Source: Sipunculus nudus (taxonomy: Eukaryota > Annelida > Sipuncula > Golfingiida > Sipunculidae). From it: 64,000 nucleotides of DNA. Below the pieces are notes generated by a model that saw only the letters and a list, made by a program, of their open reading frames with translations, was not told the origin of the DNA and made no database searches. Shown in pieces: positions 1-64,000 of this stretch. The position numbers and the translations under genes are program-made. The stretch lies in contig CM049318.1 of NCBI GenBank assembly GCA_026874595.1, positions 41,272,456 through 41,336,455 on the forward strand, given 5' to 3'. The stretch's first letter is position 1, and each line of letters starts with the position of its first letter.

Positions 1-19
1 TCTACAGATTTCCTCACTT

Positions 20-720
20 TGGGCAAGTAAGCCATGTGTGAAAGATGGAAAGTTTGGGATGAAAAATTTGATTACAGTGCACATAAATCTTTTTAAAGAT
101 GTGGCTCCTGTGACCTTCACCTTTGAACCTGGACCCTGAAAATCAAAATGCTTTTTACTTAAGTGGTGGGTCATCAACAAATCAAGTTTGAAGCCAATCT
201 GTCTATCCAAAGCAAAATTATTATCCATGAACTAATTTGTGAATTGATGGGCCCTGTGACCTTGACCGTTGACCCATTGACCCCAAAATCGAATATAGTC
301 TTCCCCTATTGGCAGGTGAGCAATATTTTGAAGATGAAAGGTTTGTGATGAAAAGTTTAGCTTGAAATGTGCCATAGACATTCTTAGACCTCTAGCTGAC
401 CGTTGGACCTCAAAATCGACAGGGTTAAGTAGTGAGTCATAAGTTAAGTTTGAAATCAATACGTCAGACTAAACTGGAGTTATTATCTGGACACTAATTT
501 GTAAAAAGATGGCCCCTGTGACCTTAACCTTTGACCTTGCGACCTCAAATTCATTTATGCTCTCCCCATACTAGCTGGCAAGTCGGCTAAATGCGCAAGA
601 TGGAAAGTTTGGGATGAAAAGCTTTGCTTAAAATGCGGCCATATTATTTTAAATATTATTAAATTATTATTAAATTAAATAAGTGAGTCCTGTTACCTTG
701 ACATTTGACCTCATGATTAC
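20..720. repeat. Diverged tandem repeat, period about 270-290 bp
   Basis: Two phrases recur in the same order. One is GATGGAAAGTTTGGGATGAA, near 45, 332 (degenerate) and 599. The other is a TGTGACCTTGACCTTTGACC-like phrase, near 107, 251, 508 and 687 (degenerate). Spacing of the first phrase is about 287 and then 267 bp. The unit is old and diverged and has no coding character. It could be a satellite or the internal part of an interspersed element. Confidence 0.6.
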
Positions 721-1439
721 TATAGGGCACCACATATGATCAATAAACACACCAGGTTTTAGGACACTAGATGTAATCACAGCTATAGTCTGTTTCATTA
801 CCTGCTGTTCACCTGTTTTTTGTAGATGATTTTCTTAAAAGTTTATATTTTTCAATAATTTCCAAGAAAACAACATATGGAAGAGACAAACCTAATATGG
901 CAATCAAGAATTTTACGATAAATCCCCCGTGAATGTTTCACAACATGTTAGTCTCTTTACCATGATCTTGCAGATATGATGTGTCCCTCCATAAGTATAG
1001 CCATTTTTGCTTTAGCTGGTTATATTTTTTTAGAATGTTTACATGAGATCATCTAATCAGCAGCTGTCAATTGAGGCTGTTTTTGCATGTGACCAATGAC
1101 CTTGACCGCCATAAGTGGGTCTGATCTGTTGTAAAATGTAGACTAATTTCTCATATTTTCAAATAATTCTAGCTGTTTCTTAAATAAGGTGCCGGGTTGG
1201 TATTTATTTAATTTGTTGAAAATTAGGTCCTTTAATCCTCTGCTCTCCACAATAATTGTTTCCCTTGAAATGTAACTAATAAAAAATTTATAGCAAAAAA
1301 CAGGTGGACATGAGGGGATGAAACGGACTATAGCTGAGAAAACTGACATGAATGTTGTCATATTGTAAAAAAAAATAAAAAAAAAAAACAAGTAAATTCG
1401 TGGAATTTATGTCCCTCGCTTTGGGATCTTGTTGTTTTT

Positions 1440-1900
1440 CATGCTTGATAAAGGACGGACAGATTGAGTGACAGACAGACAGACAGACAGAAGCCAGACA
1501 CTCAAAAACGAATCTCAACCAGGGTATGCATGAGAGCAATCACTGATCAAAATTTGTATGAAATCGGATAATATTTAGGAAAGTTATCCCGAAGAAACGA
1601 AACCTGACAGAGTGACAGACAGACCGACGGACATAAGCCGATTTTCATGAAAATCCATGCATACATTAATTATCAAGATTTTTTTTTTGTTTTGTATCAA
1701 ATTTTGTATTTTTCTGAGGGGGAGGGGGTACTTTCAAGCCCCAAAGCTTGGAGGATATAGGTGACAATGACCTAATTTCAGGTTTCCAAGAAGTTTTTTT
1801 CTTTAACTCTCTGGATGTTCACCAAGAAGTTTCTAGGACCAGCAGTTACGATTTGTGCCCTGCTAACGACGGACAGACGCCCGGACGGACAAAGCGTCAT
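1440..1900. repeat. GACA/GGACAGAC-rich repeat family
   Basis: A (GACA)n run lies at about 1469-1491. Related GACAGAGTGACAGACAGACC and GACGGACAGACGCCCGGACGG phrases lie near 1607 and 1868. Each follows a similar context of AT-rich sequence with a GTT/AAG phrase, which suggests partial copies of one dispersed repeat. No coding potential is visible. Confidence 0.5.
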
Positions 1901-2279
1901 TCTTATACCTCAGCTGACTTACAGCTGTAAGCTAAAAACCACATAAATAATTCTGAACTACAATTCTATTTTCTTATTCACACTGCGATCCGCGAAAATT
2001 TCACAGGTCGTGCAACTGGTCCAGTATAGTATTTGGATAGGCCAACAGATGTCGCTTTCTGAAAGGTCTAATGACAATACGAGTTAACTGGCCTGCAAGG
2101 ATTCATAACAATTGAAAGCGTTAGCGGTTACTGTAAACCTCTTTCATAGTGTATTTCAGGTTCTGTCTCTCCCACACACATGCACGCACACAGATAAATA
2201 ATAGTATAATAAAAATATAATACATATATCGTATTACTGTCACTATGCTTCCAGTGACCGTGTGAATCAGGTTATGTAG

Positions 2280-2525
2280 AGGCATGCTACAAGGAAGGCA
2301 AAACCTTGAATTTTCCTATAAAAGCAGGTAATTATATATTAGAGAAACTGATGTTGATGTTATGTTACCCTGACTTTTCTGACAGCTGTGTACAGGGTGG
2401 GTTCCTGGGCCATTCTGGAGGAAGCAAAGTGTGGGCTGAGCTCTGTAAAATGGTGGCTGACTTCAAAGCGGAATTCTACAGGAGTGTCGAAGCGTATGTC
2501 CTGAATAAATTTGACATGATTCCAG
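2280..2525 (+). pseudogene. Exon-like island(s) of an unrecognised gene
   Basis: A segment from about 2384 to 2525 sits between an AG acceptor (ttttctgacag) and a strong donor (CCAG/gtaaat). It translates with good protein character: Cys at the start, then QGGF, then a Lys/Glu/Phe/Tyr-rich helical-looking stretch with Cys and Met. A second piece just upstream ends in AAAAGCAG/gtaatt and splices to it in frame. No start codon with a signal peptide, no promoter and no further exons are evident, so this may be a fragment or a duplicated exon. I do not recognise the family. The C-[VL]-Q-G-G-F phrase also occurs in an island at 14209-14357. Confidence 0.3.
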
Positions 2526-3050
2526 GTAAATACCAAGTCGATGGCTCATGCCTGTCACTTCTTAGTATTAGCTTGAAGGTTTTCCTGTATTACATGAGCA
2601 GTTCTTTTTCACACATTATATAGAAATTCTCTGAAGTTATTCTACTCTGATTCAACAAAAGTACGGGTTCAAATGTTCAGTCCTATATATTTCGTAAATA
2701 ATAATTACCAGGCTTTAGTCGCAGATTCACAAATATAGATCTGTTTTCTGTTTGAAGGTTAACTGCTTGCCTGTAATAAAGAGACCTCTCTGAGTGCGTT
2801 CGATGTGTGAACATTTCATTAAATGCTTTAACTAAGAACAGCAAAGGTATTTTATTCTGTCGAAGCAAGCATATTTGTAACTCAAATTCCAAAAATATTT
2901 TTTTCGCTACCTACAGCAAAATATTTACACATCTCAAGTTTAAAAATGAAACGGTGTTTTTAAAATCGTATATCCCCACTGCTTTAAGGCACATACACAG
3001 TGGATCAACCGGTATACATTAAAAATAATTCAAGGATTTCATTATATTAC
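2526..3050. other. AT-rich intergenic stretch, nothing recognised
   Basis: Short open frames here lack codon structure and homology-like motifs. No repeats, splice-framed exons or RNA-like features stand out. Confidence 0.5.
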
Positions 3051-3059
3051 TTTGAGAAA

Positions 3060-4255
3060 ACATAAATCCTGAAAATCAAACCCTGAAATTGATAATTGTA
3101 TAAGTGTTCATGATGTAGAGAGTAAGATAATACAATACGCAGATGACACGACAATTTTTATAAATTATTATAAAAGTATATAAAAAAATTCAGTGTATTC
3201 AAGCATATTTCAGGACCTGAGATTAATAAACATAAGACATACAGTTATAATTCCTTTAAGAAAGGGTAACCGTGTGGATAAAAATAAAATTAAGGATGTA
3301 GGCATGTTATATTCTGAAGATGGTGCAACAGCTTCCAAAGCCCCCTTTTGGGAAGAAATAAGGTACTTGTATCTTCATTAATGGTGTAACTACAATTATT
3401 ATAATCATTGTACATATAGGATATCATCACACAATATATTTGGAGTAATTCCTACATAAAAATACACAACAAAGTTTAAAAAAAAATTATTACAGTGGTC
3501 TATAAAGTATTTGGTGAAACATACACAAATGGAAGCTTGTTTCATGAGCTATCAAGAATGATGTAATAAATACAAATGTAATATTGACTATCTTAATTAA
3601 CTATGCCAGTTTACTAAAAGCTATACCACAGACTTGGAAGGAAAATCGACATTGTGGATATAAAGACACGATAGCACCTATAGAATTAAATAGTAATATA
3701 AATGCGTTTTTAGACAATTATAAAGGTTCTATCCAAATATACAATGAATTTGTTGATAAGCTAAAAGTATTGTTGATAATCCTCAGGGGAACTAACATTG
3801 AAACCGACAGATAGCTTATCAATAGTGAACATGTTTGGATGAATGTGCCTTCTTGAGTTTCTAATATATATATATATATATAATAGTAGATGTTATAAAA
3901 AGAAACTAATATTTCAACACTTCAATGAAATCTGGACATTAAAAAAAATATAGGTAATGGTCAAATCTGCTCTTTTTCATTCAGTAAGGGTTAATTGGAT
4001 GAAAAGATTTAATAATATGACAGTTATAATAACCTTAGAAACATTTATGTAATAATTTATGGTTTCTGTGTTTTGTTTCTTTACGCTGTACTCATGTCAT
4101 GTTTTGTATGATTTATGTCATGTTTCATATGTTAAGTCTGTTATATGTATATCTTTCCTAACTTATTGTTGTGATTATATTTTGTGACATAAAGAATAAA
4201 GTAATAATGATAATAATAAAAAAAAAATAAAAAAAAAAAAAATAAAAAAACATGA
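3060..4255 (+). mobile_element. Decayed non-LTR retrotransposon (LINE) 3' fragment
   Basis: At 3133-3162 the + strand reads Q-Y-A-D-D-T-T-I-F-I. This is the reverse-transcriptase catalytic motif C (YADD) in the context typical of Jockey/CR1-like LINEs, and it is preceded in frame by N-P-E-I and a charged turn. The frame is destroyed shortly afterwards by stops and indels, so the element is inactive. The segment ends at about 4190-4250 in AATAAAG, a TAATGATAATAAT phrase and A-rich sequence, as expected of a LINE 3' tail. The 5' portion is missing. Boundaries are approximate; a family assignment needs a repeat library. Confidence 0.65.
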
Positions 4256-4506
4256 AATTGAAAGGAAAAAATGGTGATAAATTAACTTTAGGAGGGGTCT
4301 GCATAGATCACTTCATGGCACGTTTTACATAATACATGTTTACACGTTAGCAACGTTCTTTATTGAAATCACTTACAGAAAAACACTTGCTAGAATGAAA
4401 AAATATACTATGGCAAGACAACTAGATATCCGTCAAATGCAGGTTATTTATATGGAGAAGTACAACCGAGTAAGAAATCAATTGGGACGATTTACTGGGA
4501 TGATTA

Positions 4507-4767
4507 AGGAAAAAAAAAGTATGGTTCTCAGGCACTTTTTTATAAATCAGTGAACAAGGGCGATATTTTTCTTTTTATTTTGATTAGAAAAAAGCAGGAT
4601 AATAACAGAAATGGTTTGCTTAACAGGTAAAGCACTAAATGACAAAAAATCTTATCAAAGTTGTATTATTTTATCTTCTTGAAATATGAAAATAAAATAA
4701 AAATTTTTGATGCGAACGGTTAAAATTGACGAGCGTTGTGCCTAAGAACCATACCTTTTTTTTTGCC
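4507..4767. mobile_element. Tourist/Harbinger-like MITE, copy 1
   Basis: The non-coding element is bounded by inverted repeats. The left end carries GTATGGTTCTCAGGCAC after an A-run. The right end carries GTGCCTAAGAACCATACC before a T-run ending in GCC. It is flanked by TTA on both sides (4504-4506 and 4768-4770). The inverted termini, about 260 bp length, lack of coding sequence and TTA duplication fit PIF/Harbinger-derived Tourist MITEs. It shares its interior with copies at 5318 and 7721. Confidence 0.65.
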
Positions 4768-4770
4768 TTA

Positions 4771-5110
4771 AGGGTTTTATATGAAAACCAGGCAAAACCG
4801 GTCTGGCCAAACCGATAAAAAGTTAGAGTTATCCAAACTTCAATGTTAAAAAAAACACTAAACTATATAGACATTACATGAATAAAAAAAAGAGAGAAAA
4901 TGTTCTATTAGGCTTTATCTCGTCGGATTTTGTCATTGAAGCAGAGAGTATTTAAATCCCATTCAAGCACCACATTAGACAACTTTGAATCCTACACCAT
5001 GAACACAATGCTATAACAAAAAAATCAACGTTTCTAAGTCGATCTCACGTTAATTTTGCCCGATATATTCATTTTATCACAACAATGACCCAGTACAGAT
5101 CACATACAAT
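4771..5110. other. Spacer between mobile elements
   Basis: AT-rich sequence with no open frame of note, between the first MITE and the LTR-like element. It contains A-runs, but no feature I can name. Confidence 0.5.
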
Positions 5111-5674
5111 TGTTACGGAACCCAATATAAACAGATCACGTATGCGTGATGAACACAAATTCTGTAACGGAGATAAAAAAAAATCAGATCCCGCAACACT
5201 AGGCAGCGTGAAATTTCTAGGGGAATGAATAAAGAAGTCAGTTGTTTTTTGTTAACAATTGATTTTTTTTATCTCCATTACAAAATTTGTGTTCACCACG
5301 CAAACGTGATCTGTTTAGGCCAAAATAAAAAAAAATGTATGGTTCTCAGGCACTTTTTTTTCAGAAATCAATGCGGGCGGGCGGTTTTTTATTTTTAATT
5401 TTTTGGTATGTTTCGATAAAAATGACAAATGATTAGGAAAAAGCATGATAATAACAGATTTAATTTGCTAAACAAGTAAAAGCCCTACATGAAAAAGGAA
5501 ATTGTATGATTTTATCTCCTTGAAAGAAATGTCCGAGCGGTTGCAGCACAAAATTGGCAAGTTCCTATTGAAAATCAAAATAAAAATTTTTGATGCGGGG
5601 GTTCAAAATTGATGCGGGCGGTGCCTGAGAACCATACCTTTTATTTTTTTGGCCTTATATTAGGTTCCGTAACA
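5111..5674 (+). mobile_element. Palindromic LTR, interrupted by a MITE
   Basis: The segment begins TGTTACGGAACCC and ends GGTTCCGTAACA, that is TG...CA with long inverted termini, as in LTRs. Removing the nested MITE (5318-5654) and one TTA leaves about 224 bp. The left arm (5111-5184) pairs with 5262-5317 plus 5655-5674. Six bases after the terminal CA lies TGGGGGCACGTCTGGGAT (5681-5698). This matches 16 of 18 positions of the tRNA-Pro primer binding site known from retroelements, supporting an LTR rather than a DNA transposon. No second direct LTR or gag-pol is visible nearby. Confidence 0.55.
5318..5654. mobile_element. Tourist/Harbinger-like MITE, copy 2, nested in the LTR
   Basis: The element starts GGCCAAAATAAAAA and reaches TATGGTTCTCAGGCAC. 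It ends GTGCCTGAGAACCATACC followed by a T-rich stretch and GGCC. TTA flanks it on both sides (5315-5317 and 5655-5657). The host LTR is palindromic, so its other arm (5121-5139) preserves the uninterrupted site and confirms that exactly one TTA was duplicated. At 337 bp it is longer than copy 1 and has a small extra internal segment. Confidence 0.75.
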
Positions 5675-5970
5675 TAAAATTGGGGGCACGTCTGGGATGC
5701 TTAATAGTGTTCAAATTTATTAGGCCACATTGTTTTATCATACATTGTTTACAAGATTACATATTGTTTACAGTACTGTTTATTGTTGTTAAAACAAAAC
5801 AAAAAACCACTGAGATAAATCCTGTAAACAATATACTGTAAACAATATGTAATCTTGTAAACAATGTATGATAAAACAATGTGGCCTTATAAATTTGAAC
5901 ACTATTAAGCATCCCGGACGAGCCCCAAATTTTATGTTACGGAAACTTATATATACAGATTACTTAAGCG
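5664..5970. repeat. Large fold-back: LTR-PBS-leader facing its inverted copy
   Basis: About 110 bp from 5665 to 5775 is repeated in inverted orientation at 5836-5944, around a loop near 5805. The right arm contains ATCCCGGACGAGCCCC (5911-5926), which equals the 3' acceptor-stem strand of tRNA-Pro. It then runs into TGTTACGGAAAC (5935 on), the inverted LTR end. The order is therefore LTR, PBS, leader, loop, inverted leader, inverted PBS, inverted LTR start. An ATG-started frame at 5868-6131 overlaps this arm and is probably not a gene. Confidence 0.6.
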
Positions 5971-7090
5971 AGTTTATGACTGACACTGTCAATGTCACTT
6001 CTTTGTTTAATGAAGTTGAGGTAGTAGATTCCTCTCTTGACTCTGAAATGGAGTTATTTGAGCCATTCATACATGATGGTTTTGTATCACTTCAAGTGAT
6101 TTTTCAGATTGAACCCCTATTAGAATTTTGAAGCACAAGCAGGTATCTGTTACACCACCATCACAGGATGGATATAAACTCTAATTCTTAACTAAAACTA
6201 GAAAAATTTTGACGGAAATTGTCACGTGACACCTTAAGGCTTTCTGGTGGTTGTGACAAGGTGATAAATTTTAAATGTCTTAAAACTAATACCTTTCACA
6301 ATAATACGGTACATACTAGTAATTTAGGTACAAGGCTCAGCATTTCATATTGTAATCCTTAACAAACAGGGTAAGATGAACAGAAATAACAAATATTTTT
6401 CACGCAAAAAAGGCAATTTTCGCGTGATTTTTCATCATCTTTGCCAACAATTTATTAAAGATCAAATTTAAAATAGTTTCTTCTGTTATTTTCTGAAAGG
6501 ACACCCTTTTTGCTGGAAAAAAAGCAGACACTAAAGATATAGCATATATTTATGCCATAATAATTTTTCACAGAAACGTAACAAAAAAATGCAACTTGGA
6601 CTTTCAACTTTGTCATACATGGAAACCCTTATAAAAGATTCATTGATTCATTGTCTATAAAAATAATATATTTACTTAAAGCAATTTGGCTTTGTGCCTG
6701 AAAGATCCTCGTTTCTATATACAGCTGCTCAAAGGTTTCGATACATGGATAGAATCTTAGGCAAGGTGAATGTATGCATGCATGCATATAACGATACATA
6801 TTGTGAAATGTAACTAGAACTTCCCTTCTTTTACACGATGGCCTACTTATCTATCTTAAGTGAGGATTATTAAGCAATGCCAATACACCATGGACATCTA
6901 GATCGCACTGCAACAGCCGGGTTAATGACACCTTTTATACAATATCAGATTTAAACAAGTCGATATTTTCTGCATCAATGCAGTCCATCTTAAAATCGTC
7001 CAATACGGAAGCTCAAGACTCAAACACAAACTGGACTGCTAAAGTATTTGAAGACTTTTTTGCAAAATTAAATATATATATATAATGGAA

Positions 7091-7141
<51 letters not shown>

Positions 7142-7720
7142 GGAGACATTCACAATATAAAGCTATACTAAAATTTCCCATAGCCATAAATAACCATGAC
7201 GGGATTGCTTAAGAAAACAAAACAAAATTAGCAGATGTCTTTAGCTGTTCTGGCACTTCCTTAAACTCAAGTTATTTCTTTTATCTAAAAGCTCATCTGT
7301 AAAGGGGTCTTAAAGAAAACATGCACACACAGTTATATATAATTAATAACAGACTCTACACACAACTGTGATAAACCCTTTTTGCATTATTAAATCCTCT
7401 TCTTTCTGCATCACAAACTGTTCATCATTCTGGCATCTTCTGATTCTCATTACCTCTAGTCTAACCGTACATGATTAGGTAAAGGGCCATGCATCTGGGC
7501 CAATATTCTTTGTAAATATGACTCGATTCAGTCACTTGTTTGAAAGATATTTTACGCTCAACTCAAAGAAATATGAAAAAAAGCTTTCAAAAGAAAAACT
7601 ATGAAAATCATATTCATTGAAAAGCTAGCACGAAACTTTAAAATTGCTCACAGTGATATCAATTGAATCTATTTCGGGCGAGAAAACTTTTTGTCAAACC
7701 TCTATTGATAAAAATAGTTA
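5971..7720. other. AT-rich intergenic DNA with TA microsatellites
   Basis: No gene is seen. Two (TA)n tracts at about 7070-7085 and 7093-7138 are separated by TAATGGAAATT, and a GCATGCATGCAT tract is near 6773-6786. The short open frames here have no protein-like composition. Confidence 0.55.
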
Positions 7721-8024
7721 AAGCCAAAGAAAAGGTATACTAAGTATATGGTTCTCAGGCACTTAAAAATCAGTACGGGCGAATTTTTATTTTACCTTCT
7801 TTTGTATGTTTCGATTAAAATGTCATATGATCAGGGAACAGCATTATAAAAAGAGAATTTTTTGCTAAAAAAATAGCACAACATAACAAAGGAAATCATA
7901 TCAAAATTGGATAATTATATCTTCTTGAAAGATGAAAATCAGAATAAAAAATTTTGATGCGGGGGGGGGGGGGGGTTAAAATTGATGCAAGAGGTGCCTG
8001 AAAACCATACCTTGTTTTTGGTCT
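7721..8024. mobile_element. Tourist/Harbinger-like MITE, copy 3
   Basis: The left side carries ATGGTTCTCAGGCAC (7748 on) and the right side GTGCCTGAAAACCATACC (7994-8011). The interior matches copies 1 and 2, including the AAAATTTTTGATGCG phrase. A G-run of about 16 residues (7963-7978) replaces the five-G run of copy 2. The outer ends are less clean (AAGCCAAAG and TTTTTGGTC), and a perfect TTA duplication is not visible, so the boundaries are approximate. Confidence 0.6.
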
Positions 8025-10037
8025 AATTGATCAGATGATATGATCATGTGTAATGCTATGACTACAAAAGCGGTAAGATACACCGAAGGCTCTCCTGAAT
8101 CACGTGCACAACATGCCTTACGCACGTGTTTGTTTTCGTGCTGTATGATTTTAAAATCTATATGACACGCAAGCATTGTTGCAGCTGCCCGAGAGTTTAC
8201 GTTAAATATTTACATAGCCAGAATCCCGTTCCCATGCATACTACAAGATAATATTTATAACATTTCATTTAGCTGACACTTATAACTGTGACCTAGATTA
8301 AATGATGTGTAAAAAACATCCCAAATTTGAATACTTGGATTCTTTTGTAAATGACCGACTGGTCGGCAAGAAAAACCAACAGAGAATCATATTTAATTAA
8401 GCAAATGAAACCCCTAATTTATTTCCCGCACTTTGATGTGATTAGCTTCCACAATACAACCGGTTCTGCCTACATGAACAAATTTAACACATTTGCCTAC
8501 AAATTCATTTAATATATAGACTTGAAACAATAATGCATAACATATTTACACCATTAACACTGTTTAATTTAATTAAATAAGTGAAATTAAAGAAAAGGCA
8601 AAATAGTTCCTGTGGCTCAATATGAAATATCCAATACTGTTTTTCTTGTGTTTAAAATTTTCATTTCGACAAATCGATATGGGAAATGTTCAGATAATTT
8701 GTCTAATTTAAAAGAGGTTTAAAATCAAACATCCTGAAACATTCTGTCAAAATTCCATTACGGACTATTTCATTATTCCTAATCAGTGTGAAGATGCACA
8801 CAGGAAGGTTATAATTGTCACGTGATCATTGAGTGCCAATCCTCTTTTGTGCCAGTAACAGTCGTAGCCATCTGTTGTGATGGCAGCCAATGTTTCTCCG
8901 AATGTATCTTATTGAATCCTGTGACCTCTCTGCAACCAGTCGCCTTGAGGACATGGCCAAGTCCAAGCTGTTACTGGCACCAATTTTCAATACCGAAGAA
9001 ATGTATTCGTCTTGGAATTTCAATAAATCGGGTTTGCCTTAATTATAGAAGCTAGCAAATCATGGTGGGTCAACCGGGATAGATCACGAATCGAAGTGCA
9101 CATTAAATTAAGTTCTGACAGAGGATGCCGTAAAAATTAAGACCTGCCATAGTTTATCACTGACCAGAACAAAACATCAGGAGTAAATCTAGCATTGGCC
9201 CCTCGTCTGAAATCGTGTTTATTGTGAATTTAAAAAATGTTAAGCATGTAACAACCATATTTACCCGAGTACATCGGATTGATTCATGTGTTTTTCTGCG
9301 TGTAGGCCTATGTGCATCCTCTGCTATTAGTAAGATATGATATATTTATGAAGAAAGCTGCACTGTTAGAGTATAACAATACATTAAGTCACATACTTAA
9401 CGACTATTATCTTAATTAGTTTGACAACCAAACATTGGCCCGGAAATGACAACAATATTTTTTAATGTTATGTCATGCTATATCCAATATTTATAAGCCC
9501 TTCATTTTCGAAAAGAATTCCTGATATATGTTGGTGTATGTTTAAAAAAATACCCCGCCATGGTTATTTTGAGCAAGGGAACAGCTAACTTTTGCGTATT
9601 TAACAAAAGTGCATTTTTATTTTGCGTGTCCTCGAGAAAACGTTTTGTGATAAGAAACAAATCTCTGTGATTTAGACCTGTAGATTTCGCTAGGTATATC
9701 AAAAACAACCTCGCCGAATGTATTATGCCATCATACTGTTAATTGTGCAGTTCGCTTATATTTACCTCGTGTTATAGCATGTAGACAACATATAGTTATT
9801 GTAAATTTAAGCTATTCATTCTCAGTGATACCATATGCATTTATTTTATGACGTTTATGAAAGCACAAGAAGCTTTCACGATATAATAGGAGTTCATCAA
9901 TGTTGTCACATTAAACATTAAATGCCATCAAGTTCGCTTTAGCACTTTTTGCATCTGAGCATATTTGTCCGTTTTCATGTGCATGCAATAAAAATACTGT
10001 GCATGATCTTTGTGGAATTTAGATCTATATGTTTTTG

Positions 10038-10085
<48 letters not shown>

Positions 10086-11065
10086 TCACGTACACATATA
10101 AATTCATGTCTTTTTGAGTCACCGTACACCCAAATGAATCAGTTGTGAATAAACTCAAATAACGTCCAATTTTTTAAATTTTTTATTAGTTTATATATAC
10201 ATAAACTAGGATTATTTTATACAGATGATCTGTTTAAGAAAAAGGAAAACAAGATGTGCCATTATATTTGCATATAAAGATTAAAACTTGAAAATAAATA
10301 TTATTAATACCGCTTAGTAACTATGATAATATATAAGGAAATATATCAGTTCATATTTTCGGGAACGAACGTTTAAAACTGCGCGTCGAGGAATTGATTA
10401 TGTGTGTGTGGGGGCGGGGGGGTACTCACACGGTAAACAGTGTCACAGAAATTTGCGGTGAGTGATTTCAAAACAAACCCAATTCTATGTTTTGTCAATA
10501 AAAATTTACGAGACGATTGAAGTTATTAGCATTGTGAATACAAATACTACATTTCTGTAACAATTATCTTTTAATGGCTGTTTTATTAATATTTCATCAT
10601 TTATTTGTTCAAATAAAAAATAAAATCAAAACTAAGGTCAACTGGTTTAAAAAGCACGTGACAAAGTCGTCGCTCTTCCCAAATTTATGTGAATGTACTT
10701 GGCAACCAAAGTATTGAAACGTTCACTGTGTTTTACCAAGATAAATACAATATAATCTAACAGCTCCCTCTCACCCCTTCTCACACTGCGTGTAACAATC
10801 ACGGTGCCTTTTTCTGTGTTCTGGGGCATAAATACTTGACTCACAATTATGGCATTTAACATCAGATATACCTTTTGTTCCGAAATAGATTAATATTAAT
10901 TTCATGATTGTGCTATTTATATAAAATGAACTTATATAAGCAGTCAGTGTAATGAAAAGGAAAAGGAGTCCAGGATATGATACCAGAAACCTGTTGTCAT
11001 AATTACAATGACTTTTGAATAGGGATTATTGGGATGGGGAGGGCACTTCCAGCAGAAAATTGACG
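8025..11065. other. Intergenic stretch upstream of the giant gene
   Basis: No gene is recognised on either strand. It holds a perfect 13-bp inverted repeat (GTGCCAGTAACAG at 8849-8861 and its complement at 8968-8980), a (TA)n tract at about 10041-10083, and a G-rich TGTGTGTGGGGGCGGGG tract near 10402-10423. The few open frames of 65-80 codons lack domain motifs. Confidence 0.55.
8849..8980. repeat. 13-bp perfect inverted repeat, 106-bp loop
   Basis: GTGCCAGTAACAG at 8849-8861 is complementary to CTGTTACTGGCAC at 8968-8980. The intervening DNA is not obviously coding. It may be the end pair of a small MITE or a chance hairpin. No flanking duplication is clear. Confidence 0.4.
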
Positions 11066-11402
11066 TGAGCCAATAAGATGCTACACAAATGGAGATAATC
11101 AATGCTTGAATCGGATTAAGATTTGCCAGGATGGCATTCGATCATGAATATTGCTTAGCTCAGTACCACAGGTGTGAGTAATCCACAATGAATTCATAAC
11201 CATTTAGCCTTGGAAGCTGGTATAAAAGACCCAGCTAATCACAGATCGCCAGTAGACTGGAGGTACTACCAGTCAAACTGAGAAGAGAGATACTGCGAGA
11301 ATAAACTTTCTATTGTATCTACGATTCTGGTAAAACTCTTCATCGCAGAGTTCTGAGAAAGTGTTTCAGTCGTGTTTTTTTGCGTTCTAACGCGCCTAAA
11401 CC
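11066..11402 (+). promoter_or_regulatory. Core promoter and 5' UTR of the giant gene
   Basis: A canonical TATA box, TATAAAAG, lies at 11221-11228, with a CCAAT motif at 11070-11074. Transcription would be expected to start about 25-30 bases after the TATA box, near 11250, giving a 5' UTR of roughly 150 bases with no upstream ATG before 11403. The ATG context (AAACCATGG) is strong. The start site is inferred from spacing only; upstream enhancers cannot be read from sequence. Confidence 0.65.
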
Positions 11403-11506
11403 ATGGGTAGTTCAGCCGGGCCGATCTGGGCTCTTCTTATCTGGACCATACTGACCGCACCGACCGACCGCCTATGGACCCATGCTGCAGCCGACGCCGA
11501 AAATCC
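11403..11506 (+). CDS. Exon 1: start codon and signal peptide
   Basis: Initiation at 11403 is supported by the AAACCATGG context, the TATA box 182 bp upstream and an immediate hydrophobic core ([12 protein letters not shown]). Cleavage is likely in the Ala-rich stretch (THAAADA) near residues 27-31. The exon ends AAATCC/gtaagt with two bases left over (phase 2). Confidence 0.88.
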
Positions 11507-14500
11507 GTAAGTTCTGATAAAACCGGGCAGGCATTTAAAAGTTTTAGATATTAGAAAAAACAGTCATTTGCCAGAATGCTAGCTCCTTGTATCATCCGTT
11601 CGCACATCCATTAAAAAAACACAAAACAAATCAGAAAAAAAAATCAGATTGATAATTTTAGATTTAGATTAAAATATAACGTGAAGCATGTCCGATACAT
11701 ACAACGAATTTTTTTTCATTAATTTTTTTTTATCGGTTCATTTCTGTGTCCACCTTCAATCTTTGAGGAGGATTCATCCAAAGTAGTTACTGTAGACGGA
11801 AGTTTTTTTTTGTTCTGCGGGTAGAACGTTATTTAAAAGTTTAGCCGTTTAGCCGCATTCACCCCTTGGTAAAGAGGATGCATGAACGAGTGACAAACAG
11901 GCCGAATCTGACAAAGTCGCGAACCCATAAACCTGTGGTTACAAGACCTACGCCTTGGGCACCAACATTGAAATAAATCTGGATTTTAACAAATATATAG
12001 ATTATTTCATTGGCATAACTAAGTTGAAATTAAAACATACTTATGAATGAACAAACAAGTTTACCCGTTAATATATATCTATCCAAGCTTTAAACAAGTT
12101 AAGGTGGCGAAGTATTGACTGAACGAACAAATTACGCCCGCAGTCTCAGAACAGGTAAAGGTTACGCCAACCCTTGAGCATCATCATAATATAGTTTCTC
12201 ATGGGTTTTGTTTATTTGATCTGCTGAGAAGTCGTGTCATCGGAAACTCGGTGAACAGCGAACCGTTAAATCGAATGCCACCGTACTTTGATGTGACTCA
12301 ATATGATGTGATTCAATCATACCCGAGAACACATGTTGTTTCATAAGAAGTTTGGCCCTGGGAGTTAAGATTAAAATATACCCTGCAATTTCCTTTGTCT
12401 TCTCTTCTGAATGAGTAAAAAGATCACTGTTAAAGCTCAGCTTTTCAAGTGAGGATTGCCTCCAGGATTCATATGGCATGCATTGTTACAACTCTGGCGA
12501 TGTTTGGTTTCTTTCCAGAGATGGTCACTATTGTGATTACACTGAGACGACGAAGGATGACAAGAGTGACAAGTGCAGCAACTTCATGATGATGGTGTTG
12601 GACGGCTATAATCTGGACCGTAATGCCTCGGGTCTGACCGCCATGACCGACCAGCAGCTCCAGGGCGCCATCGGGCAGTGGCAATCAAATCCTGGCGAGA
12701 GCCCAACATGCGTATTCAGCCGGTAGGTTTCTGTGTATCACACTCTCCTGTTTTTGACTCACAGGCGTAGTTATACTGTAAAGATGTTCTTCTTGATGTT
12801 CTTTTCATGATATTTTACCACTTAGCATGAATAAGGGATTAAGTTTGACAGAAAAATACAATTAATAATTATTAACTCCCCGAATTGATAGGGAGAGGAA
12901 ATGGTGACAACATATTAAACTTAAGTGGTTTATAAAGTTGTATAAACAATATCTTTTGAAATAATTTAATGTATTGTACGTTCAACATTTTATCCATTTG
13001 TTTATAACTAGGAAACACGTCAACATTGCAGTGAATTTCAATCCCTTTTTAGTGAATTGTGTAAATATTATTTATTTATTATTTAATGGTTGACAACAAG
13101 GCGTTAAACCAGACATTTTAACAAGTGACTTTATTAGTGCTCTAGGAACTGATACCTGATTTCACACCGCTCTCTTCACACCGCTCTCTTCAGATACATT
13201 CGGCAGACAGTACGCAGATGTTGCGGCGGCTGGCAGGGAGATGGTTGCGATCAACGTAAGTGTTCTTTAACGTACCATATCCTTGCTGTATTTGTAAAGC
13301 ACAATACCCTAAAGCTTGCTGCTGGCTTACTTACATTTGCCAATTTTACAAAACGCCAGGTCAGTCTTGATAAGCCTCAACAAGATTAACCGTGTAATAG
13401 AAAAATTATAGTTTATACACGCCTTTCTGTTTCACCATTTGGTCTTCCGGGAGCATGGACGTTTTGCGATTTCCTCAACCTGCTGATGATTCAGCAAGTA
13501 CATTTCTCATTCATAGAAGATCGCAAGATAGATCTTGAATACAAAATTTACAAAATGACATGCGTACAAACAGTTCCTTGATACAGTTTTTATTGTCCGG
13601 TCTAGTCCAGTCGGCTTGCGCTGTAAAATATCTGTCGTTATATGTCAAAATTTAAAGCAAATTCTAGCTTACAACTCAGTCCCCACTTACAGCATATTGG
13701 GCCTTTAAATTCAGTCTATCTTGGATATCCCTACATCCAGGGAATAATGGATCCAACTTTCCGTAAGATGTATTGAACAGAGCTCACACATCAAGACAAA
13801 TCAAGCATTGTAATTTATCGATTTAAGGCAGCATGCATTCACACAGTTTTCAATACAATGTTATTAGTATCTATAAGCATTTTTTTATTCCAATTTTCCA
13901 AGAACTGCAGAATCTTTGGGAAAGTTTATTTAAAGAACAGATGCAAATTAAGAACTATTTTTACTAATGTCTTTTTTTCCTCCTTTTTCCAGCTGAATGT
14001 AGCCTCGGCTGTGAAAATGGAGGTATCTGTACTGCACCTGGAGTCTGCTCCTGTCCACCAGGATTCGTCGGCCTTCGCTGCGAGGACGTGCTGGCTGGTA
14101 AGTGCTTCGAGTATTGTTTCAGAACGTAAGCTCAATTTATAATCATCCCCTTAACGCAAATTAAGTACTTTATGAATTCTCATAAAATTTAGTCTGTGCA
14201 TAGGTTAAAACATCGGTACCAACCTGTATAACAAATGCAGCCCTTTTAACGGGATGGCCGTATGGGACAATAATAACGATATGTTATATGCTCTGCTTGG
14301 ATCCGAAATGGGCCAGTGTCTGCAGGGCGGTTTTTACTACAATAGTAGTCCTCAGGCGTGTTTTCACTGTATTATTTTCTTCCTCTACATATGATAATAT
14401 CATCAGCATTTACAGCCCTTTATATCATCATCAATGATAACCCTCTGATAAATAATCCCATCCTTATTTTCTTAACTACCTATAATTATATTATTTAGTC

Positions 14501-15103
14501 ATGAACAGATGACTGAGGCCGCACATATAGAGGATTCGGAATGCCCAAAAGAGAAGACGAGGATTCAGTCAAAACTTCTTTGCGTCGAACTCGCATATAT
14601 GGTGAAGCTGTTGATCCAGAATAATATTACTACAAAATAAGGTCGCACTTTGAACGAGTCCGAGTTTTTTGTCGGTCCCTTCTGTTTCCGACTAAACGGG
14701 GGAGTACTGTAATTCATATTGAAATAAAATGAGGATTATTGGCGTCAAAAGTTTAGGTGACGTTAACGATATCTTGTAGATGTGACAGACCAGCTCAAGT
14801 ACTGTTACCGCCGAAATAGCTGTTTCGGAGACAAACCAGAGGGCGCTGATGGGATGGTCATGACAATGCAAGAGTGCTGTAAAAACAAGAAAGGTGGAGG
14901 CTGGGGTATCCAGGGCGGCGAGTGCAATGCTTGTCCAACTGATGGTGATTCCGACGATGACGATGGATTCTCTGATAAGCCATCTGGTAAAATTTATCTC
15001 CATGGTTACTGCAGCCACTGATACATGTAATGTATGTTTTATTAATAAGTAATTATTATATATGTTGTACGAAAAAAGTGTATATATATATATATAAATA
15101 TAA

Positions 15104-15156
<53 letters not shown>

Positions 15157-18100
15157 ATGCAAAACATAGTTATATCAAATGGTAAAATATAAGTATTCCC
15201 GTGCTCTTGTTTAAATGTATGAATGCTGTTAAATATTTGCGACGCTTTTCAATTTCAGTTGTGGACAATGATTCTGGTCTTGGATTCCGCACTTGTATGA
15301 GCTATGGCCCCAACTATTACCGCACATTTGATGGTTTGGAGTATCTGTTCTCTGGTCGTTGTGCCTACACCGTGTTTAATGATGGTATACGCTACGTGCT
15401 CGTGGAAATGGTTAACTGTCATAAATACAGCACCTGTCAGAAGGTAATTCCCGTGATATGATAACCGGCTTATACGCTTATATCCTTATAACGGAAGTAC
15501 ACCGATTAGCCACCAGTAACCAAATCGAACTTAGCATTAGTACAGTAGAACCCCGCCTTGCGACCACCCCGCAATAAGGACCACCTCCACAAATACGACC
15601 ACTCTTCGTGGCAGAATATACGATCCAGGTAACTTTTAGGAGTTTTACAAATACAACAACCCCCGAAATTACGACCACTTTGGTCAGTCCCAAAGGTGGT
15701 CTTAATTGTGGGGTTCCACTGTGTATGAACAGAAAACAGTTAATATGGTAACAGGGCACACTATCAGGACTTGAAGCACTTAATCATCAATAAACTGTTT
15801 TCTTTCACCAAGTCCTTACCACACCAGCATCAAATCTTTTGTGATACATATTTATTAATAAATAGCAACCTTGGTACAGACGTGGCAGTCATGATGTGTG
15901 ATTATTTCAGATGTTCTACTCAGTGCTGTCATCCAATTTAATTTTTTTTTCACTTACGTTTACACAAGTTAAAACAAATATTTTTAGACAAAATAGTGCA
16001 GTACAAAAATGCAACACGAATGATAATAAAAAAAATCAACATATTTCATCATCGGTCAGATACATTAACTATGATATTTTTAAAGTCTCTAATGATTCTT
16101 GTTAATAGTTTTATCTTATAATCTTTGGTAATAGCTCATCAGATTTCCAGTTCTCTCATTGGTTTATCGTTTTCTTATTTCATTTATATTATCCCCAATG
16201 TTTCTCTGATCTGTATGCTTTTCATAGAATCAGGTTACTTTTTTCCAAGAAATAATAAAAATATGCTATGTCCGCCACAAATTATTAATTCAATTATATT
16301 TTTTTTCATGTCAGAAAATTACCATAATCCCCAACCAGCAGGAGAAGATCATCGCCATGGGAGGTAACATCACAGTCAACGGAGACAAAATCTCCGTGTC
16401 CATGAGCAACGGCTACGCCTCTCCACGCTCAGGTTGGGAAACTGTTGATTCATCAGTCATTTCCAAAACAATAACGGAGTCCCTGACAAAGTAGGAGATG
16501 TGTAACATATATTGTTGATTAGCAAGTCAGCTAAACCGTACATACGTTGTCCTGTGGCAAATGTTTAAAGTTTTTTTCTCAGCTGTCAGTTTCACTGTGT
16601 ACACTACTTTCACTACTCCACTTGGTACTTTATAACACCACACCTTGAGAAAAAGAGCAAGTCTAACCAAATAACAGCAAATCTAACCACATACAAATAT
16701 TCCGAAAAAAATTCTTTTCATTAAAAAGATGAAACAACAGAACTTTAAATGTAGTATAACATATGCAAATGTTTTAACTGCTTACACGATGTTCTGCTCT
16801 GAACACTATTTTGTTTATTTCTTTGCAGGAACACGTATTGAGGACCGTGGAGGCTTCTGGCTTCTCTCTTATGGCTTCATGCGTATTAAGTGGGACAACA
16901 TGGGAACCTGGTATTTGACTTTGGATGACAAGGCTAAGACTGAGGCTTTGAGCATGAGCGGTCTCTGTGGTAGTTACGATGGAAACCCACTGAGTGAGTA
17001 CTCGTATGATATATTATCACTTTGTTTTCATAACATGTTCAACCACAGATTATATTGTTTCAAACAGCTGTCCAAATTCTTATATATTTAATTCATAAGT
17101 AATAAGATGAAACCATAATGTAAGGATTTTAACAAATGGCACATAACCGGTTGAGGATAAATCTTGATGAATATGGTATGGTTATGTGATTTGACGCTTT
17201 CTGGAGAGAAATAATCCGAGTCATTTGTACATCCAGATGATATGAAGATGCTGAGTGGGAACATGGCTCGCACAGCAGCTGCTTTCGGAAACTCCTACAA
17301 GATTCACAACGAGGTAGCTATTTCTCTCTGTAATATATTCTTCTTAACAATAACAATCCGTCCACAACCTTCTAGGGGAGTCATCCACTCAACTGAAATG
17401 AAAACCCTTTAAATCAGGATTTAAGATGATCAACCATACTGGCATGATTTCGTAAAGGATTATACCTTTTTGAATCCCTAAGCCTCCAAAGCAATATGGC
17501 AACATTAAAAAAGACACTATTGAAATGTCCTACAGACAGCTTATGAATTTAGGATTATTCCTTGGACAGTTTAAGGAATACCTGTATGGTTTCCGTTTAG
17601 CTTAATGATAACTCCTCAATATCATCTTTATTTCCATTCACCAATATAACCGGCCAATTATGAACATCGTATTACATCGTCAAATGTTAATAGGGGAAAC
17701 AAAATCCATTCTAAATGATAAAGAACACGGCTTAACTAGTGCAAAAAAGTTATTAGAAAAATATCGATTGGATCTCATAAATGTTTGACCTCCTGTTAGC
17801 TTGATACTTGATATATAACAATATCAATTACGGGTAATGCATGGGCAACAAACAAGATCTAAATGCAGAGGATCAATTTTTTATATGTATGCCTGAATAT
17901 ATTTTTACAGTGCCCCGACGCTTCAACCAGTCAGTACATGTGCCAAACCCCTGAGATGGAACAACAAGCAAAGCACGAATGTAGCCGTCTGAGGGCATCC
18001 CCATTCAGCAACTGTCATTCCACCGTAAGCCGTGTTATAATTACAGTCTTTAATTCTCACAGAAAACCTTCATAGGTTAAAATGACACCAAGATAAGTAG

Positions 18101-21100
18101 ATGGATGTCGCCAATAAATGTCATTCCAAATTGATCTTCTTCGAAGCAGTGTTAAAGCACTTCCAAGAGAAGGTTTAATGTCTTGACAAGTTGTGCTTTC
18201 TTGAAAAAAAAATATTTTCTTGTTATTATACTACTGAAGGAGTTAAAAAAATCCAAATAGATCTGTTTAAAATAAAACATGGTACTCGTAGCCTCTTGAA
18301 CGATGTACTAAGAATAATTATAACATATTTATAACTAATGATTAATGAGTAATAATACATGTATAATTCGTGTACGTATTTGTTCAGGTTTACGTGAACC
18401 ACTTTTTCCACCGCTGTGTGAACGATTACTGTGCAGCACACATGATGAGCAATGAGGATAACCAGGCTGAGGAGATGCAGATAGCTCTGTGTAACACTCT
18501 CAGTGCTTACAGTCAGGAGTGTGCTTCTCGCGGCGTCGTGGTCGAATGGAGGACAGCCAACCTCTGTCGTGAGTATATTTAGTGCTTTGAGAAAGGATAT
18601 GAACGATATGTAAATAATTTGTATCAGATTTATCAGGATGCAGAAATGGCATATTTCTTATGAATGGAACTTGGAATTTGCGACCATAGGGTAATTTTTG
18701 TATCAAACACGAGCTTATTAAGTTAAAAAAATACAACATATCAAGTTTACTGTCCTTGCATTAACTGCAAATGAATTTAACGAACCTATATTGTTTAAGA
18801 TTGTTACATTTAAAATGATCACCAAATATATAGCCTGCTGATTTTACCGTTGATTCTTATCCTTTTGCAGCACGTACTTGCCCTGATACAATGCAATATA
18901 CCGAATGTGCCGCTGCTTGCCCGAGAACCTGCAACACCCTGTACAGCGTGATGCCTAGTGAATGTATCGCAGTGTGCTACCCAGGATGTGAATGCCCAGC
19001 TGGTACTTTTATGCACAAAAATCAGTGTATCGCCGCCGACGAATGTCCATGCTCCTATCAGAAGAAGGACCACGAACCAGGAAGCGTGGTCAAGATAGGA
19101 TGCAACTCTTGGTGAGTAGTTTACAGACACAAACGAACCATAATGATCTTTCTGAAATATATAACATGTTAACATACATAAGTTTAAACCATTGAATTTC
19201 TCTCTGAACCAATTTACCCGTGCTGGGATATTTTCGAATTCATTGGTTACCTCATTCCTCAATATGGGTCCACCTAATTAGCTCATTGTCGCTCCTACTT
19301 GGCACTCATTGGCCGCAACATCTACCAGCGAGGTATGAGTCACATCTGGGGCTTGTACCGGTTTTTTTTTCGAAGTAGCCTATCTACTGTAATTCGGCAT
19401 AAATAGTTGTTAGGAAACCCAAAAGTACCGGAAGTTTATAATTATACTACCAGTTCATTTACCCACAACAGTTTACCATTTTGAAATTTGCTTTTTGCAA
19501 TTTGCTTTTTAAAAAAGGAAAGTATTCCGCATACCCTCCCCCTATTTTATTTAGGACATTAATGAAGTCCTATGTTACTGCAGCTGCCTTTTATTAGCAA
19601 GAATAATGAGCAAGAATCGAATAATGTATTGAGTACATGGTAAATATTTTGTAAAATTCCATCATTAATTCATGCGAAAATATTTTTACTTTGATTCTGA
19701 ATCAGAAATGGAAACAAGTAATATAAGAGAAATGTTCAATATAAACTTGTTTTATCCAAATAAGACTTTTTATGTCGAAACAATAAATTAAAACGTGGGG
19801 ACTCTACTAGTTCTCTCTAAAAGTTTTGCCCTGGCATGCAGCACCTTTTCTCTCACACCCAGGAATTTTTAAAATTAGCATACTGGACTCTCAATATGGG
19901 AAGCCTGTTCCGGGCACAGACGAAGATAAAATTGATTTTAAACCTTTTTTGCTTCCAGCACATGCTCACGTGGGCGTTGGGAGTGCACAAAGTCCACATG
20001 CTCACACACGTGCCAGGTTCTCGGTAACCAGCATTTCAAAACTTTTGACGGACACGAGTTCGAATTCCATGGTGGCGAGTGTGAATATAACCTGCTGGAG
20101 GTAAATGTCATGTTCATTGTTAATACCAGATTATACAAAAATATTTAGAGCATTTCAGACTCTCTTAACAGTGTACTTAATGTACTTTGTGTACAGCTGA
20201 ATATTTTGATTTAAAAATAATACATTTAATAATGCGAAAAAGTAAACTATGAAGAGAAAAAGACAAAAAAAATAACATTCTTTTTCATATTCATTAAAAA
20301 GGAGAATGGATGTTACGTAACTGTACAGCTGATGGCTTTCATATATAATATTTATATATAATATTTTGTCTATTTATTTACACACAGCCAAACATGAAAG
20401 TTATTGGAGATGATCCCCGTGGACTCCTTACTATCAGCTACGAGGTCACAGACTGCACAGGAAAGTGAGTAATGTGTATTAAACGTCAGGTTTTGTTTTT
20501 ACAACAAATAATTTAATTTATTCCTGTTTACAAATCTTTATAATTATCTCTGCCAGGGAGTATCCGTTTTGCTGAAAACCTTTGATGACAAAGAAAACCA
20601 GGCCGTTAGTCTTATCATAACTCTGTTATAGTCATGCATTTATTTATTAAGTTCAGGGGAACCTTGCTTGTCCTTTACAGAGGCATCATGTGCATGAAGA
20701 GTATGACTGTCAAGCACCGTGACCATACCATCATCTTCAAGAAGGACTACTCGGTTATCATTGACGGAAAGATCCATAAAGATCCAATGTTCAACCCCTT
20801 CCATAGCGAGCACCTGTACATTAAGCGCGTCACATCATTGTTCATGATGGCCAAGGGATTCGGCTTTACTGCTCTGTATGATCCTAACGGCAGGATTTAT
20901 GTGACTCTTGAACCATTCTTCTCTCGCAAGGTACATCAACATCATCAGTCACAGGACCAAAAATTTCAGAATAAAAAATAATATTATTTTATTATAATAA
21001 AATAATATATTCATTGCTGAGAACAAGAACCTTAGGCAACTGTATTGCTTATGATTTTTTAATGAACGATATACTTTCATACGGCGACAAATCACAAACG

Positions 21101-23858
21101 ATGATGTATATGCATATAAATAAAATGAAGATCAATTACTCTGATTATGCACAATACATTAAGACAGGTTTAATATGTTTTATAGATCCAAGGTCTGTGC
21201 GGTAACTACAACGGAGATATCAGCGACGAGCAGATGGCCAAGTCTGGCATCCTTCAGTCTGTCTCTTCATTTGGTCATAGCTACAGAAGCAACCCACTCT
21301 GTTCCAGCCAGCCACGCCCTGATCAAGACGTTGAACCTTGCAGCATTTTTATGCAGGTATATAAGTATAAAATAACCTAAGATTAAAGGCCACATATATT
21401 GACACAAGATAATTTATTGGATAAAACGATTAATTCCTCATGACGTAACTGAAACAGTATATTTGCTCGTTGAATACTCAGTATGCTTGTACCACGCTTT
21501 TCAGATGAATGCAACATATAACATATCGCTTAGACCTGCGTAGGTCCCTATCATTTTGTCAGATTCTGATCTTACATAAATTTACCCAAAGTAAAAGCAA
21601 CAGACCTACTGTTACACTGTTGACCCCAAGTCCAGCTGCGCTATTGCTGCCATGACCAGTTCAAGTAATTTACAAATATCACAACAGGTGGCGTGGTTGT
21701 GCTCAAGATTCTCATGTAGCCCTTACCCCTTAGTGATAGTGGGGCCGGCCTCCTGGAGAAAGAAAGTAAACTATTTGCACCCCACAGAAGGAGCCAATAC
21801 ATTTATTATAAAATGATCACTAATGATTCATAAACGTGATAAAAAAAAATGAAGAAAATAAATTATTCCTCGACCTGTTGCTGGTCTACCTCTCGCTGTC
21901 ACGGTTGCTTTGCTTTTCAGTCCGCCTACAAAGCCGAAGAGTACTGTCAATACATAGGCAGTGACGACATCTTCGGAGAATGCCGCAGTGCTCTTGACTG
22001 GGAGAAGTACCAAACTTTCTGCAAATATGATATGTGCTCCCTGAGCGACGAGGGTGACTATACCCCAGTCTGTTTAATGGCTGCTGCTATGGCCAAAGAA
22101 TGTCACGACCGTGGTATCACCGTGGATTGGTTCAAAAACGACAAACTCCGTGCTCTTTGTTCAGGTAAGATTCTCACAAAAGTTTCACAAACCTTTCCTC
22201 AAACTGATAAAACTAAATCCTGCCGAGTCAAGGTTGGGTTACACTGAACAGGAAGGAAAGGGAACATTCAAATCAACAGGCTCTCTTTACTAGACTGCTA
22301 AATATGCAGAAACATGAAAATGTCAAAAACAGTTACATGGATTGTAACCCAGATGGAACCGATTTTCAACATGTGCAAACATATTTTTTAATCCTGTCAA
22401 CTAAGTTTCATCCACACCCGATAAACCAGGGCTTTTGTAAAACGATATATCTGTCAAGGAAGTCTAGGAAATTCACTAAACTGATATCAGCTTTAAAAAT
22501 CAACAAATTATTTTACTGTTGTTTTACATGGAAGTTTATCAAACTGTAAAAATTAAACCCTTCCGTTGGAAGCTGGAGCATTTTTGTGATTGAAACGCTG
22601 CAAGTAACACTCGGCACAGTTCCATTTAAGGTCAATGCTCATTCAGTTGAATACTGATCTTTTCCAGCCATTTGATTTTTCGTTTTCATTATTCACAGGA
22701 AAGAACGGCTTTAAGTGCCACGGTGGTCAGGAATACCAGGAGTGCGCCGAGACGTGCAGTGCCTGTGTGGATCAGCAGCTTCTAGATAAATCACTCAACT
22801 GCGAAGGCACTTGCGTCGCTGGTTGTCTGTGCCCAAACAAGGAACTTCTGGACAATGAGGGAACCTGTGTGCCAATCCAGGAGTGCCCTTGTTATGATGC
22901 ATATGATGCTGCTAAACCATACAAAGAGCCAGGTGTTGTCGCCCGTCAGGCATGCTCAAACTGGTAGGTGCTCGACAAATCTTTATATTCAAAACAATCA
23001 TGCTTTACTGGTATATGCTCAATACATCTTTAATTTCGTTATGATCCTGTTTGAATGTTTGAATGGTTCGTGTTCTTCAGGTCTTATAATTTTCCTCACC
23101 AGTCCTAACCAATATGCTTCGTTCTCTTATGGTTATGGATCTGTTTCATACCGATAGTATTAAATTCTTATCAGGGGCGATATTTACACTGCAGATAACT
23201 CACCATGTTTATAACTTAAATGGTCACATGTTGAACCTTGCAGTACTTGCGTGAATGCTACATGGGACTGCGGCGACAAATCCTGTGCGGAGACCGTGAC
23301 CTGCCCTCACAATCAGGTTTACTTGACTTCTACCAGACTATGTGGAAAAACTTGTGAGACCTATGGCCACACCGAAGCCTGTGACAGCGAGATGGAGCGT
23401 GAAGGTTGTGGCTGCCCAGACGGTTCAGTGATGAGACATGATGTAAGAAATGGCGTTTCATACCCTTCACTCAAGAAACAGTTCAGTTGAATCACTTGTT
23501 TTTGTCCTAATTTCATTTTATTCATATCATTAAAATCTTTGGCTTGAGATTTCCATCCCCTGTTTTTAAGTTCACCTTATTATATTCTTTCTTCAGTTAG
23601 GATATTTTAAACAGGTTATATACGGCTCCGGAAATTAAATAATCAGTCGCAGGTCTATTATATGTTACCAAAAATACGCTTATAATACTCCCTGTGTACC
23701 GATAATATATATTACATGGTGTTCTATTGTGCATTTCAGGGTGTTTGCGTGGAGGCAGATGCCTGTCCTTGTTATTATAATATGGAATATTACAACCGAA
23801 CAGCAACTATCGTCATCGGTTGCAAAGAATAGTATGTATATCTTTTTACTATTTCTCT

Positions 23859-23895
<37 letters not shown>

Positions 23896-26800
23896 TTTTT
23901 TCCTTTGAAAGGAAGAGTATTTACATGGCTCATGAGATAACTAAACATTTTATATATTTAATTGTACTTTTTTCTTATTCATAGTTGTTTCACAACATTT
24001 TGTTACAGTTGTTTACAAACTTTTGTCTTTTCCGTAAAACAAATCCCAGTTTATCGTTTCTCACAGTGATTCCTATTTTATTTACTTTCAGCACATGCAG
24101 AAACAGACGTTGGGAATTTGAGAGAGAGCTTGACTGCCCAGGTGAGTATATACAAGCTGTAATCAAAATATCGTAAAATATTATCGATACTGGACATGCG
24201 CAAGACCTTTCAGGTATTTTTCAAAACTGTTACACAGTTCATGCCTTGGGTTTATATATCTTTAATTTTCTTTAAGATGTTTGCTGGGCTGCCGGAGATC
24301 CTCACTACCGTACGTTTGACGGACTCCACTACGAGTTCCAGGGAGCTTGCTCTTACATTCTGACCCGCCACCTCCACGGAAAATTCACCATCACCACAGA
24401 GAACGTACCTTGCGGCACCACTGGTGTGACCTGCACCAAGTCTGTCAAGATTTCCGTCGAAGGAACACCAGACATACATTTGTTAAGAGGACTTGACATC
24501 GAAATTGGCAACCAGACGTTGAGCGCTGGCAGTATCACGCATCCTGGTTTGAAGGTGGAGGTTGAGGGCCAGATTTTCACTCGAGTCACGTATGATATTG
24601 GTTTGGATGTACTGTGGGATGGAGGTAAGAGCATAACCAACAGACTTTTGTCGTTAAGTGTACTTTCAGTAAAAAGAAAAATAACAAAAATATAAACAAC
24701 ACACAGTATTAGCTTTTGCTGTGATTTACTTTACAGATACACAGCTTATGTACACATTGTCTCTCTCCTTGTACATACTCTGTTATTAGCAAATATTCAA
24801 TTTTTAAAATGTGTCTGTAAACGTCAGATCATCAGACACCCCGATGGTGTACGTATTCCTGAAACACAGGACTACAGTTCATAACTGCCTCTGACACCTG
24901 CTTGAGGATATTGATAGCTATTGTGATATGTTAAGTTGATAGGTCTGTTGAATTCACTTCTCTCGTTTGAATTTAGATTAAATCATTATCTCAGTAAATA
25001 CACGCAGTTCTTTTGGGTCATTCTGCTTCAAACATTGCTTGCTTCAATATTTCGCCGGAAAACCGTTTAGTTAATGATCTGGCTGCCGATCGTCCCCAGG
25101 TACCCGAGTGTATGTATTCCTGACCAAGCAGTACAAGAGCATGGTGGAGGGTTTGTGCGGAGACTTCAACACAAAGGCTGAGGACGACTTCTATGAGGCC
25201 GCTCGTGAGGGCTGCATGGCTGATACCGGCCAGGCTTTCGGTAACTGCTGGAAGATCATGCCAACTTGTCCAGATGTCAACACTACAGGACCCCAATACG
25301 AGAACCAATGCAAAGTAATAATATACACGTCATTTCATGGCAACCAGTCTTTTTATTGGGTTAATATTAAATATAAAAGAAGAATAAGGCATAAACAAAT
25401 CGTTTATCTGATACTAACCATATGGGTTGCATGGCAATTTGGCCACTTCCCTAAAATAATACCTATAATGCATGAAATATAGAAACATGGGTAGACACTT
25501 GAAGCCATTAACTAAAGAGATTTATTACAGGAAGATTTGTGATATTTAGTTGAAACCTTTATATTTCCGACTAGCCCATTTAACATGACACATCTGTAAA
25601 ATAAGATAATATTTACTCCGTCTTTCTAGGAGCACCCAGAGAGGAGTTCGTGGGCTCATGCTTCCTGTAGCATCATCAACGGTGATCTTTTTGCCGAGTG
25701 TAGAGAGAAAGTCTTGGACCACAAGAAATTTTATCAGGCTTGTCTCCAAGATGCCTGCGGGTAAATTTTGTTCCCTCACTCAGAAGTTTACTGTCTGTTA
25801 ATTTGTTATTTTTTTTATTAATAAACATGTTTATGATTGATAAGTTAACCATTCATTTTTCTAATATAATACAAGTGAAACTATGTCAGTCCAAACAAGG
25901 GACATATGAATAAGAACCATAATAAAAATTAATGAATTATAGGTACTTTCTTGTATACTACTAAGCTGTTTAAGTCCTGTATCAGCAACTATTATTAAAC
26001 TTACAGCTGTGACAAGGGAGGTGATTGCGACTGTCTTTGCACGATCATCGCTAACTTCCACCAAGAGTGTTTGAAGCATGGCATCGCTGTGGAGTGGAGA
26101 AACAACCATTTGTGTCGTGAGTAGCACTCGGATAATATTGGTTATGTTTCATGGTCAGGCATAGGTGTATGTTTCAAAAATGAAAGGAAGCCTAATAATA
26201 TGAGCTTTAAAGGATACCGTTTTGTAAAAAGTATCAATCATTTCAGATCAGTCAAATTATTCTTCCCGGGTAAGTACTTTAAATTGGCTTTTGACACATT
26301 TATGGAATGAAGGAATGATGGCTAATATATATATAAAGATATTGGGACTGGATGAAATCGTAAATCAGATTAAATTCAGCCAGCCCTAACAGCGGTAATA
26401 TGAAGAGGGCATCGGGATAGTCTTAGTTATGAATGTATCTATATTTCACGTTACAAAACCTATGTATATGTTTACACAGTCCTATCACTTATTCTAATAC
26501 CCAGTCCCATCATGTCTGCCCACTCCTCGTTCCAGCTGTCATGTGCATGAACGGCACGGTGTACAAGCCATGTGGACCACCATGTCAGCAGACCTGCCGT
26601 AATGTGGGTGACGAGCCCGAGTCTTACTGTACCAATACCCACTGTGTGGAAGGATGCTTCTGTCCTAACGGCTACGTGCTCGATGGTAAGAAATCTGTCA
26701 AATAGTAAGAGTACAACCACAATAAATCACATAATTCTACCACCAAGTGAGGCATATGTCCAAATGTAATATCAATATGGTGATCAGGCTAGTATTTTCA

Positions 26801-29800
26801 AGAACACGCTGTGCGACAGCCACACTTTGACGTGAACATTGCATGCCTTTTTGACTTAGAGCACCAAATCTTGTCCAGGTCGTGATATGAATAGATCAAG
26901 AATCCAATGTTAAGTGTGAAACAATTTATATGTAAGAGTTCCAAACTACTTGACGTCAATTACATTTTCACAATCTATAGCCCCTGTCATCCACCATCCC
27001 ACCTACCGTCCAGTAGTCATGTGGTTCTGGCAACAGTACGAGGTTACTCTGTACTTATTTGTTCGTTCATACAGGGACATAGATTATAACTTATTGCATG
27101 AAGTACACTTCGATTAAACATCAGAACACTTTTGCTTATCATTAAAAGCTTCGATCCTTTGAGGTCTAACGGGTGTAAACGTTGAATTTAAACGTCAATT
27201 GGTTCATGATATTACATCGAAAGGTTCTTGTGCAACCACAAGATCTGTACACACGTACTCTTAACTGTTTGATACTAATGAAATACTTTAAAGTTTAGAA
27301 TTTGCAAGCATGCGTTACACTATAAAAGATTGGTTTGAATATTGCAGAGGTTTCAAGGAAATGCGTGCGCGATGAAGAGTGCCCATGTTATCATCAAGGA
27401 ATGGCTTACCCAGCTGGTTCCCACATGAGCATGGAATGTAGAAACTGGTTGGTATACCTCATGCTGCATGGATTAACACCTAGGCTTATCTTTTTATTTC
27501 ACCTTCCAGTGTAAAGTGTAGCTAGGCGTTTATAGTAGTCTATAGTATTGATAAAATGCTTAATACATAATTATGCTTCTTCGGTAAAATTTTAAAATCC
27601 GTCTTCGTTAGGAAAATTTACTATTGTTATTATAATGAACGCACGCATAATAGATTTTGTATAGTCTAAATCTTTACTACTCCATTCATGATTATAATAA
27701 TGTATTCACATCTTTTTACTTTACTCATTTTAGTACTTGCAAAGATGGAAAATTCCAGTGTGAGGGTGACACATGCGGTCCCAAATGTGAAGAAGGCGAG
27801 TTCTATTGTAACGGTACCGACAAATGCATCCCACCGAACTTCCTCTGTGACGGTATGAATGACTGTGGGGACAACAGTGATGAGAAGAACTGCAGTAAGT
27901 GTTTTTTGCATACTGAAAGAGTGCAATAAGTTTTGTGTTATGTGATCACTGCAATTGTGATCAAATGCATTTTGTTGAGTTAAACTGCAGATGAAGTTGA
28001 GCCTTTATTCATCATTAAGTGATATGTATTATGTAACAATTGCAATGAGTACCATGTTGCACGCCGCACGCCTTTTATTTTTGAGTCCCGTATTTACCGC
28101 AAGCACTGAATTGGATGAAATAAAAGAAATAGATTAATGATTAACCATTGGTGAGTTTTATTCTCATGCACTACCATTTTACAATTTTATTTGCAGACTA
28201 CACTTGTCCACCTGAAGAGTTCCCTTGCACGGTCGGCAATCGCTGTATTCCAAACAAATACAGATGCGATGGCATGCCAGACTGTGTGGACAACAGTGAT
28301 GAAGTTGGATGCGGTAATGAGAATCTCAGTATATATATTTCACAGCAATATTAACAAAACATAGAACTTAAAAAGTAGCCAATAAGAATACATTTATTTC
28401 GTTGATGAACTTTTTGTTAAAACATGTTTAAATTCCCGTATTAAAATAAACATTACACTCACCTTTTTGTAATCCCGCAGGACCGCCTAAATGCGATGAC
28501 TCGTGGCTGTTCACCTGTGAAAACGGCCGCTGTATTCCAACCGAATATTACTGTGACGGCAAATACGACTGTGGTCCAGATGACATTTCCGATGAACGGA
28601 ATTGTACAGGTAAACGTCTACTGCACATGTAGCATTTAAGAAACATCTAACGGACATTTTTTGTACTACCGGGATATATAGGCAATTGAGACTTCGCATT
28701 ACTTACAAAGTGGTACACAAATGTATCAAAGTAAAATAACATGGACTCTCAGACCTATTTCAGTATTCATGTATTGCATTTCAGTTATAAATAAATCCCT
28801 TCTTGTATAATTATCATGTATAACTACCTTTCTGTGATGTCTGATACACAATAGAGAAACGTTTATAGTCAATAGTTAATCCTTTCTCTGTTATATGTGT
28901 AACTTATTTTATAGCCACTGACTGCCCGGCTGACGAGTTCTTCCGCTGTCAGAACGGAGCCTGTCTGCCACTCATACTGCGTTGTGATAACCATGACGAC
29001 TGTGGTGACGGAAGTGATGAAATCGGCTGCGGTATGTCAATTTTTTTCAGACCTGTTCGTCAATACAATGAAACATCGAGTCTGATATTACAAACGTCTC
29101 TGAATTTACCATACAGTGAGGAACTCTTATATCAGCTTCCATGGCTACATTTGTAAATTGGTTTAAATAGATACGTTCAAACCAACTATTTACTCATAAA
29201 ACAATTATAGGGGGCATCATTACCATTCGTGTAACACAGATCTTGACATGGCGTATTGCTCTTAGCTTGACATTGGGACTGTCAGAAGCGGCTCTTTATA
29301 CAAGGTGTATGCTATCCCATAGAAATTCAGTTTTCATTATTCCTCTGAAACAAGTGAATTGCAAAAGTTTCATAAAGAGAATTAGTGATGTTTCTTTGTC
29401 TAACAGAGAAATGTGAGGCTGTTTGGTTGGCCCACGACAACCCAGACCTGTCCATGGAACCAGCAGCACCGATGGCTCTGCAGGGCTCTGGCGGACAGCA
29501 TGAATTCCATCCTTCTACCACCATTGTGCTGACAATCCATGGTATTGACATTGGCGTAACAACAGTTCACTTGTGGGTACATCGTGCCGATCAAGTCAAA
29601 TTTGAATTCATGCAAGAGGATGGAACCCCGATCGCTGGCACTGTAAGTGTTAATATCTAAATCAGAATATTTGTCAGTTGTAAGTCACCAGTGTCTGGCA
29701 TGTGTATGCGGTTTGTATTACATGCGTTCTTACTGTAAACAAATCCATAGAAGAAAACAATGTTCCTGAAAGTTTGACTCTAATGATTTTTACATCTCAT

Positions 29801-32800
29801 TATTCTTGTAATTTAATTATATCATCTTGCTTTATGTTTAACCAATAAGCCCCTCATTTCCTGTATATATCATATTTGTACCAGAAACACGTTCTGTAAG
29901 CGGCCGATACTTAATTTTTAAGTTAATGTGTTTTTTAGTGATAAAACACAATTGTCTATAGATCGAAAAGCTCATAATTTCATATAATGTTTTCAGACAA
30001 AGGTAGTTTCATCAGAGCATCCAGGCCAGTGGTCGTTCCTGACTGTTGTATTAGGAGGTATTGAAGGTGTACAGACTGATACTGTTGTGCTCAGTTTCGT
30101 GCAGACAACCGTATCTGGACACGTGTTAGTTAAGGGATTGGCGGTCAAGGCGTGTTACACACCACGTAAGCTATTATAGATATCTGTAAATGACATTTGA
30201 GTTTGCGTTGATTTATGCAAGTAATTAATTTGTTAATATACGAATTTCTTGATTAAATATGTCTCCTTGCATGAAATCAGAAAGTCATAATTTCTTTGTT
30301 TCCTGGTGGTTTATTTAATTTTGAATACATATCATTACATAAAGAAAATGTACATAGTTTACAGTGACTCTGGATCTTTAATGTATTTTTTTCTGTCATC
30401 ACAGTGACTACAGTTACACCAACAGTACTTACAACAACCCCATACATGACAACTACAGGTATGTCGTACATCATGTGATGTATTTTCCATAATATTTTAG
30501 AGCTTAGCTCTTTGTTTAAATACAGTTTTTAAAATGTTATCATAAATGAAGTTTTTACTTGTTTCCATGGCTTATTTATGACATTTAATATGCATTTATT
30601 CTCTGTAGGATTAAAAAACAATAATAAATTTCCATAACTCTTCTCCAGCTCCAATTTGTGACGATGAGATGTACACTGTCGTGTATGGCACCGAAGGTGT
30701 GGTAGTGACCGCAACAAACACTGAGCCATCTGATGCTTCGGATGCCCTGATGGGCTCGTCTTCACAGTGGACGGAGACCTCGCTTATGGACGGCGAAAAC
30801 CCAATCTTCAAGATCGATGTGTCAACCATGCAAGGCGAGGTCACCTTCACCACGCTCACTTTCAAGATTCACAATGTTGACACCGTGAAGTATACGTTTG
30901 AGAACAATGGCGCAGCGGTGACATCTGGCAGTGTAAGTGAGAGTCCATCCTGACTTGATCAAAAAGAGAGTTTTTATCATACTTTTGTGTCACTTGAAGC
31001 ATCAAACATCACCATCGGTTAAAAATTTATTCTCTTTGCCAATGAATTTATATTTTGATAAATTAAATTCTATCGATAATGTTGCCGTTTGGAAACTGGC
31101 GGACAAAACGTATTTTCGAACAAATTATTTAGTAGATGAATGTTAAACGGATGACACTTACAATAACAATAACATTAAAGTTTACACGTCCTTTGAAATA
31201 AATGTTTGGTTTCCGACGCTGCGTCCATATGTTGATTGTGTGCAAGTATTTGAGATTCCAAAGAACTGTGATAAAGAATTTTTTTATCTGAATAAGACTC
31301 GCTAATAAGTTGGTAGACGAACTGCCTGTTAATATATCGTTATATATATGACGTTAATATAACACATAAATTTGCAGGTGGATGTGGATGAGCCAACATC
31401 CTACTGGGATGAGGTGACTATCCAGGCTCCAGCTGAAGGAGTCGTTGCTACAACCGTGATCCTTGAACTGGTTCGTTCTGATTATTACGAAAGTGTTGCT
31501 GTGAAGGACCTCACTGGGGAAGCCTGTTACCGCACGGGTAAGCCGTTAGATATTTTATAATGTCCAATCAAATGTGTTTTAATTCTAAATTGCAGAAAAT
31601 TGTTACAACATATACATATTTTAAAGCAAGGAGTGGGTGCGGCTTTGAGAATATTTTAACTTCTTTGACATAATCGGGATTAGATGATTGGAAAAGATAA
31701 TAAATAAATGTATAATTGTATAACCTTTCCACTCCCGTAGTCACCACCATCGTAACACACGAGACCACACCAGGTACTACACCAACCTACCACACCCATG
31801 AAACTACGCCAGCAACAACACCAACTTACATCACCCATGAAACCACGCCAGGAACCACACCAACTTACCACACCCATGAAACTACGCCAGGAACCACACC
31901 AACCTACATCACCCATGACACCACGCCAGGAACCACACCAACTTACCACACCCATGAAACTACGCCAGGAACCACACCAACCTACATCACCCATGAAACC
32001 ACGCCAGGAACCACACCAACCTACATCACACATGATACCACGCCAGGAACCACACCAACCTACATCACACATGAAACCACGCCAGGAACCACACCAACCT
32101 ACATCACACATGAAACCACGCCAGGAACCACACCAACCTACATCACACATGAGACCACGCCGGGAACCACACCAACCTACATCACACATGAAACCACGCC
32201 AGGAACCACACCAACCTACATCACCCATGAAACCACGCCAGCAACCACACCTACTACAACAGGACCACATGTGTGTAAAGAGCTTGATGCCACGCTGAAC
32301 AACGGGGACTTTGTGGTAAGCGCCACATCTGGTACGCCCGAGGACGGCCTCATGAGTGAGTTTTCTTGAAATATTACGCAATAAAATAAGCCATCAGCTG
32401 CTTTTCATATTGTTTCAAATAACTCTGAATAAACTCCGTTTTATGTGTGTGAAATAAGGAACCATCTGTAATGTTACACTGCATTGTAATATTTTGCGTT
32501 AATTTTATCTTCATCTTCTGAACCAAGACACCTTAGTACATGGTATAAAACACGGTCATGAATTTGGCTTGACTAAACTTTCACAAGAACACCTGTAGTT
32601 TGTAGTTTATTATAAGAATAAGCAAACCACTGGGAGTAAACAAAACTTTGACATGACTGACTATTTACAATATGAGCCAGTGCATCCCATTCTGTAAACG
32701 CTGGGAGAAATATCTGCGAGGGATTGAAATAGCATGTTCAACTTTATCTAAAAGAGGTGGTGATGAAATTAGAAAATAATAATTTATTATCATCCGATTA

Positions 32801-35800
32801 GGGGATAAGGGGTCTAATTTTATATAATCTCGCGATACAGTACACGATATGGTGCACCTATGGATGGTTACAGCCCTACAGACTACCCTACGCCATCACC
32901 GGAGCCATGGAGAGTGCCTCGATTAGTTATAATAACTATTTGTACAATCCATGTAAAATAAATAAGTTTATAATATAATAATACATCTGATCATGGAGGA
33001 ACTATTTATTTATTACTGCAGATTCTGGTGCTAGTTATGTAGCTGAGGATGAAGACGAACATCCAGAGTACCAGGTGATAATGTCAGCAGATCTGCCCGG
33101 GTACTTGACACAGTTCTCATATCAAGTGCGCTACGTCACCCTGGTTACATACGAGGCTTTCTATGATGGCTCATGGGTGCCTCTCACTACCAACGTGAGT
33201 AAACTTTCAGTAATTTTCCGAATCACATTACCATTATCTGTTGCCAAAAGAAAACGACATGCGGAATATATTACAGAACTTTGTGTTTTCGGGATTAAAT
33301 TGTATAGAAGATTCCGTTCATTTGCTAATATTCGCATTATTTGTCGAATAAGAATATATGATGATGATATATTAGCTTTATCATAAATAAAAGAAAAATT
33401 GTTCCGAAAATGATTAGATCCTAACAATATTTTTACATGAACTATTTCAAGATTTATACCCGATGTTTGTTCAGAGCCCAAACCAAACTCACTTATTAAC
33501 CCTATGTGACCCTTAAACTATTATGATACTGAACGGGGAGTGATTCCCTCTGTAGGAGACGGTAACAGGTAATTATTGGCACGATGCTGGAACCACCATG
33601 CTGCCTACAGAATACGAGCTGACCGGTATTCGTCTTACTCTTCACTCTGTTAACGGCGGCCCAGCCCCACAGATCAAAGACTTTACCGTGGAAGCCTGTG
33701 CCAATCCACCAAGTGAGTGCATCTGGTTGTAAACTATGGTGTGAAGAATCTGGTCATGTCCACATAAGTACATTTGTGCATTTATATAATGAGCATTGCT
33801 GGCTACCTGAACACTTTGATGTAAACAATGTATTTGTTGCAAATCAATGTGGATAGGAAAACGGGATGTAATCCTAAATTAATTCTCCTCCATATGTAGA
33901 ATACACATCGATATTTAATATAACATTGATATACAACTTAGTCTTTCAATATATACTGAATCATAGCTCAAAAGTCAGAGACGCTCCACCTGTGAACACA
34001 GAAGTATTACTGTTATTCTGTGATTGTTCTTCTATATTATCTGAATTTTTTTAGCTGCAAATGTGGTTAACAGTGGTAAAACTGCCATAAACATCTGTAG
34101 GTTGTATGTAATTCCTTGTGCTTAAAATAACATTAATTTTTTTCGTTACAGCAACTCAGACTACACCTCTTACTACAACACCAACACCCACAGGTAATTA
34201 TATAATAGATAGACAATAAGTAAACATTCGTGATATTTAACTCGTTGAATCACAAGTTATTGGACCTCTCTCATCAAATAAACACTCTCCACTGCAGGAG
34301 ATACATGAAAAAAAGTTTTATTTTTGCTATCTCGACCAGGTTATACAGTAGGTCACCAGCCGTTTATCGCAATATTTTCCGTGGTCTCGTTTAAGTCTCG
34401 TCTGATAACTTGACAGTATAAACATCATGAATATTAATTATATCGGATCTTGTTACAAGAGCTACTCACTTACGCTCTCGAGGCAGCGGAAATCTTACGC
34501 TTCTAAAGAAGCAACTGATTTTCCCGCTGCCAGCTTTGACCGTTTATGACATATTTAGAAACCAGATGGTGGTTCGTTGTTCGCTGAAAAAAAACGTGCG
34601 TATGATGTGACAAGCAGCCAACCAGATGCCAATAAACAAACACTCGACAGGCATCCTGGCTCCGCCCATAGCTGCGCTTGAAGCGCCGTTTGAAGACAGT
34701 TTTTTTTTCTCATTTTGAAGACAGTTTACGGTCGAATTTTAATTGCTCCCTCTGCATTCTCGCATCATCGACCGATTCGATTCTGACAGTATGACTGTGT
34801 TAGCGTATAGCCATGCATCTGTTGTCTGCAGAACTGAAACCAGCCAGCGAGGTGTGCACGCAGCCTTTTTGTTACGTTTCGTTTGAATTACAGCTCACCG
34901 GCCGGGCATCTTATGTGCCCAAGGCCCAAAGCAAACCACGTCTGCGGCAATTCTCTCTGAGCCTGTGGCCTGTTCAGACGGTTAGCAGGGGATGAGCTGT
35001 CACTCAAAACGAAATGAACATGATTGGCTCCGTGGATTCCTCGCTTTGCTGTGCTTCCAGCACAAGGTCTCATCTGATTGGACAAAAATATAGTGCTCCC
35101 CTCCGGTGTAGCAATTCAGGATACGAGGTCATAACAATATTTACCATATAGGTAGAAGGCCTATAGTTAAAGCGCTGTGTAAAGAGCATACTACTCACTC
35201 AAATACCTATTTTTTCTTTCAGTGACGTCACCCACAACGCCAACAACCACGATCACAGGTACAACGGGTAAGTTTACAATTCAAATGTATTAAGTCCTTT
35301 AAGCTTCCTCTTAATTACTTGTAACAACATACCGTCATTTGTTTAATCCAATTGTTTTGCTGTTGTCGGCTAATGGAGACTACAAATTTATTTTCGGGAC
35401 CACCATTCCCCCCCCCCCCTCCCTCCTGGCTGACTGCAGCTCGTTTCCTACTGCACTAGTCCCAACGTGGAGATCGTAATATAATTTTGAATACGTTGAA
35501 CATGTTTTATTACTCTATTGCTTTAGAGGTGATATATGTAAATCCACTAGAAAAATAACTTCAACACTCCCTTACATGGCTCGCTGAGCAGAGGTATAAA
35601 TTCAATAAAGTCGTCTGTTAGATTTTGCTTTAGACTCTTCATTTTAGAGATACTGATAACGCTTTTATAACGATGTATTTTTATACAATTACAGGTATGA
35701 CAACACCAGTGACCACAGAAATGCCAACGACCACAGTCATCCTACCATCCACACGCAGTAAGTCCCAAACCCTGAAAACTTTAAATCATATCAAAGCCAT

Positions 35801-37582
35801 ATCTCAGAAACTTAAACCCATGTATAACCAGGATCACTTGGATGGTTATTTCAACTACATTTACCCCCCCCCCCCCGCCCGTTTACAAATCTCTGTGAAT
35901 GATCTCACTTAATCTGTCAGATTAAGCCAAACTTGTTTAGTTACATGTATTAGTGAACAAGTGCATTATTTTGTACCGCGAAAGATTGAGATTATCAAAT
36001 GTGTTGTTTGTTTCTTTGAAAATGAAGTATCTTTCAAAAGACGCTGCTGGACAAGCGTTTAATGTACGAAACAGCTTTCGCTAAAATTAAACTACTGATT
36101 TATATACCAAAGGGCAGTTTACCAGATGATAATAGCTTTAATTGTCACTGATCAATGTTCTGCAGTATTTTGAACACCTAAATGTTACATGTGCTCGTAC
36201 ATATTTTGCATAACGCTTTGATGGAATTTAATATGCAAAGAAATTTACATTTCTCTGCCAAAATATCTTGCATCTGAGCATTTTCAATTGTTCCATACAG
36301 TTACAAGCACAGAGGTGACAACTACAACAATGGGAACCACTCCAACCGTGACAGTACCATATTCAACAACAAGTACGTAAATGCTTACTTATTTTGTACC
36401 AGGTTACGCATTTTTAATTTGTGTAGTGAGGCTTAGGCATCAAAATTAAAAAAAAAAAAAAATCACACATTGACCTAATGCGATACAGTCTTTTGTTCTC
36501 CTAATAGTCCCTTTTGCAGCAAATTTGTTTGACGCATTTGCTAACTATATTACCTGGTAAGGGCTACTCTGATGAATATATGATTTAGTTACTGATGTGT
36601 CAGGTAACCAAATAAAACAAATGTTGTTCATTCGAGTAAATTTATGCTCGAGGTCTTGACTATTAAAAACCTTCACTTTAAAAGAGAATCTAGTAAAATG
36701 ACAGCTTCTAAGTGTTCTATGTAACATTCAGCAGTGCAAATATTCTGTCCACATGTTAACGGTGTTTCCATCCATACCAGGCATAGTTAATCATAATTCA
36801 CTGTTTATGCGAGTCGTTTATAATATTTGTTAATGATCATTTGTCGTATGTGTTACTTATTTATGATATTTCATTCAGCTGGGATGTATTGCCCAGAGGA
36901 CAGTCTCCTAATCGCCGACTATGGTGCTGTCCAGCGAGGAGATATCTACATAGCCGCTTCGTCCCATTCGTCTGAATCTAGCGCAGCTGATGCCCTGAGT
37001 AATTCCCCGAATGAGAGATGGGAGGCTGGATCCAACCATGCCACGACCGAGATGATCATGCTGTCCTTGGATCCAAAATTCTATGACATCGATGTGTCCC
37101 GGGTCCGATTCACCGTTTCTGGCACCGACCGCGTCGACATTAAGATCTTGGATTCCGATAATTCGATAATCGTCCAAACGGTATAGAATTAATTACTACT
37201 TAGCAAGAAATATATTTCTTTCACCCGACTAACATCCGTTGCATAAATATAACAGTGAGCGATTTTAATTTCATATGTATTAAAATTTAGGAAAATTGTG
37301 AGACGAAAAATTAACGTAAAGGAAAAAAAAGGACATGCAAGCGCAGGACATACAGGATAAGATTCCACACCTACATTCTTTGAGAAAATGATGCCTCTGA
37401 AGATTATTCATTACATTTTTATACTCTTTGTGTTATGTCATCACTATCGTTCATTTTCAGCCTTCGAGCTCCTTTCACACCTTTAAAAATCCGTTTTAAA
37501 GACTATTAGCTGTCCCGGTATGTGGACAGTGGCGTCAATTTTTCTTCCAGGGTGCGGGGATGACTTTGTATATATATACAAA

Positions 37583-37634
<52 letters not shown>

Positions 37635-37682
37635 TTCAGGGTCTCTGAGTGACATATTCAACTATATATATATACATATATA

Positions 37683-37724
<42 letters not shown>

Positions 37725-40611
37725 TTGATCATATTTCATATAATTAAAATGTTTTAGAAAAATAAGTTATTTTGTGAATTCTAAGCGAGGTTTAGATATA
37801 GCATTTTTTAGTAAATGGATCCAAAGTCTTTAATTCTATTTATTAATATATTTCATTTGCAATATTATAATATTTTTCTCTGAAAAGCCGGGGGGGGGGG
37901 GGAGGGATGATTACATTGACCATCCCCCCCTTGCAAAAAGGTGTGGGATATATTCCCCCCCCCCCCCTAAATTGACGCCCCTGCGTGCCGCCGTTATTTT
38001 TCAATATCTTCTTGTTCTTTTCTTTCACCACAGAACTTCCAAGACCTGAATCCAGAGAAAACAAATAACCTGTACAAGCACTATCCACTTGGTACACGAG
38101 GCAGCAAGGTTAAAATCAACATGCGACGTGTCAATGGTCTCGTGCCATGGGTGTCCAGCCTCGAGGTTCACTTCTGTACACCAGGTATATTTATGTCTCT
38201 CCTCACATTCAAGATAACATTATTCTTATTTTGAAAAAAAAAATATTGTTGTTAAGTTGGGGCGTACCGCTTTGTACGCCTAGTTTGTTATATAGTCTTA
38301 TCAGAATGCATGCATCAATTCTTAAATCCAAAGAACAGTAATCCTAGTCTATGTGACAGTGTGGCATTTTGTTATAGTTGTATATGTTCCTGTTAATCCA
38401 ATCGGTATACGATGTCTGTTTCTTACTATTTATCCCTGATAAAACAGTGTCAGTTCATTAATGTTTTTGTGATTTTATTTAAACATTTGATATAAAGATG
38501 CAGATTGATTGTTTCAGTAAAATATACAGAAAAAGATGTACATTAATATTTGATAATATTTCAGCAACAACTACTCCAAGCCAGACACCGACCGTAACAA
38601 CAGGTATGTTCTTTCATAAAATGAAATGCAGACAATTTTTCAGTTTTTTAAACGATACTTACCAAAATTCACAGGCAATCATTGTTTTGTGACCAAACTC
38701 TTTATTTATCCCGAAATCATAACTGTTAATTAAATATTAATAGCTCCTGTACTTTTAAAATTGCTTCTGTAACATTGTCAAAACTCAAAACGGTGCCATG
38801 GGTTCCTGTAAATGATTGCTAATTAGACAATAATGTATGTAAGTAATTTGCACGGAACTTTGACGTTTATTTCTATTCACAGGACCGCCATACACCACCA
38901 CCCCATCTACAACAACCACACCCACAGGTATGTGACCATCCCTAACAATGGAATATAAAAAAAATGAAAAGACAAAGTTATTTTGGTTAATACAGTGCTA
39001 TAAGCTTAAGGGTTATCAGTAATGACGTTTTTAATGGATTATCGAATAATATTTGTTCAAATTTAAGCATTTCAGAATAAATTCATTGGAAATTTACGAT
39101 ATAGGCAGTCTATATTCAATGTTAATACAGACAATTGTCGTTAATTTATCAACAAGATTAACGACAGTGAGAGTGATAAACCACAGTGCAAGGCAGAAAT
39201 TAATGAAAGCCGTCGCTATAATTGTTCACAGTAAATAATTATGAATAGGCCTAACTTGACTTGTTTCTGGAAATTTATTTAATCTTATCACCGTCAGGCG
39301 AAGGTGAACAAGCACAATAAAGGCTCATAACAGGTCATTTAGGCTTTTAACGCTAACCGCCGTGTTACTTTGTTCAGGGCCAATGTACTGTGACGAGGAT
39401 GACATCTTTTACGGTGACTACACCGCAGTGACGTCCGGCGACATTTCCGTGACGGCTTCCAGTGTTGATGACGATTCCGATGTAGAGGGCGCTATGCTCG
39501 GCAGCCCTGCTGAAACATGGATGGCGTCACCAGCAGAATCAAGCACAGAAACTTTCACCGTTGCTCTAGGAGCAGAGTATGGCGACCAGGAGGTTACTCG
39601 TGTCGTCTTTAACATATATGGTGCCTCAAAGGTGACAATTAATGTCCTGAACAGCGCTGGCTCCCTGGTTGATACTGAGGTATATATGAAAAATAATGCA
39701 TTTATTCTTATACGGAGGTATATATGATAAATAACGTGGTTTTTATTCATCAGTTAACCCTGCGCGAGGCGAGGGTTATTGCTTCCACTCGATTCTGTCC
39801 GTGTGTGTGTGTGTGTGTCCGCACTATAGCTGGAGACGGTAAAACGGAAATAATTGAAATTTATCAAAAAACTTGATATTGTGAAATTGTCCACGAAGTT
39901 TAAGTTTGGTTATATCCAAGCGTAAATAACCGCGAAATGACTGTTTTATGGGTTTTTATAGCACATTTTACCACTCGCACTTGTTGGATGTGACCATACG
40001 GCCATCTGTCGAGCGTGATCCGTTACGTCACAGGCGACAATGACGTCACGCCACGCGACGTTTCTCTGAAAGGTGGTATTAAGTGAACGTTCAGCATGGT
40101 CATGGATATACAATTAAGCAGGACCGACTGTATATAAATAAATGTCTAATGTTACAGAGCAGTATATTTGAGCATAATTCTTCCCCGAGTATGTAACGTG
40201 AATGAACTTGTCAAAGGCATGTGCTGGTGGCAACGCCTGAACGTTTCCCTATTTGGCCTATCGAGAACACGAAAGTCATCGACTCACTGATATTTTAAAA
40301 CCGAAAGGTGTCAGATAACCAACGTACATCATGGGGGGGGGGGGGTGGCATGGTTGTTGTTCGTTATGCATATAGTCAAGAACAACTATACCACGATATC
40401 TAGGGTGATTTTCAAAATATTCTCAGTGAAAAATTTCCAAGGAATAACACAGGTTTAATAAAAATTTCAAGGCACCAACTTTGAACACCGTCTCCAGCGA
40501 GGGGTTTGCGTCCCCGTATCGGACGCATTTTAATTAGTTCCGTTTGAATGGATTGTTGCACCGATCCATGTCTGATCTTGAATTGAAAACTATGATCTTT
40601 AATTATATTGA

Positions 40612-40648
<37 letters not shown>

Positions 40649-43600
40649 ATCCAGAACAATGTAAATTTTATTTGTTTGTTTATTTTGAAATGAATAAATA
40701 TGTTTATTTCCATTAAATCAGCCTGTCAGCGAAAGCTGGTATTTTATACTGGTAGTTATTTTTTTTTTTAAATACTCGTACGAATATGTGGAAGCTCGTG
40801 ATACCAAGTTATTTTAACTACTTTGTTTAGGAGTATACAGAGATGAATACCCAAAAGGAAACCGAGGTCAACCAGCGTTATCCACTCGGAGTCGCCGGCA
40901 ACCGCATCACTATTATCATTGATCGTATGAATGGTGTCGTACCTTACATCGGTTCACTGGAGGTGCATTTCTGCATGCCAACCCGTGAGTAACATAGAAT
41001 TATACATCAGAACCACAGCAGAAGGAACAAAATAAATAGTGCTGATATGGTGTAACGCTTGTTCTTGTGTCGGACATATGCTGTCACATTAAAATAGACA
41101 GATTTCCATACCAGTGTGCAGATACTTATAAATCACATTTATGTACAAAAAAGGGTGGCAGCAGGGTTGCAAGCTCTGTAAAATATTGTTATCTTCGGTT
41201 AAGTATTCATCTGCGTCTGTATGTTTGTCGATTTGTTTGCCTGACAGCAAGATGAGACTTAAACTACTTTTTCCGTAAATGGTGGGGGTGTGGGTTATGG
41301 GCCAAGAAAGATCCTAAATTTTTATTAAGAACCAGGTAAAGGCGCGGATGCAGCAGGAATTACTTTTATCTTTTCGGAGTGCAAAACTAGTTTTTATGTT
41401 ATATTTAATGTTTGAAATAAAAGTAACTTTACAACTTGCATGCTTGCATATGTGTATAATTCGCAAATATATTTCCAGCCACAACGACTCCGGTGATAAC
41501 AACGACCACGGTTGTTACAAGTCCTACTACGCCCGTTGTAACTAGCTCTCCTCCAGAAACAACAACTCAACCGATCACTCACTCCACTCACACGCCAACT
41601 ACCCCAACAGTCCAAACAACACCGACAGCTTACTCTACGACAACAACAAGTAAAATAACGGGATTTGGACCCACTCCCACTATAACAATGGGAACTGGCT
41701 CCACAGGTATGACCATTGACAGTCATGTTTTATCATGAACTTAGAAAGATACCTCTACATGGGTTGTGAATTACTATCACTGTCCATAACACACTGGACA
41801 TAGACCCTGAGAATATTGCATATATCTTCACCTTTAAGCACCATTCTTGCAGAACTCATTGTCAGCATACCTGTATACATATATATTTTCCCTTTTTTGC
41901 ATGCAGTGGCTTACTGTGATGACGATGACATCTTTAGAACTGACTACACCTCTGTAGAAGATGGAATTCTGTCTCTTGTCTCTTCTTCCACAAACAATGC
42001 GTTTACTACTGAGATGGCTTTGGCTGGAAGCCCAGAGGGGAAGTACGTCATCAAATTCTTACGTCCACAATATGTGCCCTTGATGATGAACACTGTTTAA
42101 ACAAATGATGATGGTTAAGTGATAACAATTCTACCCACACGCCCATATAGTTAGAGACATACCGGTTTATGTATTTTGATTCTCAGTTTCTAGATTTTGA
42201 AAAAAAGTAAATATAAATTTTAAGACATAAATGTAAACTGGGTGAACATTACAGTCTATGGTAAATAAATGTGTCCTTTAAACAGAATGACTTTTTAACA
42301 CTATGGTAAATAAATTTGTTCATCTGTATACATGATGCATATAAACAATCACAGATGTAGATAATTATATTGATGATATGTACAATTGCAGGTGGGAGGC
42401 CTCAACATCCCAAGCTTCTATGGAGCTGTTTCTTTTGAAGCTGGAAGAAGGCGGTGAACCTGACCTCCACCGTGTCCGTTTCCTGGTAGATGGCGCTACT
42501 ACAGTGGAAGTTGAAGTTCTGGACGCAGCAGGAATGCCCGTTGACCTTAAGGTCCTTGCCATTATCAAATTGAAGACAGTGCTTTAAGGACACATTTATC
42601 TGTATGACGTGATGCATAGTACTTACTCCGTATTTTTCAATATATTTTTTATAATTAAGGAATAATTTACTTCAAAACGGAATTTGTAATCATATTAACT
42701 TCGCATGGGTCGTACTTATGCTATATGGGTTCAAACAGATACAAGTATGTACTCATCTTATACAAGATATTACGCTTTAATACATCACAGGTAATGTCTG
42801 CTTCTCGTGAGCAAAAACTTTCATAAGGTGTATTTGCTCATCATCTGGAGGTAAAAACCCTAATGTATACGTTTTATATTGCACTTATTTAACATTTTGT
42901 CATAACAAAGGATCTTTTATCAAACGAGCCATCAAGTCATAATTGTAAGAAATCAACATCTCTTAGTGTCTGCGAATTCATATTGATTTTTTTACACAAA
43001 GTCACAGTAAGTGTACCAAATGTTATTTAAAAAAAGTTAAGTATCTAAATAGTTTTCGTTTGTGTAACAATCAGTGTCAAATTCTGCTGCAGGAATACCT
43101 TGAATTCAATAATAATGGCTGGACGGAAATTGATGAGACGTATCCGCTCGGTACTCAGGGAGACCAAATACAGATAACACTCTACAGGGCTGACGGAGAA
43201 AATCCAGCAATTAAAGATCTCACTGTGGAGTTCTGTATGCCACCACGTAAGTCTGCTTCATAAGGTGCAGATATAATTAATGTTTGATAAGATCTCGCTT
43301 TTGAGTTATGCGTCATACTTTGCGAACCTGTTTAAAAAATCGGGCATCAGTTCCAAACATATAGTATCTCTGTGGAAGACCACTGTTCCCTTGTTGATTG
43401 TTAAGAAGACCAGAAAGACCTGTATTAAGATCTCACTGTTGAAAAGATAAAGGGGCCCAATCTCCTATCTGACCTTTATAAACTAAAGGTAATCCCTTGG
43501 AGCATTCATAAAAAAAGCCAGAAAAACATGGATATCACCGCACACAGGCTGCTTTTTTGTTTATATCAAAGTGTTTATTATATGTGGGGGCCCTAAAAAT

Positions 43601-46600
43601 AATCAAAACAAATTCAACAACGGCATCTGGCAGTAAGTCAGATAAGCCAGAGCTTTGCAAATGGGGTTTTGAAACAAGTGACCTTCTACCTCCGCATATA
43701 TGCAACCCACCACCATAGGTAACACATTTTTCCTGTTTGTCAACATTGCTGTGTTTACAAACATGTTGTTGATAAACAAGTTCAAACATCCTTCACGAAG
43801 GCCTTGTATGAACTTTCACAACCAAAATTACCCTTGGGTCATTATTATATACACAGAGGAAGCCAAAAATCCCATAAATTCTTTTTCAAAAGGTAGGTGA
43901 TTGGGCACCTTTAAAGATGCTGTTTCAAAACTAAGCATTAATTCTCCAGTCGATCAATATCGAAAAACAGCGTCCCCTATTAAATGCACAGTGAATATGC
44001 GTCTGTGTTTGTTGGTTGCTTCAGCTCATGAAATGGTGGCTATTCATATTAGGTCTTTTAACGTCTTCTGTCCTTCGTCCATAAAATCCGGAGTGGATAC
44101 ATCAAATGTTGTAGTATAAGGTCTGCTTGTTCTTGCTGATACATAGCCACGCCTTCGTACGTACCTACAACCACTCGGGCAACCACTACTTCTGTTGCCA
44201 CAACCACAACTGTTCAGTCCACTACAACCACCTTCACGACCCAGCCACCTACAACGACGAGTAACTGCATCATCATCTGCGATGGAGTCTGTATTTCTAA
44301 CAGGTCAGTTAAAATAACAACTTGCATGCACACATGTGCAAGTCATAATGCTGTCCACTATATTACCACTACACAACTGTACTTAATCTACCTGCCCTAT
44401 ATGCAGCACTGGGGGGGGGGGGGGGGGGGGGGGCGGCGGTGTAATGGCTAAGGTGTCGGACTCATGATCGAGAGGTCGTGCGTTCTAATCCCAGTCAGAC
44501 CCCTACCGTGCCAAGACCCTTGGGCAAGGTCCCAACCGCAAGTGTGCCTCTGTCCACCCCAGCAGTAGAAATAGGTACCAGTAAATACTGAGAAGGTAAC
44601 CTGTGATGGACTAGCATCCAATCCAGGAGGAGTTGAACTCCCAAGTCGCTTCACGCTATAGAAACCGGGATAAGCTCCGGCCTGATAAGCCATTAGGCTC
44701 GGGGTGTAAAAGCCGAACAGACTTTACCTATATGCAGCATGCACGTATGTTATGTAACAAAGGTCAAACTTTTATATAAACTTGCTGTCGACTGTACTTA
44801 ATCTGCATGCTGAGTAGTTTACGATCATATGAACTTGCACCGTCAGGAAATAGTAAACTAATAAGTAATTGAATACTGTGTAGATTCTCGCCGAGCCGAC
44901 GCGTGGTTATAGACCCCATATGGGGTTATCATCTGAATTAAAATGTTATATGTTAAAATGTTATAAAATATTATATAAAGTCAGAAGCGTGTTTTTGTGA
45001 CAAGATAGATATATATATATATAACAACTATAAGGTCACGCTGTTTAATAGACATGTTACTTTTAATATTTTGAGGATTATTGGACCTTTTTTTAAGATC
45101 AGGCATTAACTGCATAAATGTCATATTAACGATTCATTAACGTTCAGAAGGTCAGTACTCGTTCATCGTATTTAAATGCCAAAATATCAGTCCCCGAATT
45201 TTCGGATGGACGAGGTTCTATCATAAATGGCCAATATGAAGTTCTATTCTTTTACCTAAAATAAAGGTTCAGACACAAACGAAAAACGCTCCCATCCTCG
45301 TGTCTACATAGGAGGTATTAATTTTATTTTGATGCAGTTTTGTGGATCCAGTATCTAAGTCGTCACTCAGGCAGACCATCAGTGGTTGTGTTATCAAATG
45401 ATGCAAACATCATGCCATTTTCCTGCTTTTCAGTGGCTGTGTTATCAGTTGATACAAATTTATGCGTTAATTGTTCGAACAGGGGCATCTAGATTTTTCT
45501 GACTAACCGTTTAGGATTCCTAAGGTTAAATATTTTCTTAGAAACCACACAGATCAATTCCTTCAAAATATAATTTCATTTTGCTTACCAAAAACGTATA
45601 TGCAGTAAAACCTCCAAATTACGACCACCAACGGAACCTCGATAAAGAGGTCGCATTTTCGAGGTGGTCGTCTAAGCGAGGCCTGAAATAGATAGCTTAA
45701 AAGAATTGGGACCGTGAAAAAGAAGTCTTATTTTGTTAGGCGGGGTTTTACCATATATTATTTTGGAAACGACAATGAAATACTTTGTAAATCATTTTCG
45801 ATTCTTTTTCAAGACTTGAAAATTCAAGTGTATAATGAAAATACATAAGCTTTTACTCCATACATGGATGAAAGTAACACCACTCATGCATAGGCAGATC
45901 AACTTGCCCTGATACCCCCCCCCGCTCCTTTAATTTATCCTTTTTTCTGCCTTGTATACCTTATATAGGACCCTTCCAATTAAGTAATGTGTTGCATTGA
46001 CAGTCAGCAAATAATGATGGCCAGCGGAGAAAAAAATTCTTTCAAATTTATCCCGTTATCTCTTAAAATAGCCCTTTTCCAGCATATTTTATACATGTAC
46101 CAGAGAACCCCCAACGCAGAGTAACCCCTATGCCAATATACTTGCTAGAAGCTATTCATCTGTTTTCCATACAATGAATTCGGCTTTTTATTTAATAATG
46201 ATTTTTTTTATATTCGTATATTTGTGATAAATTTAATCTAACAGTTAAGAATCTGTTCGTGGATTAGTTTTTGTTTTGCTCTATTCAAATGAACTCATTT
46301 TAATTAATACTTTTGAGTTAACGAAAATATGATCAGATGATTGCAGGTGTTTAAGAGGACATTTTGCATGATGAGTAACTAATGCTTTTCTTAGAAGAGT
46401 ACTTGCACTGATAATAATATGCAAACACTCAGTATTGTTGGATTTGTACAAAGTATCGATACATTTTCTTCTGACAAGTTTTAGTTTAAATAATAAAAAT
46501 AATGTTCTTTTATTGATATAAGGCATCTGATCCCTGTAAATCACAGGTTTGGTGGTAAAGTAATCCCCGCGGCTTCACAATAGTGGAGAATGGAGGGGGT

Positions 46601-49600
46601 GGGGTGGGGGGGGGGGGGGGTGGCTGAGTTATGCCGATGGGCGATGTATTCGTTTGAACCTATTTTATTTATTTTTATTACTTACCATGTATGTGAAAAA
46701 CAATTTGTGTCTTCAATATTCATGGATACACAGTTGGGTTATTGGAAAACGTATTTCTATTTGTAGGATCGTTTTAAAGAATTCCATTTATCTCAGATGT
46801 CCCTAACACGTGGTATTATGTAAGGTGACAAAGGAAATCATTGCAAACTGAACATGTGGCTTTTGTTTGCAGGAGTTCTTTGATACTCCTTTCCATACAA
46901 ATCTAAGTCAGGCTAAAATATACTCTTGTATATTCTGCTGTTTTCATTCAAATTATTATGGACAGTACATCATTTATATTCGCATTTTCTTGTGAAAAAA
47001 AAACTCGTGTAACACAAGAGCCAAAAAAGATGGCAACGTATCTTTACAGACACATCTAGTGAAAAAGGTCCTATTGTATGTAAGTGTTCGAGAAATCAAT
47101 AAGGCATAAGTACTATATTTAACTATGTTTGCAGATGTCGGTACATATGTTTGGTTTTACAGCTCCCAGATCTGTGATGAGGTGATTGATTGTCCAGATG
47201 GGAAAGATGAAGAATACTGCGGTACGTAGAAGAGCAACTAGTAAATCTATAAACTGTTCAATTACTCTAACATCAGATTTGTATTTCTTTGAAAAGAATA
47301 CCGTAAGTACAAAACACGTCTTTGCAATCATAATCCTGTTAGGTAACATATTTATTTCAATTGTCCTGCATATATCTACAGTATATAAAGCATTTTGTTT
47401 TGTTTTTATTTACCATATCAGTAATAATAATAAATATCATACCAGCAACTATCAATAATACATAATTGAGGAAAATCGTTCCATGGACAAAGCTTCATAT
47501 TTCAGGTTTGGCATGCAATTTCTTTTATAATATAAGTCCTTTTTTTATCTGAGCAGTAGTTTATTCTGATTATGTGGCATGTGTATTAAACCATAAAAGG
47601 AACCCTTTTATAGGCACCACAACTGTGTCTACCCCTACCACAACCCCCACACCAACCGGAACCCACACTCCTCCTACACTGACTTACCCGACAACGACAA
47701 CCTTGTCAACTGTCACATTCTCAACGACAACGGGCACGTCAACAACAGCATATCCGACGACAGTGACCACACAGCCAAGTAAGTTATCAGTTTAAGATGG
47801 TTAATACACCATTTTTCATTGTTACCCCCCGCGTCAGAGGAGTTGGCGATTTAGTGCTCAACTCCACCTTTCTGTTAGACCGTACTTGTCTGAGCTTATT
47901 AGATTTTAGTTATACTTGATTGATTTTGTGATTAATTAGTATAAATGTTTAAATCTCAGACTTCATATAGGAAGTCATATCTATCATCAAGTTTACTTAT
48001 ATCCACTTCTAATTATATCTTGGCCGATATCTATTGGGTAACCAGGCCTGGTTAGTTTGACGTTTGGATTTTCATTTTTACATATTTATATGTTTTATAA
48101 GACCATACAGTACACATTTCATACATTTTGTATGCAATTACATGAAAACAATATGTGATACAAATCACTCATATCCTGTTCTAATTAAGACGGCAGGTGT
48201 TTCTTATATCAGATTTTGGTCTTATTTGGTTATTTTTTATTATTTTTGTTTTAATTCTACAATTTTATATATTTTTGAAATTCAAATTAACATTTACTGT
48301 GTGATGCAATATATCAAAAAGGGTTACTAATACCAATTTCTAATTTACAAGACGGGTATATCTTATTGGTATCCTCGCTTGATTTATATTAGGTTTAAGT
48401 GCATTAGTTTGCTATTTATTATGAATTCTGCATGAGGATTTTAAAGACCCATTGCAAGCAAAGTACAAATTTCTGACATTCTATATGGGCATGGAACTAG
48501 TACTACGTCATAAGTAAGTTCTTCCTACTGTACCTTCGCATAAGTAATTTGGATGAAATACATAGTACATCTTTAACGATTCTTAGCCATTTTAAATTAT
48601 TCTTAGGAACTGCCTATATGCTCATTAGCTGTACCGTAACAAATTCTTAAGTGTTCGCAGTACTTCGTGCCATCGTGATACGTACTGTTAAATTGCCTCT
48701 CCAGTGCCGCGAATTGCCCCGATGTATACCGAATAGTTTACGTAAAGCTAACGACCTACCACGAAGTAGCTAACTTGGGCTACGAAGCGCTTCTATAAGA
48801 GTACATATGACCTACAGAATTTGACAATTTGCAACAGCGAGAAACTCAGAACTAAAATCGCGGGCTACGATCGCTCAAGCTACGCCGATAGTCGGAAAGT
48901 TAGTGGCACGAATTACGCAGATGCGCCTCACAAACCCCGACGTAGAGCAAAGAAGCCAAAAATTGTCCTATTTATAGCGCATCAATGGCATAATTGGTAG
49001 AAGTTGAAACCGACCCTGAAACGTCCCTGTCACATGTTTCTTGTCAGTTTCCCAGAAAAATAAAAATAGATTGATAGCCTAGTCGGATGCAGAAGCCAAA
49101 CTGCCATAGTTAAAAGTAAAAACTGAAATGACGTGAATTAAGGCTGTGGGTGACCGTGTAGGAATTATTTATTCCCATGTTTGTGTTCACATATAATTAG
49201 TGAAATCTTGTTGCAATCAGTATATATTTAGAGCAAAGAGCTTTTAATTAAATGTATATTTTTTGTTTGGTTTTGGTTTTAGCCTCCTACATTTGTGAAG
49301 ATGTGATCCATGTGGACGCTGATAACGCTGATAATTTCAAGATCTACACATCTAACACTGCCGATGGGTATGGTGCCACTGATGCTTTAGATGGATCGGG
49401 CAGTCACTGGCAGGCAGCTCCCTACGGCCTTCCAGTGGAAAGCATTGTTATTCAGTTGTACCAGGATGATATTGAATTTCAGGGTTTGACAATGACAGTA
49501 AAGGGCGTGTCTGATGTCCAGGTTCAACTAATGAACAGCGAAGGCGTGATAACCTACCAGGAGGTTTGTACAGCTGTTACTGAAGGCAAAACGCTTCCAA

Positions 49601-52600
49601 AATTACATTTCATTAGTGATTATCGCTGTATTACTGATTACAAGCAATTTCATTGTACCATCAAAATCCTCTATCTGCAAGTTAATCCTCAGACCCAGTA
49701 TTAGGGACTCGTTCCAGTGCCTTAATGATCAGCATTTCACCTATCCCCGAGCCACATGCATACAAATTAATATCTATATCTAAAAAGCTGAACTGAAACA
49801 TATCAATCTTATCTGAGGCTTTCAGGAATACTTAACATTTGTAGTCGATGGTTAATTGATTTGAGATACCCCATCTTTCACTGGATGTGCTTTCCATTGA
49901 CTCTGTGACACCAAAGAACAATCGGTAATGTTCGCACAAACACTGTAGCTGGGAAACAGTGCTGCCGTTACATGCCCCTTTAGTTTTATTGTGGATTGAT
50001 TCAATGATTCATGGGTTTAATGTTTTTCCATATGATCAGAAACAGTCTTTTTATTGTCTATAATGAAATCTGCTCATTAAAGGTCAACTGATGGATAAAA
50101 TAGGCATGATGAAGTAGCCTTTTGATGTGTAAAGTTGTTAATATAGCCATATGTGTGATGCTGACCATATAACTTAATACACGGTTATTACATTTAGCAA
50201 CAGTAATGCTGATTCAATGATCTGTAATGAGAAGAGGAACGATAAAAGGAAACATCTTAGATATTTATCAAGAAGCAGTTACTGCCATGAAATTGTTCTC
50301 ATGGTCTTTTAATCCTTACATTATAACACTAACATATAAGAAAATATAAATAAGTATGACATGAAATATTTCATAATGTAACTGTAACTGGTAAAAACAT
50401 TGGTTTTTAAACAGACCCTAAAAATTCCTAAAAATATTCTGAAGGCACAAATATCTCATTTTTATCTGAAAGAAATATGATAAATGCCATTTACAGGACC
50501 ATGTTAACTTTAGGCCATGTGCCTGGCTTCTTGAAAACATTATTGATAAACACACTTACTGTATTTCATAATTATACACACAGAGTTTTGATGGATTGAC
50601 TGGAGCTGAAACCAATATAAATGCAACTCCATCTCCAGGATATATGGGCAGTGTTCTTATAGTGGAATTAACCAGAACAGGGACCACTGTTCCAATGGTG
50701 TACAGCTTCCATGCAATCTTCTGTGGCCCAAAGGGTAAGATGTTTCAGATACCTGCAAACCAATGACTGGATATATAGATGTATTATATTAATTAATTCA
50801 ATGCTAGTTTATCTATTCTATAGAGCAATTTGTCAACAATTTAACAAAATATTCAGAACATAAACAGATGATGCATTTGATAACTCTTTGTATGCTTAAA
50901 TCAACAGAGCCTGCTCTGGTCTTTCTTTTTAACAGAATGGCTTAATTTGATTAAGTATTGTGTAACCATATCTTTCTTAATCCTTGCTACAACATATGCC
51001 ATTTTCAATTCCTACTCGCATTTAAGCATAGTATCTACTCTTACTTTCATCCAAACAGTGACACCAACAAGCACTGTCACCCACACTCCAACCTCTACCC
51101 CTACTACACCGTATACTCCAACTATTACACCAACTGGAACACCAACTGTGACACCAACTGGAACACAAACATACACTCCAACTGGGACACCAACTGGGAC
51201 ACCTACCTACACACCAACAGTGACACCAACTGTGACACCAACTTATACACCAACATACACACCAACAGTGACACTTACATACACACCAACAGTGACACCA
51301 ACTGTGACACCAACATACACACCAACAGTGACACCAACATACACACCAACAATGACACCAACAGTAACACCAACCTACACACCAACAGTTACACCAACAG
51401 TGACACCAACCTACACACCAACAGTTACACCAACAGTGACACCAACTGTGACATCAACCTACACACCAACTGTGACACAAACATACACACCAACTGTGAC
51501 ACAAACTGTGACACCAACATACACACCAACAGTGACATACACAACAACCATTACACCAACTGAAACCCAAACAGTGACATACACACCAACAGCCACTCCA
51601 ACAGTCACACCAACAGTTACGTACACACCAACTGCCACACCAACAACTACTCCAACTGTGACTTACACACCAACAGGTACACCAACCTACACCCCAACAG
51701 TGACACCAACTGGTACACCAACATACACACCAACAGTTACACCAACAGGTACACTAACTGTTACACCAACTGCAACCCCAACAGTTACATACACACCAAC
51801 AGCCACTCCAACCGTCACACCAACAGTTACTTACACACAAACGGTCACTCCAACTGCTACTCCAACTGTGACATACACACCAACAGTGACATCAACTGCT
51901 ACTCCAACTGTGACATACACACCAACAGTGACATCAACTGGTACACAAACCTACACACCAACAGTGACACAAACAGGTACACCAACCTACACCCAAACAG
52001 TGACACCAACAGGTACACCAACCTACACCCCAACAGTGACACCGTCAGGTACACCAACCTCCACCCCAACAGTGACACCAACAGGTACACCAACCTACAC
52101 CCAAACAGTGACACCAACAGGTACACCAACCTACACACCAACAGTGACACCAACAGGTACACCAACTGGCACTCCAACTGTGACATACACACCAACAGTG
52201 ACATATACACCAACAGTTACACCAACAGTGACTTATACACCAACTGTCACTCCAACAGTCACCTCAACAGTGACTCCAACAGTGACACCAACAATCACAT
52301 ACACACCAACAGTTACACCAACAGTGACACCAACAGCCACACCAACAGTGACTTATACACCAACAGTCACTCCAACTGGCACTCCAACTGTGTCATACAC
52401 ACCAACAGTGACATCAACAGCCGCACCAACAATCACATACACACCAACAGTTACACCAACAGTGACACCAACAGCCACACCAACAGTGACTTATACACCA
52501 ACAGTCACTCCAACTGGCACTCCAACTGTGACATACACACCAACAGTGACACCAACAGCCACACCAACAGTGACACCAACAGTGACTTACACACCAACTG

Positions 52601-55600
52601 TCACTCCAACAGTCACCTCAACAGTGACCCCAACAGTGACACCAACAGCAACACCAACAGTGACATACACACCAACCCTTACACCAACAGTTACACCAAC
52701 AGCCACACCAACAGTGACTTATACACCAACAGTCACTCCAACTGGCACCCCAACTGTGACATTCACACCAACAGTGACACCAACAGCCACACCAACAGTT
52801 ACACAAACAGTGACTTACACACCAACTGTCACTCCAACAGTCACCTCAACAGTGACTCCAACAGTGACTCCAACAGCAACACCAACACTGACATACACAC
52901 CAACCATTACACCTACAGTAACACCAACAGTCACACCAACTGGCACTCCAACTGTGACATACACACCAACAGTGACATATACACCAACAGTTACACCAAC
53001 AGTGACTTATACACCAACAGTCACTCCAACTGCTACTCCAACTGTCACATACACTCCAACAGTGACACCAACAATCACATACACACCAACAGTTACACCA
53101 ACAGTGACACCAACAGCCACACCAACAGTGACTTATACACCAACAGTCACTCCAACTGGCACTCCAACTGTGACATACACACCAACAGTGACACCAACAG
53201 CCACACCAACAGTGACTTATACACCAACAGTCACTCCAACTGGCACTCCAACTGTGACATACACACCAACAGTGACACCAACAGCCACACCAACAGTTAC
53301 ACCAACAGTGACTTACACACCAACTGTCACTCCAACAGTCACCTCAACAGTGACTCCAACAGTGACACCAACAGCAACACCAACACTGACATACACACCA
53401 ACCATTACACCTACAGTAACACCAACAGTAACACCAACAGCAACACCAACAGTGACATACACACCAACCCTTACACCAACAGTTACACCAACAACCACAC
53501 CAACAGTGACTTATACACCAACAGTCACTCCAACTGGCACTCCAACTATGACATTCACACCAACAGTGACACCAACAGCCACACCAACAGTTACACCAAC
53601 AGTGACTTACACTCCAACAGTCACCTCAACAGTGACTCCAACAGTGACACCAACAGCAACACCAACACTGACATACACACCAACCATTACACCTACAGTA
53701 ACACCAACAGTAACACCAACAGTCACACCAACTGGCACTCCAACTGTGACATACACACCAACAGTGACATATACACCAACAGTTACACCAACAGCCACAC
53801 CAACAGTGACTTATACACCAACAGTCACTCCAACTGCTTCTCCAACTGTCACATACACTCCAACAGTGACACCAACAATCACATACACACCAACAGTTAC
53901 ACCAACAGCCACACCAACAGTCACTTATACACCAACAGTCACTCCAACTGGCACTCCAACTGTGACATACACACCAACAGTTACACCAACAGTGACACCA
54001 ACAGCCACACCAACAGTGACTTATACACCAACAGTCACTCCAACTGGCACTCCAACTGTGACATACACACCAACAGTGACACCAACAGCCACACCAACAG
54101 TTACACCAACAGTGACTTACACACCAACTGTCACTCCAACTGTGACATACACACCAACAGTGACACCAACAGCAACACCAACAGTGACATACACACCAAC
54201 CATTACACCTACAGTTACACCAACAGTAACACCAACAGTCACACCAACTGGCACTCCAACTGTGACATACACACCAACTGTCACTCCAACAGTCACTCCA
54301 ACAGTGACCCCAACAGTGACAGCAACAGCAACACCAACAGTGACATACACACCAACCCTTACACCAACAGTTACACCAACAGCCACACCAACAGTGACTC
54401 ATACACCAACAGTCACTCCAACTGCTACTCCAACTGTCACATACACACCAACAGTGACACCAACAGCCACACCAACAGTGACTTATACACCAACAGTCAC
54501 TCCAACTGGCACTCCAACTGTGACATACACACCAACATTGACACCAACAGCCACACCAACAGTTACACCAACAGTGACTTACACACCAACTGTCACTCCA
54601 ACTGGCACTCCAACTGTGACATACACACCAACAGTGACACTAACAGCCACACCAACAGTGACTTATACACCAACAATCACTCCAACTGGCACTCCAACTG
54701 TGACATACACACCAACAGTGACACCAACAGCCACACCAACAGTTACACCAACAGTGACTTACACACAAACTGTCACTCCAACAGTCACCTCAACAGTGAC
54801 TCCAACAGTGACACCAACAGCAACACCAACACTGACATACACACCAACCATTACACCTACAATAACACCAACAGTAACACCAACAGTCACACCAACTGGC
54901 ACTCCAACTGTGACATACTCACCAACAGTGACATATACACCAACAGTTACACCAACATCCACACCAACAGTGACTTATACACCAACAGTCACTCCAACTG
55001 CTACTCCAACTGTCACATACACTCCAACAGTGACACCAACAATCACATACACACCAACAGTTACACCAACAGCCACACCAACAGTGACTTATACACCAAC
55101 AGTCACTCCAACTGGCACTCCAACTGTAACATACACACCAACAGTGACACCAACAGCCACACCAACAGTTACACCAACAGTGACTTACACACCAACTGTC
55201 ACTCGAACAGTCACTCCAACAGTGACCCAAACAGTGACATCAACAGCAACACCAACAGTGACATACACACCAACCCTTACACCAACAGTTACACCAACAG
55301 CCACACCAACAGTGACTTATACACCAACAGTCACTCCAACTGGCACTCCAACTGTGACATACACACCAACAGTCACACCAACAGCCACACCAACAGTTAC
55401 ACCAACAGTGACTTACACACCAACTGTCACTCCAACAGTCACCTCAACAGTGACTCCAACAGCAACACCAACACTGACATACACACCAACTATTACACCA
55501 ACAGTCACACCAACTGGCACTCCAACTGTGACATACACACCAACAGTCACATATACACCAACAGTTACACCAACAGCCACACCAACAGTGACTTATACAC

Positions 55601-58600
55601 CAACAGTCACTCCAACTGCTACTCCAACTGTCACATACACTCCAACAGTGACACCAACAGCCACACCAACAGCTACACCAACAGTGACCCCAACAGTGAC
55701 ATCAACAGCAACACCAACAGTGACATACACACCAACCCTTACACCAACAGTTACACCAACAGCCACACCAACAGTGACTTATACACCAACAGTCACTCCA
55801 ACTGGCACTCCAACTGTGACATACACACCAACAGTCACACCAACAGCCACACCAACAGTTACACCAACAGTGACTTACACACCAACTGTCACTCCAACAG
55901 TCACCTCAACAGTGACTCCAACAGCAACACCAACACTGACATACACACCAACTATTACAGCTACAGTAACACCAACAGTAACACCAACAGTCACACCAAC
56001 TGGCACTCCAACTGTCACATACACTCCAACAGTGACACCAACAATCACATACACACCAACAGTTACACCAACAGTTACACCAACAGTTACACCAACAGCC
56101 ACACCAACAGTGACTTATACACCAACAGTCACTCCAACTGGCACTCCAACTGTGACATACACACCAACAGTGACACCAACAGTGACACCAACAGCCACAC
56201 CAACAGTGACTTATACACCAACAGTCACTCCAACTGCTACTCCAACTGTCACATACACACCAACAGTGACACCAACAGTGACACCAACAGCCACACCAAC
56301 AGTGACTTATACACCAACAGTCACTCCAACTGGCACTCCAACTGTGACATACACACCAACAGTGACACCAACAGCCACACCAACAGTGACTTATACACCA
56401 ACAGTCACTCCAACTGGCACTCCAACTGTGACATACACACCAACAGTGACACCAACAGCCACACCAACAGTTACACCAACAGTGACTTACACACCAACTG
56501 TCACTCCAACAGTCACCTCAACAGTGAGTCCAACAGCAACACCAACAGTGACATACACACCAACCATTACACCTACAGTAACACCAACAATAACACCAAC
56601 AGTCACACCAACTGGCACTCCAACTGTGACATACACAACAACAGTGACATATACACCAACAGTTACACCAACAGCCACACCAACAGTGACTTATACACCA
56701 ACAGTCACTCCAACTGCTACTCCAACTGTCACATACACTCCAACAGTGACACCAACAATCACATACACACCAACAGTCACACCAACAGTGACACCAACAG
56801 CCACACCAACAGTGACTTATACACCAACAGTCACTCCAACTGGCACTCCAACTGTGACATACACACCAACAGTCACACCAACAGCCACACCAACAGTTAC
56901 ACCAACAGTGACTTACACACCAACTGTCACTCCAACAGTCACCTCAACAGTGACTCCAACAGCAACACCAACACTGACATACACACCAACTATTACAGCT
57001 ACAGTAACACCAACAGTAACACCAACAGTCACACCAACTGGCACTCCAACTGTCACATACACTCCAACAGTGACACCAACAATCACATACACACCAACAG
57101 TTACACCAACAGTTACACCAACAGTTACACCAACAGCCACACCAACAGTGACTTATACACCAACAGTCACTCCAACTGGCACTCCAACTGTGACATACAC
57201 ACCAACAGTGACACCAACAGTGACACCAACAGCCACACCAACAGTGACTTATACACCAACAGTCACTCCAACTGCTACTCCAACTGTCACATACACACCA
57301 ACAGTGACACCAACAGTGACACCAACAGCCACACCAACAGTGACTTATACACCAACAGTCACTCCAACTGGCACTCCAACTGTGACATACACACCAACAG
57401 TGACACCAACAGCCACACCAACAGTGACTTATACACCAACAGTCACTCCAACTGGCACTCCAACTGTGACATACACACCAACAGTGACACCAACAGCCAC
57501 ACCAACAGTTACACCAACAGTGACTTACACACCAACTGTCACTCCAACAGTCACCTCAACAGTGAGTCCAACAGCAACACCAACAGTGACATACACACCA
57601 ACCATTACACCTACAGTAACACCAACAATAACACCAACAGTCACACCAACTGGCACTCCAACTGTGACATACACAACAACAGTGACATATACACCAACAG
57701 TTACACCAACAGCCACACCAACAGTGACTTATACACCAACAGTCACTCCAACTGCTACTCCAACTGTCACATACACTCCAACAGTGACACCAACAATCAC
57801 ATACACACCAACAGTCACACCAACAGTGACACCAACAGCCACACCAACAGTGACTTATACACCAACAGTCACTCCAACTGGCACTCCAACTGTGACATAC
57901 ACACCAACAGTCACACCAACAGCCACACCAACAGTTACACCAACAGTGACTTACACACCAACTGTTACTCCAACAGTCACCTCAACAGTGACTCCAACAG
58001 TGACACAAACAGCAACACCAACACTGACATACTCACCAACCATTACACCTACAGTAACACCAACAGTAACACCAACAGTCACACCAACTGGCACTCCAAC
58101 TGTGACATACACACCGACAGTGACATATACACCAACAGTTACACCAACAGCCACACCAACAGTGACTTATACACCAACAGTCACTCTAACTGCTACTCCA
58201 ACTGTGACATACACACCAACAGTTACACCAACAGTGACACCAACAGCCACACCAACAGTGACTTATACACCAACAGTCACTCCAACTGGCACTCCAACTG
58301 TGACATACCCATCAACAGTTGCACCAACAGTGACACCAACAGCCACACCAACAGTGACTTATACACCAACAGTCACTCCAACTGGCACTCCAACTGTGAC
58401 ATACACACCAACAGTGACACCAACTGCCACACCAACAGTTACACCAACAGTGACTTACACACCAACTGTCACTCCAACAGTCACCTCAACTGTGACTCCA
58501 ACAGCAACACCAACACTGACATACACACCAACAATTACACCTACAGTAACACCAACAGTAACACCAACAGTCACACCAACTGGCACTCCAACTGTGACAT

Positions 58601-61600
58601 ACACACCAACAGTGACATATACACCAACAGTTACACCAACAGCCACACCAACAGTGACTTATACACCAACAGTCACTCCAACTGCTACTCCAACTGTCAC
58701 AAACACTCCAACAGTGACACCAACAATCACATACACACCAACAGTCACACCAACAGTGACACCAACAGCCACACCAACAGTGACTTATACACCAACAGTC
58801 ACTCCAACTGGCACTCCAACTGTGACATACACACCAACAGTGACACCAACACCCACACCAACAGTTACACCAACAGTGACTTACACACCAACTGTCACTC
58901 CAACTGTCACTCCAACAGTTACCCCAACAGTGACATCAACAGCAACACCAACAGTGACATACACACCAACCCTTACACCAACAGTTACACCAACAGCCAC
59001 ACCAACAGTGACTTATACACCAACAGTCACTCCAACTGGCACTCCAACTGTGACATACACACCAACAGTCACACCAACAGCCACACCAACAGTTACACCA
59101 ACAATGACTTACACACCAACTGTCACTCCAACAGTCACCTCAACAGTGACTCCAACAGCAACACCAACACTGACATACACACCAAGTATTACACCAACAG
59201 TGACTTACACACCAACTGGCACTCCAACTGTGACATACACACCAACAGTCACATATACACCAACAGTGACACCAACAGCCACACCAACAGTGACTTATAC
59301 ACCAACAGTCACTCCAACTGCTACTCCAACTGTCACATACACTCCAACAGTGACACCAACAGCCACACCAACAGCTACACCAACAGTGACCCCAACAGTG
59401 ACATCAACAGCAACACCAACAGTGACATACACACCAACCCTTACACCAACAGTTACACCAACAGCCACACCAACAGTGACTTATACACCAACAGTCACTC
59501 CAACTGGCACTCCAACTGTGACATACACACCAACAGTCACACCAACAGCCACACCAACAGTTACACCAACAGTGACTTACACACCAACTGTCACTCCAAC
59601 AGTCACCTCAACAGTGACTCCAACAGCAACACCAACACTGACATACACACCAACTATTACAGCTACAGTAACACCAACAGGAACACCAACAGTCACACCA
59701 ACTGGCACTCCAACTGTCACATACACTCCAACAGTGACACCAACAATCACATACACACCAACAGTTACACCAACAGTTACACCAACAGCCACACCAACAG
59801 TGACTTATACACCAACAGTCACTCCAACTGGCACTCCAACTGTGACATACACACCAACAGTGACACCAACAGTGACACCAACAGCCACACCAACAGTGAC
59901 TTATACACCAACAGTCACTCCAACTGCTACTCCAACTGTCACATACACACCAACAGTGACACCAACAGTGACACCAACAGCCACACAAACAGTGACTTAT
60001 ACACCAACAGTCACTCCAACTGGCACTCCAACTGTGACATACACACCAACAGTGACACCAACAGCCACACCAACAGTGACTTATACACCAACAGTCACTC
60101 CAACTGGCACTCCAACTGTGACATACACACCAACAGTGACACCAACAGCCACACCAACAGTTACACCAACAGTGACTTACACACCAACTGTCACTCCAAC
60201 AGTCACCTCAACAGTGACTCCAACAGCAACACCAACAGTGACATACACACCAACCATTACACCTACAGTAACACCAACAGTAACACCAACAGTCACACCA
60301 ACTGGCACTCCAACTGTGACATACACACCAACAGTGACATATACACCAACAGTTACACCAACAGCCACACCAACAGTGACTTATACACCAACAGTCACTC
60401 CAACTGCTACTCCAACTGTCACATACACTCCAACAGTGACACCAACAATCACATACACACCAACAGTCACACCAACAGTGACACCAACAGCCACACCAAC
60501 AGTGACTTATACACCAACAGTCACTCCAACTGGCACTCCAACTGTGACATACACACCAACAGTCACACCAACAGCCACACCAACAGTTACACCAACAGTG
60601 ACTTACACACCAACTGTTACTCCAACAGTCACCTCAACAGTGACTCCAACAGTGACACAAACAGCAACACCAACACTGACATACACACCAACCATTACAC
60701 CTACAGTAACACCAACAGTAACACCAACAGTCACACCAACTGGCACTCCAACTGTGACATACACACCGACAGTGACATATACACCAACAGTTACACCAAC
60801 AGCCACACCAACAGTGACTTATACACCAACAGTCACTCTAACTGCTACTCCAACTGTGACATACACACCAACAGTTACACCAACAGTGACACCAACAGCC
60901 ACACCAACAGTGACTTATACACCAACAGTCACTCCAACTGGCACTCCAACTGTGACATACCCATCAACAGTTACACCAACAGTGACACCAACAGCCACAC
61001 CAACAGTGACTTATACACCAACAGTCACTCCAACTGGCACTCCAACTGTGACATACACACCAACAGTGACACCAACTGCCACACCAACAGTTACACCAAC
61101 AGTGACTTACACACCAACTGTCACTCCAACAGTCACCCCAACAGTGACTCCAACAGCAACACCAACACTGACATACACACCAACAATTACACCTACAGTA
61201 ACACCAACAGTAACACCAACAGTCACACCAACTGGCACTCCAACTGTGACATACACACCAACAGTGACATATACACCAACAGTTACACCAACAGCCACAC
61301 CATCAGTGACTTATACACCAACAGTCACTCCAACTGCTACTCCAACTGTCACATACACTCCAACAGTGACACCAACAATCACATACACACCAACAGTCAC
61401 ACCAACAGTGACACCAACAGCCACACCAACAGTGACTTATACACCAACAGTCACTCCAACTGGCACTCCAACTGTGACATACACACCAACAGTGACACCA
61501 ACAGCCACACCAACAGTTACACCAACAGTGACTTACACACCAACTGTCACTCCAACAGTGACCCCAACAGTGACATCAACAGCAACACCAACAGTGACAT

Positions 61601-64000
61601 ACACACCAACCCTTACACCAACAGTTACACCAACAGCCACACCAACAGTGACTTATACACCAACAGTCACTCCAACTGGCACTCCAACTGTGACAGACAC
61701 ACCAACAGTCACACCAACAGCCACACCAACAGTTACACCAACAGTGACTTACACACCAACTGTCACTCCAACAGTCACCTCAACAGTGACTCCAACAGCA
61801 ACACCAACACTGACATACACACCAACTATTACACCAACAGTCACACCAACTGGCACTCCAACTGTGACATACACACCAACAGTGACATATACACCAACAG
61901 TTACACCAACAGCCACACCAACAGTGACTTATACACCAACAGTCACTCCAACTGCTACTCCAACTGTCACATACACTCCAACAGTGACACCAACAGCCAC
62001 ACCAACAGCTACACCAACAGTGACCCCAACAGTGACATCAACAGCAACACCAACAGTGACATACACACCAACCCTTACACCAACAGTTACACCAACAGCC
62101 ACACCAACAGTGACTTATACACCAACAGTCACTCCAACTGGCACTCCAACTGTGACCTACACACCAACAGTCACACCAACAGCCACACCAACAGTTACAC
62201 CAACAGTGACTTACACACCAACTGTCACTCCAACAGTCACCTCAACAGTGACTCCAACAGCAACACCAACACTGACATACACACCAACTATTACAGCTAC
62301 AGTAACACCAACAGTAACACCAACAGTCACACCAACTGGCACTCCAACTGTCACATACACTCCAACAGTGACACCAACAATCACATACACACCAACAGTT
62401 ACACCAACAGTTACACCAACAGCCACACCAACAGCCACACCAACAGTGACTTTTACACCAACAGTCACTCCAACTGGCACTCCAACTGTGACATACACAC
62501 CAACAGTGACACCAACAGTGACACCAACAGCCACACCAACAGTGACTTATACACCAACAGTCACTCCAACTGCTACTCCAACTGTCACATACACACCAAC
62601 AGTGACACCAACAGTGACACCAACAGCCACACCAACAGTGACTTATACACCAACAGTCACTCCAACTGGCACTCCAACTGTGACATACACACCAACAGTG
62701 ACACCAACAGCCACACCAACAGTGACTTATACACCAACAGTCACTGCAACTGGCACTCCAACTGTGACATACACACCAACAGTGACACCAACAGCCACAC
62801 CAACAGTTACACCAACAGTGACTTACACACCAACTGTCACTCCAACAGTCACCTCAACAGTGACTCCAACAGCAACACCAACAGTGACATACACACCAAC
62901 CATTACACCTACAGTAACACCAACAGGAACACCAACAGTCACACCAACTGGCACTCCAACTGTGACATACACACCAACAGTGACATATACACCAACAGTT
63001 ACACCAACAGCCACACCAACAGTGACTTATACACCAACAGTCACTCCAACTGCTACTCCAACTGTCACATACACTGCAACAGTGACACCAACAATCACAT
63101 ACACACCAACAGTCACACCAACAGTGACACCAACAGCCACACCAACAGTGACTTATACACCAACAGTCACTCCAACTGGCACTCCAACTGTGACATACAC
63201 ACCAACAGTCACACCAACAGCCACACCAACAGTTACACCAACAGTGACTTACACACCAACTGTTACTCCAACAGTCACCTCAACAGTGACTCCAACAGTG
63301 ACACAAACAGCAACACCAACACTGACATACACACCAACCATTACACCTACAGTAACACCAACAGTAACACCAACAGTCACACCAACTGGCACTCCAACTG
63401 TGACATACACACCGACAGTGACATATACACCAACAGTTACACCAACAGCCACACCAACAGTGACTTATACACCAACAGTCACTCTAACTGCTACTCCAAC
63501 TGTGACATACACACCAACAGTTACACCAACAGTGACACCAACAGCCACACCAACAGTGACTTATACACCAACAGTCACTCCAACTGGCACTCCAACTGTG
63601 ACATACACACCAACAGTGACACCAACTGCCACACCAACAGTTACACCAACAGTGACTTACACACCAACTGTCACTCCAACAGTCACCTCAACAGTGACTC
63701 CAACAGCAACACCAACACTGACATACACACCAACAATTACACCTACAGTAACACCAACAGTAACACCAACAGTCACACCAACTGGCACTCCAACTGTGAC
63801 ATACACACCAACAGTGACATATACACCAACAGTCACTCCAACTGCTACTCCAACTGTCACATACACTCCAACAGTGACACCAACAATCACATACACACCA
63901 ACAGTCACACCAACAGTGACACCAACAGCCACACCAACAGTGACTTATACACCAACAGTCACTCCAACTGGCACTCCAACTGTGACATACACACCAACAG
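11403..64000 (+). CDS. Giant secreted SCO-spondin/mucin-like protein, 59 exons, 3' partial
   Basis: One + strand gene fills the rest of the window. Exon by exon the frame is continuous: exons 1-58 sum to 9,385 nt and exon 59 adds at least 12,942 nt. All introns follow GT-AG. Approximate residue order: signal peptide 1-30; EMI-like 36-124; EGF-like 124-159; TB/properdin-like 159-228; vWD1 228-409, C8 410-508, TIL 508-600; vWD2 600-801, C8 802-883, TIL units 883-1085; vWD3 1085-1272, C8 1273-1353, TIL 1353-1440; LDLa x4 1445-1611; seven two-Cys modules with Thr/Pro linkers 1611-3128 (one more LDLa between modules 6 and 7); then the Thr-alternating mucin tract from 3129. Such families are secreted, disulfide-multimerised and O-glycosylated. 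Closest named architecture by domain order is SCO-spondin (EMI, vWD x3, LDLa, F5/8C) with a mucin tail; orthology is not claimed. Most introns are AT-rich and featureless; exceptions are listed. Confidence 0.88.
11507..12518 (+). other. Intron 1
   Basis: AT-rich intron with poly-A and poly-T runs. No repeat element or nested gene is recognised. A reverse-strand open frame near 12237-12479 has no domain character. Confidence 0.7.
12519..12722 (+). CDS. Exon 2: N-terminal part of EMI-like domain
   Basis: Acceptor ttctttccag, donor CCG/gtaggt. The segment opens with a Y-C-D-Y phrase, like the start of EMI domains. It is polar, with an internal NxS glycosylation sequon (N-A-S) and three Cys. It joins exon 3 in frame to give the typical EMI ending. 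Central EMI cysteines are sparse, hence EMI-like. Confidence 0.8.
13194..13255 (+). CDS. Exon 3: C-terminal part of EMI-like domain
   Basis: 62-nt exon after ctctcttcag, donor CAAC/gtaagt. It encodes [18 protein letters not shown]. The R-x-V-x-R-C-C-x-G-W-x-G-x-x-C pattern is the hallmark end of EMI domains (as in emilins and multimerins) and leads into an EGF-like module. Confidence 0.85.
13256..13992 (+). other. Intron 3
   Basis: AT-rich, with nothing recognised apart from the long pyrimidine tract before the acceptor (13967-13990). Confidence 0.65.
13993..14097 (+). CDS. Exon 4: EGF-like module
   Basis: Acceptor cctttttccag, donor GGCTG/gtaagt, phase 1 at the end. Six Cys in EGF order: [12 protein letters not shown], then [13 protein letters not shown]. 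The N-G-G-x-C and C-x-C-P-P-G-F/Y phrases are diagnostic. No calcium-binding D-x-D/N-E prefix is present. Confidence 0.88.
14209..14643 (+). other. Two coding-like islands inside intron 4
   Basis: Island A (open 14209-14393) has Cys-rich, coding-like sequence including C-S-P-F-N-G-M and Q-C-L-Q-G-G-F-Y-Y. Island B (about 14502-14643) ends in a stop after a helical-looking stretch with two Cys. They are splice-compatible (CAGGC/gtgttt to tatttag/TCATGAACAG) and would give a short open product from ATG 14251 or from an earlier exon. Neither fits between exons 4 and 5, whose junction is already in frame. They may be an alternative 3' end, a nested gene or a duplicated fragment. Family unrecognised. 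Confidence 0.3.
14780..14986 (+). CDS. Exon 5: TB/properdin-like cysteine module and acidic spacer
   Basis: Acceptor tatcttgtag, donor CATCTG/gtaaaa. Cys pattern C-Y-R-R-N-S-C, M-T-M-Q-E-C-C, G-G-G-W-G, then C-N-A-C-P resembles the TB (8-Cys) fold of fibrillins/LTBPs, and particularly the N-terminal module of properdin. It is followed by an acidic D/S-rich spacer (DGDSDDDDG) before the first vWD. One TB cysteine is missing relative to the 8-Cys consensus. Confidence 0.82.
15061..15152. repeat. (TA)n microsatellite in intron 5
   Basis: Nearly uninterrupted TA dinucleotides from about 15078 to 15151, broken by AAATATAAATATAAT near 15097. It is intronic. Confidence 0.85.
15259..15443 (+). CDS. 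Exon 6: vWD domain 1, first part
   Basis: Acceptor tttcaatttcag, donor CAGAAG/gtaatt, phase 0. Opens the domain with [14 protein letters not shown], followed by an F-S-G-x-C-A-Y-T-V-F strand. The G-D-P-H cleavage motif is absent (G-P-N-Y at that place), so no autocatalytic cleavage is expected in this domain. Confidence 0.9.
15543..15721. mobile_element. Tigger/pogo-like MITE in intron 6
   Basis: Termini CAGTAGAACCCCGC and GTGGGGTTCCACTG are inverted copies. The similarity continues inward to a GACCACC phrase. TA lies just before the left end. The short non-coding body and CAGTRGAACC ends fit pogo/Tigger-derived MITEs. The right-hand TA is two bases off, so the duplication is not perfect. 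Confidence 0.55.
16315..16432 (+). CDS. Exon 7: vWD domain 1, middle
   Basis: Acceptor ttcatgtcag, donor GCTCAG/gttggg (a weaker donor). Encodes beta-strand-like sequence K-I-T-I-I-P-N-Q and [10 protein letters not shown], typical of the vWD core. Phase 0 in, phase 1 out. Confidence 0.85.
16829..16993 (+). CDS. Exon 8: vWD domain 1, GLCG calcium-loop region
   Basis: Acceptor ttctttgcag, donor CTGA/gtgagt. Contains F-M-R-I-K-W-D (core strand) and [10 protein letters not shown], the vWD calcium-site motif. The preceding Cys that would make C-G-L-C is absent. Confidence 0.9.
17237..17313 (+). CDS. Exon 9: end of vWD domain 1
   Basis: Short 77-nt exon after tacatccag, ending AACGAG/gtagct in phase 0. 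Encodes N-D-M-K-M-L-S-G-N and F-G-N-S-Y-K, the usual F-G-N-S-W-type ending of vWD domains. Confidence 0.85.
17911..18024 (+). CDS. Exon 10: C8 domain 1, first half
   Basis: Acceptor tatttttacag, donor TCCACC/gtaagc, phase 0 both sides. Cys spacing C-P-D-A, M-C-Q-T, E-C-S-R-L and S-N-C-H marks the start of a C8 domain following vWD1. Confidence 0.85.
18388..18568 (+). CDS. Exon 11: C8 domain 1, second half
   Basis: Acceptor tttgttcag, donor CTGTC/gtgagt. [20 protein letters not shown] and V-V-V-E-W-R-T match the C8 consensus (C-x-x-D-x-C, Y-x-x-x-C, W-R-x-x-x-C). Confidence 0.9.
18871..19111 (+). CDS. Exon 12: TIL domain 1 and start of TILa
   Basis: Acceptor tccttttgcag, donor TCTTG/gtgagt. 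[27 protein letters not shown] and C-I-A-A-D-E-C-P-C follow the trypsin-inhibitor-like Cys-rich pattern. In this arrangement the TIL is structural rather than inhibitory. The exon splits a C-N-S-C-T-C motif with exon 13. Confidence 0.9.
19112..19958 (+). other. Intron 12
   Basis: AT-rich with a 9-T run near 19363. Open frames at 19826-20104 run into exon 13 in the wrong register and are shadows. No element recognised. Confidence 0.6.
19959..20100 (+). CDS. Exon 13: TILa end and start of vWD domain 2
   Basis: Acceptor ttgcttccag, donor CTGGAG/gtaaat, phase 0 out. R-G-R-W-E-C-T closes the TILa/VWC-like loop. [21 protein letters not shown] opens vWD2, with G-N-Q-H where the cleavable motif is G-D-P-H. 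Confidence 0.88.
20388..20464 (+). CDS. Exon 14: vWD domain 2, second part
   Basis: 77-nt exon, acceptor tttacacacag, donor GGAAA/gtgagt. [11 protein letters not shown] corresponds to the vWD strand with its conserved Cys. Confidence 0.85.
20681..20930 (+). CDS. Exon 15: vWD domain 2, core
   Basis: Acceptor tcctttacag, donor CGCAAG/gtacat, phase 0 out. [17 protein letters not shown] and I-Y-V-T-L-E-P are the core strands before the calcium loop. It is unusually rich in His, Lys and Met for this protein. Confidence 0.88.
21186..21356 (+). CDS. Exon 16: vWD domain 2, GLCGNYNGD and end
   Basis: Acceptor ttttatag, donor ATGCAG/gtatat, phase 0 both ends. [11 protein letters not shown] is a textbook calcium-site loop. 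F-G-H-S-Y-R ends the domain. Confidence 0.9.
21357..21920 (+). other. Intron 16
   Basis: AT-rich; a locally GC-richer patch (21600-21760) shows no coding frame and may be a repeat fragment. Nothing else recognised. Confidence 0.5.
21921..22164 (+). CDS. Exon 17: C8 domain 2
   Basis: Acceptor tgcttttcag, donor GTTCAG/gtaaga. A complete C8 in one exon: [32 protein letters not shown] and I-T-V-D-W-F. In domain assemblies 1 and 3 the C8 is split over two exons. Confidence 0.9.
22699..22963 (+). CDS. Exon 18: TIL domain 2 and start of TILa
   Basis: Acceptor attattcacag, donor AACTG/gtaggt. [30 protein letters not shown]. As in exons 12 and 27, it ends inside the C-x-x-C-x-C motif at the same phase (2), a sign of duplicated assemblies. 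Confidence 0.9.
23244..23442 (+). CDS. Exon 19: TILa end and TIL domain 3, first part
   Basis: Acceptor aaccttgcag, donor CATGAT/gtaaga, phase 0. [11 protein letters not shown] is the TILa end. [15 protein letters not shown] and G-C-G-C-P-D-G begin a second TIL in tandem. Confidence 0.87.
23740..23831 (+). CDS. Exon 20: TIL domain 3 end
   Basis: Acceptor gcatttcag, donor GAATA/gtatgt. [13 protein letters not shown] ends the TIL. A following N-R-T sequon and I-G-C-K-E-Y begin the next TILa. Confidence 0.85.
23861..23895. repeat. (TA)n microsatellite in intron 20
   Basis: About 34 bases of alternating TA, intronic. Confidence 0.85.
24092..24141 (+). CDS. Exon 21: TILa end
   Basis: 50-nt exon after tttactttcag, donor CCCAG/gtgagt. 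[10 protein letters not shown] closes TILa and C-P leads to vWD3. Confidence 0.82.
24277..24624 (+). CDS. Exon 22: vWD domain 3 with GDPH motif
   Basis: Acceptor ttctttaag (AAG), donor GGAG/gtaaga. Opens [13 protein letters not shown], with G-D-P-H at 24294-24305. In gel-forming mucins and related vWD proteins this sequence undergoes Asp-Pro cleavage at low pH. The rest holds conserved vWD cysteines ([11 protein letters not shown]) and core strands. The exon merges regions that span several exons in vWD1 and vWD2. Confidence 0.92.
25100..25314 (+). CDS. Exon 23: vWD domain 3, GLCGDFN and end
   Basis: Acceptor cgtccccag, donor TGCAAA/gtaata, phase 0. [16 protein letters not shown] is the calcium-binding loop. 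A-F-G-N-C-W-K ends the domain. Confidence 0.92.
25630..25760 (+). CDS. Exon 24: C8 domain 3, first half
   Basis: Acceptor gtctttctag, donor TGCGG/gtaaat. [23 protein letters not shown] fit C8. Confidence 0.88.
26007..26116 (+). CDS. Exon 25: C8 domain 3, second half
   Basis: Acceptor taaacttacag, donor TGTGTC/gtgagt. [17 protein letters not shown] and V-E-W-R end the C8. Same end phase as exon 11. Confidence 0.88.
26536..26685 (+). CDS. Exon 26: TIL domain 4, first part
   Basis: Acceptor cctcgttccag, donor CGATG/gtaaga. [18 protein letters not shown] and [12 protein letters not shown] are strong TIL motifs. Confidence 0.9.
27348..27447 (+). CDS. Exon 27: TIL domain 4, end
   Basis: Acceptor aatattgcag, donor AACTG/gttggt (weak donor, but in phase with exons 12 and 18). 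[12 protein letters not shown] and [10 protein letters not shown] end the TIL and start TILa. Confidence 0.85.
27734..27894 (+). CDS. Exon 28: TILa end and LDLa repeat 1
   Basis: Acceptor actcattttag, donor CTGCA/gtaagt. [10 protein letters not shown] then a class A LDL-receptor repeat: [22 protein letters not shown]. The calcium-binding acidic residues (D-G-x-x-D-C-x-D-x-S-D-E) are intact. Confidence 0.92.
28197..28313 (+). CDS. Exon 29: LDLa repeat 2
   Basis: Symmetric 117-nt exon (phase 1-1), acceptor ttatttgcag, donor TGCG/gtaatg. [23 protein letters not shown]: a complete LDLa with intact calcium site. Confidence 0.92.
28481..28609 (+). CDS. Exon 30: LDLa repeat 3
   Basis: Symmetric 129-nt exon, acceptor aatcccgcag, donor TACAG/gtaaac. 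[26 protein letters not shown]: an LDLa with a short insertion before the S-D-E motif. Confidence 0.9.
28915..29031 (+). CDS. Exon 31: LDLa repeat 4
   Basis: Symmetric 117-nt exon, acceptor tattttatag, donor TGCG/gtatgt. [25 protein letters not shown]: intact calcium site. Confidence 0.92.
29407..29642 (+). CDS. Exon 32: two-Cys module R1, first half
   Basis: Acceptor ttgtctaacag, donor GGCACT/gtaagt, phase 1 in and 0 out. First copy of the seven-fold module. Starts E-K-C-E-A-V-W-L-A. Strand-like T-I-V-L-T-I-H-G and V-T-T-V-H-L-W-V-H follow. It is the most diverged copy and lacks the D-A-L-x-G-S-x-x-x-W stretch seen in R2 and R7. Confidence 0.82.
29997..30165 (+). CDS. Exon 33: two-Cys module R1, second half
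   Basis: Acceptor atgttttcag, donor ACCAC/gtaagc, phase 0 in and 1 out. Ends L-A-V-K-A-C-Y-T-P, the second Cys of the module. The phase pattern (1, 0, 1) is kept by every copy. Confidence 0.82.
30405..30458 (+). CDS. Exon 34: Thr-rich linker
   Basis: Symmetric 54-nt exon (18 codons), acceptor tgtcatcacag, donor CTACAG/gtatgt. Encodes [17 protein letters not shown], a likely O-glycosylated hinge. Skipping it would keep the frame. Confidence 0.78.
30649..30932 (+). CDS. Exon 35: two-Cys module R2, first half
   Basis: Acceptor cttctccag, donor GGCAGT/gtaagt. Starts [26 protein letters not shown] resembles the S-x-x-x-A-L-D-G-x-x-x-T-x-W stretch of F5/8C (discoidin) domains. [11 protein letters not shown] is a core strand. 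Confidence 0.85.
31378..31537 (+). CDS. Exon 36: two-Cys module R2, second half
   Basis: Acceptor aaatttgcag, donor CACGG/gtaagc. Ends [12 protein letters not shown] with the second Cys. Confidence 0.85.
31741..32355 (+). CDS. Exon 37: 39-bp minisatellite linker fused to start of module R3
   Basis: Acceptor ccactcccgtag, donor CATGA/gtgagt. After V-T-T-I-V-T come 12 full units of [14 protein letters not shown] (13 residues, 39 bp) and a degenerate 13th. Then [12 protein letters not shown] begins module R3 in the same exon, unlike other modules, which start a new exon. Thr is about half of the repeat, with regular His/Glu or His/Asp. The reverse strand is also open across the repeat, a composition shadow. 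Confidence 0.88.
31758..32262 (+). repeat. Coding minisatellite, 39-bp unit, about 13 copies
   Basis: Units such as ACCACGCCAGGAACCACACC are nearly identical from 31990 to 32240, with more varied flanking copies. Variation alternates Y-H-T with Y-I-T and H-E with H-D. Copy number is expected to vary between individuals. Confidence 0.92.
33022..33194 (+). CDS. Exon 38: module R3, middle part
   Basis: Acceptor tattactgcag, donor ACCAAC/gtgagt, phase 1 in and 0 out. Strand-like [16 protein letters not shown]. The acidic D-E-D-E-H region matches no other copy. R3 thus has one extra intron. Confidence 0.82.
33556..33712 (+). CDS. Exon 39: module R3, end
   Basis: Acceptor ccctctgtag, donor CACCAA/gtgagt. 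Ends [13 protein letters not shown] with the second Cys. [11 protein letters not shown] resembles the ends of R4 and R5. Confidence 0.85.
34152..34193 (+). CDS. Exon 40: Thr/Pro linker
   Basis: Symmetric 42-nt exon, acceptor ttcgttacag, donor CACAG/gtaatt. [14 protein letters not shown]. First of four consecutive mini-exons linking R3 and R4. Confidence 0.75.
34194..35222 (+). other. Intron 40 with a GC-richer island
   Basis: 34600-35110 is GC-richer than its surroundings, with inverted CCAAT-type boxes (GATTGG near 35016 and 35077) and no supported exon. It could be an old repeat or an internal regulatory region. I see no matching end repeats. Confidence 0.4.
35223..35267 (+). CDS. Exon 41: Thr/Pro linker
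   Basis: Symmetric 45-nt exon, acceptor tttctttcag, donor CAACGG/gtaagt. [15 protein letters not shown]. Confidence 0.75.
35695..35757 (+). CDS. Exon 42: Thr/Pro linker
   Basis: Symmetric 63-nt exon, acceptor acaattacag, donor CACGCA/gtaagt. [15 protein letters not shown]. Reading frame continues past the donor into intron, but the donor consensus and neighbouring phases favour splicing here. Confidence 0.75.
36301..36372 (+). CDS. Exon 43: Thr/Pro linker
   Basis: Symmetric 72-nt exon, acceptor gttccatacag, donor ACAACAA/gtacgt. [15 protein letters not shown]. Confidence 0.75.
36879..37180 (+). CDS. Exon 44: two-Cys module R4, first half
   Basis: Acceptor tttcattcag, donor CAAACG/gtatag, phase 1 in, 0 out, 302 nt (same length as exon 48). 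G-M-Y-C-P-E-D opens. [15 protein letters not shown] corresponds to the discoidin-like Trp stretch. [16 protein letters not shown] is a core strand pair. Confidence 0.87.
37527..37983. mobile_element. hAT-like MITE in intron 44
   Basis: The ends CAGTGGCGTCAATTT and AAATTGACGCCCCTG are inverted copies with one mismatch. CAG-G-GGCGT termini are typical of hAT elements. The body has two long (TA)n tracts (about 37570-37629 and 37660-37721) and G/C runs. No coding sequence; an 8-bp target duplication is not evident. Confidence 0.55.
38034..38184 (+). CDS. Exon 45: two-Cys module R4, second half
   Basis: Acceptor ttcaccacag, donor CACCAG/gtatat. [21 protein letters not shown] and S-L-E-V-H-F-C-T-P form the clearest consensus of the second half, shared closely with R5. 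Confidence 0.88.
38565..38603 (+). CDS. Exon 46: Thr/Pro linker
   Basis: Symmetric 39-nt exon, acceptor aatatttcag, donor ACAACAG/gtatgt. [13 protein letters not shown]. Confidence 0.73.
38883..38927 (+). CDS. Exon 47: Thr/Pro linker
   Basis: Symmetric 45-nt exon, acceptor tctattcacag, donor CACAG/gtatgt. [15 protein letters not shown]. Confidence 0.75.
39378..39679 (+). CDS. Exon 48: two-Cys module R5, first half
   Basis: Acceptor ctttgttcag, donor ACTGAG/gtatat, 302 nt. [15 protein letters not shown] opens (close to R6). [13 protein letters not shown] carries the conserved Trp. [12 protein letters not shown] ends the half. Confidence 0.88.
39758..40560. repeat. Probable interspersed element in intron 48
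   Basis: A block with higher CpG than its surroundings. It starts with a GCGAGGCGAGGGTTATTGC phrase and a (GT)n run (39801-39817), and ends with CCGTCTCCAGCGAGGGG. GCTGGAGACGG (39829 on) and CCGTCTCCAGC (40488 on) are inverted copies. A 13-G run is at 40333-40345. No protein frame. Boundaries uncertain. Confidence 0.4.
40612..40646. repeat. (TA)n microsatellite in intron 48
   Basis: About 33 bases of TA repeats. Confidence 0.85.
40831..40984 (+). CDS. Exon 49: two-Cys module R5, second half
   Basis: Acceptor tttgtttag, donor CAACCC/gtgagt. [21 protein letters not shown] and S-L-E-V-H-F-C-M-P: near-identical pattern to exon 45, showing recent module duplication. Confidence 0.88.
41479..41706 (+). 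CDS. Exon 50: Thr/Pro linker, long
   Basis: Symmetric 228-nt exon, acceptor tatttccag, donor CACAG/gtatga. Thr/Pro/Val/Ser-rich with few other residues; dense potential O-glycosylation between R5 and R6. Confidence 0.85.
41907..42042 (+). CDS. Exon 51: two-Cys module R6, first quarter
   Basis: Acceptor gcatgcag, donor GGGGAA/gtacgt. [13 protein letters not shown] parallels R5. It ends at A-G-S-P-E-G-K just before the conserved Trp, where R4 and R5 have no intron. Confidence 0.87.
42392..42551 (+). CDS. Exon 52: two-Cys module R6, second quarter
   Basis: Acceptor acaattgcag. K-W-E-A-S carries the module Trp. [12 protein letters not shown] corresponds to the last strand of exon 48. The donor AAG/gtcctt is weak but is placed by homology and phase 0. 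If it were skipped, the frame would read on to a stop at 42585. Confidence 0.8.
43093..43246 (+). CDS. Exon 53: two-Cys module R6, second half
   Basis: Acceptor ctgctgcag, donor CACCAC/gtaagt. [24 protein letters not shown]; same length (154 nt) as exon 49. Confidence 0.88.
43247..44146 (+). other. Intron 53
   Basis: Several short frames exist on both strands (43535-43900) but none has splice-framed or domain-like character. No repeat ends recognised. Confidence 0.5.
44147..44303 (+). CDS. Exon 54: Thr linker and first half of LDLa repeat 5
   Basis: Acceptor gatacatag, donor AACAG/gtcagt, phase 1 in and 2 out. Thr-rich linker, then [13 protein letters not shown], the first three Cys of an LDLa. 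The rest lies 2.86 kb downstream in exon 55. Confidence 0.82.
44409..44726 (+). mobile_element. tRNA-derived SINE with 13-bp target duplication
   Basis: A G-run is followed by a tRNA-like head. The A-box-like TAATGGCTAAGGTGTCGG lies near 44440 and the B-box-like GTGCGTTCTAATCCC near 44477. A central CCCTTGGGCAAGGTCCC phrase resembles shared SINE core domains reported from invertebrates. CCTATATGCAGCA occurs at 44396-44408 and again at 44727-44739, flanking the element exactly. Insertion is therefore direct-evidence retroposition, on the + strand. Confidence 0.8.
44740..47162 (+). other. Rest of intron 54
   Basis: Long AT-rich intron sequence with a (TA)n tract (45009-45022), the possible MITE above, and a G-rich tract (about 46591-46620). 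No exon is supported. The open frames at 46281-46544 and 47119-47349 (reverse) have no domain character. Confidence 0.5.
45603..45752. mobile_element. Possible pogo-like MITE in intron 54
   Basis: Left CAGTAAAACCTCC and right GGCGGGGTTTTACC are approximate inverted repeats. Internal GACCACC / GGTGGTCG phrases resemble the 15543-15721 element. Ends are degenerate. Confidence 0.4.
47163..47221 (+). CDS. Exon 55: second half of LDLa repeat 5
   Basis: 59-nt exon after ggttttacag, donor TGCG/gtacgt. [20 protein letters not shown] completes the LDLa. The calcium motif is present as D-x-x-x-D-C-x-D-G-x-D-E. Joins exon 54 in frame (AG plus C). Confidence 0.82.
47614..47778 (+). CDS. Exon 56: Thr/Pro linker
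   Basis: Symmetric 165-nt exon, acceptor cttttatag, donor CCAA/gtaagt. [16 protein letters not shown] and similar; separates LDLa 5 from R7. Confidence 0.85.
47779..49282 (+). other. Intron 56, with an anomalous CpG-rich block
   Basis: Mostly AT-rich, but 48620-49020 is CpG-rich, with many TACG, CGAAG and TTCGTGCCA words. TTCGTGCCA (near 48666) and TGGCACGAA (near 48904) are inverted. It has no coding frame and may be an unrecognised mobile element. The open frame 48064-48330 is low-complexity and not an exon. Confidence 0.4.
49283..49563 (+). CDS. Exon 57: two-Cys module R7, first half
   Basis: Acceptor tggttttag, donor CAGGAG/gtttgt, phase 1 in, 0 out. Y-I-C-E-D-V-I-H-V opens. [17 protein letters not shown] is the most discoidin-like Trp stretch of all copies. 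[12 protein letters not shown] closes the half. Confidence 0.87.
49564..50583 (+). other. Intron 57
   Basis: AT-rich; no element or exon recognised. Confidence 0.55.
50584..50734 (+). CDS. Exon 58: two-Cys module R7, second half
   Basis: Acceptor ttatacacacag, donor AAGG/gtaaga, 151 nt (same as exon 45). [10 protein letters not shown] and F-H-A-I-F-C-G-P-K with the second Cys. Includes an N-A-T sequon. Confidence 0.85.
51059..64000 (+). CDS. Exon 59: giant Thr-alternating mucin (PTS) domain, 3' partial
   Basis: Acceptor ttcatccaaacag, then an open frame to the window edge: at least 12,942 nt and about 4,313 codons with no stop and no frame shift. The polymer is Thr-X-Thr-X, X being Pro, Val, Ala, Tyr, Gly, Ile or Leu, as in [16 protein letters not shown]. 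Sampled every 60 bases from 51121 on, the codon is Thr (ACN) except GCA at 58321 and CCA at 60961. Where Thr is replaced it is often Ser, which keeps an O-glycosylation acceptor. Cys is absent and charged residues are very rare (Glu near 51562, Arg near 55204, Asp near 61696). It would form a dense O-glycan bottle-brush. Reverse-strand Val/Gly and Cys/Trp frames across it are shadows. Confidence 0.9.
55745..57826 (+). repeat. Tandem duplication of a 1038-bp coding block
   Basis: Sequence from about 55750 to 56788 recurs at +1038 (for example 55801 matches 56839, and 56101 matches 57139), nearly without mismatch, including private variants such as ATTACAGCTACAGTAACACC and ACAGTGAGTCCAACAGC. 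The period is 173 x 6 bp, so frame and Thr alternation survive. The near-identity suggests a young duplication, or gene conversion. Confidence 0.85.
57951..64000 (+). repeat. Higher-order coding repeat, period 2646-2652 bp
   Basis: Marker variants recur at matching offsets. ACTGTTACTCCAACAGTCACC is at 57961, 60613 and 63259. CACTCTAACTGCTACTCC is near 58183, 60835 and 63481. CACCGACAGTGACATAT is near 58112, 60764 and 63410. The offset is 2652 and then 2646 bp, both multiples of 6. The third copy runs off the window. Confidence 0.85.

Follow-up and report, generated by a model that had tools for sequence, protein, structure and literature searches.

An uninterrupted 27-kb exon with threonine at nearly every second codon in a probable mucin-type gene of Sipunculus nudus

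A stretch of 64,000 nucleotides from Sipunculus nudus (GCA_026874595.1, contig CM049318.1, 41,272,456 to 41,336,455, forward strand; here called the window, whose coordinates are used throughout) ends inside an exon encoding Thr at nearly every second residue. This alternating-Thr (Thr-X) exon is real and larger than first reported, and it is very probably coding. It probably encodes the principal O-glycosylated (PTS) domain of a mucin-type glycoprotein of very large size that is probably secreted and forms a gel or glue. This reading is based on an exon that stays open for 27,252 nt and occupies a phase-1 position flanked by sister modules, on a Thr lattice with little charge and no Cys, and on a paralogue with 12 similar cores. 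That the spacing would also be kept for glycosylation is put forward tentatively, as an idea that may well prove wrong. The Thr-X exon and the exon spliced to it lie in the window as follows.

50584..50734, forward strand: second exon of discoidin-like module M7, ending in phase 1 (AAG G/GTAAGA)
51059..64000, forward strand: window part of the Thr-X exon, 4,314 codons counting a split Val codon; the exon continues to window coordinate 78310

An earlier note on this DNA described one uninterrupted exon of at least 12.9 kb, about 4,300 residues long, and this was borne out. Read from 51058, the frame is free of stops to the end of the window, and 2,149 of its 4,314 codons encode Thr. In this reading the last base of the acceptor AG replaces the G left by the upstream exon, and the codon is GTG both ways. 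In 80 kb of the assembly past the window the same frame is held as far as a CAG/GTTAGA donor at 78310, and the whole exon (51059-78310) has 9,084 codons and no stop. It is in phase 1 at both ends, the next module exon (M8) starts at 79072 with a phase matching the donor, and the joined 144 kb of window and downstream assembly contains no N. The second exon of M7 splices to the Thr-X exon in frame, giving a junction peptide of 17 residues. Where the exon starts is less sure. A weak score (0.17) for the acceptor ahead of 51,059 counts against that boundary, and an alternative acceptor before 50,936 scores 4.41, is also in frame and would add 41 residues, mostly hydrophobic; the frame of the tract is unaffected by the choice. 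No good splice site was found inside the window part of the exon (51059-64000), where the best donor scores 1.8 and the best acceptor 0.75, compared with 2.7-6.2 for the donors of twelve upstream model exons. Internal splicing of this part was therefore judged unlikely. A second reading frame of the window part is also almost open, with one stop. The exon is very large, yet no record, because human MUC4 repeat-exon alleles of up to 27,843 bp and MUC12 proteins of up to 23,080 aa are given in a preprint (PMC13345508).

Alternation is nearly complete. In the window part, Thr occupies 2,143 of the 2,157 positions of one parity (the lattice) and only 6 of the other, and 4,275 of 4,313 adjacent pairs alternate, whereas none of 1,000 composition shuffles exceeded 2,259. 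The lag-2 autocorrelation, proposed earlier as a check, is 0.981 for Thr in the translated window frame. Over the whole exon the 4,542 lattice positions carry Thr 4,498, Ser 25, Ile 8, Pro 4, Lys 4 and Ala 3 times. The 9,084 codons comprise 4,508 Thr (49.6%), 1,858 Pro (20.5%), 1,333 Val and 554 Tyr; charged residues are limited to one Asp, five Glu, four Lys and four Arg, and Cys is absent from all 9,084. The longest strictly alternating run is 1,131 residues. Departures from the pattern amount to 54 residues, 52 of them single and two forming one adjacent pair (51106-51111), and none shifts the register anywhere in the exon. Counted from the 4,508 Thr, Pro occurs 1,835-1,842 times at each of the offsets -3, -1, +1 and +3, and 6-7 times at +2 or -2.

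The earlier description of a strict Thr-X polymer is right about the alternation and does not extend to a structureless chain, since much of the tract is built of Tyr-ended units and of bigger blocks whose repeats reach 98% identity. Within the window, TPTVTPT[A/G]TPTVTY (14 aa) is the most frequent unit and accounts for 75 of the 238 units from 52188 on. Among 567 Tyr/Phe spacings in the exon, 14 aa (196), 18 aa (127), 10 aa (66), 26 aa (64), 22 aa (41) and 6 aa (40) are the most frequent, and 539 equal 2 mod 4. Copies of the larger blocks are spaced 2652, 6336, 5298 and 1038 bp apart and are 97.6-98% identical. Near copies were compared in 11 alignments, each of at least 500 bp and at least 94% identity; all 16 gaps, 13 of them distinct, measure 6 or 12 bp, and no gap of 1, 2 or 3 bp occurs among the 13. 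Over the whole tract, variability was 1,345 of 4,542 at third positions, compared with 28 and 16 at first and second positions. This striking excess was not taken as proof, as much of it is ACA/ACT variation common to the units, with CCA almost fixed (1,799 of 1,858 Pro codons).

The gene that carries the exon was modelled with a simple exon chain trained on the window, together with Pfam searches; its first exons and signal peptide are unplaced in the model. Its other parts, all on the forward strand within the window except M8, are listed below.

13993..14097, forward strand: EGF-like exon (PF07974, E 9e-4, below cut-off)
14767..15018, forward strand: TB-like cysteine-rich open segment (PF00683, E 0.01, below cut-off)
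15259..19111, forward strand: first VWD-C8-TIL set (Pfam)
19959..22963, forward strand: second VWD-C8-TIL set (Pfam)
24092..26685, forward strand: third VWD-C8-TIL set (VWD E 1.3e-33, C8 E 1.1e-15, TIL E 1.4e-8)
27654..29031, forward strand: four LDLa repeats (PF00057, E 2.6e-42 over four stretches)
29407..30932, forward strand: modules M1 and M2 (the latter incomplete), separated by a small PTS exon (30405-30458)
31741..32285, forward strand: PTS stretch with clustered Thr, 12.7 copies of a 39-bp unit (13 residues)
32286..33712, forward strand: module M3
34152-34193, 35223-35267, 35695-35757 and 36301-36372, forward strand: four small class 1-1 Thr-rich exons
36824..38184, forward strand: module M4 (start approximate, first exon read by eye)
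38565-38603 and 38883-38927, forward strand: two small class 1-1 PTS exons
39378..40984, forward strand: module M5, two exons (1-0, 0-1)
41557..41706, forward strand: PTS exon, class 1-1
41804..43246, forward strand: module M6, several exons (first two read by eye)
44140..44268, forward strand: PTS exon of the clustered type (ends approximate, outside the exon chain)
47135..47221, forward strand: LDLa-like exon (PF00057, E 0.0026, below cut-off)
47557..47778, forward strand: PTS exon of the clustered type (34 of 72 adjacent pairs alternate)
49283..49563, forward strand: first exon of discoidin-like module M7
about 79072-79950, past the window: module M8, after the Thr-X exon (46% identical to M7)

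The three VWD domains have E values of 2.4e-12, 8e-12 and 1.3e-33, and C8 and TIL are above cut-off in every set. The best solved relatives of the third set are FCGBP, MUC5B, MUC2 and VWF. The CGLC motif is a hallmark of mucin and VWF D domains. At its position the first set reads SGLCG (16951) and the third EGLCG (25141), and no site for the pattern was found in the second. Seven modules of about 145 aa each (M1-M7, two of them incomplete) lie in the window. No Pfam family scored above cut-off for them, and PF00754 appeared in one of the seven at E 0.044-0.08; a profile of the modules matches CBM32-type glucanase/chitosanase chains at E 0.003. With reserve, M1-M8 may be called discoidin-like. 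They interleave with small Thr-rich exons, which are of phase 1-1 wherever both ends could be placed, and the exon of the PTS stretch at 31741 extends into the start of M3. The Thr-X exon occupies the last of these Thr-rich slots, between the sister modules M7 and M8. On its 3′ side lie four TSP1-like motifs (82.4-88.5 kb), two of which were given to Pfam and scored above cut-off, followed by a TIL domain and a weak C-terminal cystine-knot match (PF00007 Cys_knot, E 0.012, below cut-off); no cystine-knot chain was returned by a structure search. In the segments tested Pfam reported neither CysD nor an EMI domain, and a 10-residue motif is present for the latter.

A 97-residue piece of the tract was used to search the genome, and 150 of 2,403 candidates were scored. 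Among the matches listed are the Thr-X exon and at least one other locus, a paralogue at C13:50.08-50.13 Mb on the same chromosome, 8.8 Mb away. The region examined (C13 50,030,001 to 50,150,000) leaves the first D set and the C-terminal end of the paralogue outside. Among those listed, its open frames and their order are similar to those of the window gene. Six frames were tested with Pfam, giving VWD (E 1.6e-22), LDLa (1.1e-12), TSP1 (7.1e-10) and TIL (6.9e-9) above cut-off, and two modules had no Pfam match, like the modules of the window gene. Open segments of at least 100 aa with a core score of at least 30 gave 12 Thr-X cores, in which 4,876 of 5,171 lattice positions are Thr and 202 Ser, a figure partly selected because the core finder rewards Ser and Thr on the lattice. 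The scarcity of Thr off the lattice was not selected in this way (58 Thr and 966 Ser among 5,159 positions). The frequent patterns of the paralogue, 20 residues in all, differ from those of the Thr-X exon, and in four cores (C13:50.066-50.076 Mb) Ser stands on 91 of 410 lattice positions. It seems therefore that a hydroxyl residue, and not one DNA unit, is kept on the lattice. Packaging also differs: the window gene has a single 27-kb exon, whereas in the paralogue the lattice is spread over 12 cores, several of which have a module after them.

Recent changes were examined by comparing each codon with its three closest other copies and calling a private change where those three agree. The same base changes placed at random served as the null, and p values are uncorrected with ten measures per test. 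The Thr-X exon gave 7,582 eligible codons and 137 changes, of which one multi-base change was dropped. Among the remaining 136 no nonsense change occurred (2.0 expected, uncorrected p 0.13, not significant alone), replacements were depleted at lattice codons (29 vs 41.7 expected, p 0.005) and in excess at X codons (63 vs 49.9 expected, upper-tail p 0.007), and over all codons they matched expectation (92 vs 91.6). In the paralogue, 7,519 eligible codons gave 175 single-base changes after 10 of 185 were dropped. Again there was no nonsense change (4.9 expected, uncorrected p 0.0036), and lattice replacements were not depleted (56 vs 59.3 expected, p 0.31). Pooled, the two genes show no stop in 311 single-base private changes, with about 6.9 expected. 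Three recent duplicate pairs showed no significant depletion of replacements (23 of 39 single changes vs 26.5 expected, p 0.14) or of lattice-codon replacements (7 vs 9.4 expected, p 0.21); a count on nine overlapping pairs was discarded, as the pairs share sequence. The open frame is thus kept in both genes, and lattice constraint is visible in the Thr-X exon and not in the paralogue. Because the lattice depletion was not repeated there, the lattice may owe its persistence to homogenisation among repeats no less than to selection. We read the tract as a translated protein that would be under weak single-site constraint, helped by homogenisation.

The tract might be translated and its strict alternation still be a functionless by-product of expansion from a short Thr-X seed. 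This explanation shares the mucin-type reading and differs from the preferred one in its last step only, and we regard it as rather unlikely. Exchange in 6-bp steps would preserve the register without selection, the constraint on young lattice mutations is modest in one gene and absent in the other, and Thr-X tracts occur in bacteria too. The opposite distribution of replacements on lattice and X codons in the Thr-X exon argues against it, as does the paralogue, which has the same lattice from different units, including Ser in place of Thr. Alternation is also not the default in this gene, which carries clustered PTS repeats elsewhere. An assembly artefact, in which mis-joined repeats inflated the length, is very improbable: long tandem repeats are error-prone and some blocks recur at 97.5-98% identity, but the blocks are mutually different, neither an N nor a frame break occurs over 27 kb, and the lattice itself is independent of the exact length. 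A non-coding intronic minisatellite, open by chance because its repeat unit is stop-free in one frame and remains so while growing, would agree with the almost stop-free second frame of the window part and with near-neutral replacements over the whole tract, but is very improbable given the phase-compatible splice sites at both ends between sister modules, the lack of 1-, 2- or 3-bp gaps between near copies, the lack of private stop codons in two genes, the poor internal splice sites of the window part and the recurrence of lattice, open frame and adjoining module-like frames in the paralogue.

If the Thr-X exon is the O-glycosylated domain of a mucin-type protein, GalNAc-transferases of the ER and Golgi would load its Thr residues, the glycans would extend the chain as a long, uncharged bottle-brush, and chains could be joined through their cysteine-rich ends to give a gel or an adhesive. 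Disulfide assembly of the mucin kind is less than certain, because CGLC is replaced by SGLC in the first D set and by EGLC in the third. The tract itself may have lengthened through exchange in steps of 6 bp together with duplications of kilobase size. Alternation would most likely have been favoured as the tightest Thr spacing still open to a transferase that leaves adjacent sites empty, with no Thr wasted beside another Thr, and it would also place Pro almost only at the favoured offsets -3, -1, +1 and +3. A snail GalNAc-transferase acting on a MUC2 peptide filled up to 8 of 14 Thr and never adjacent residues, its first site was a Thr with Pro at -1, +1 and +3, and it performed poorly on a Ser version of the peptide, using four sites only (PMC4245494). 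Thr-19 and Thr-21 of that peptide, which are two apart, were never filled together, and this weakens the case for full filling of the lattice (PMC4245494).

The shape of the chain can be considered in the same conditional way. Glycosylated mucins extend about 2.5 angstrom per residue, at which 9,084 residues would span about 2.3 micrometres. A putative two-faced brush, with the Thr on one side, depends on backbone geometry. In a beta-strand, with about 180 degrees per residue, alternate side chains point to the same side; a polyproline-II helix, which a chain rich in proline could plausibly adopt, turns by about -120 degrees per residue, and every second residue visits all three faces in turn. 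Tyr sulfation prefers acidic surroundings and is unlikely here, because acidic residues are almost absent; stacking or oxidative cross-linking of Tyr is possible. A more specific proposal is that of a register-locked glycan lattice, in which hydroxyls at every second position could be filled throughout by a neighbour-avoiding GalNAc-transferase, with Tyr or Phe about every 16 residues as an aromatic contact or cross-link. We consider this speculative and doubtful. If true, the chain would combine an uncharged brush with stickers at regular intervals, a design of material unlike that of clustered mucin repeats.

The earlier note contrasted the tract with vertebrate mucins, in whose repeats Thr and Ser would be clustered and not in strict alternation. 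This was overstated, as the printed MUC2 unit of 23 residues alternates strictly for 13 of them (PMC4245494). The MUC2 unit is clustered elsewhere, whereas the register of the Thr-X exon runs through 9,084 residues; six upstream PTS exons of the host gene were tested and all show the clustered arrangement. In composition the tract is a normal mucin, with 55.5% Thr and 21.7% Pro given for the second repeat domain of MUC2 (PMC6269512), and it is the unbroken register that stands out. The host gene resembles the gel-forming mucins (MUC2, MUC5AC, MUC5B, MUC6) in having D assemblies, one very large repeat exon and a high content of Thr and Pro. A long PTS domain (49.6% Thr, 20.5% Pro) and three N-terminal VWD-C8-TIL sets are present as in that class, and the CGLC motif of its D domains was not found.

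SCO-spondin is similar in the succession of VWD-C8-TIL and LDLa and, later, of TSP1, a late TIL and a possible cystine knot. It also carries an F5/8C (discoidin) domain and an N-terminal EMI domain. It differs in being without a 27-kb Thr-X exon and many PTS exons and in its numerous TSP1 copies in vertebrates, compared with the four TSP1-like motifs found here, and its EMI domain was not detected in the tested segments of the host gene. The vertebrate domain order used for this comparison is that given in PMC7333891, and a paper on snail mucus terms vertebrate SCO-spondins known orthologues of invertebrate mucins (PMC10475054). Since CGLC is altered in two D sets and the results for cystine knot, discoidin, TSP1 number and EMI are weak or partial, the host gene may be filed as SCO-spondin-like and mucin-type, a member of neither family. 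The nearest described animal protein that we met is P-vulgata_3 of a limpet, a SCO-spondin-like, glycosylated protein found in adhesive pedal mucus (PMC7333891). It resembles the host gene in its three VWD, two C8 and two TIL domains and five LDLa repeats, but is listed with 1,604 aa, and the domains listed for it include no PTS tract, discoidin or TSP1 part (PMC7333891).

Thr-X alternation is not unique in kind. With a 60-residue query, ten prokaryotic loci were confirmed from at least 595 candidate stretches, with longest strict runs of 4 to 259 Thr. The run of 259, the longest among the prokaryotic matches listed, belongs to a locus (L009) in a Candidatus Goldiibacteriota MAG, where at least 783 residues are near-strict Thr-X (95% or more in 100-residue windows). 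This protein differs in its FlgD-Ig/CHU_C-like C-terminal domains and in Glu and Gln at many X positions, and it is incomplete at the contig end. Trypanosoma cruzi gp72 has short Thr-X stretches in a Thr-Pro domain with 17 Thr and one Ser as predicted O-glycosylation sites, but the domain has fewer than 50 residues and lies in a 59-kDa surface protein (PMC3630849). In the literature searched, Thr-X strings (29 residues in all) returned T. cruzi work only, and we found none on giant mucin exons with threonine-rich repeats or on alternating-threonine mucins. It is the length, the register and the place in a mucin-type gene that we have not met elsewhere.

Mucin repeats are generally regarded as able to drift in sequence provided that their content of Ser, Thr and Pro remains high. 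A Thr register of 9,084 residues, together with a paralogue that keeps it in a different unit, turns the reason for the kept spacing into an open, testable question, namely whether spacing matters for transferase access, stiffness or adhesion. The tract could also serve as a ready template for synthetic glycopolymers of defined spacing. For proteomics it carries a warning, as eight Lys or Arg in 9,084 residues would yield almost no tryptic peptides from this domain.

An in-frame acceptor stronger than that of the Thr-X tract itself was found upstream. The 41 residues encoded between the two acceptors (window 50936-51058) would be mostly hydrophobic, and this segment is probably intron. Within the tract, the third reading frame likewise runs without a stop for 4,145 codons (window 51564-63998) and encodes an Asn/Thr/His-rich text; we judged this frame to be a by-product of the stop-free repeat.

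The sister gene on the same contig of Sipunculus nudus contains repeated blocks, each pairing a Thr-X frame with a module.

G000:C13:50065696-50132751 (L035-L042, within the paralogue), repeated blocks of Thr-X frame plus module (..AAPYRCVDIYHSEDIITTDSVDVSS..)

The paralogue module (..AAPYRCVDIYHSEDIITTDSVDVSS..) had no Pfam match. Several of these blocks look nearly identical and were thus probably amplified recently.

A bacterial Thr-X polymer is also encoded in one Candidatus Goldiibacteriota genome.

JAGNJD010000015.1, nt 2-3901 (L009), Thr-X protein of a metagenome-assembled genome

At least 783 residues of this protein, which lies at a contig end, are near-strict Thr-X, and the stretch is followed by FlgD-Ig/CHU_C-like domains.

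The predicted VWD-protein repertoire of the S. nudus assembly is large, with at least 125 VWD matches in the genome search, many of them clustered, for example at the following sites.

C1:91.3-91.6 Mb, VWD matches
C3:54.6-54.7 Mb, VWD matches
C11:74-75.7 Mb, VWD matches
C16:27.3-27.5 Mb, VWD matches

Within window 1-12000, none of the four open segments submitted to Pfam (at approximately 1.7 to 6.1 kb) was matched. Downstream of the mucin gene, the continuing DNA (L014) carries a 637-codon open frame on the + strand (window coordinates 97369-99279), whose RING- and B-box-like cysteine patterns give it, by eye, a TRIM-like appearance.
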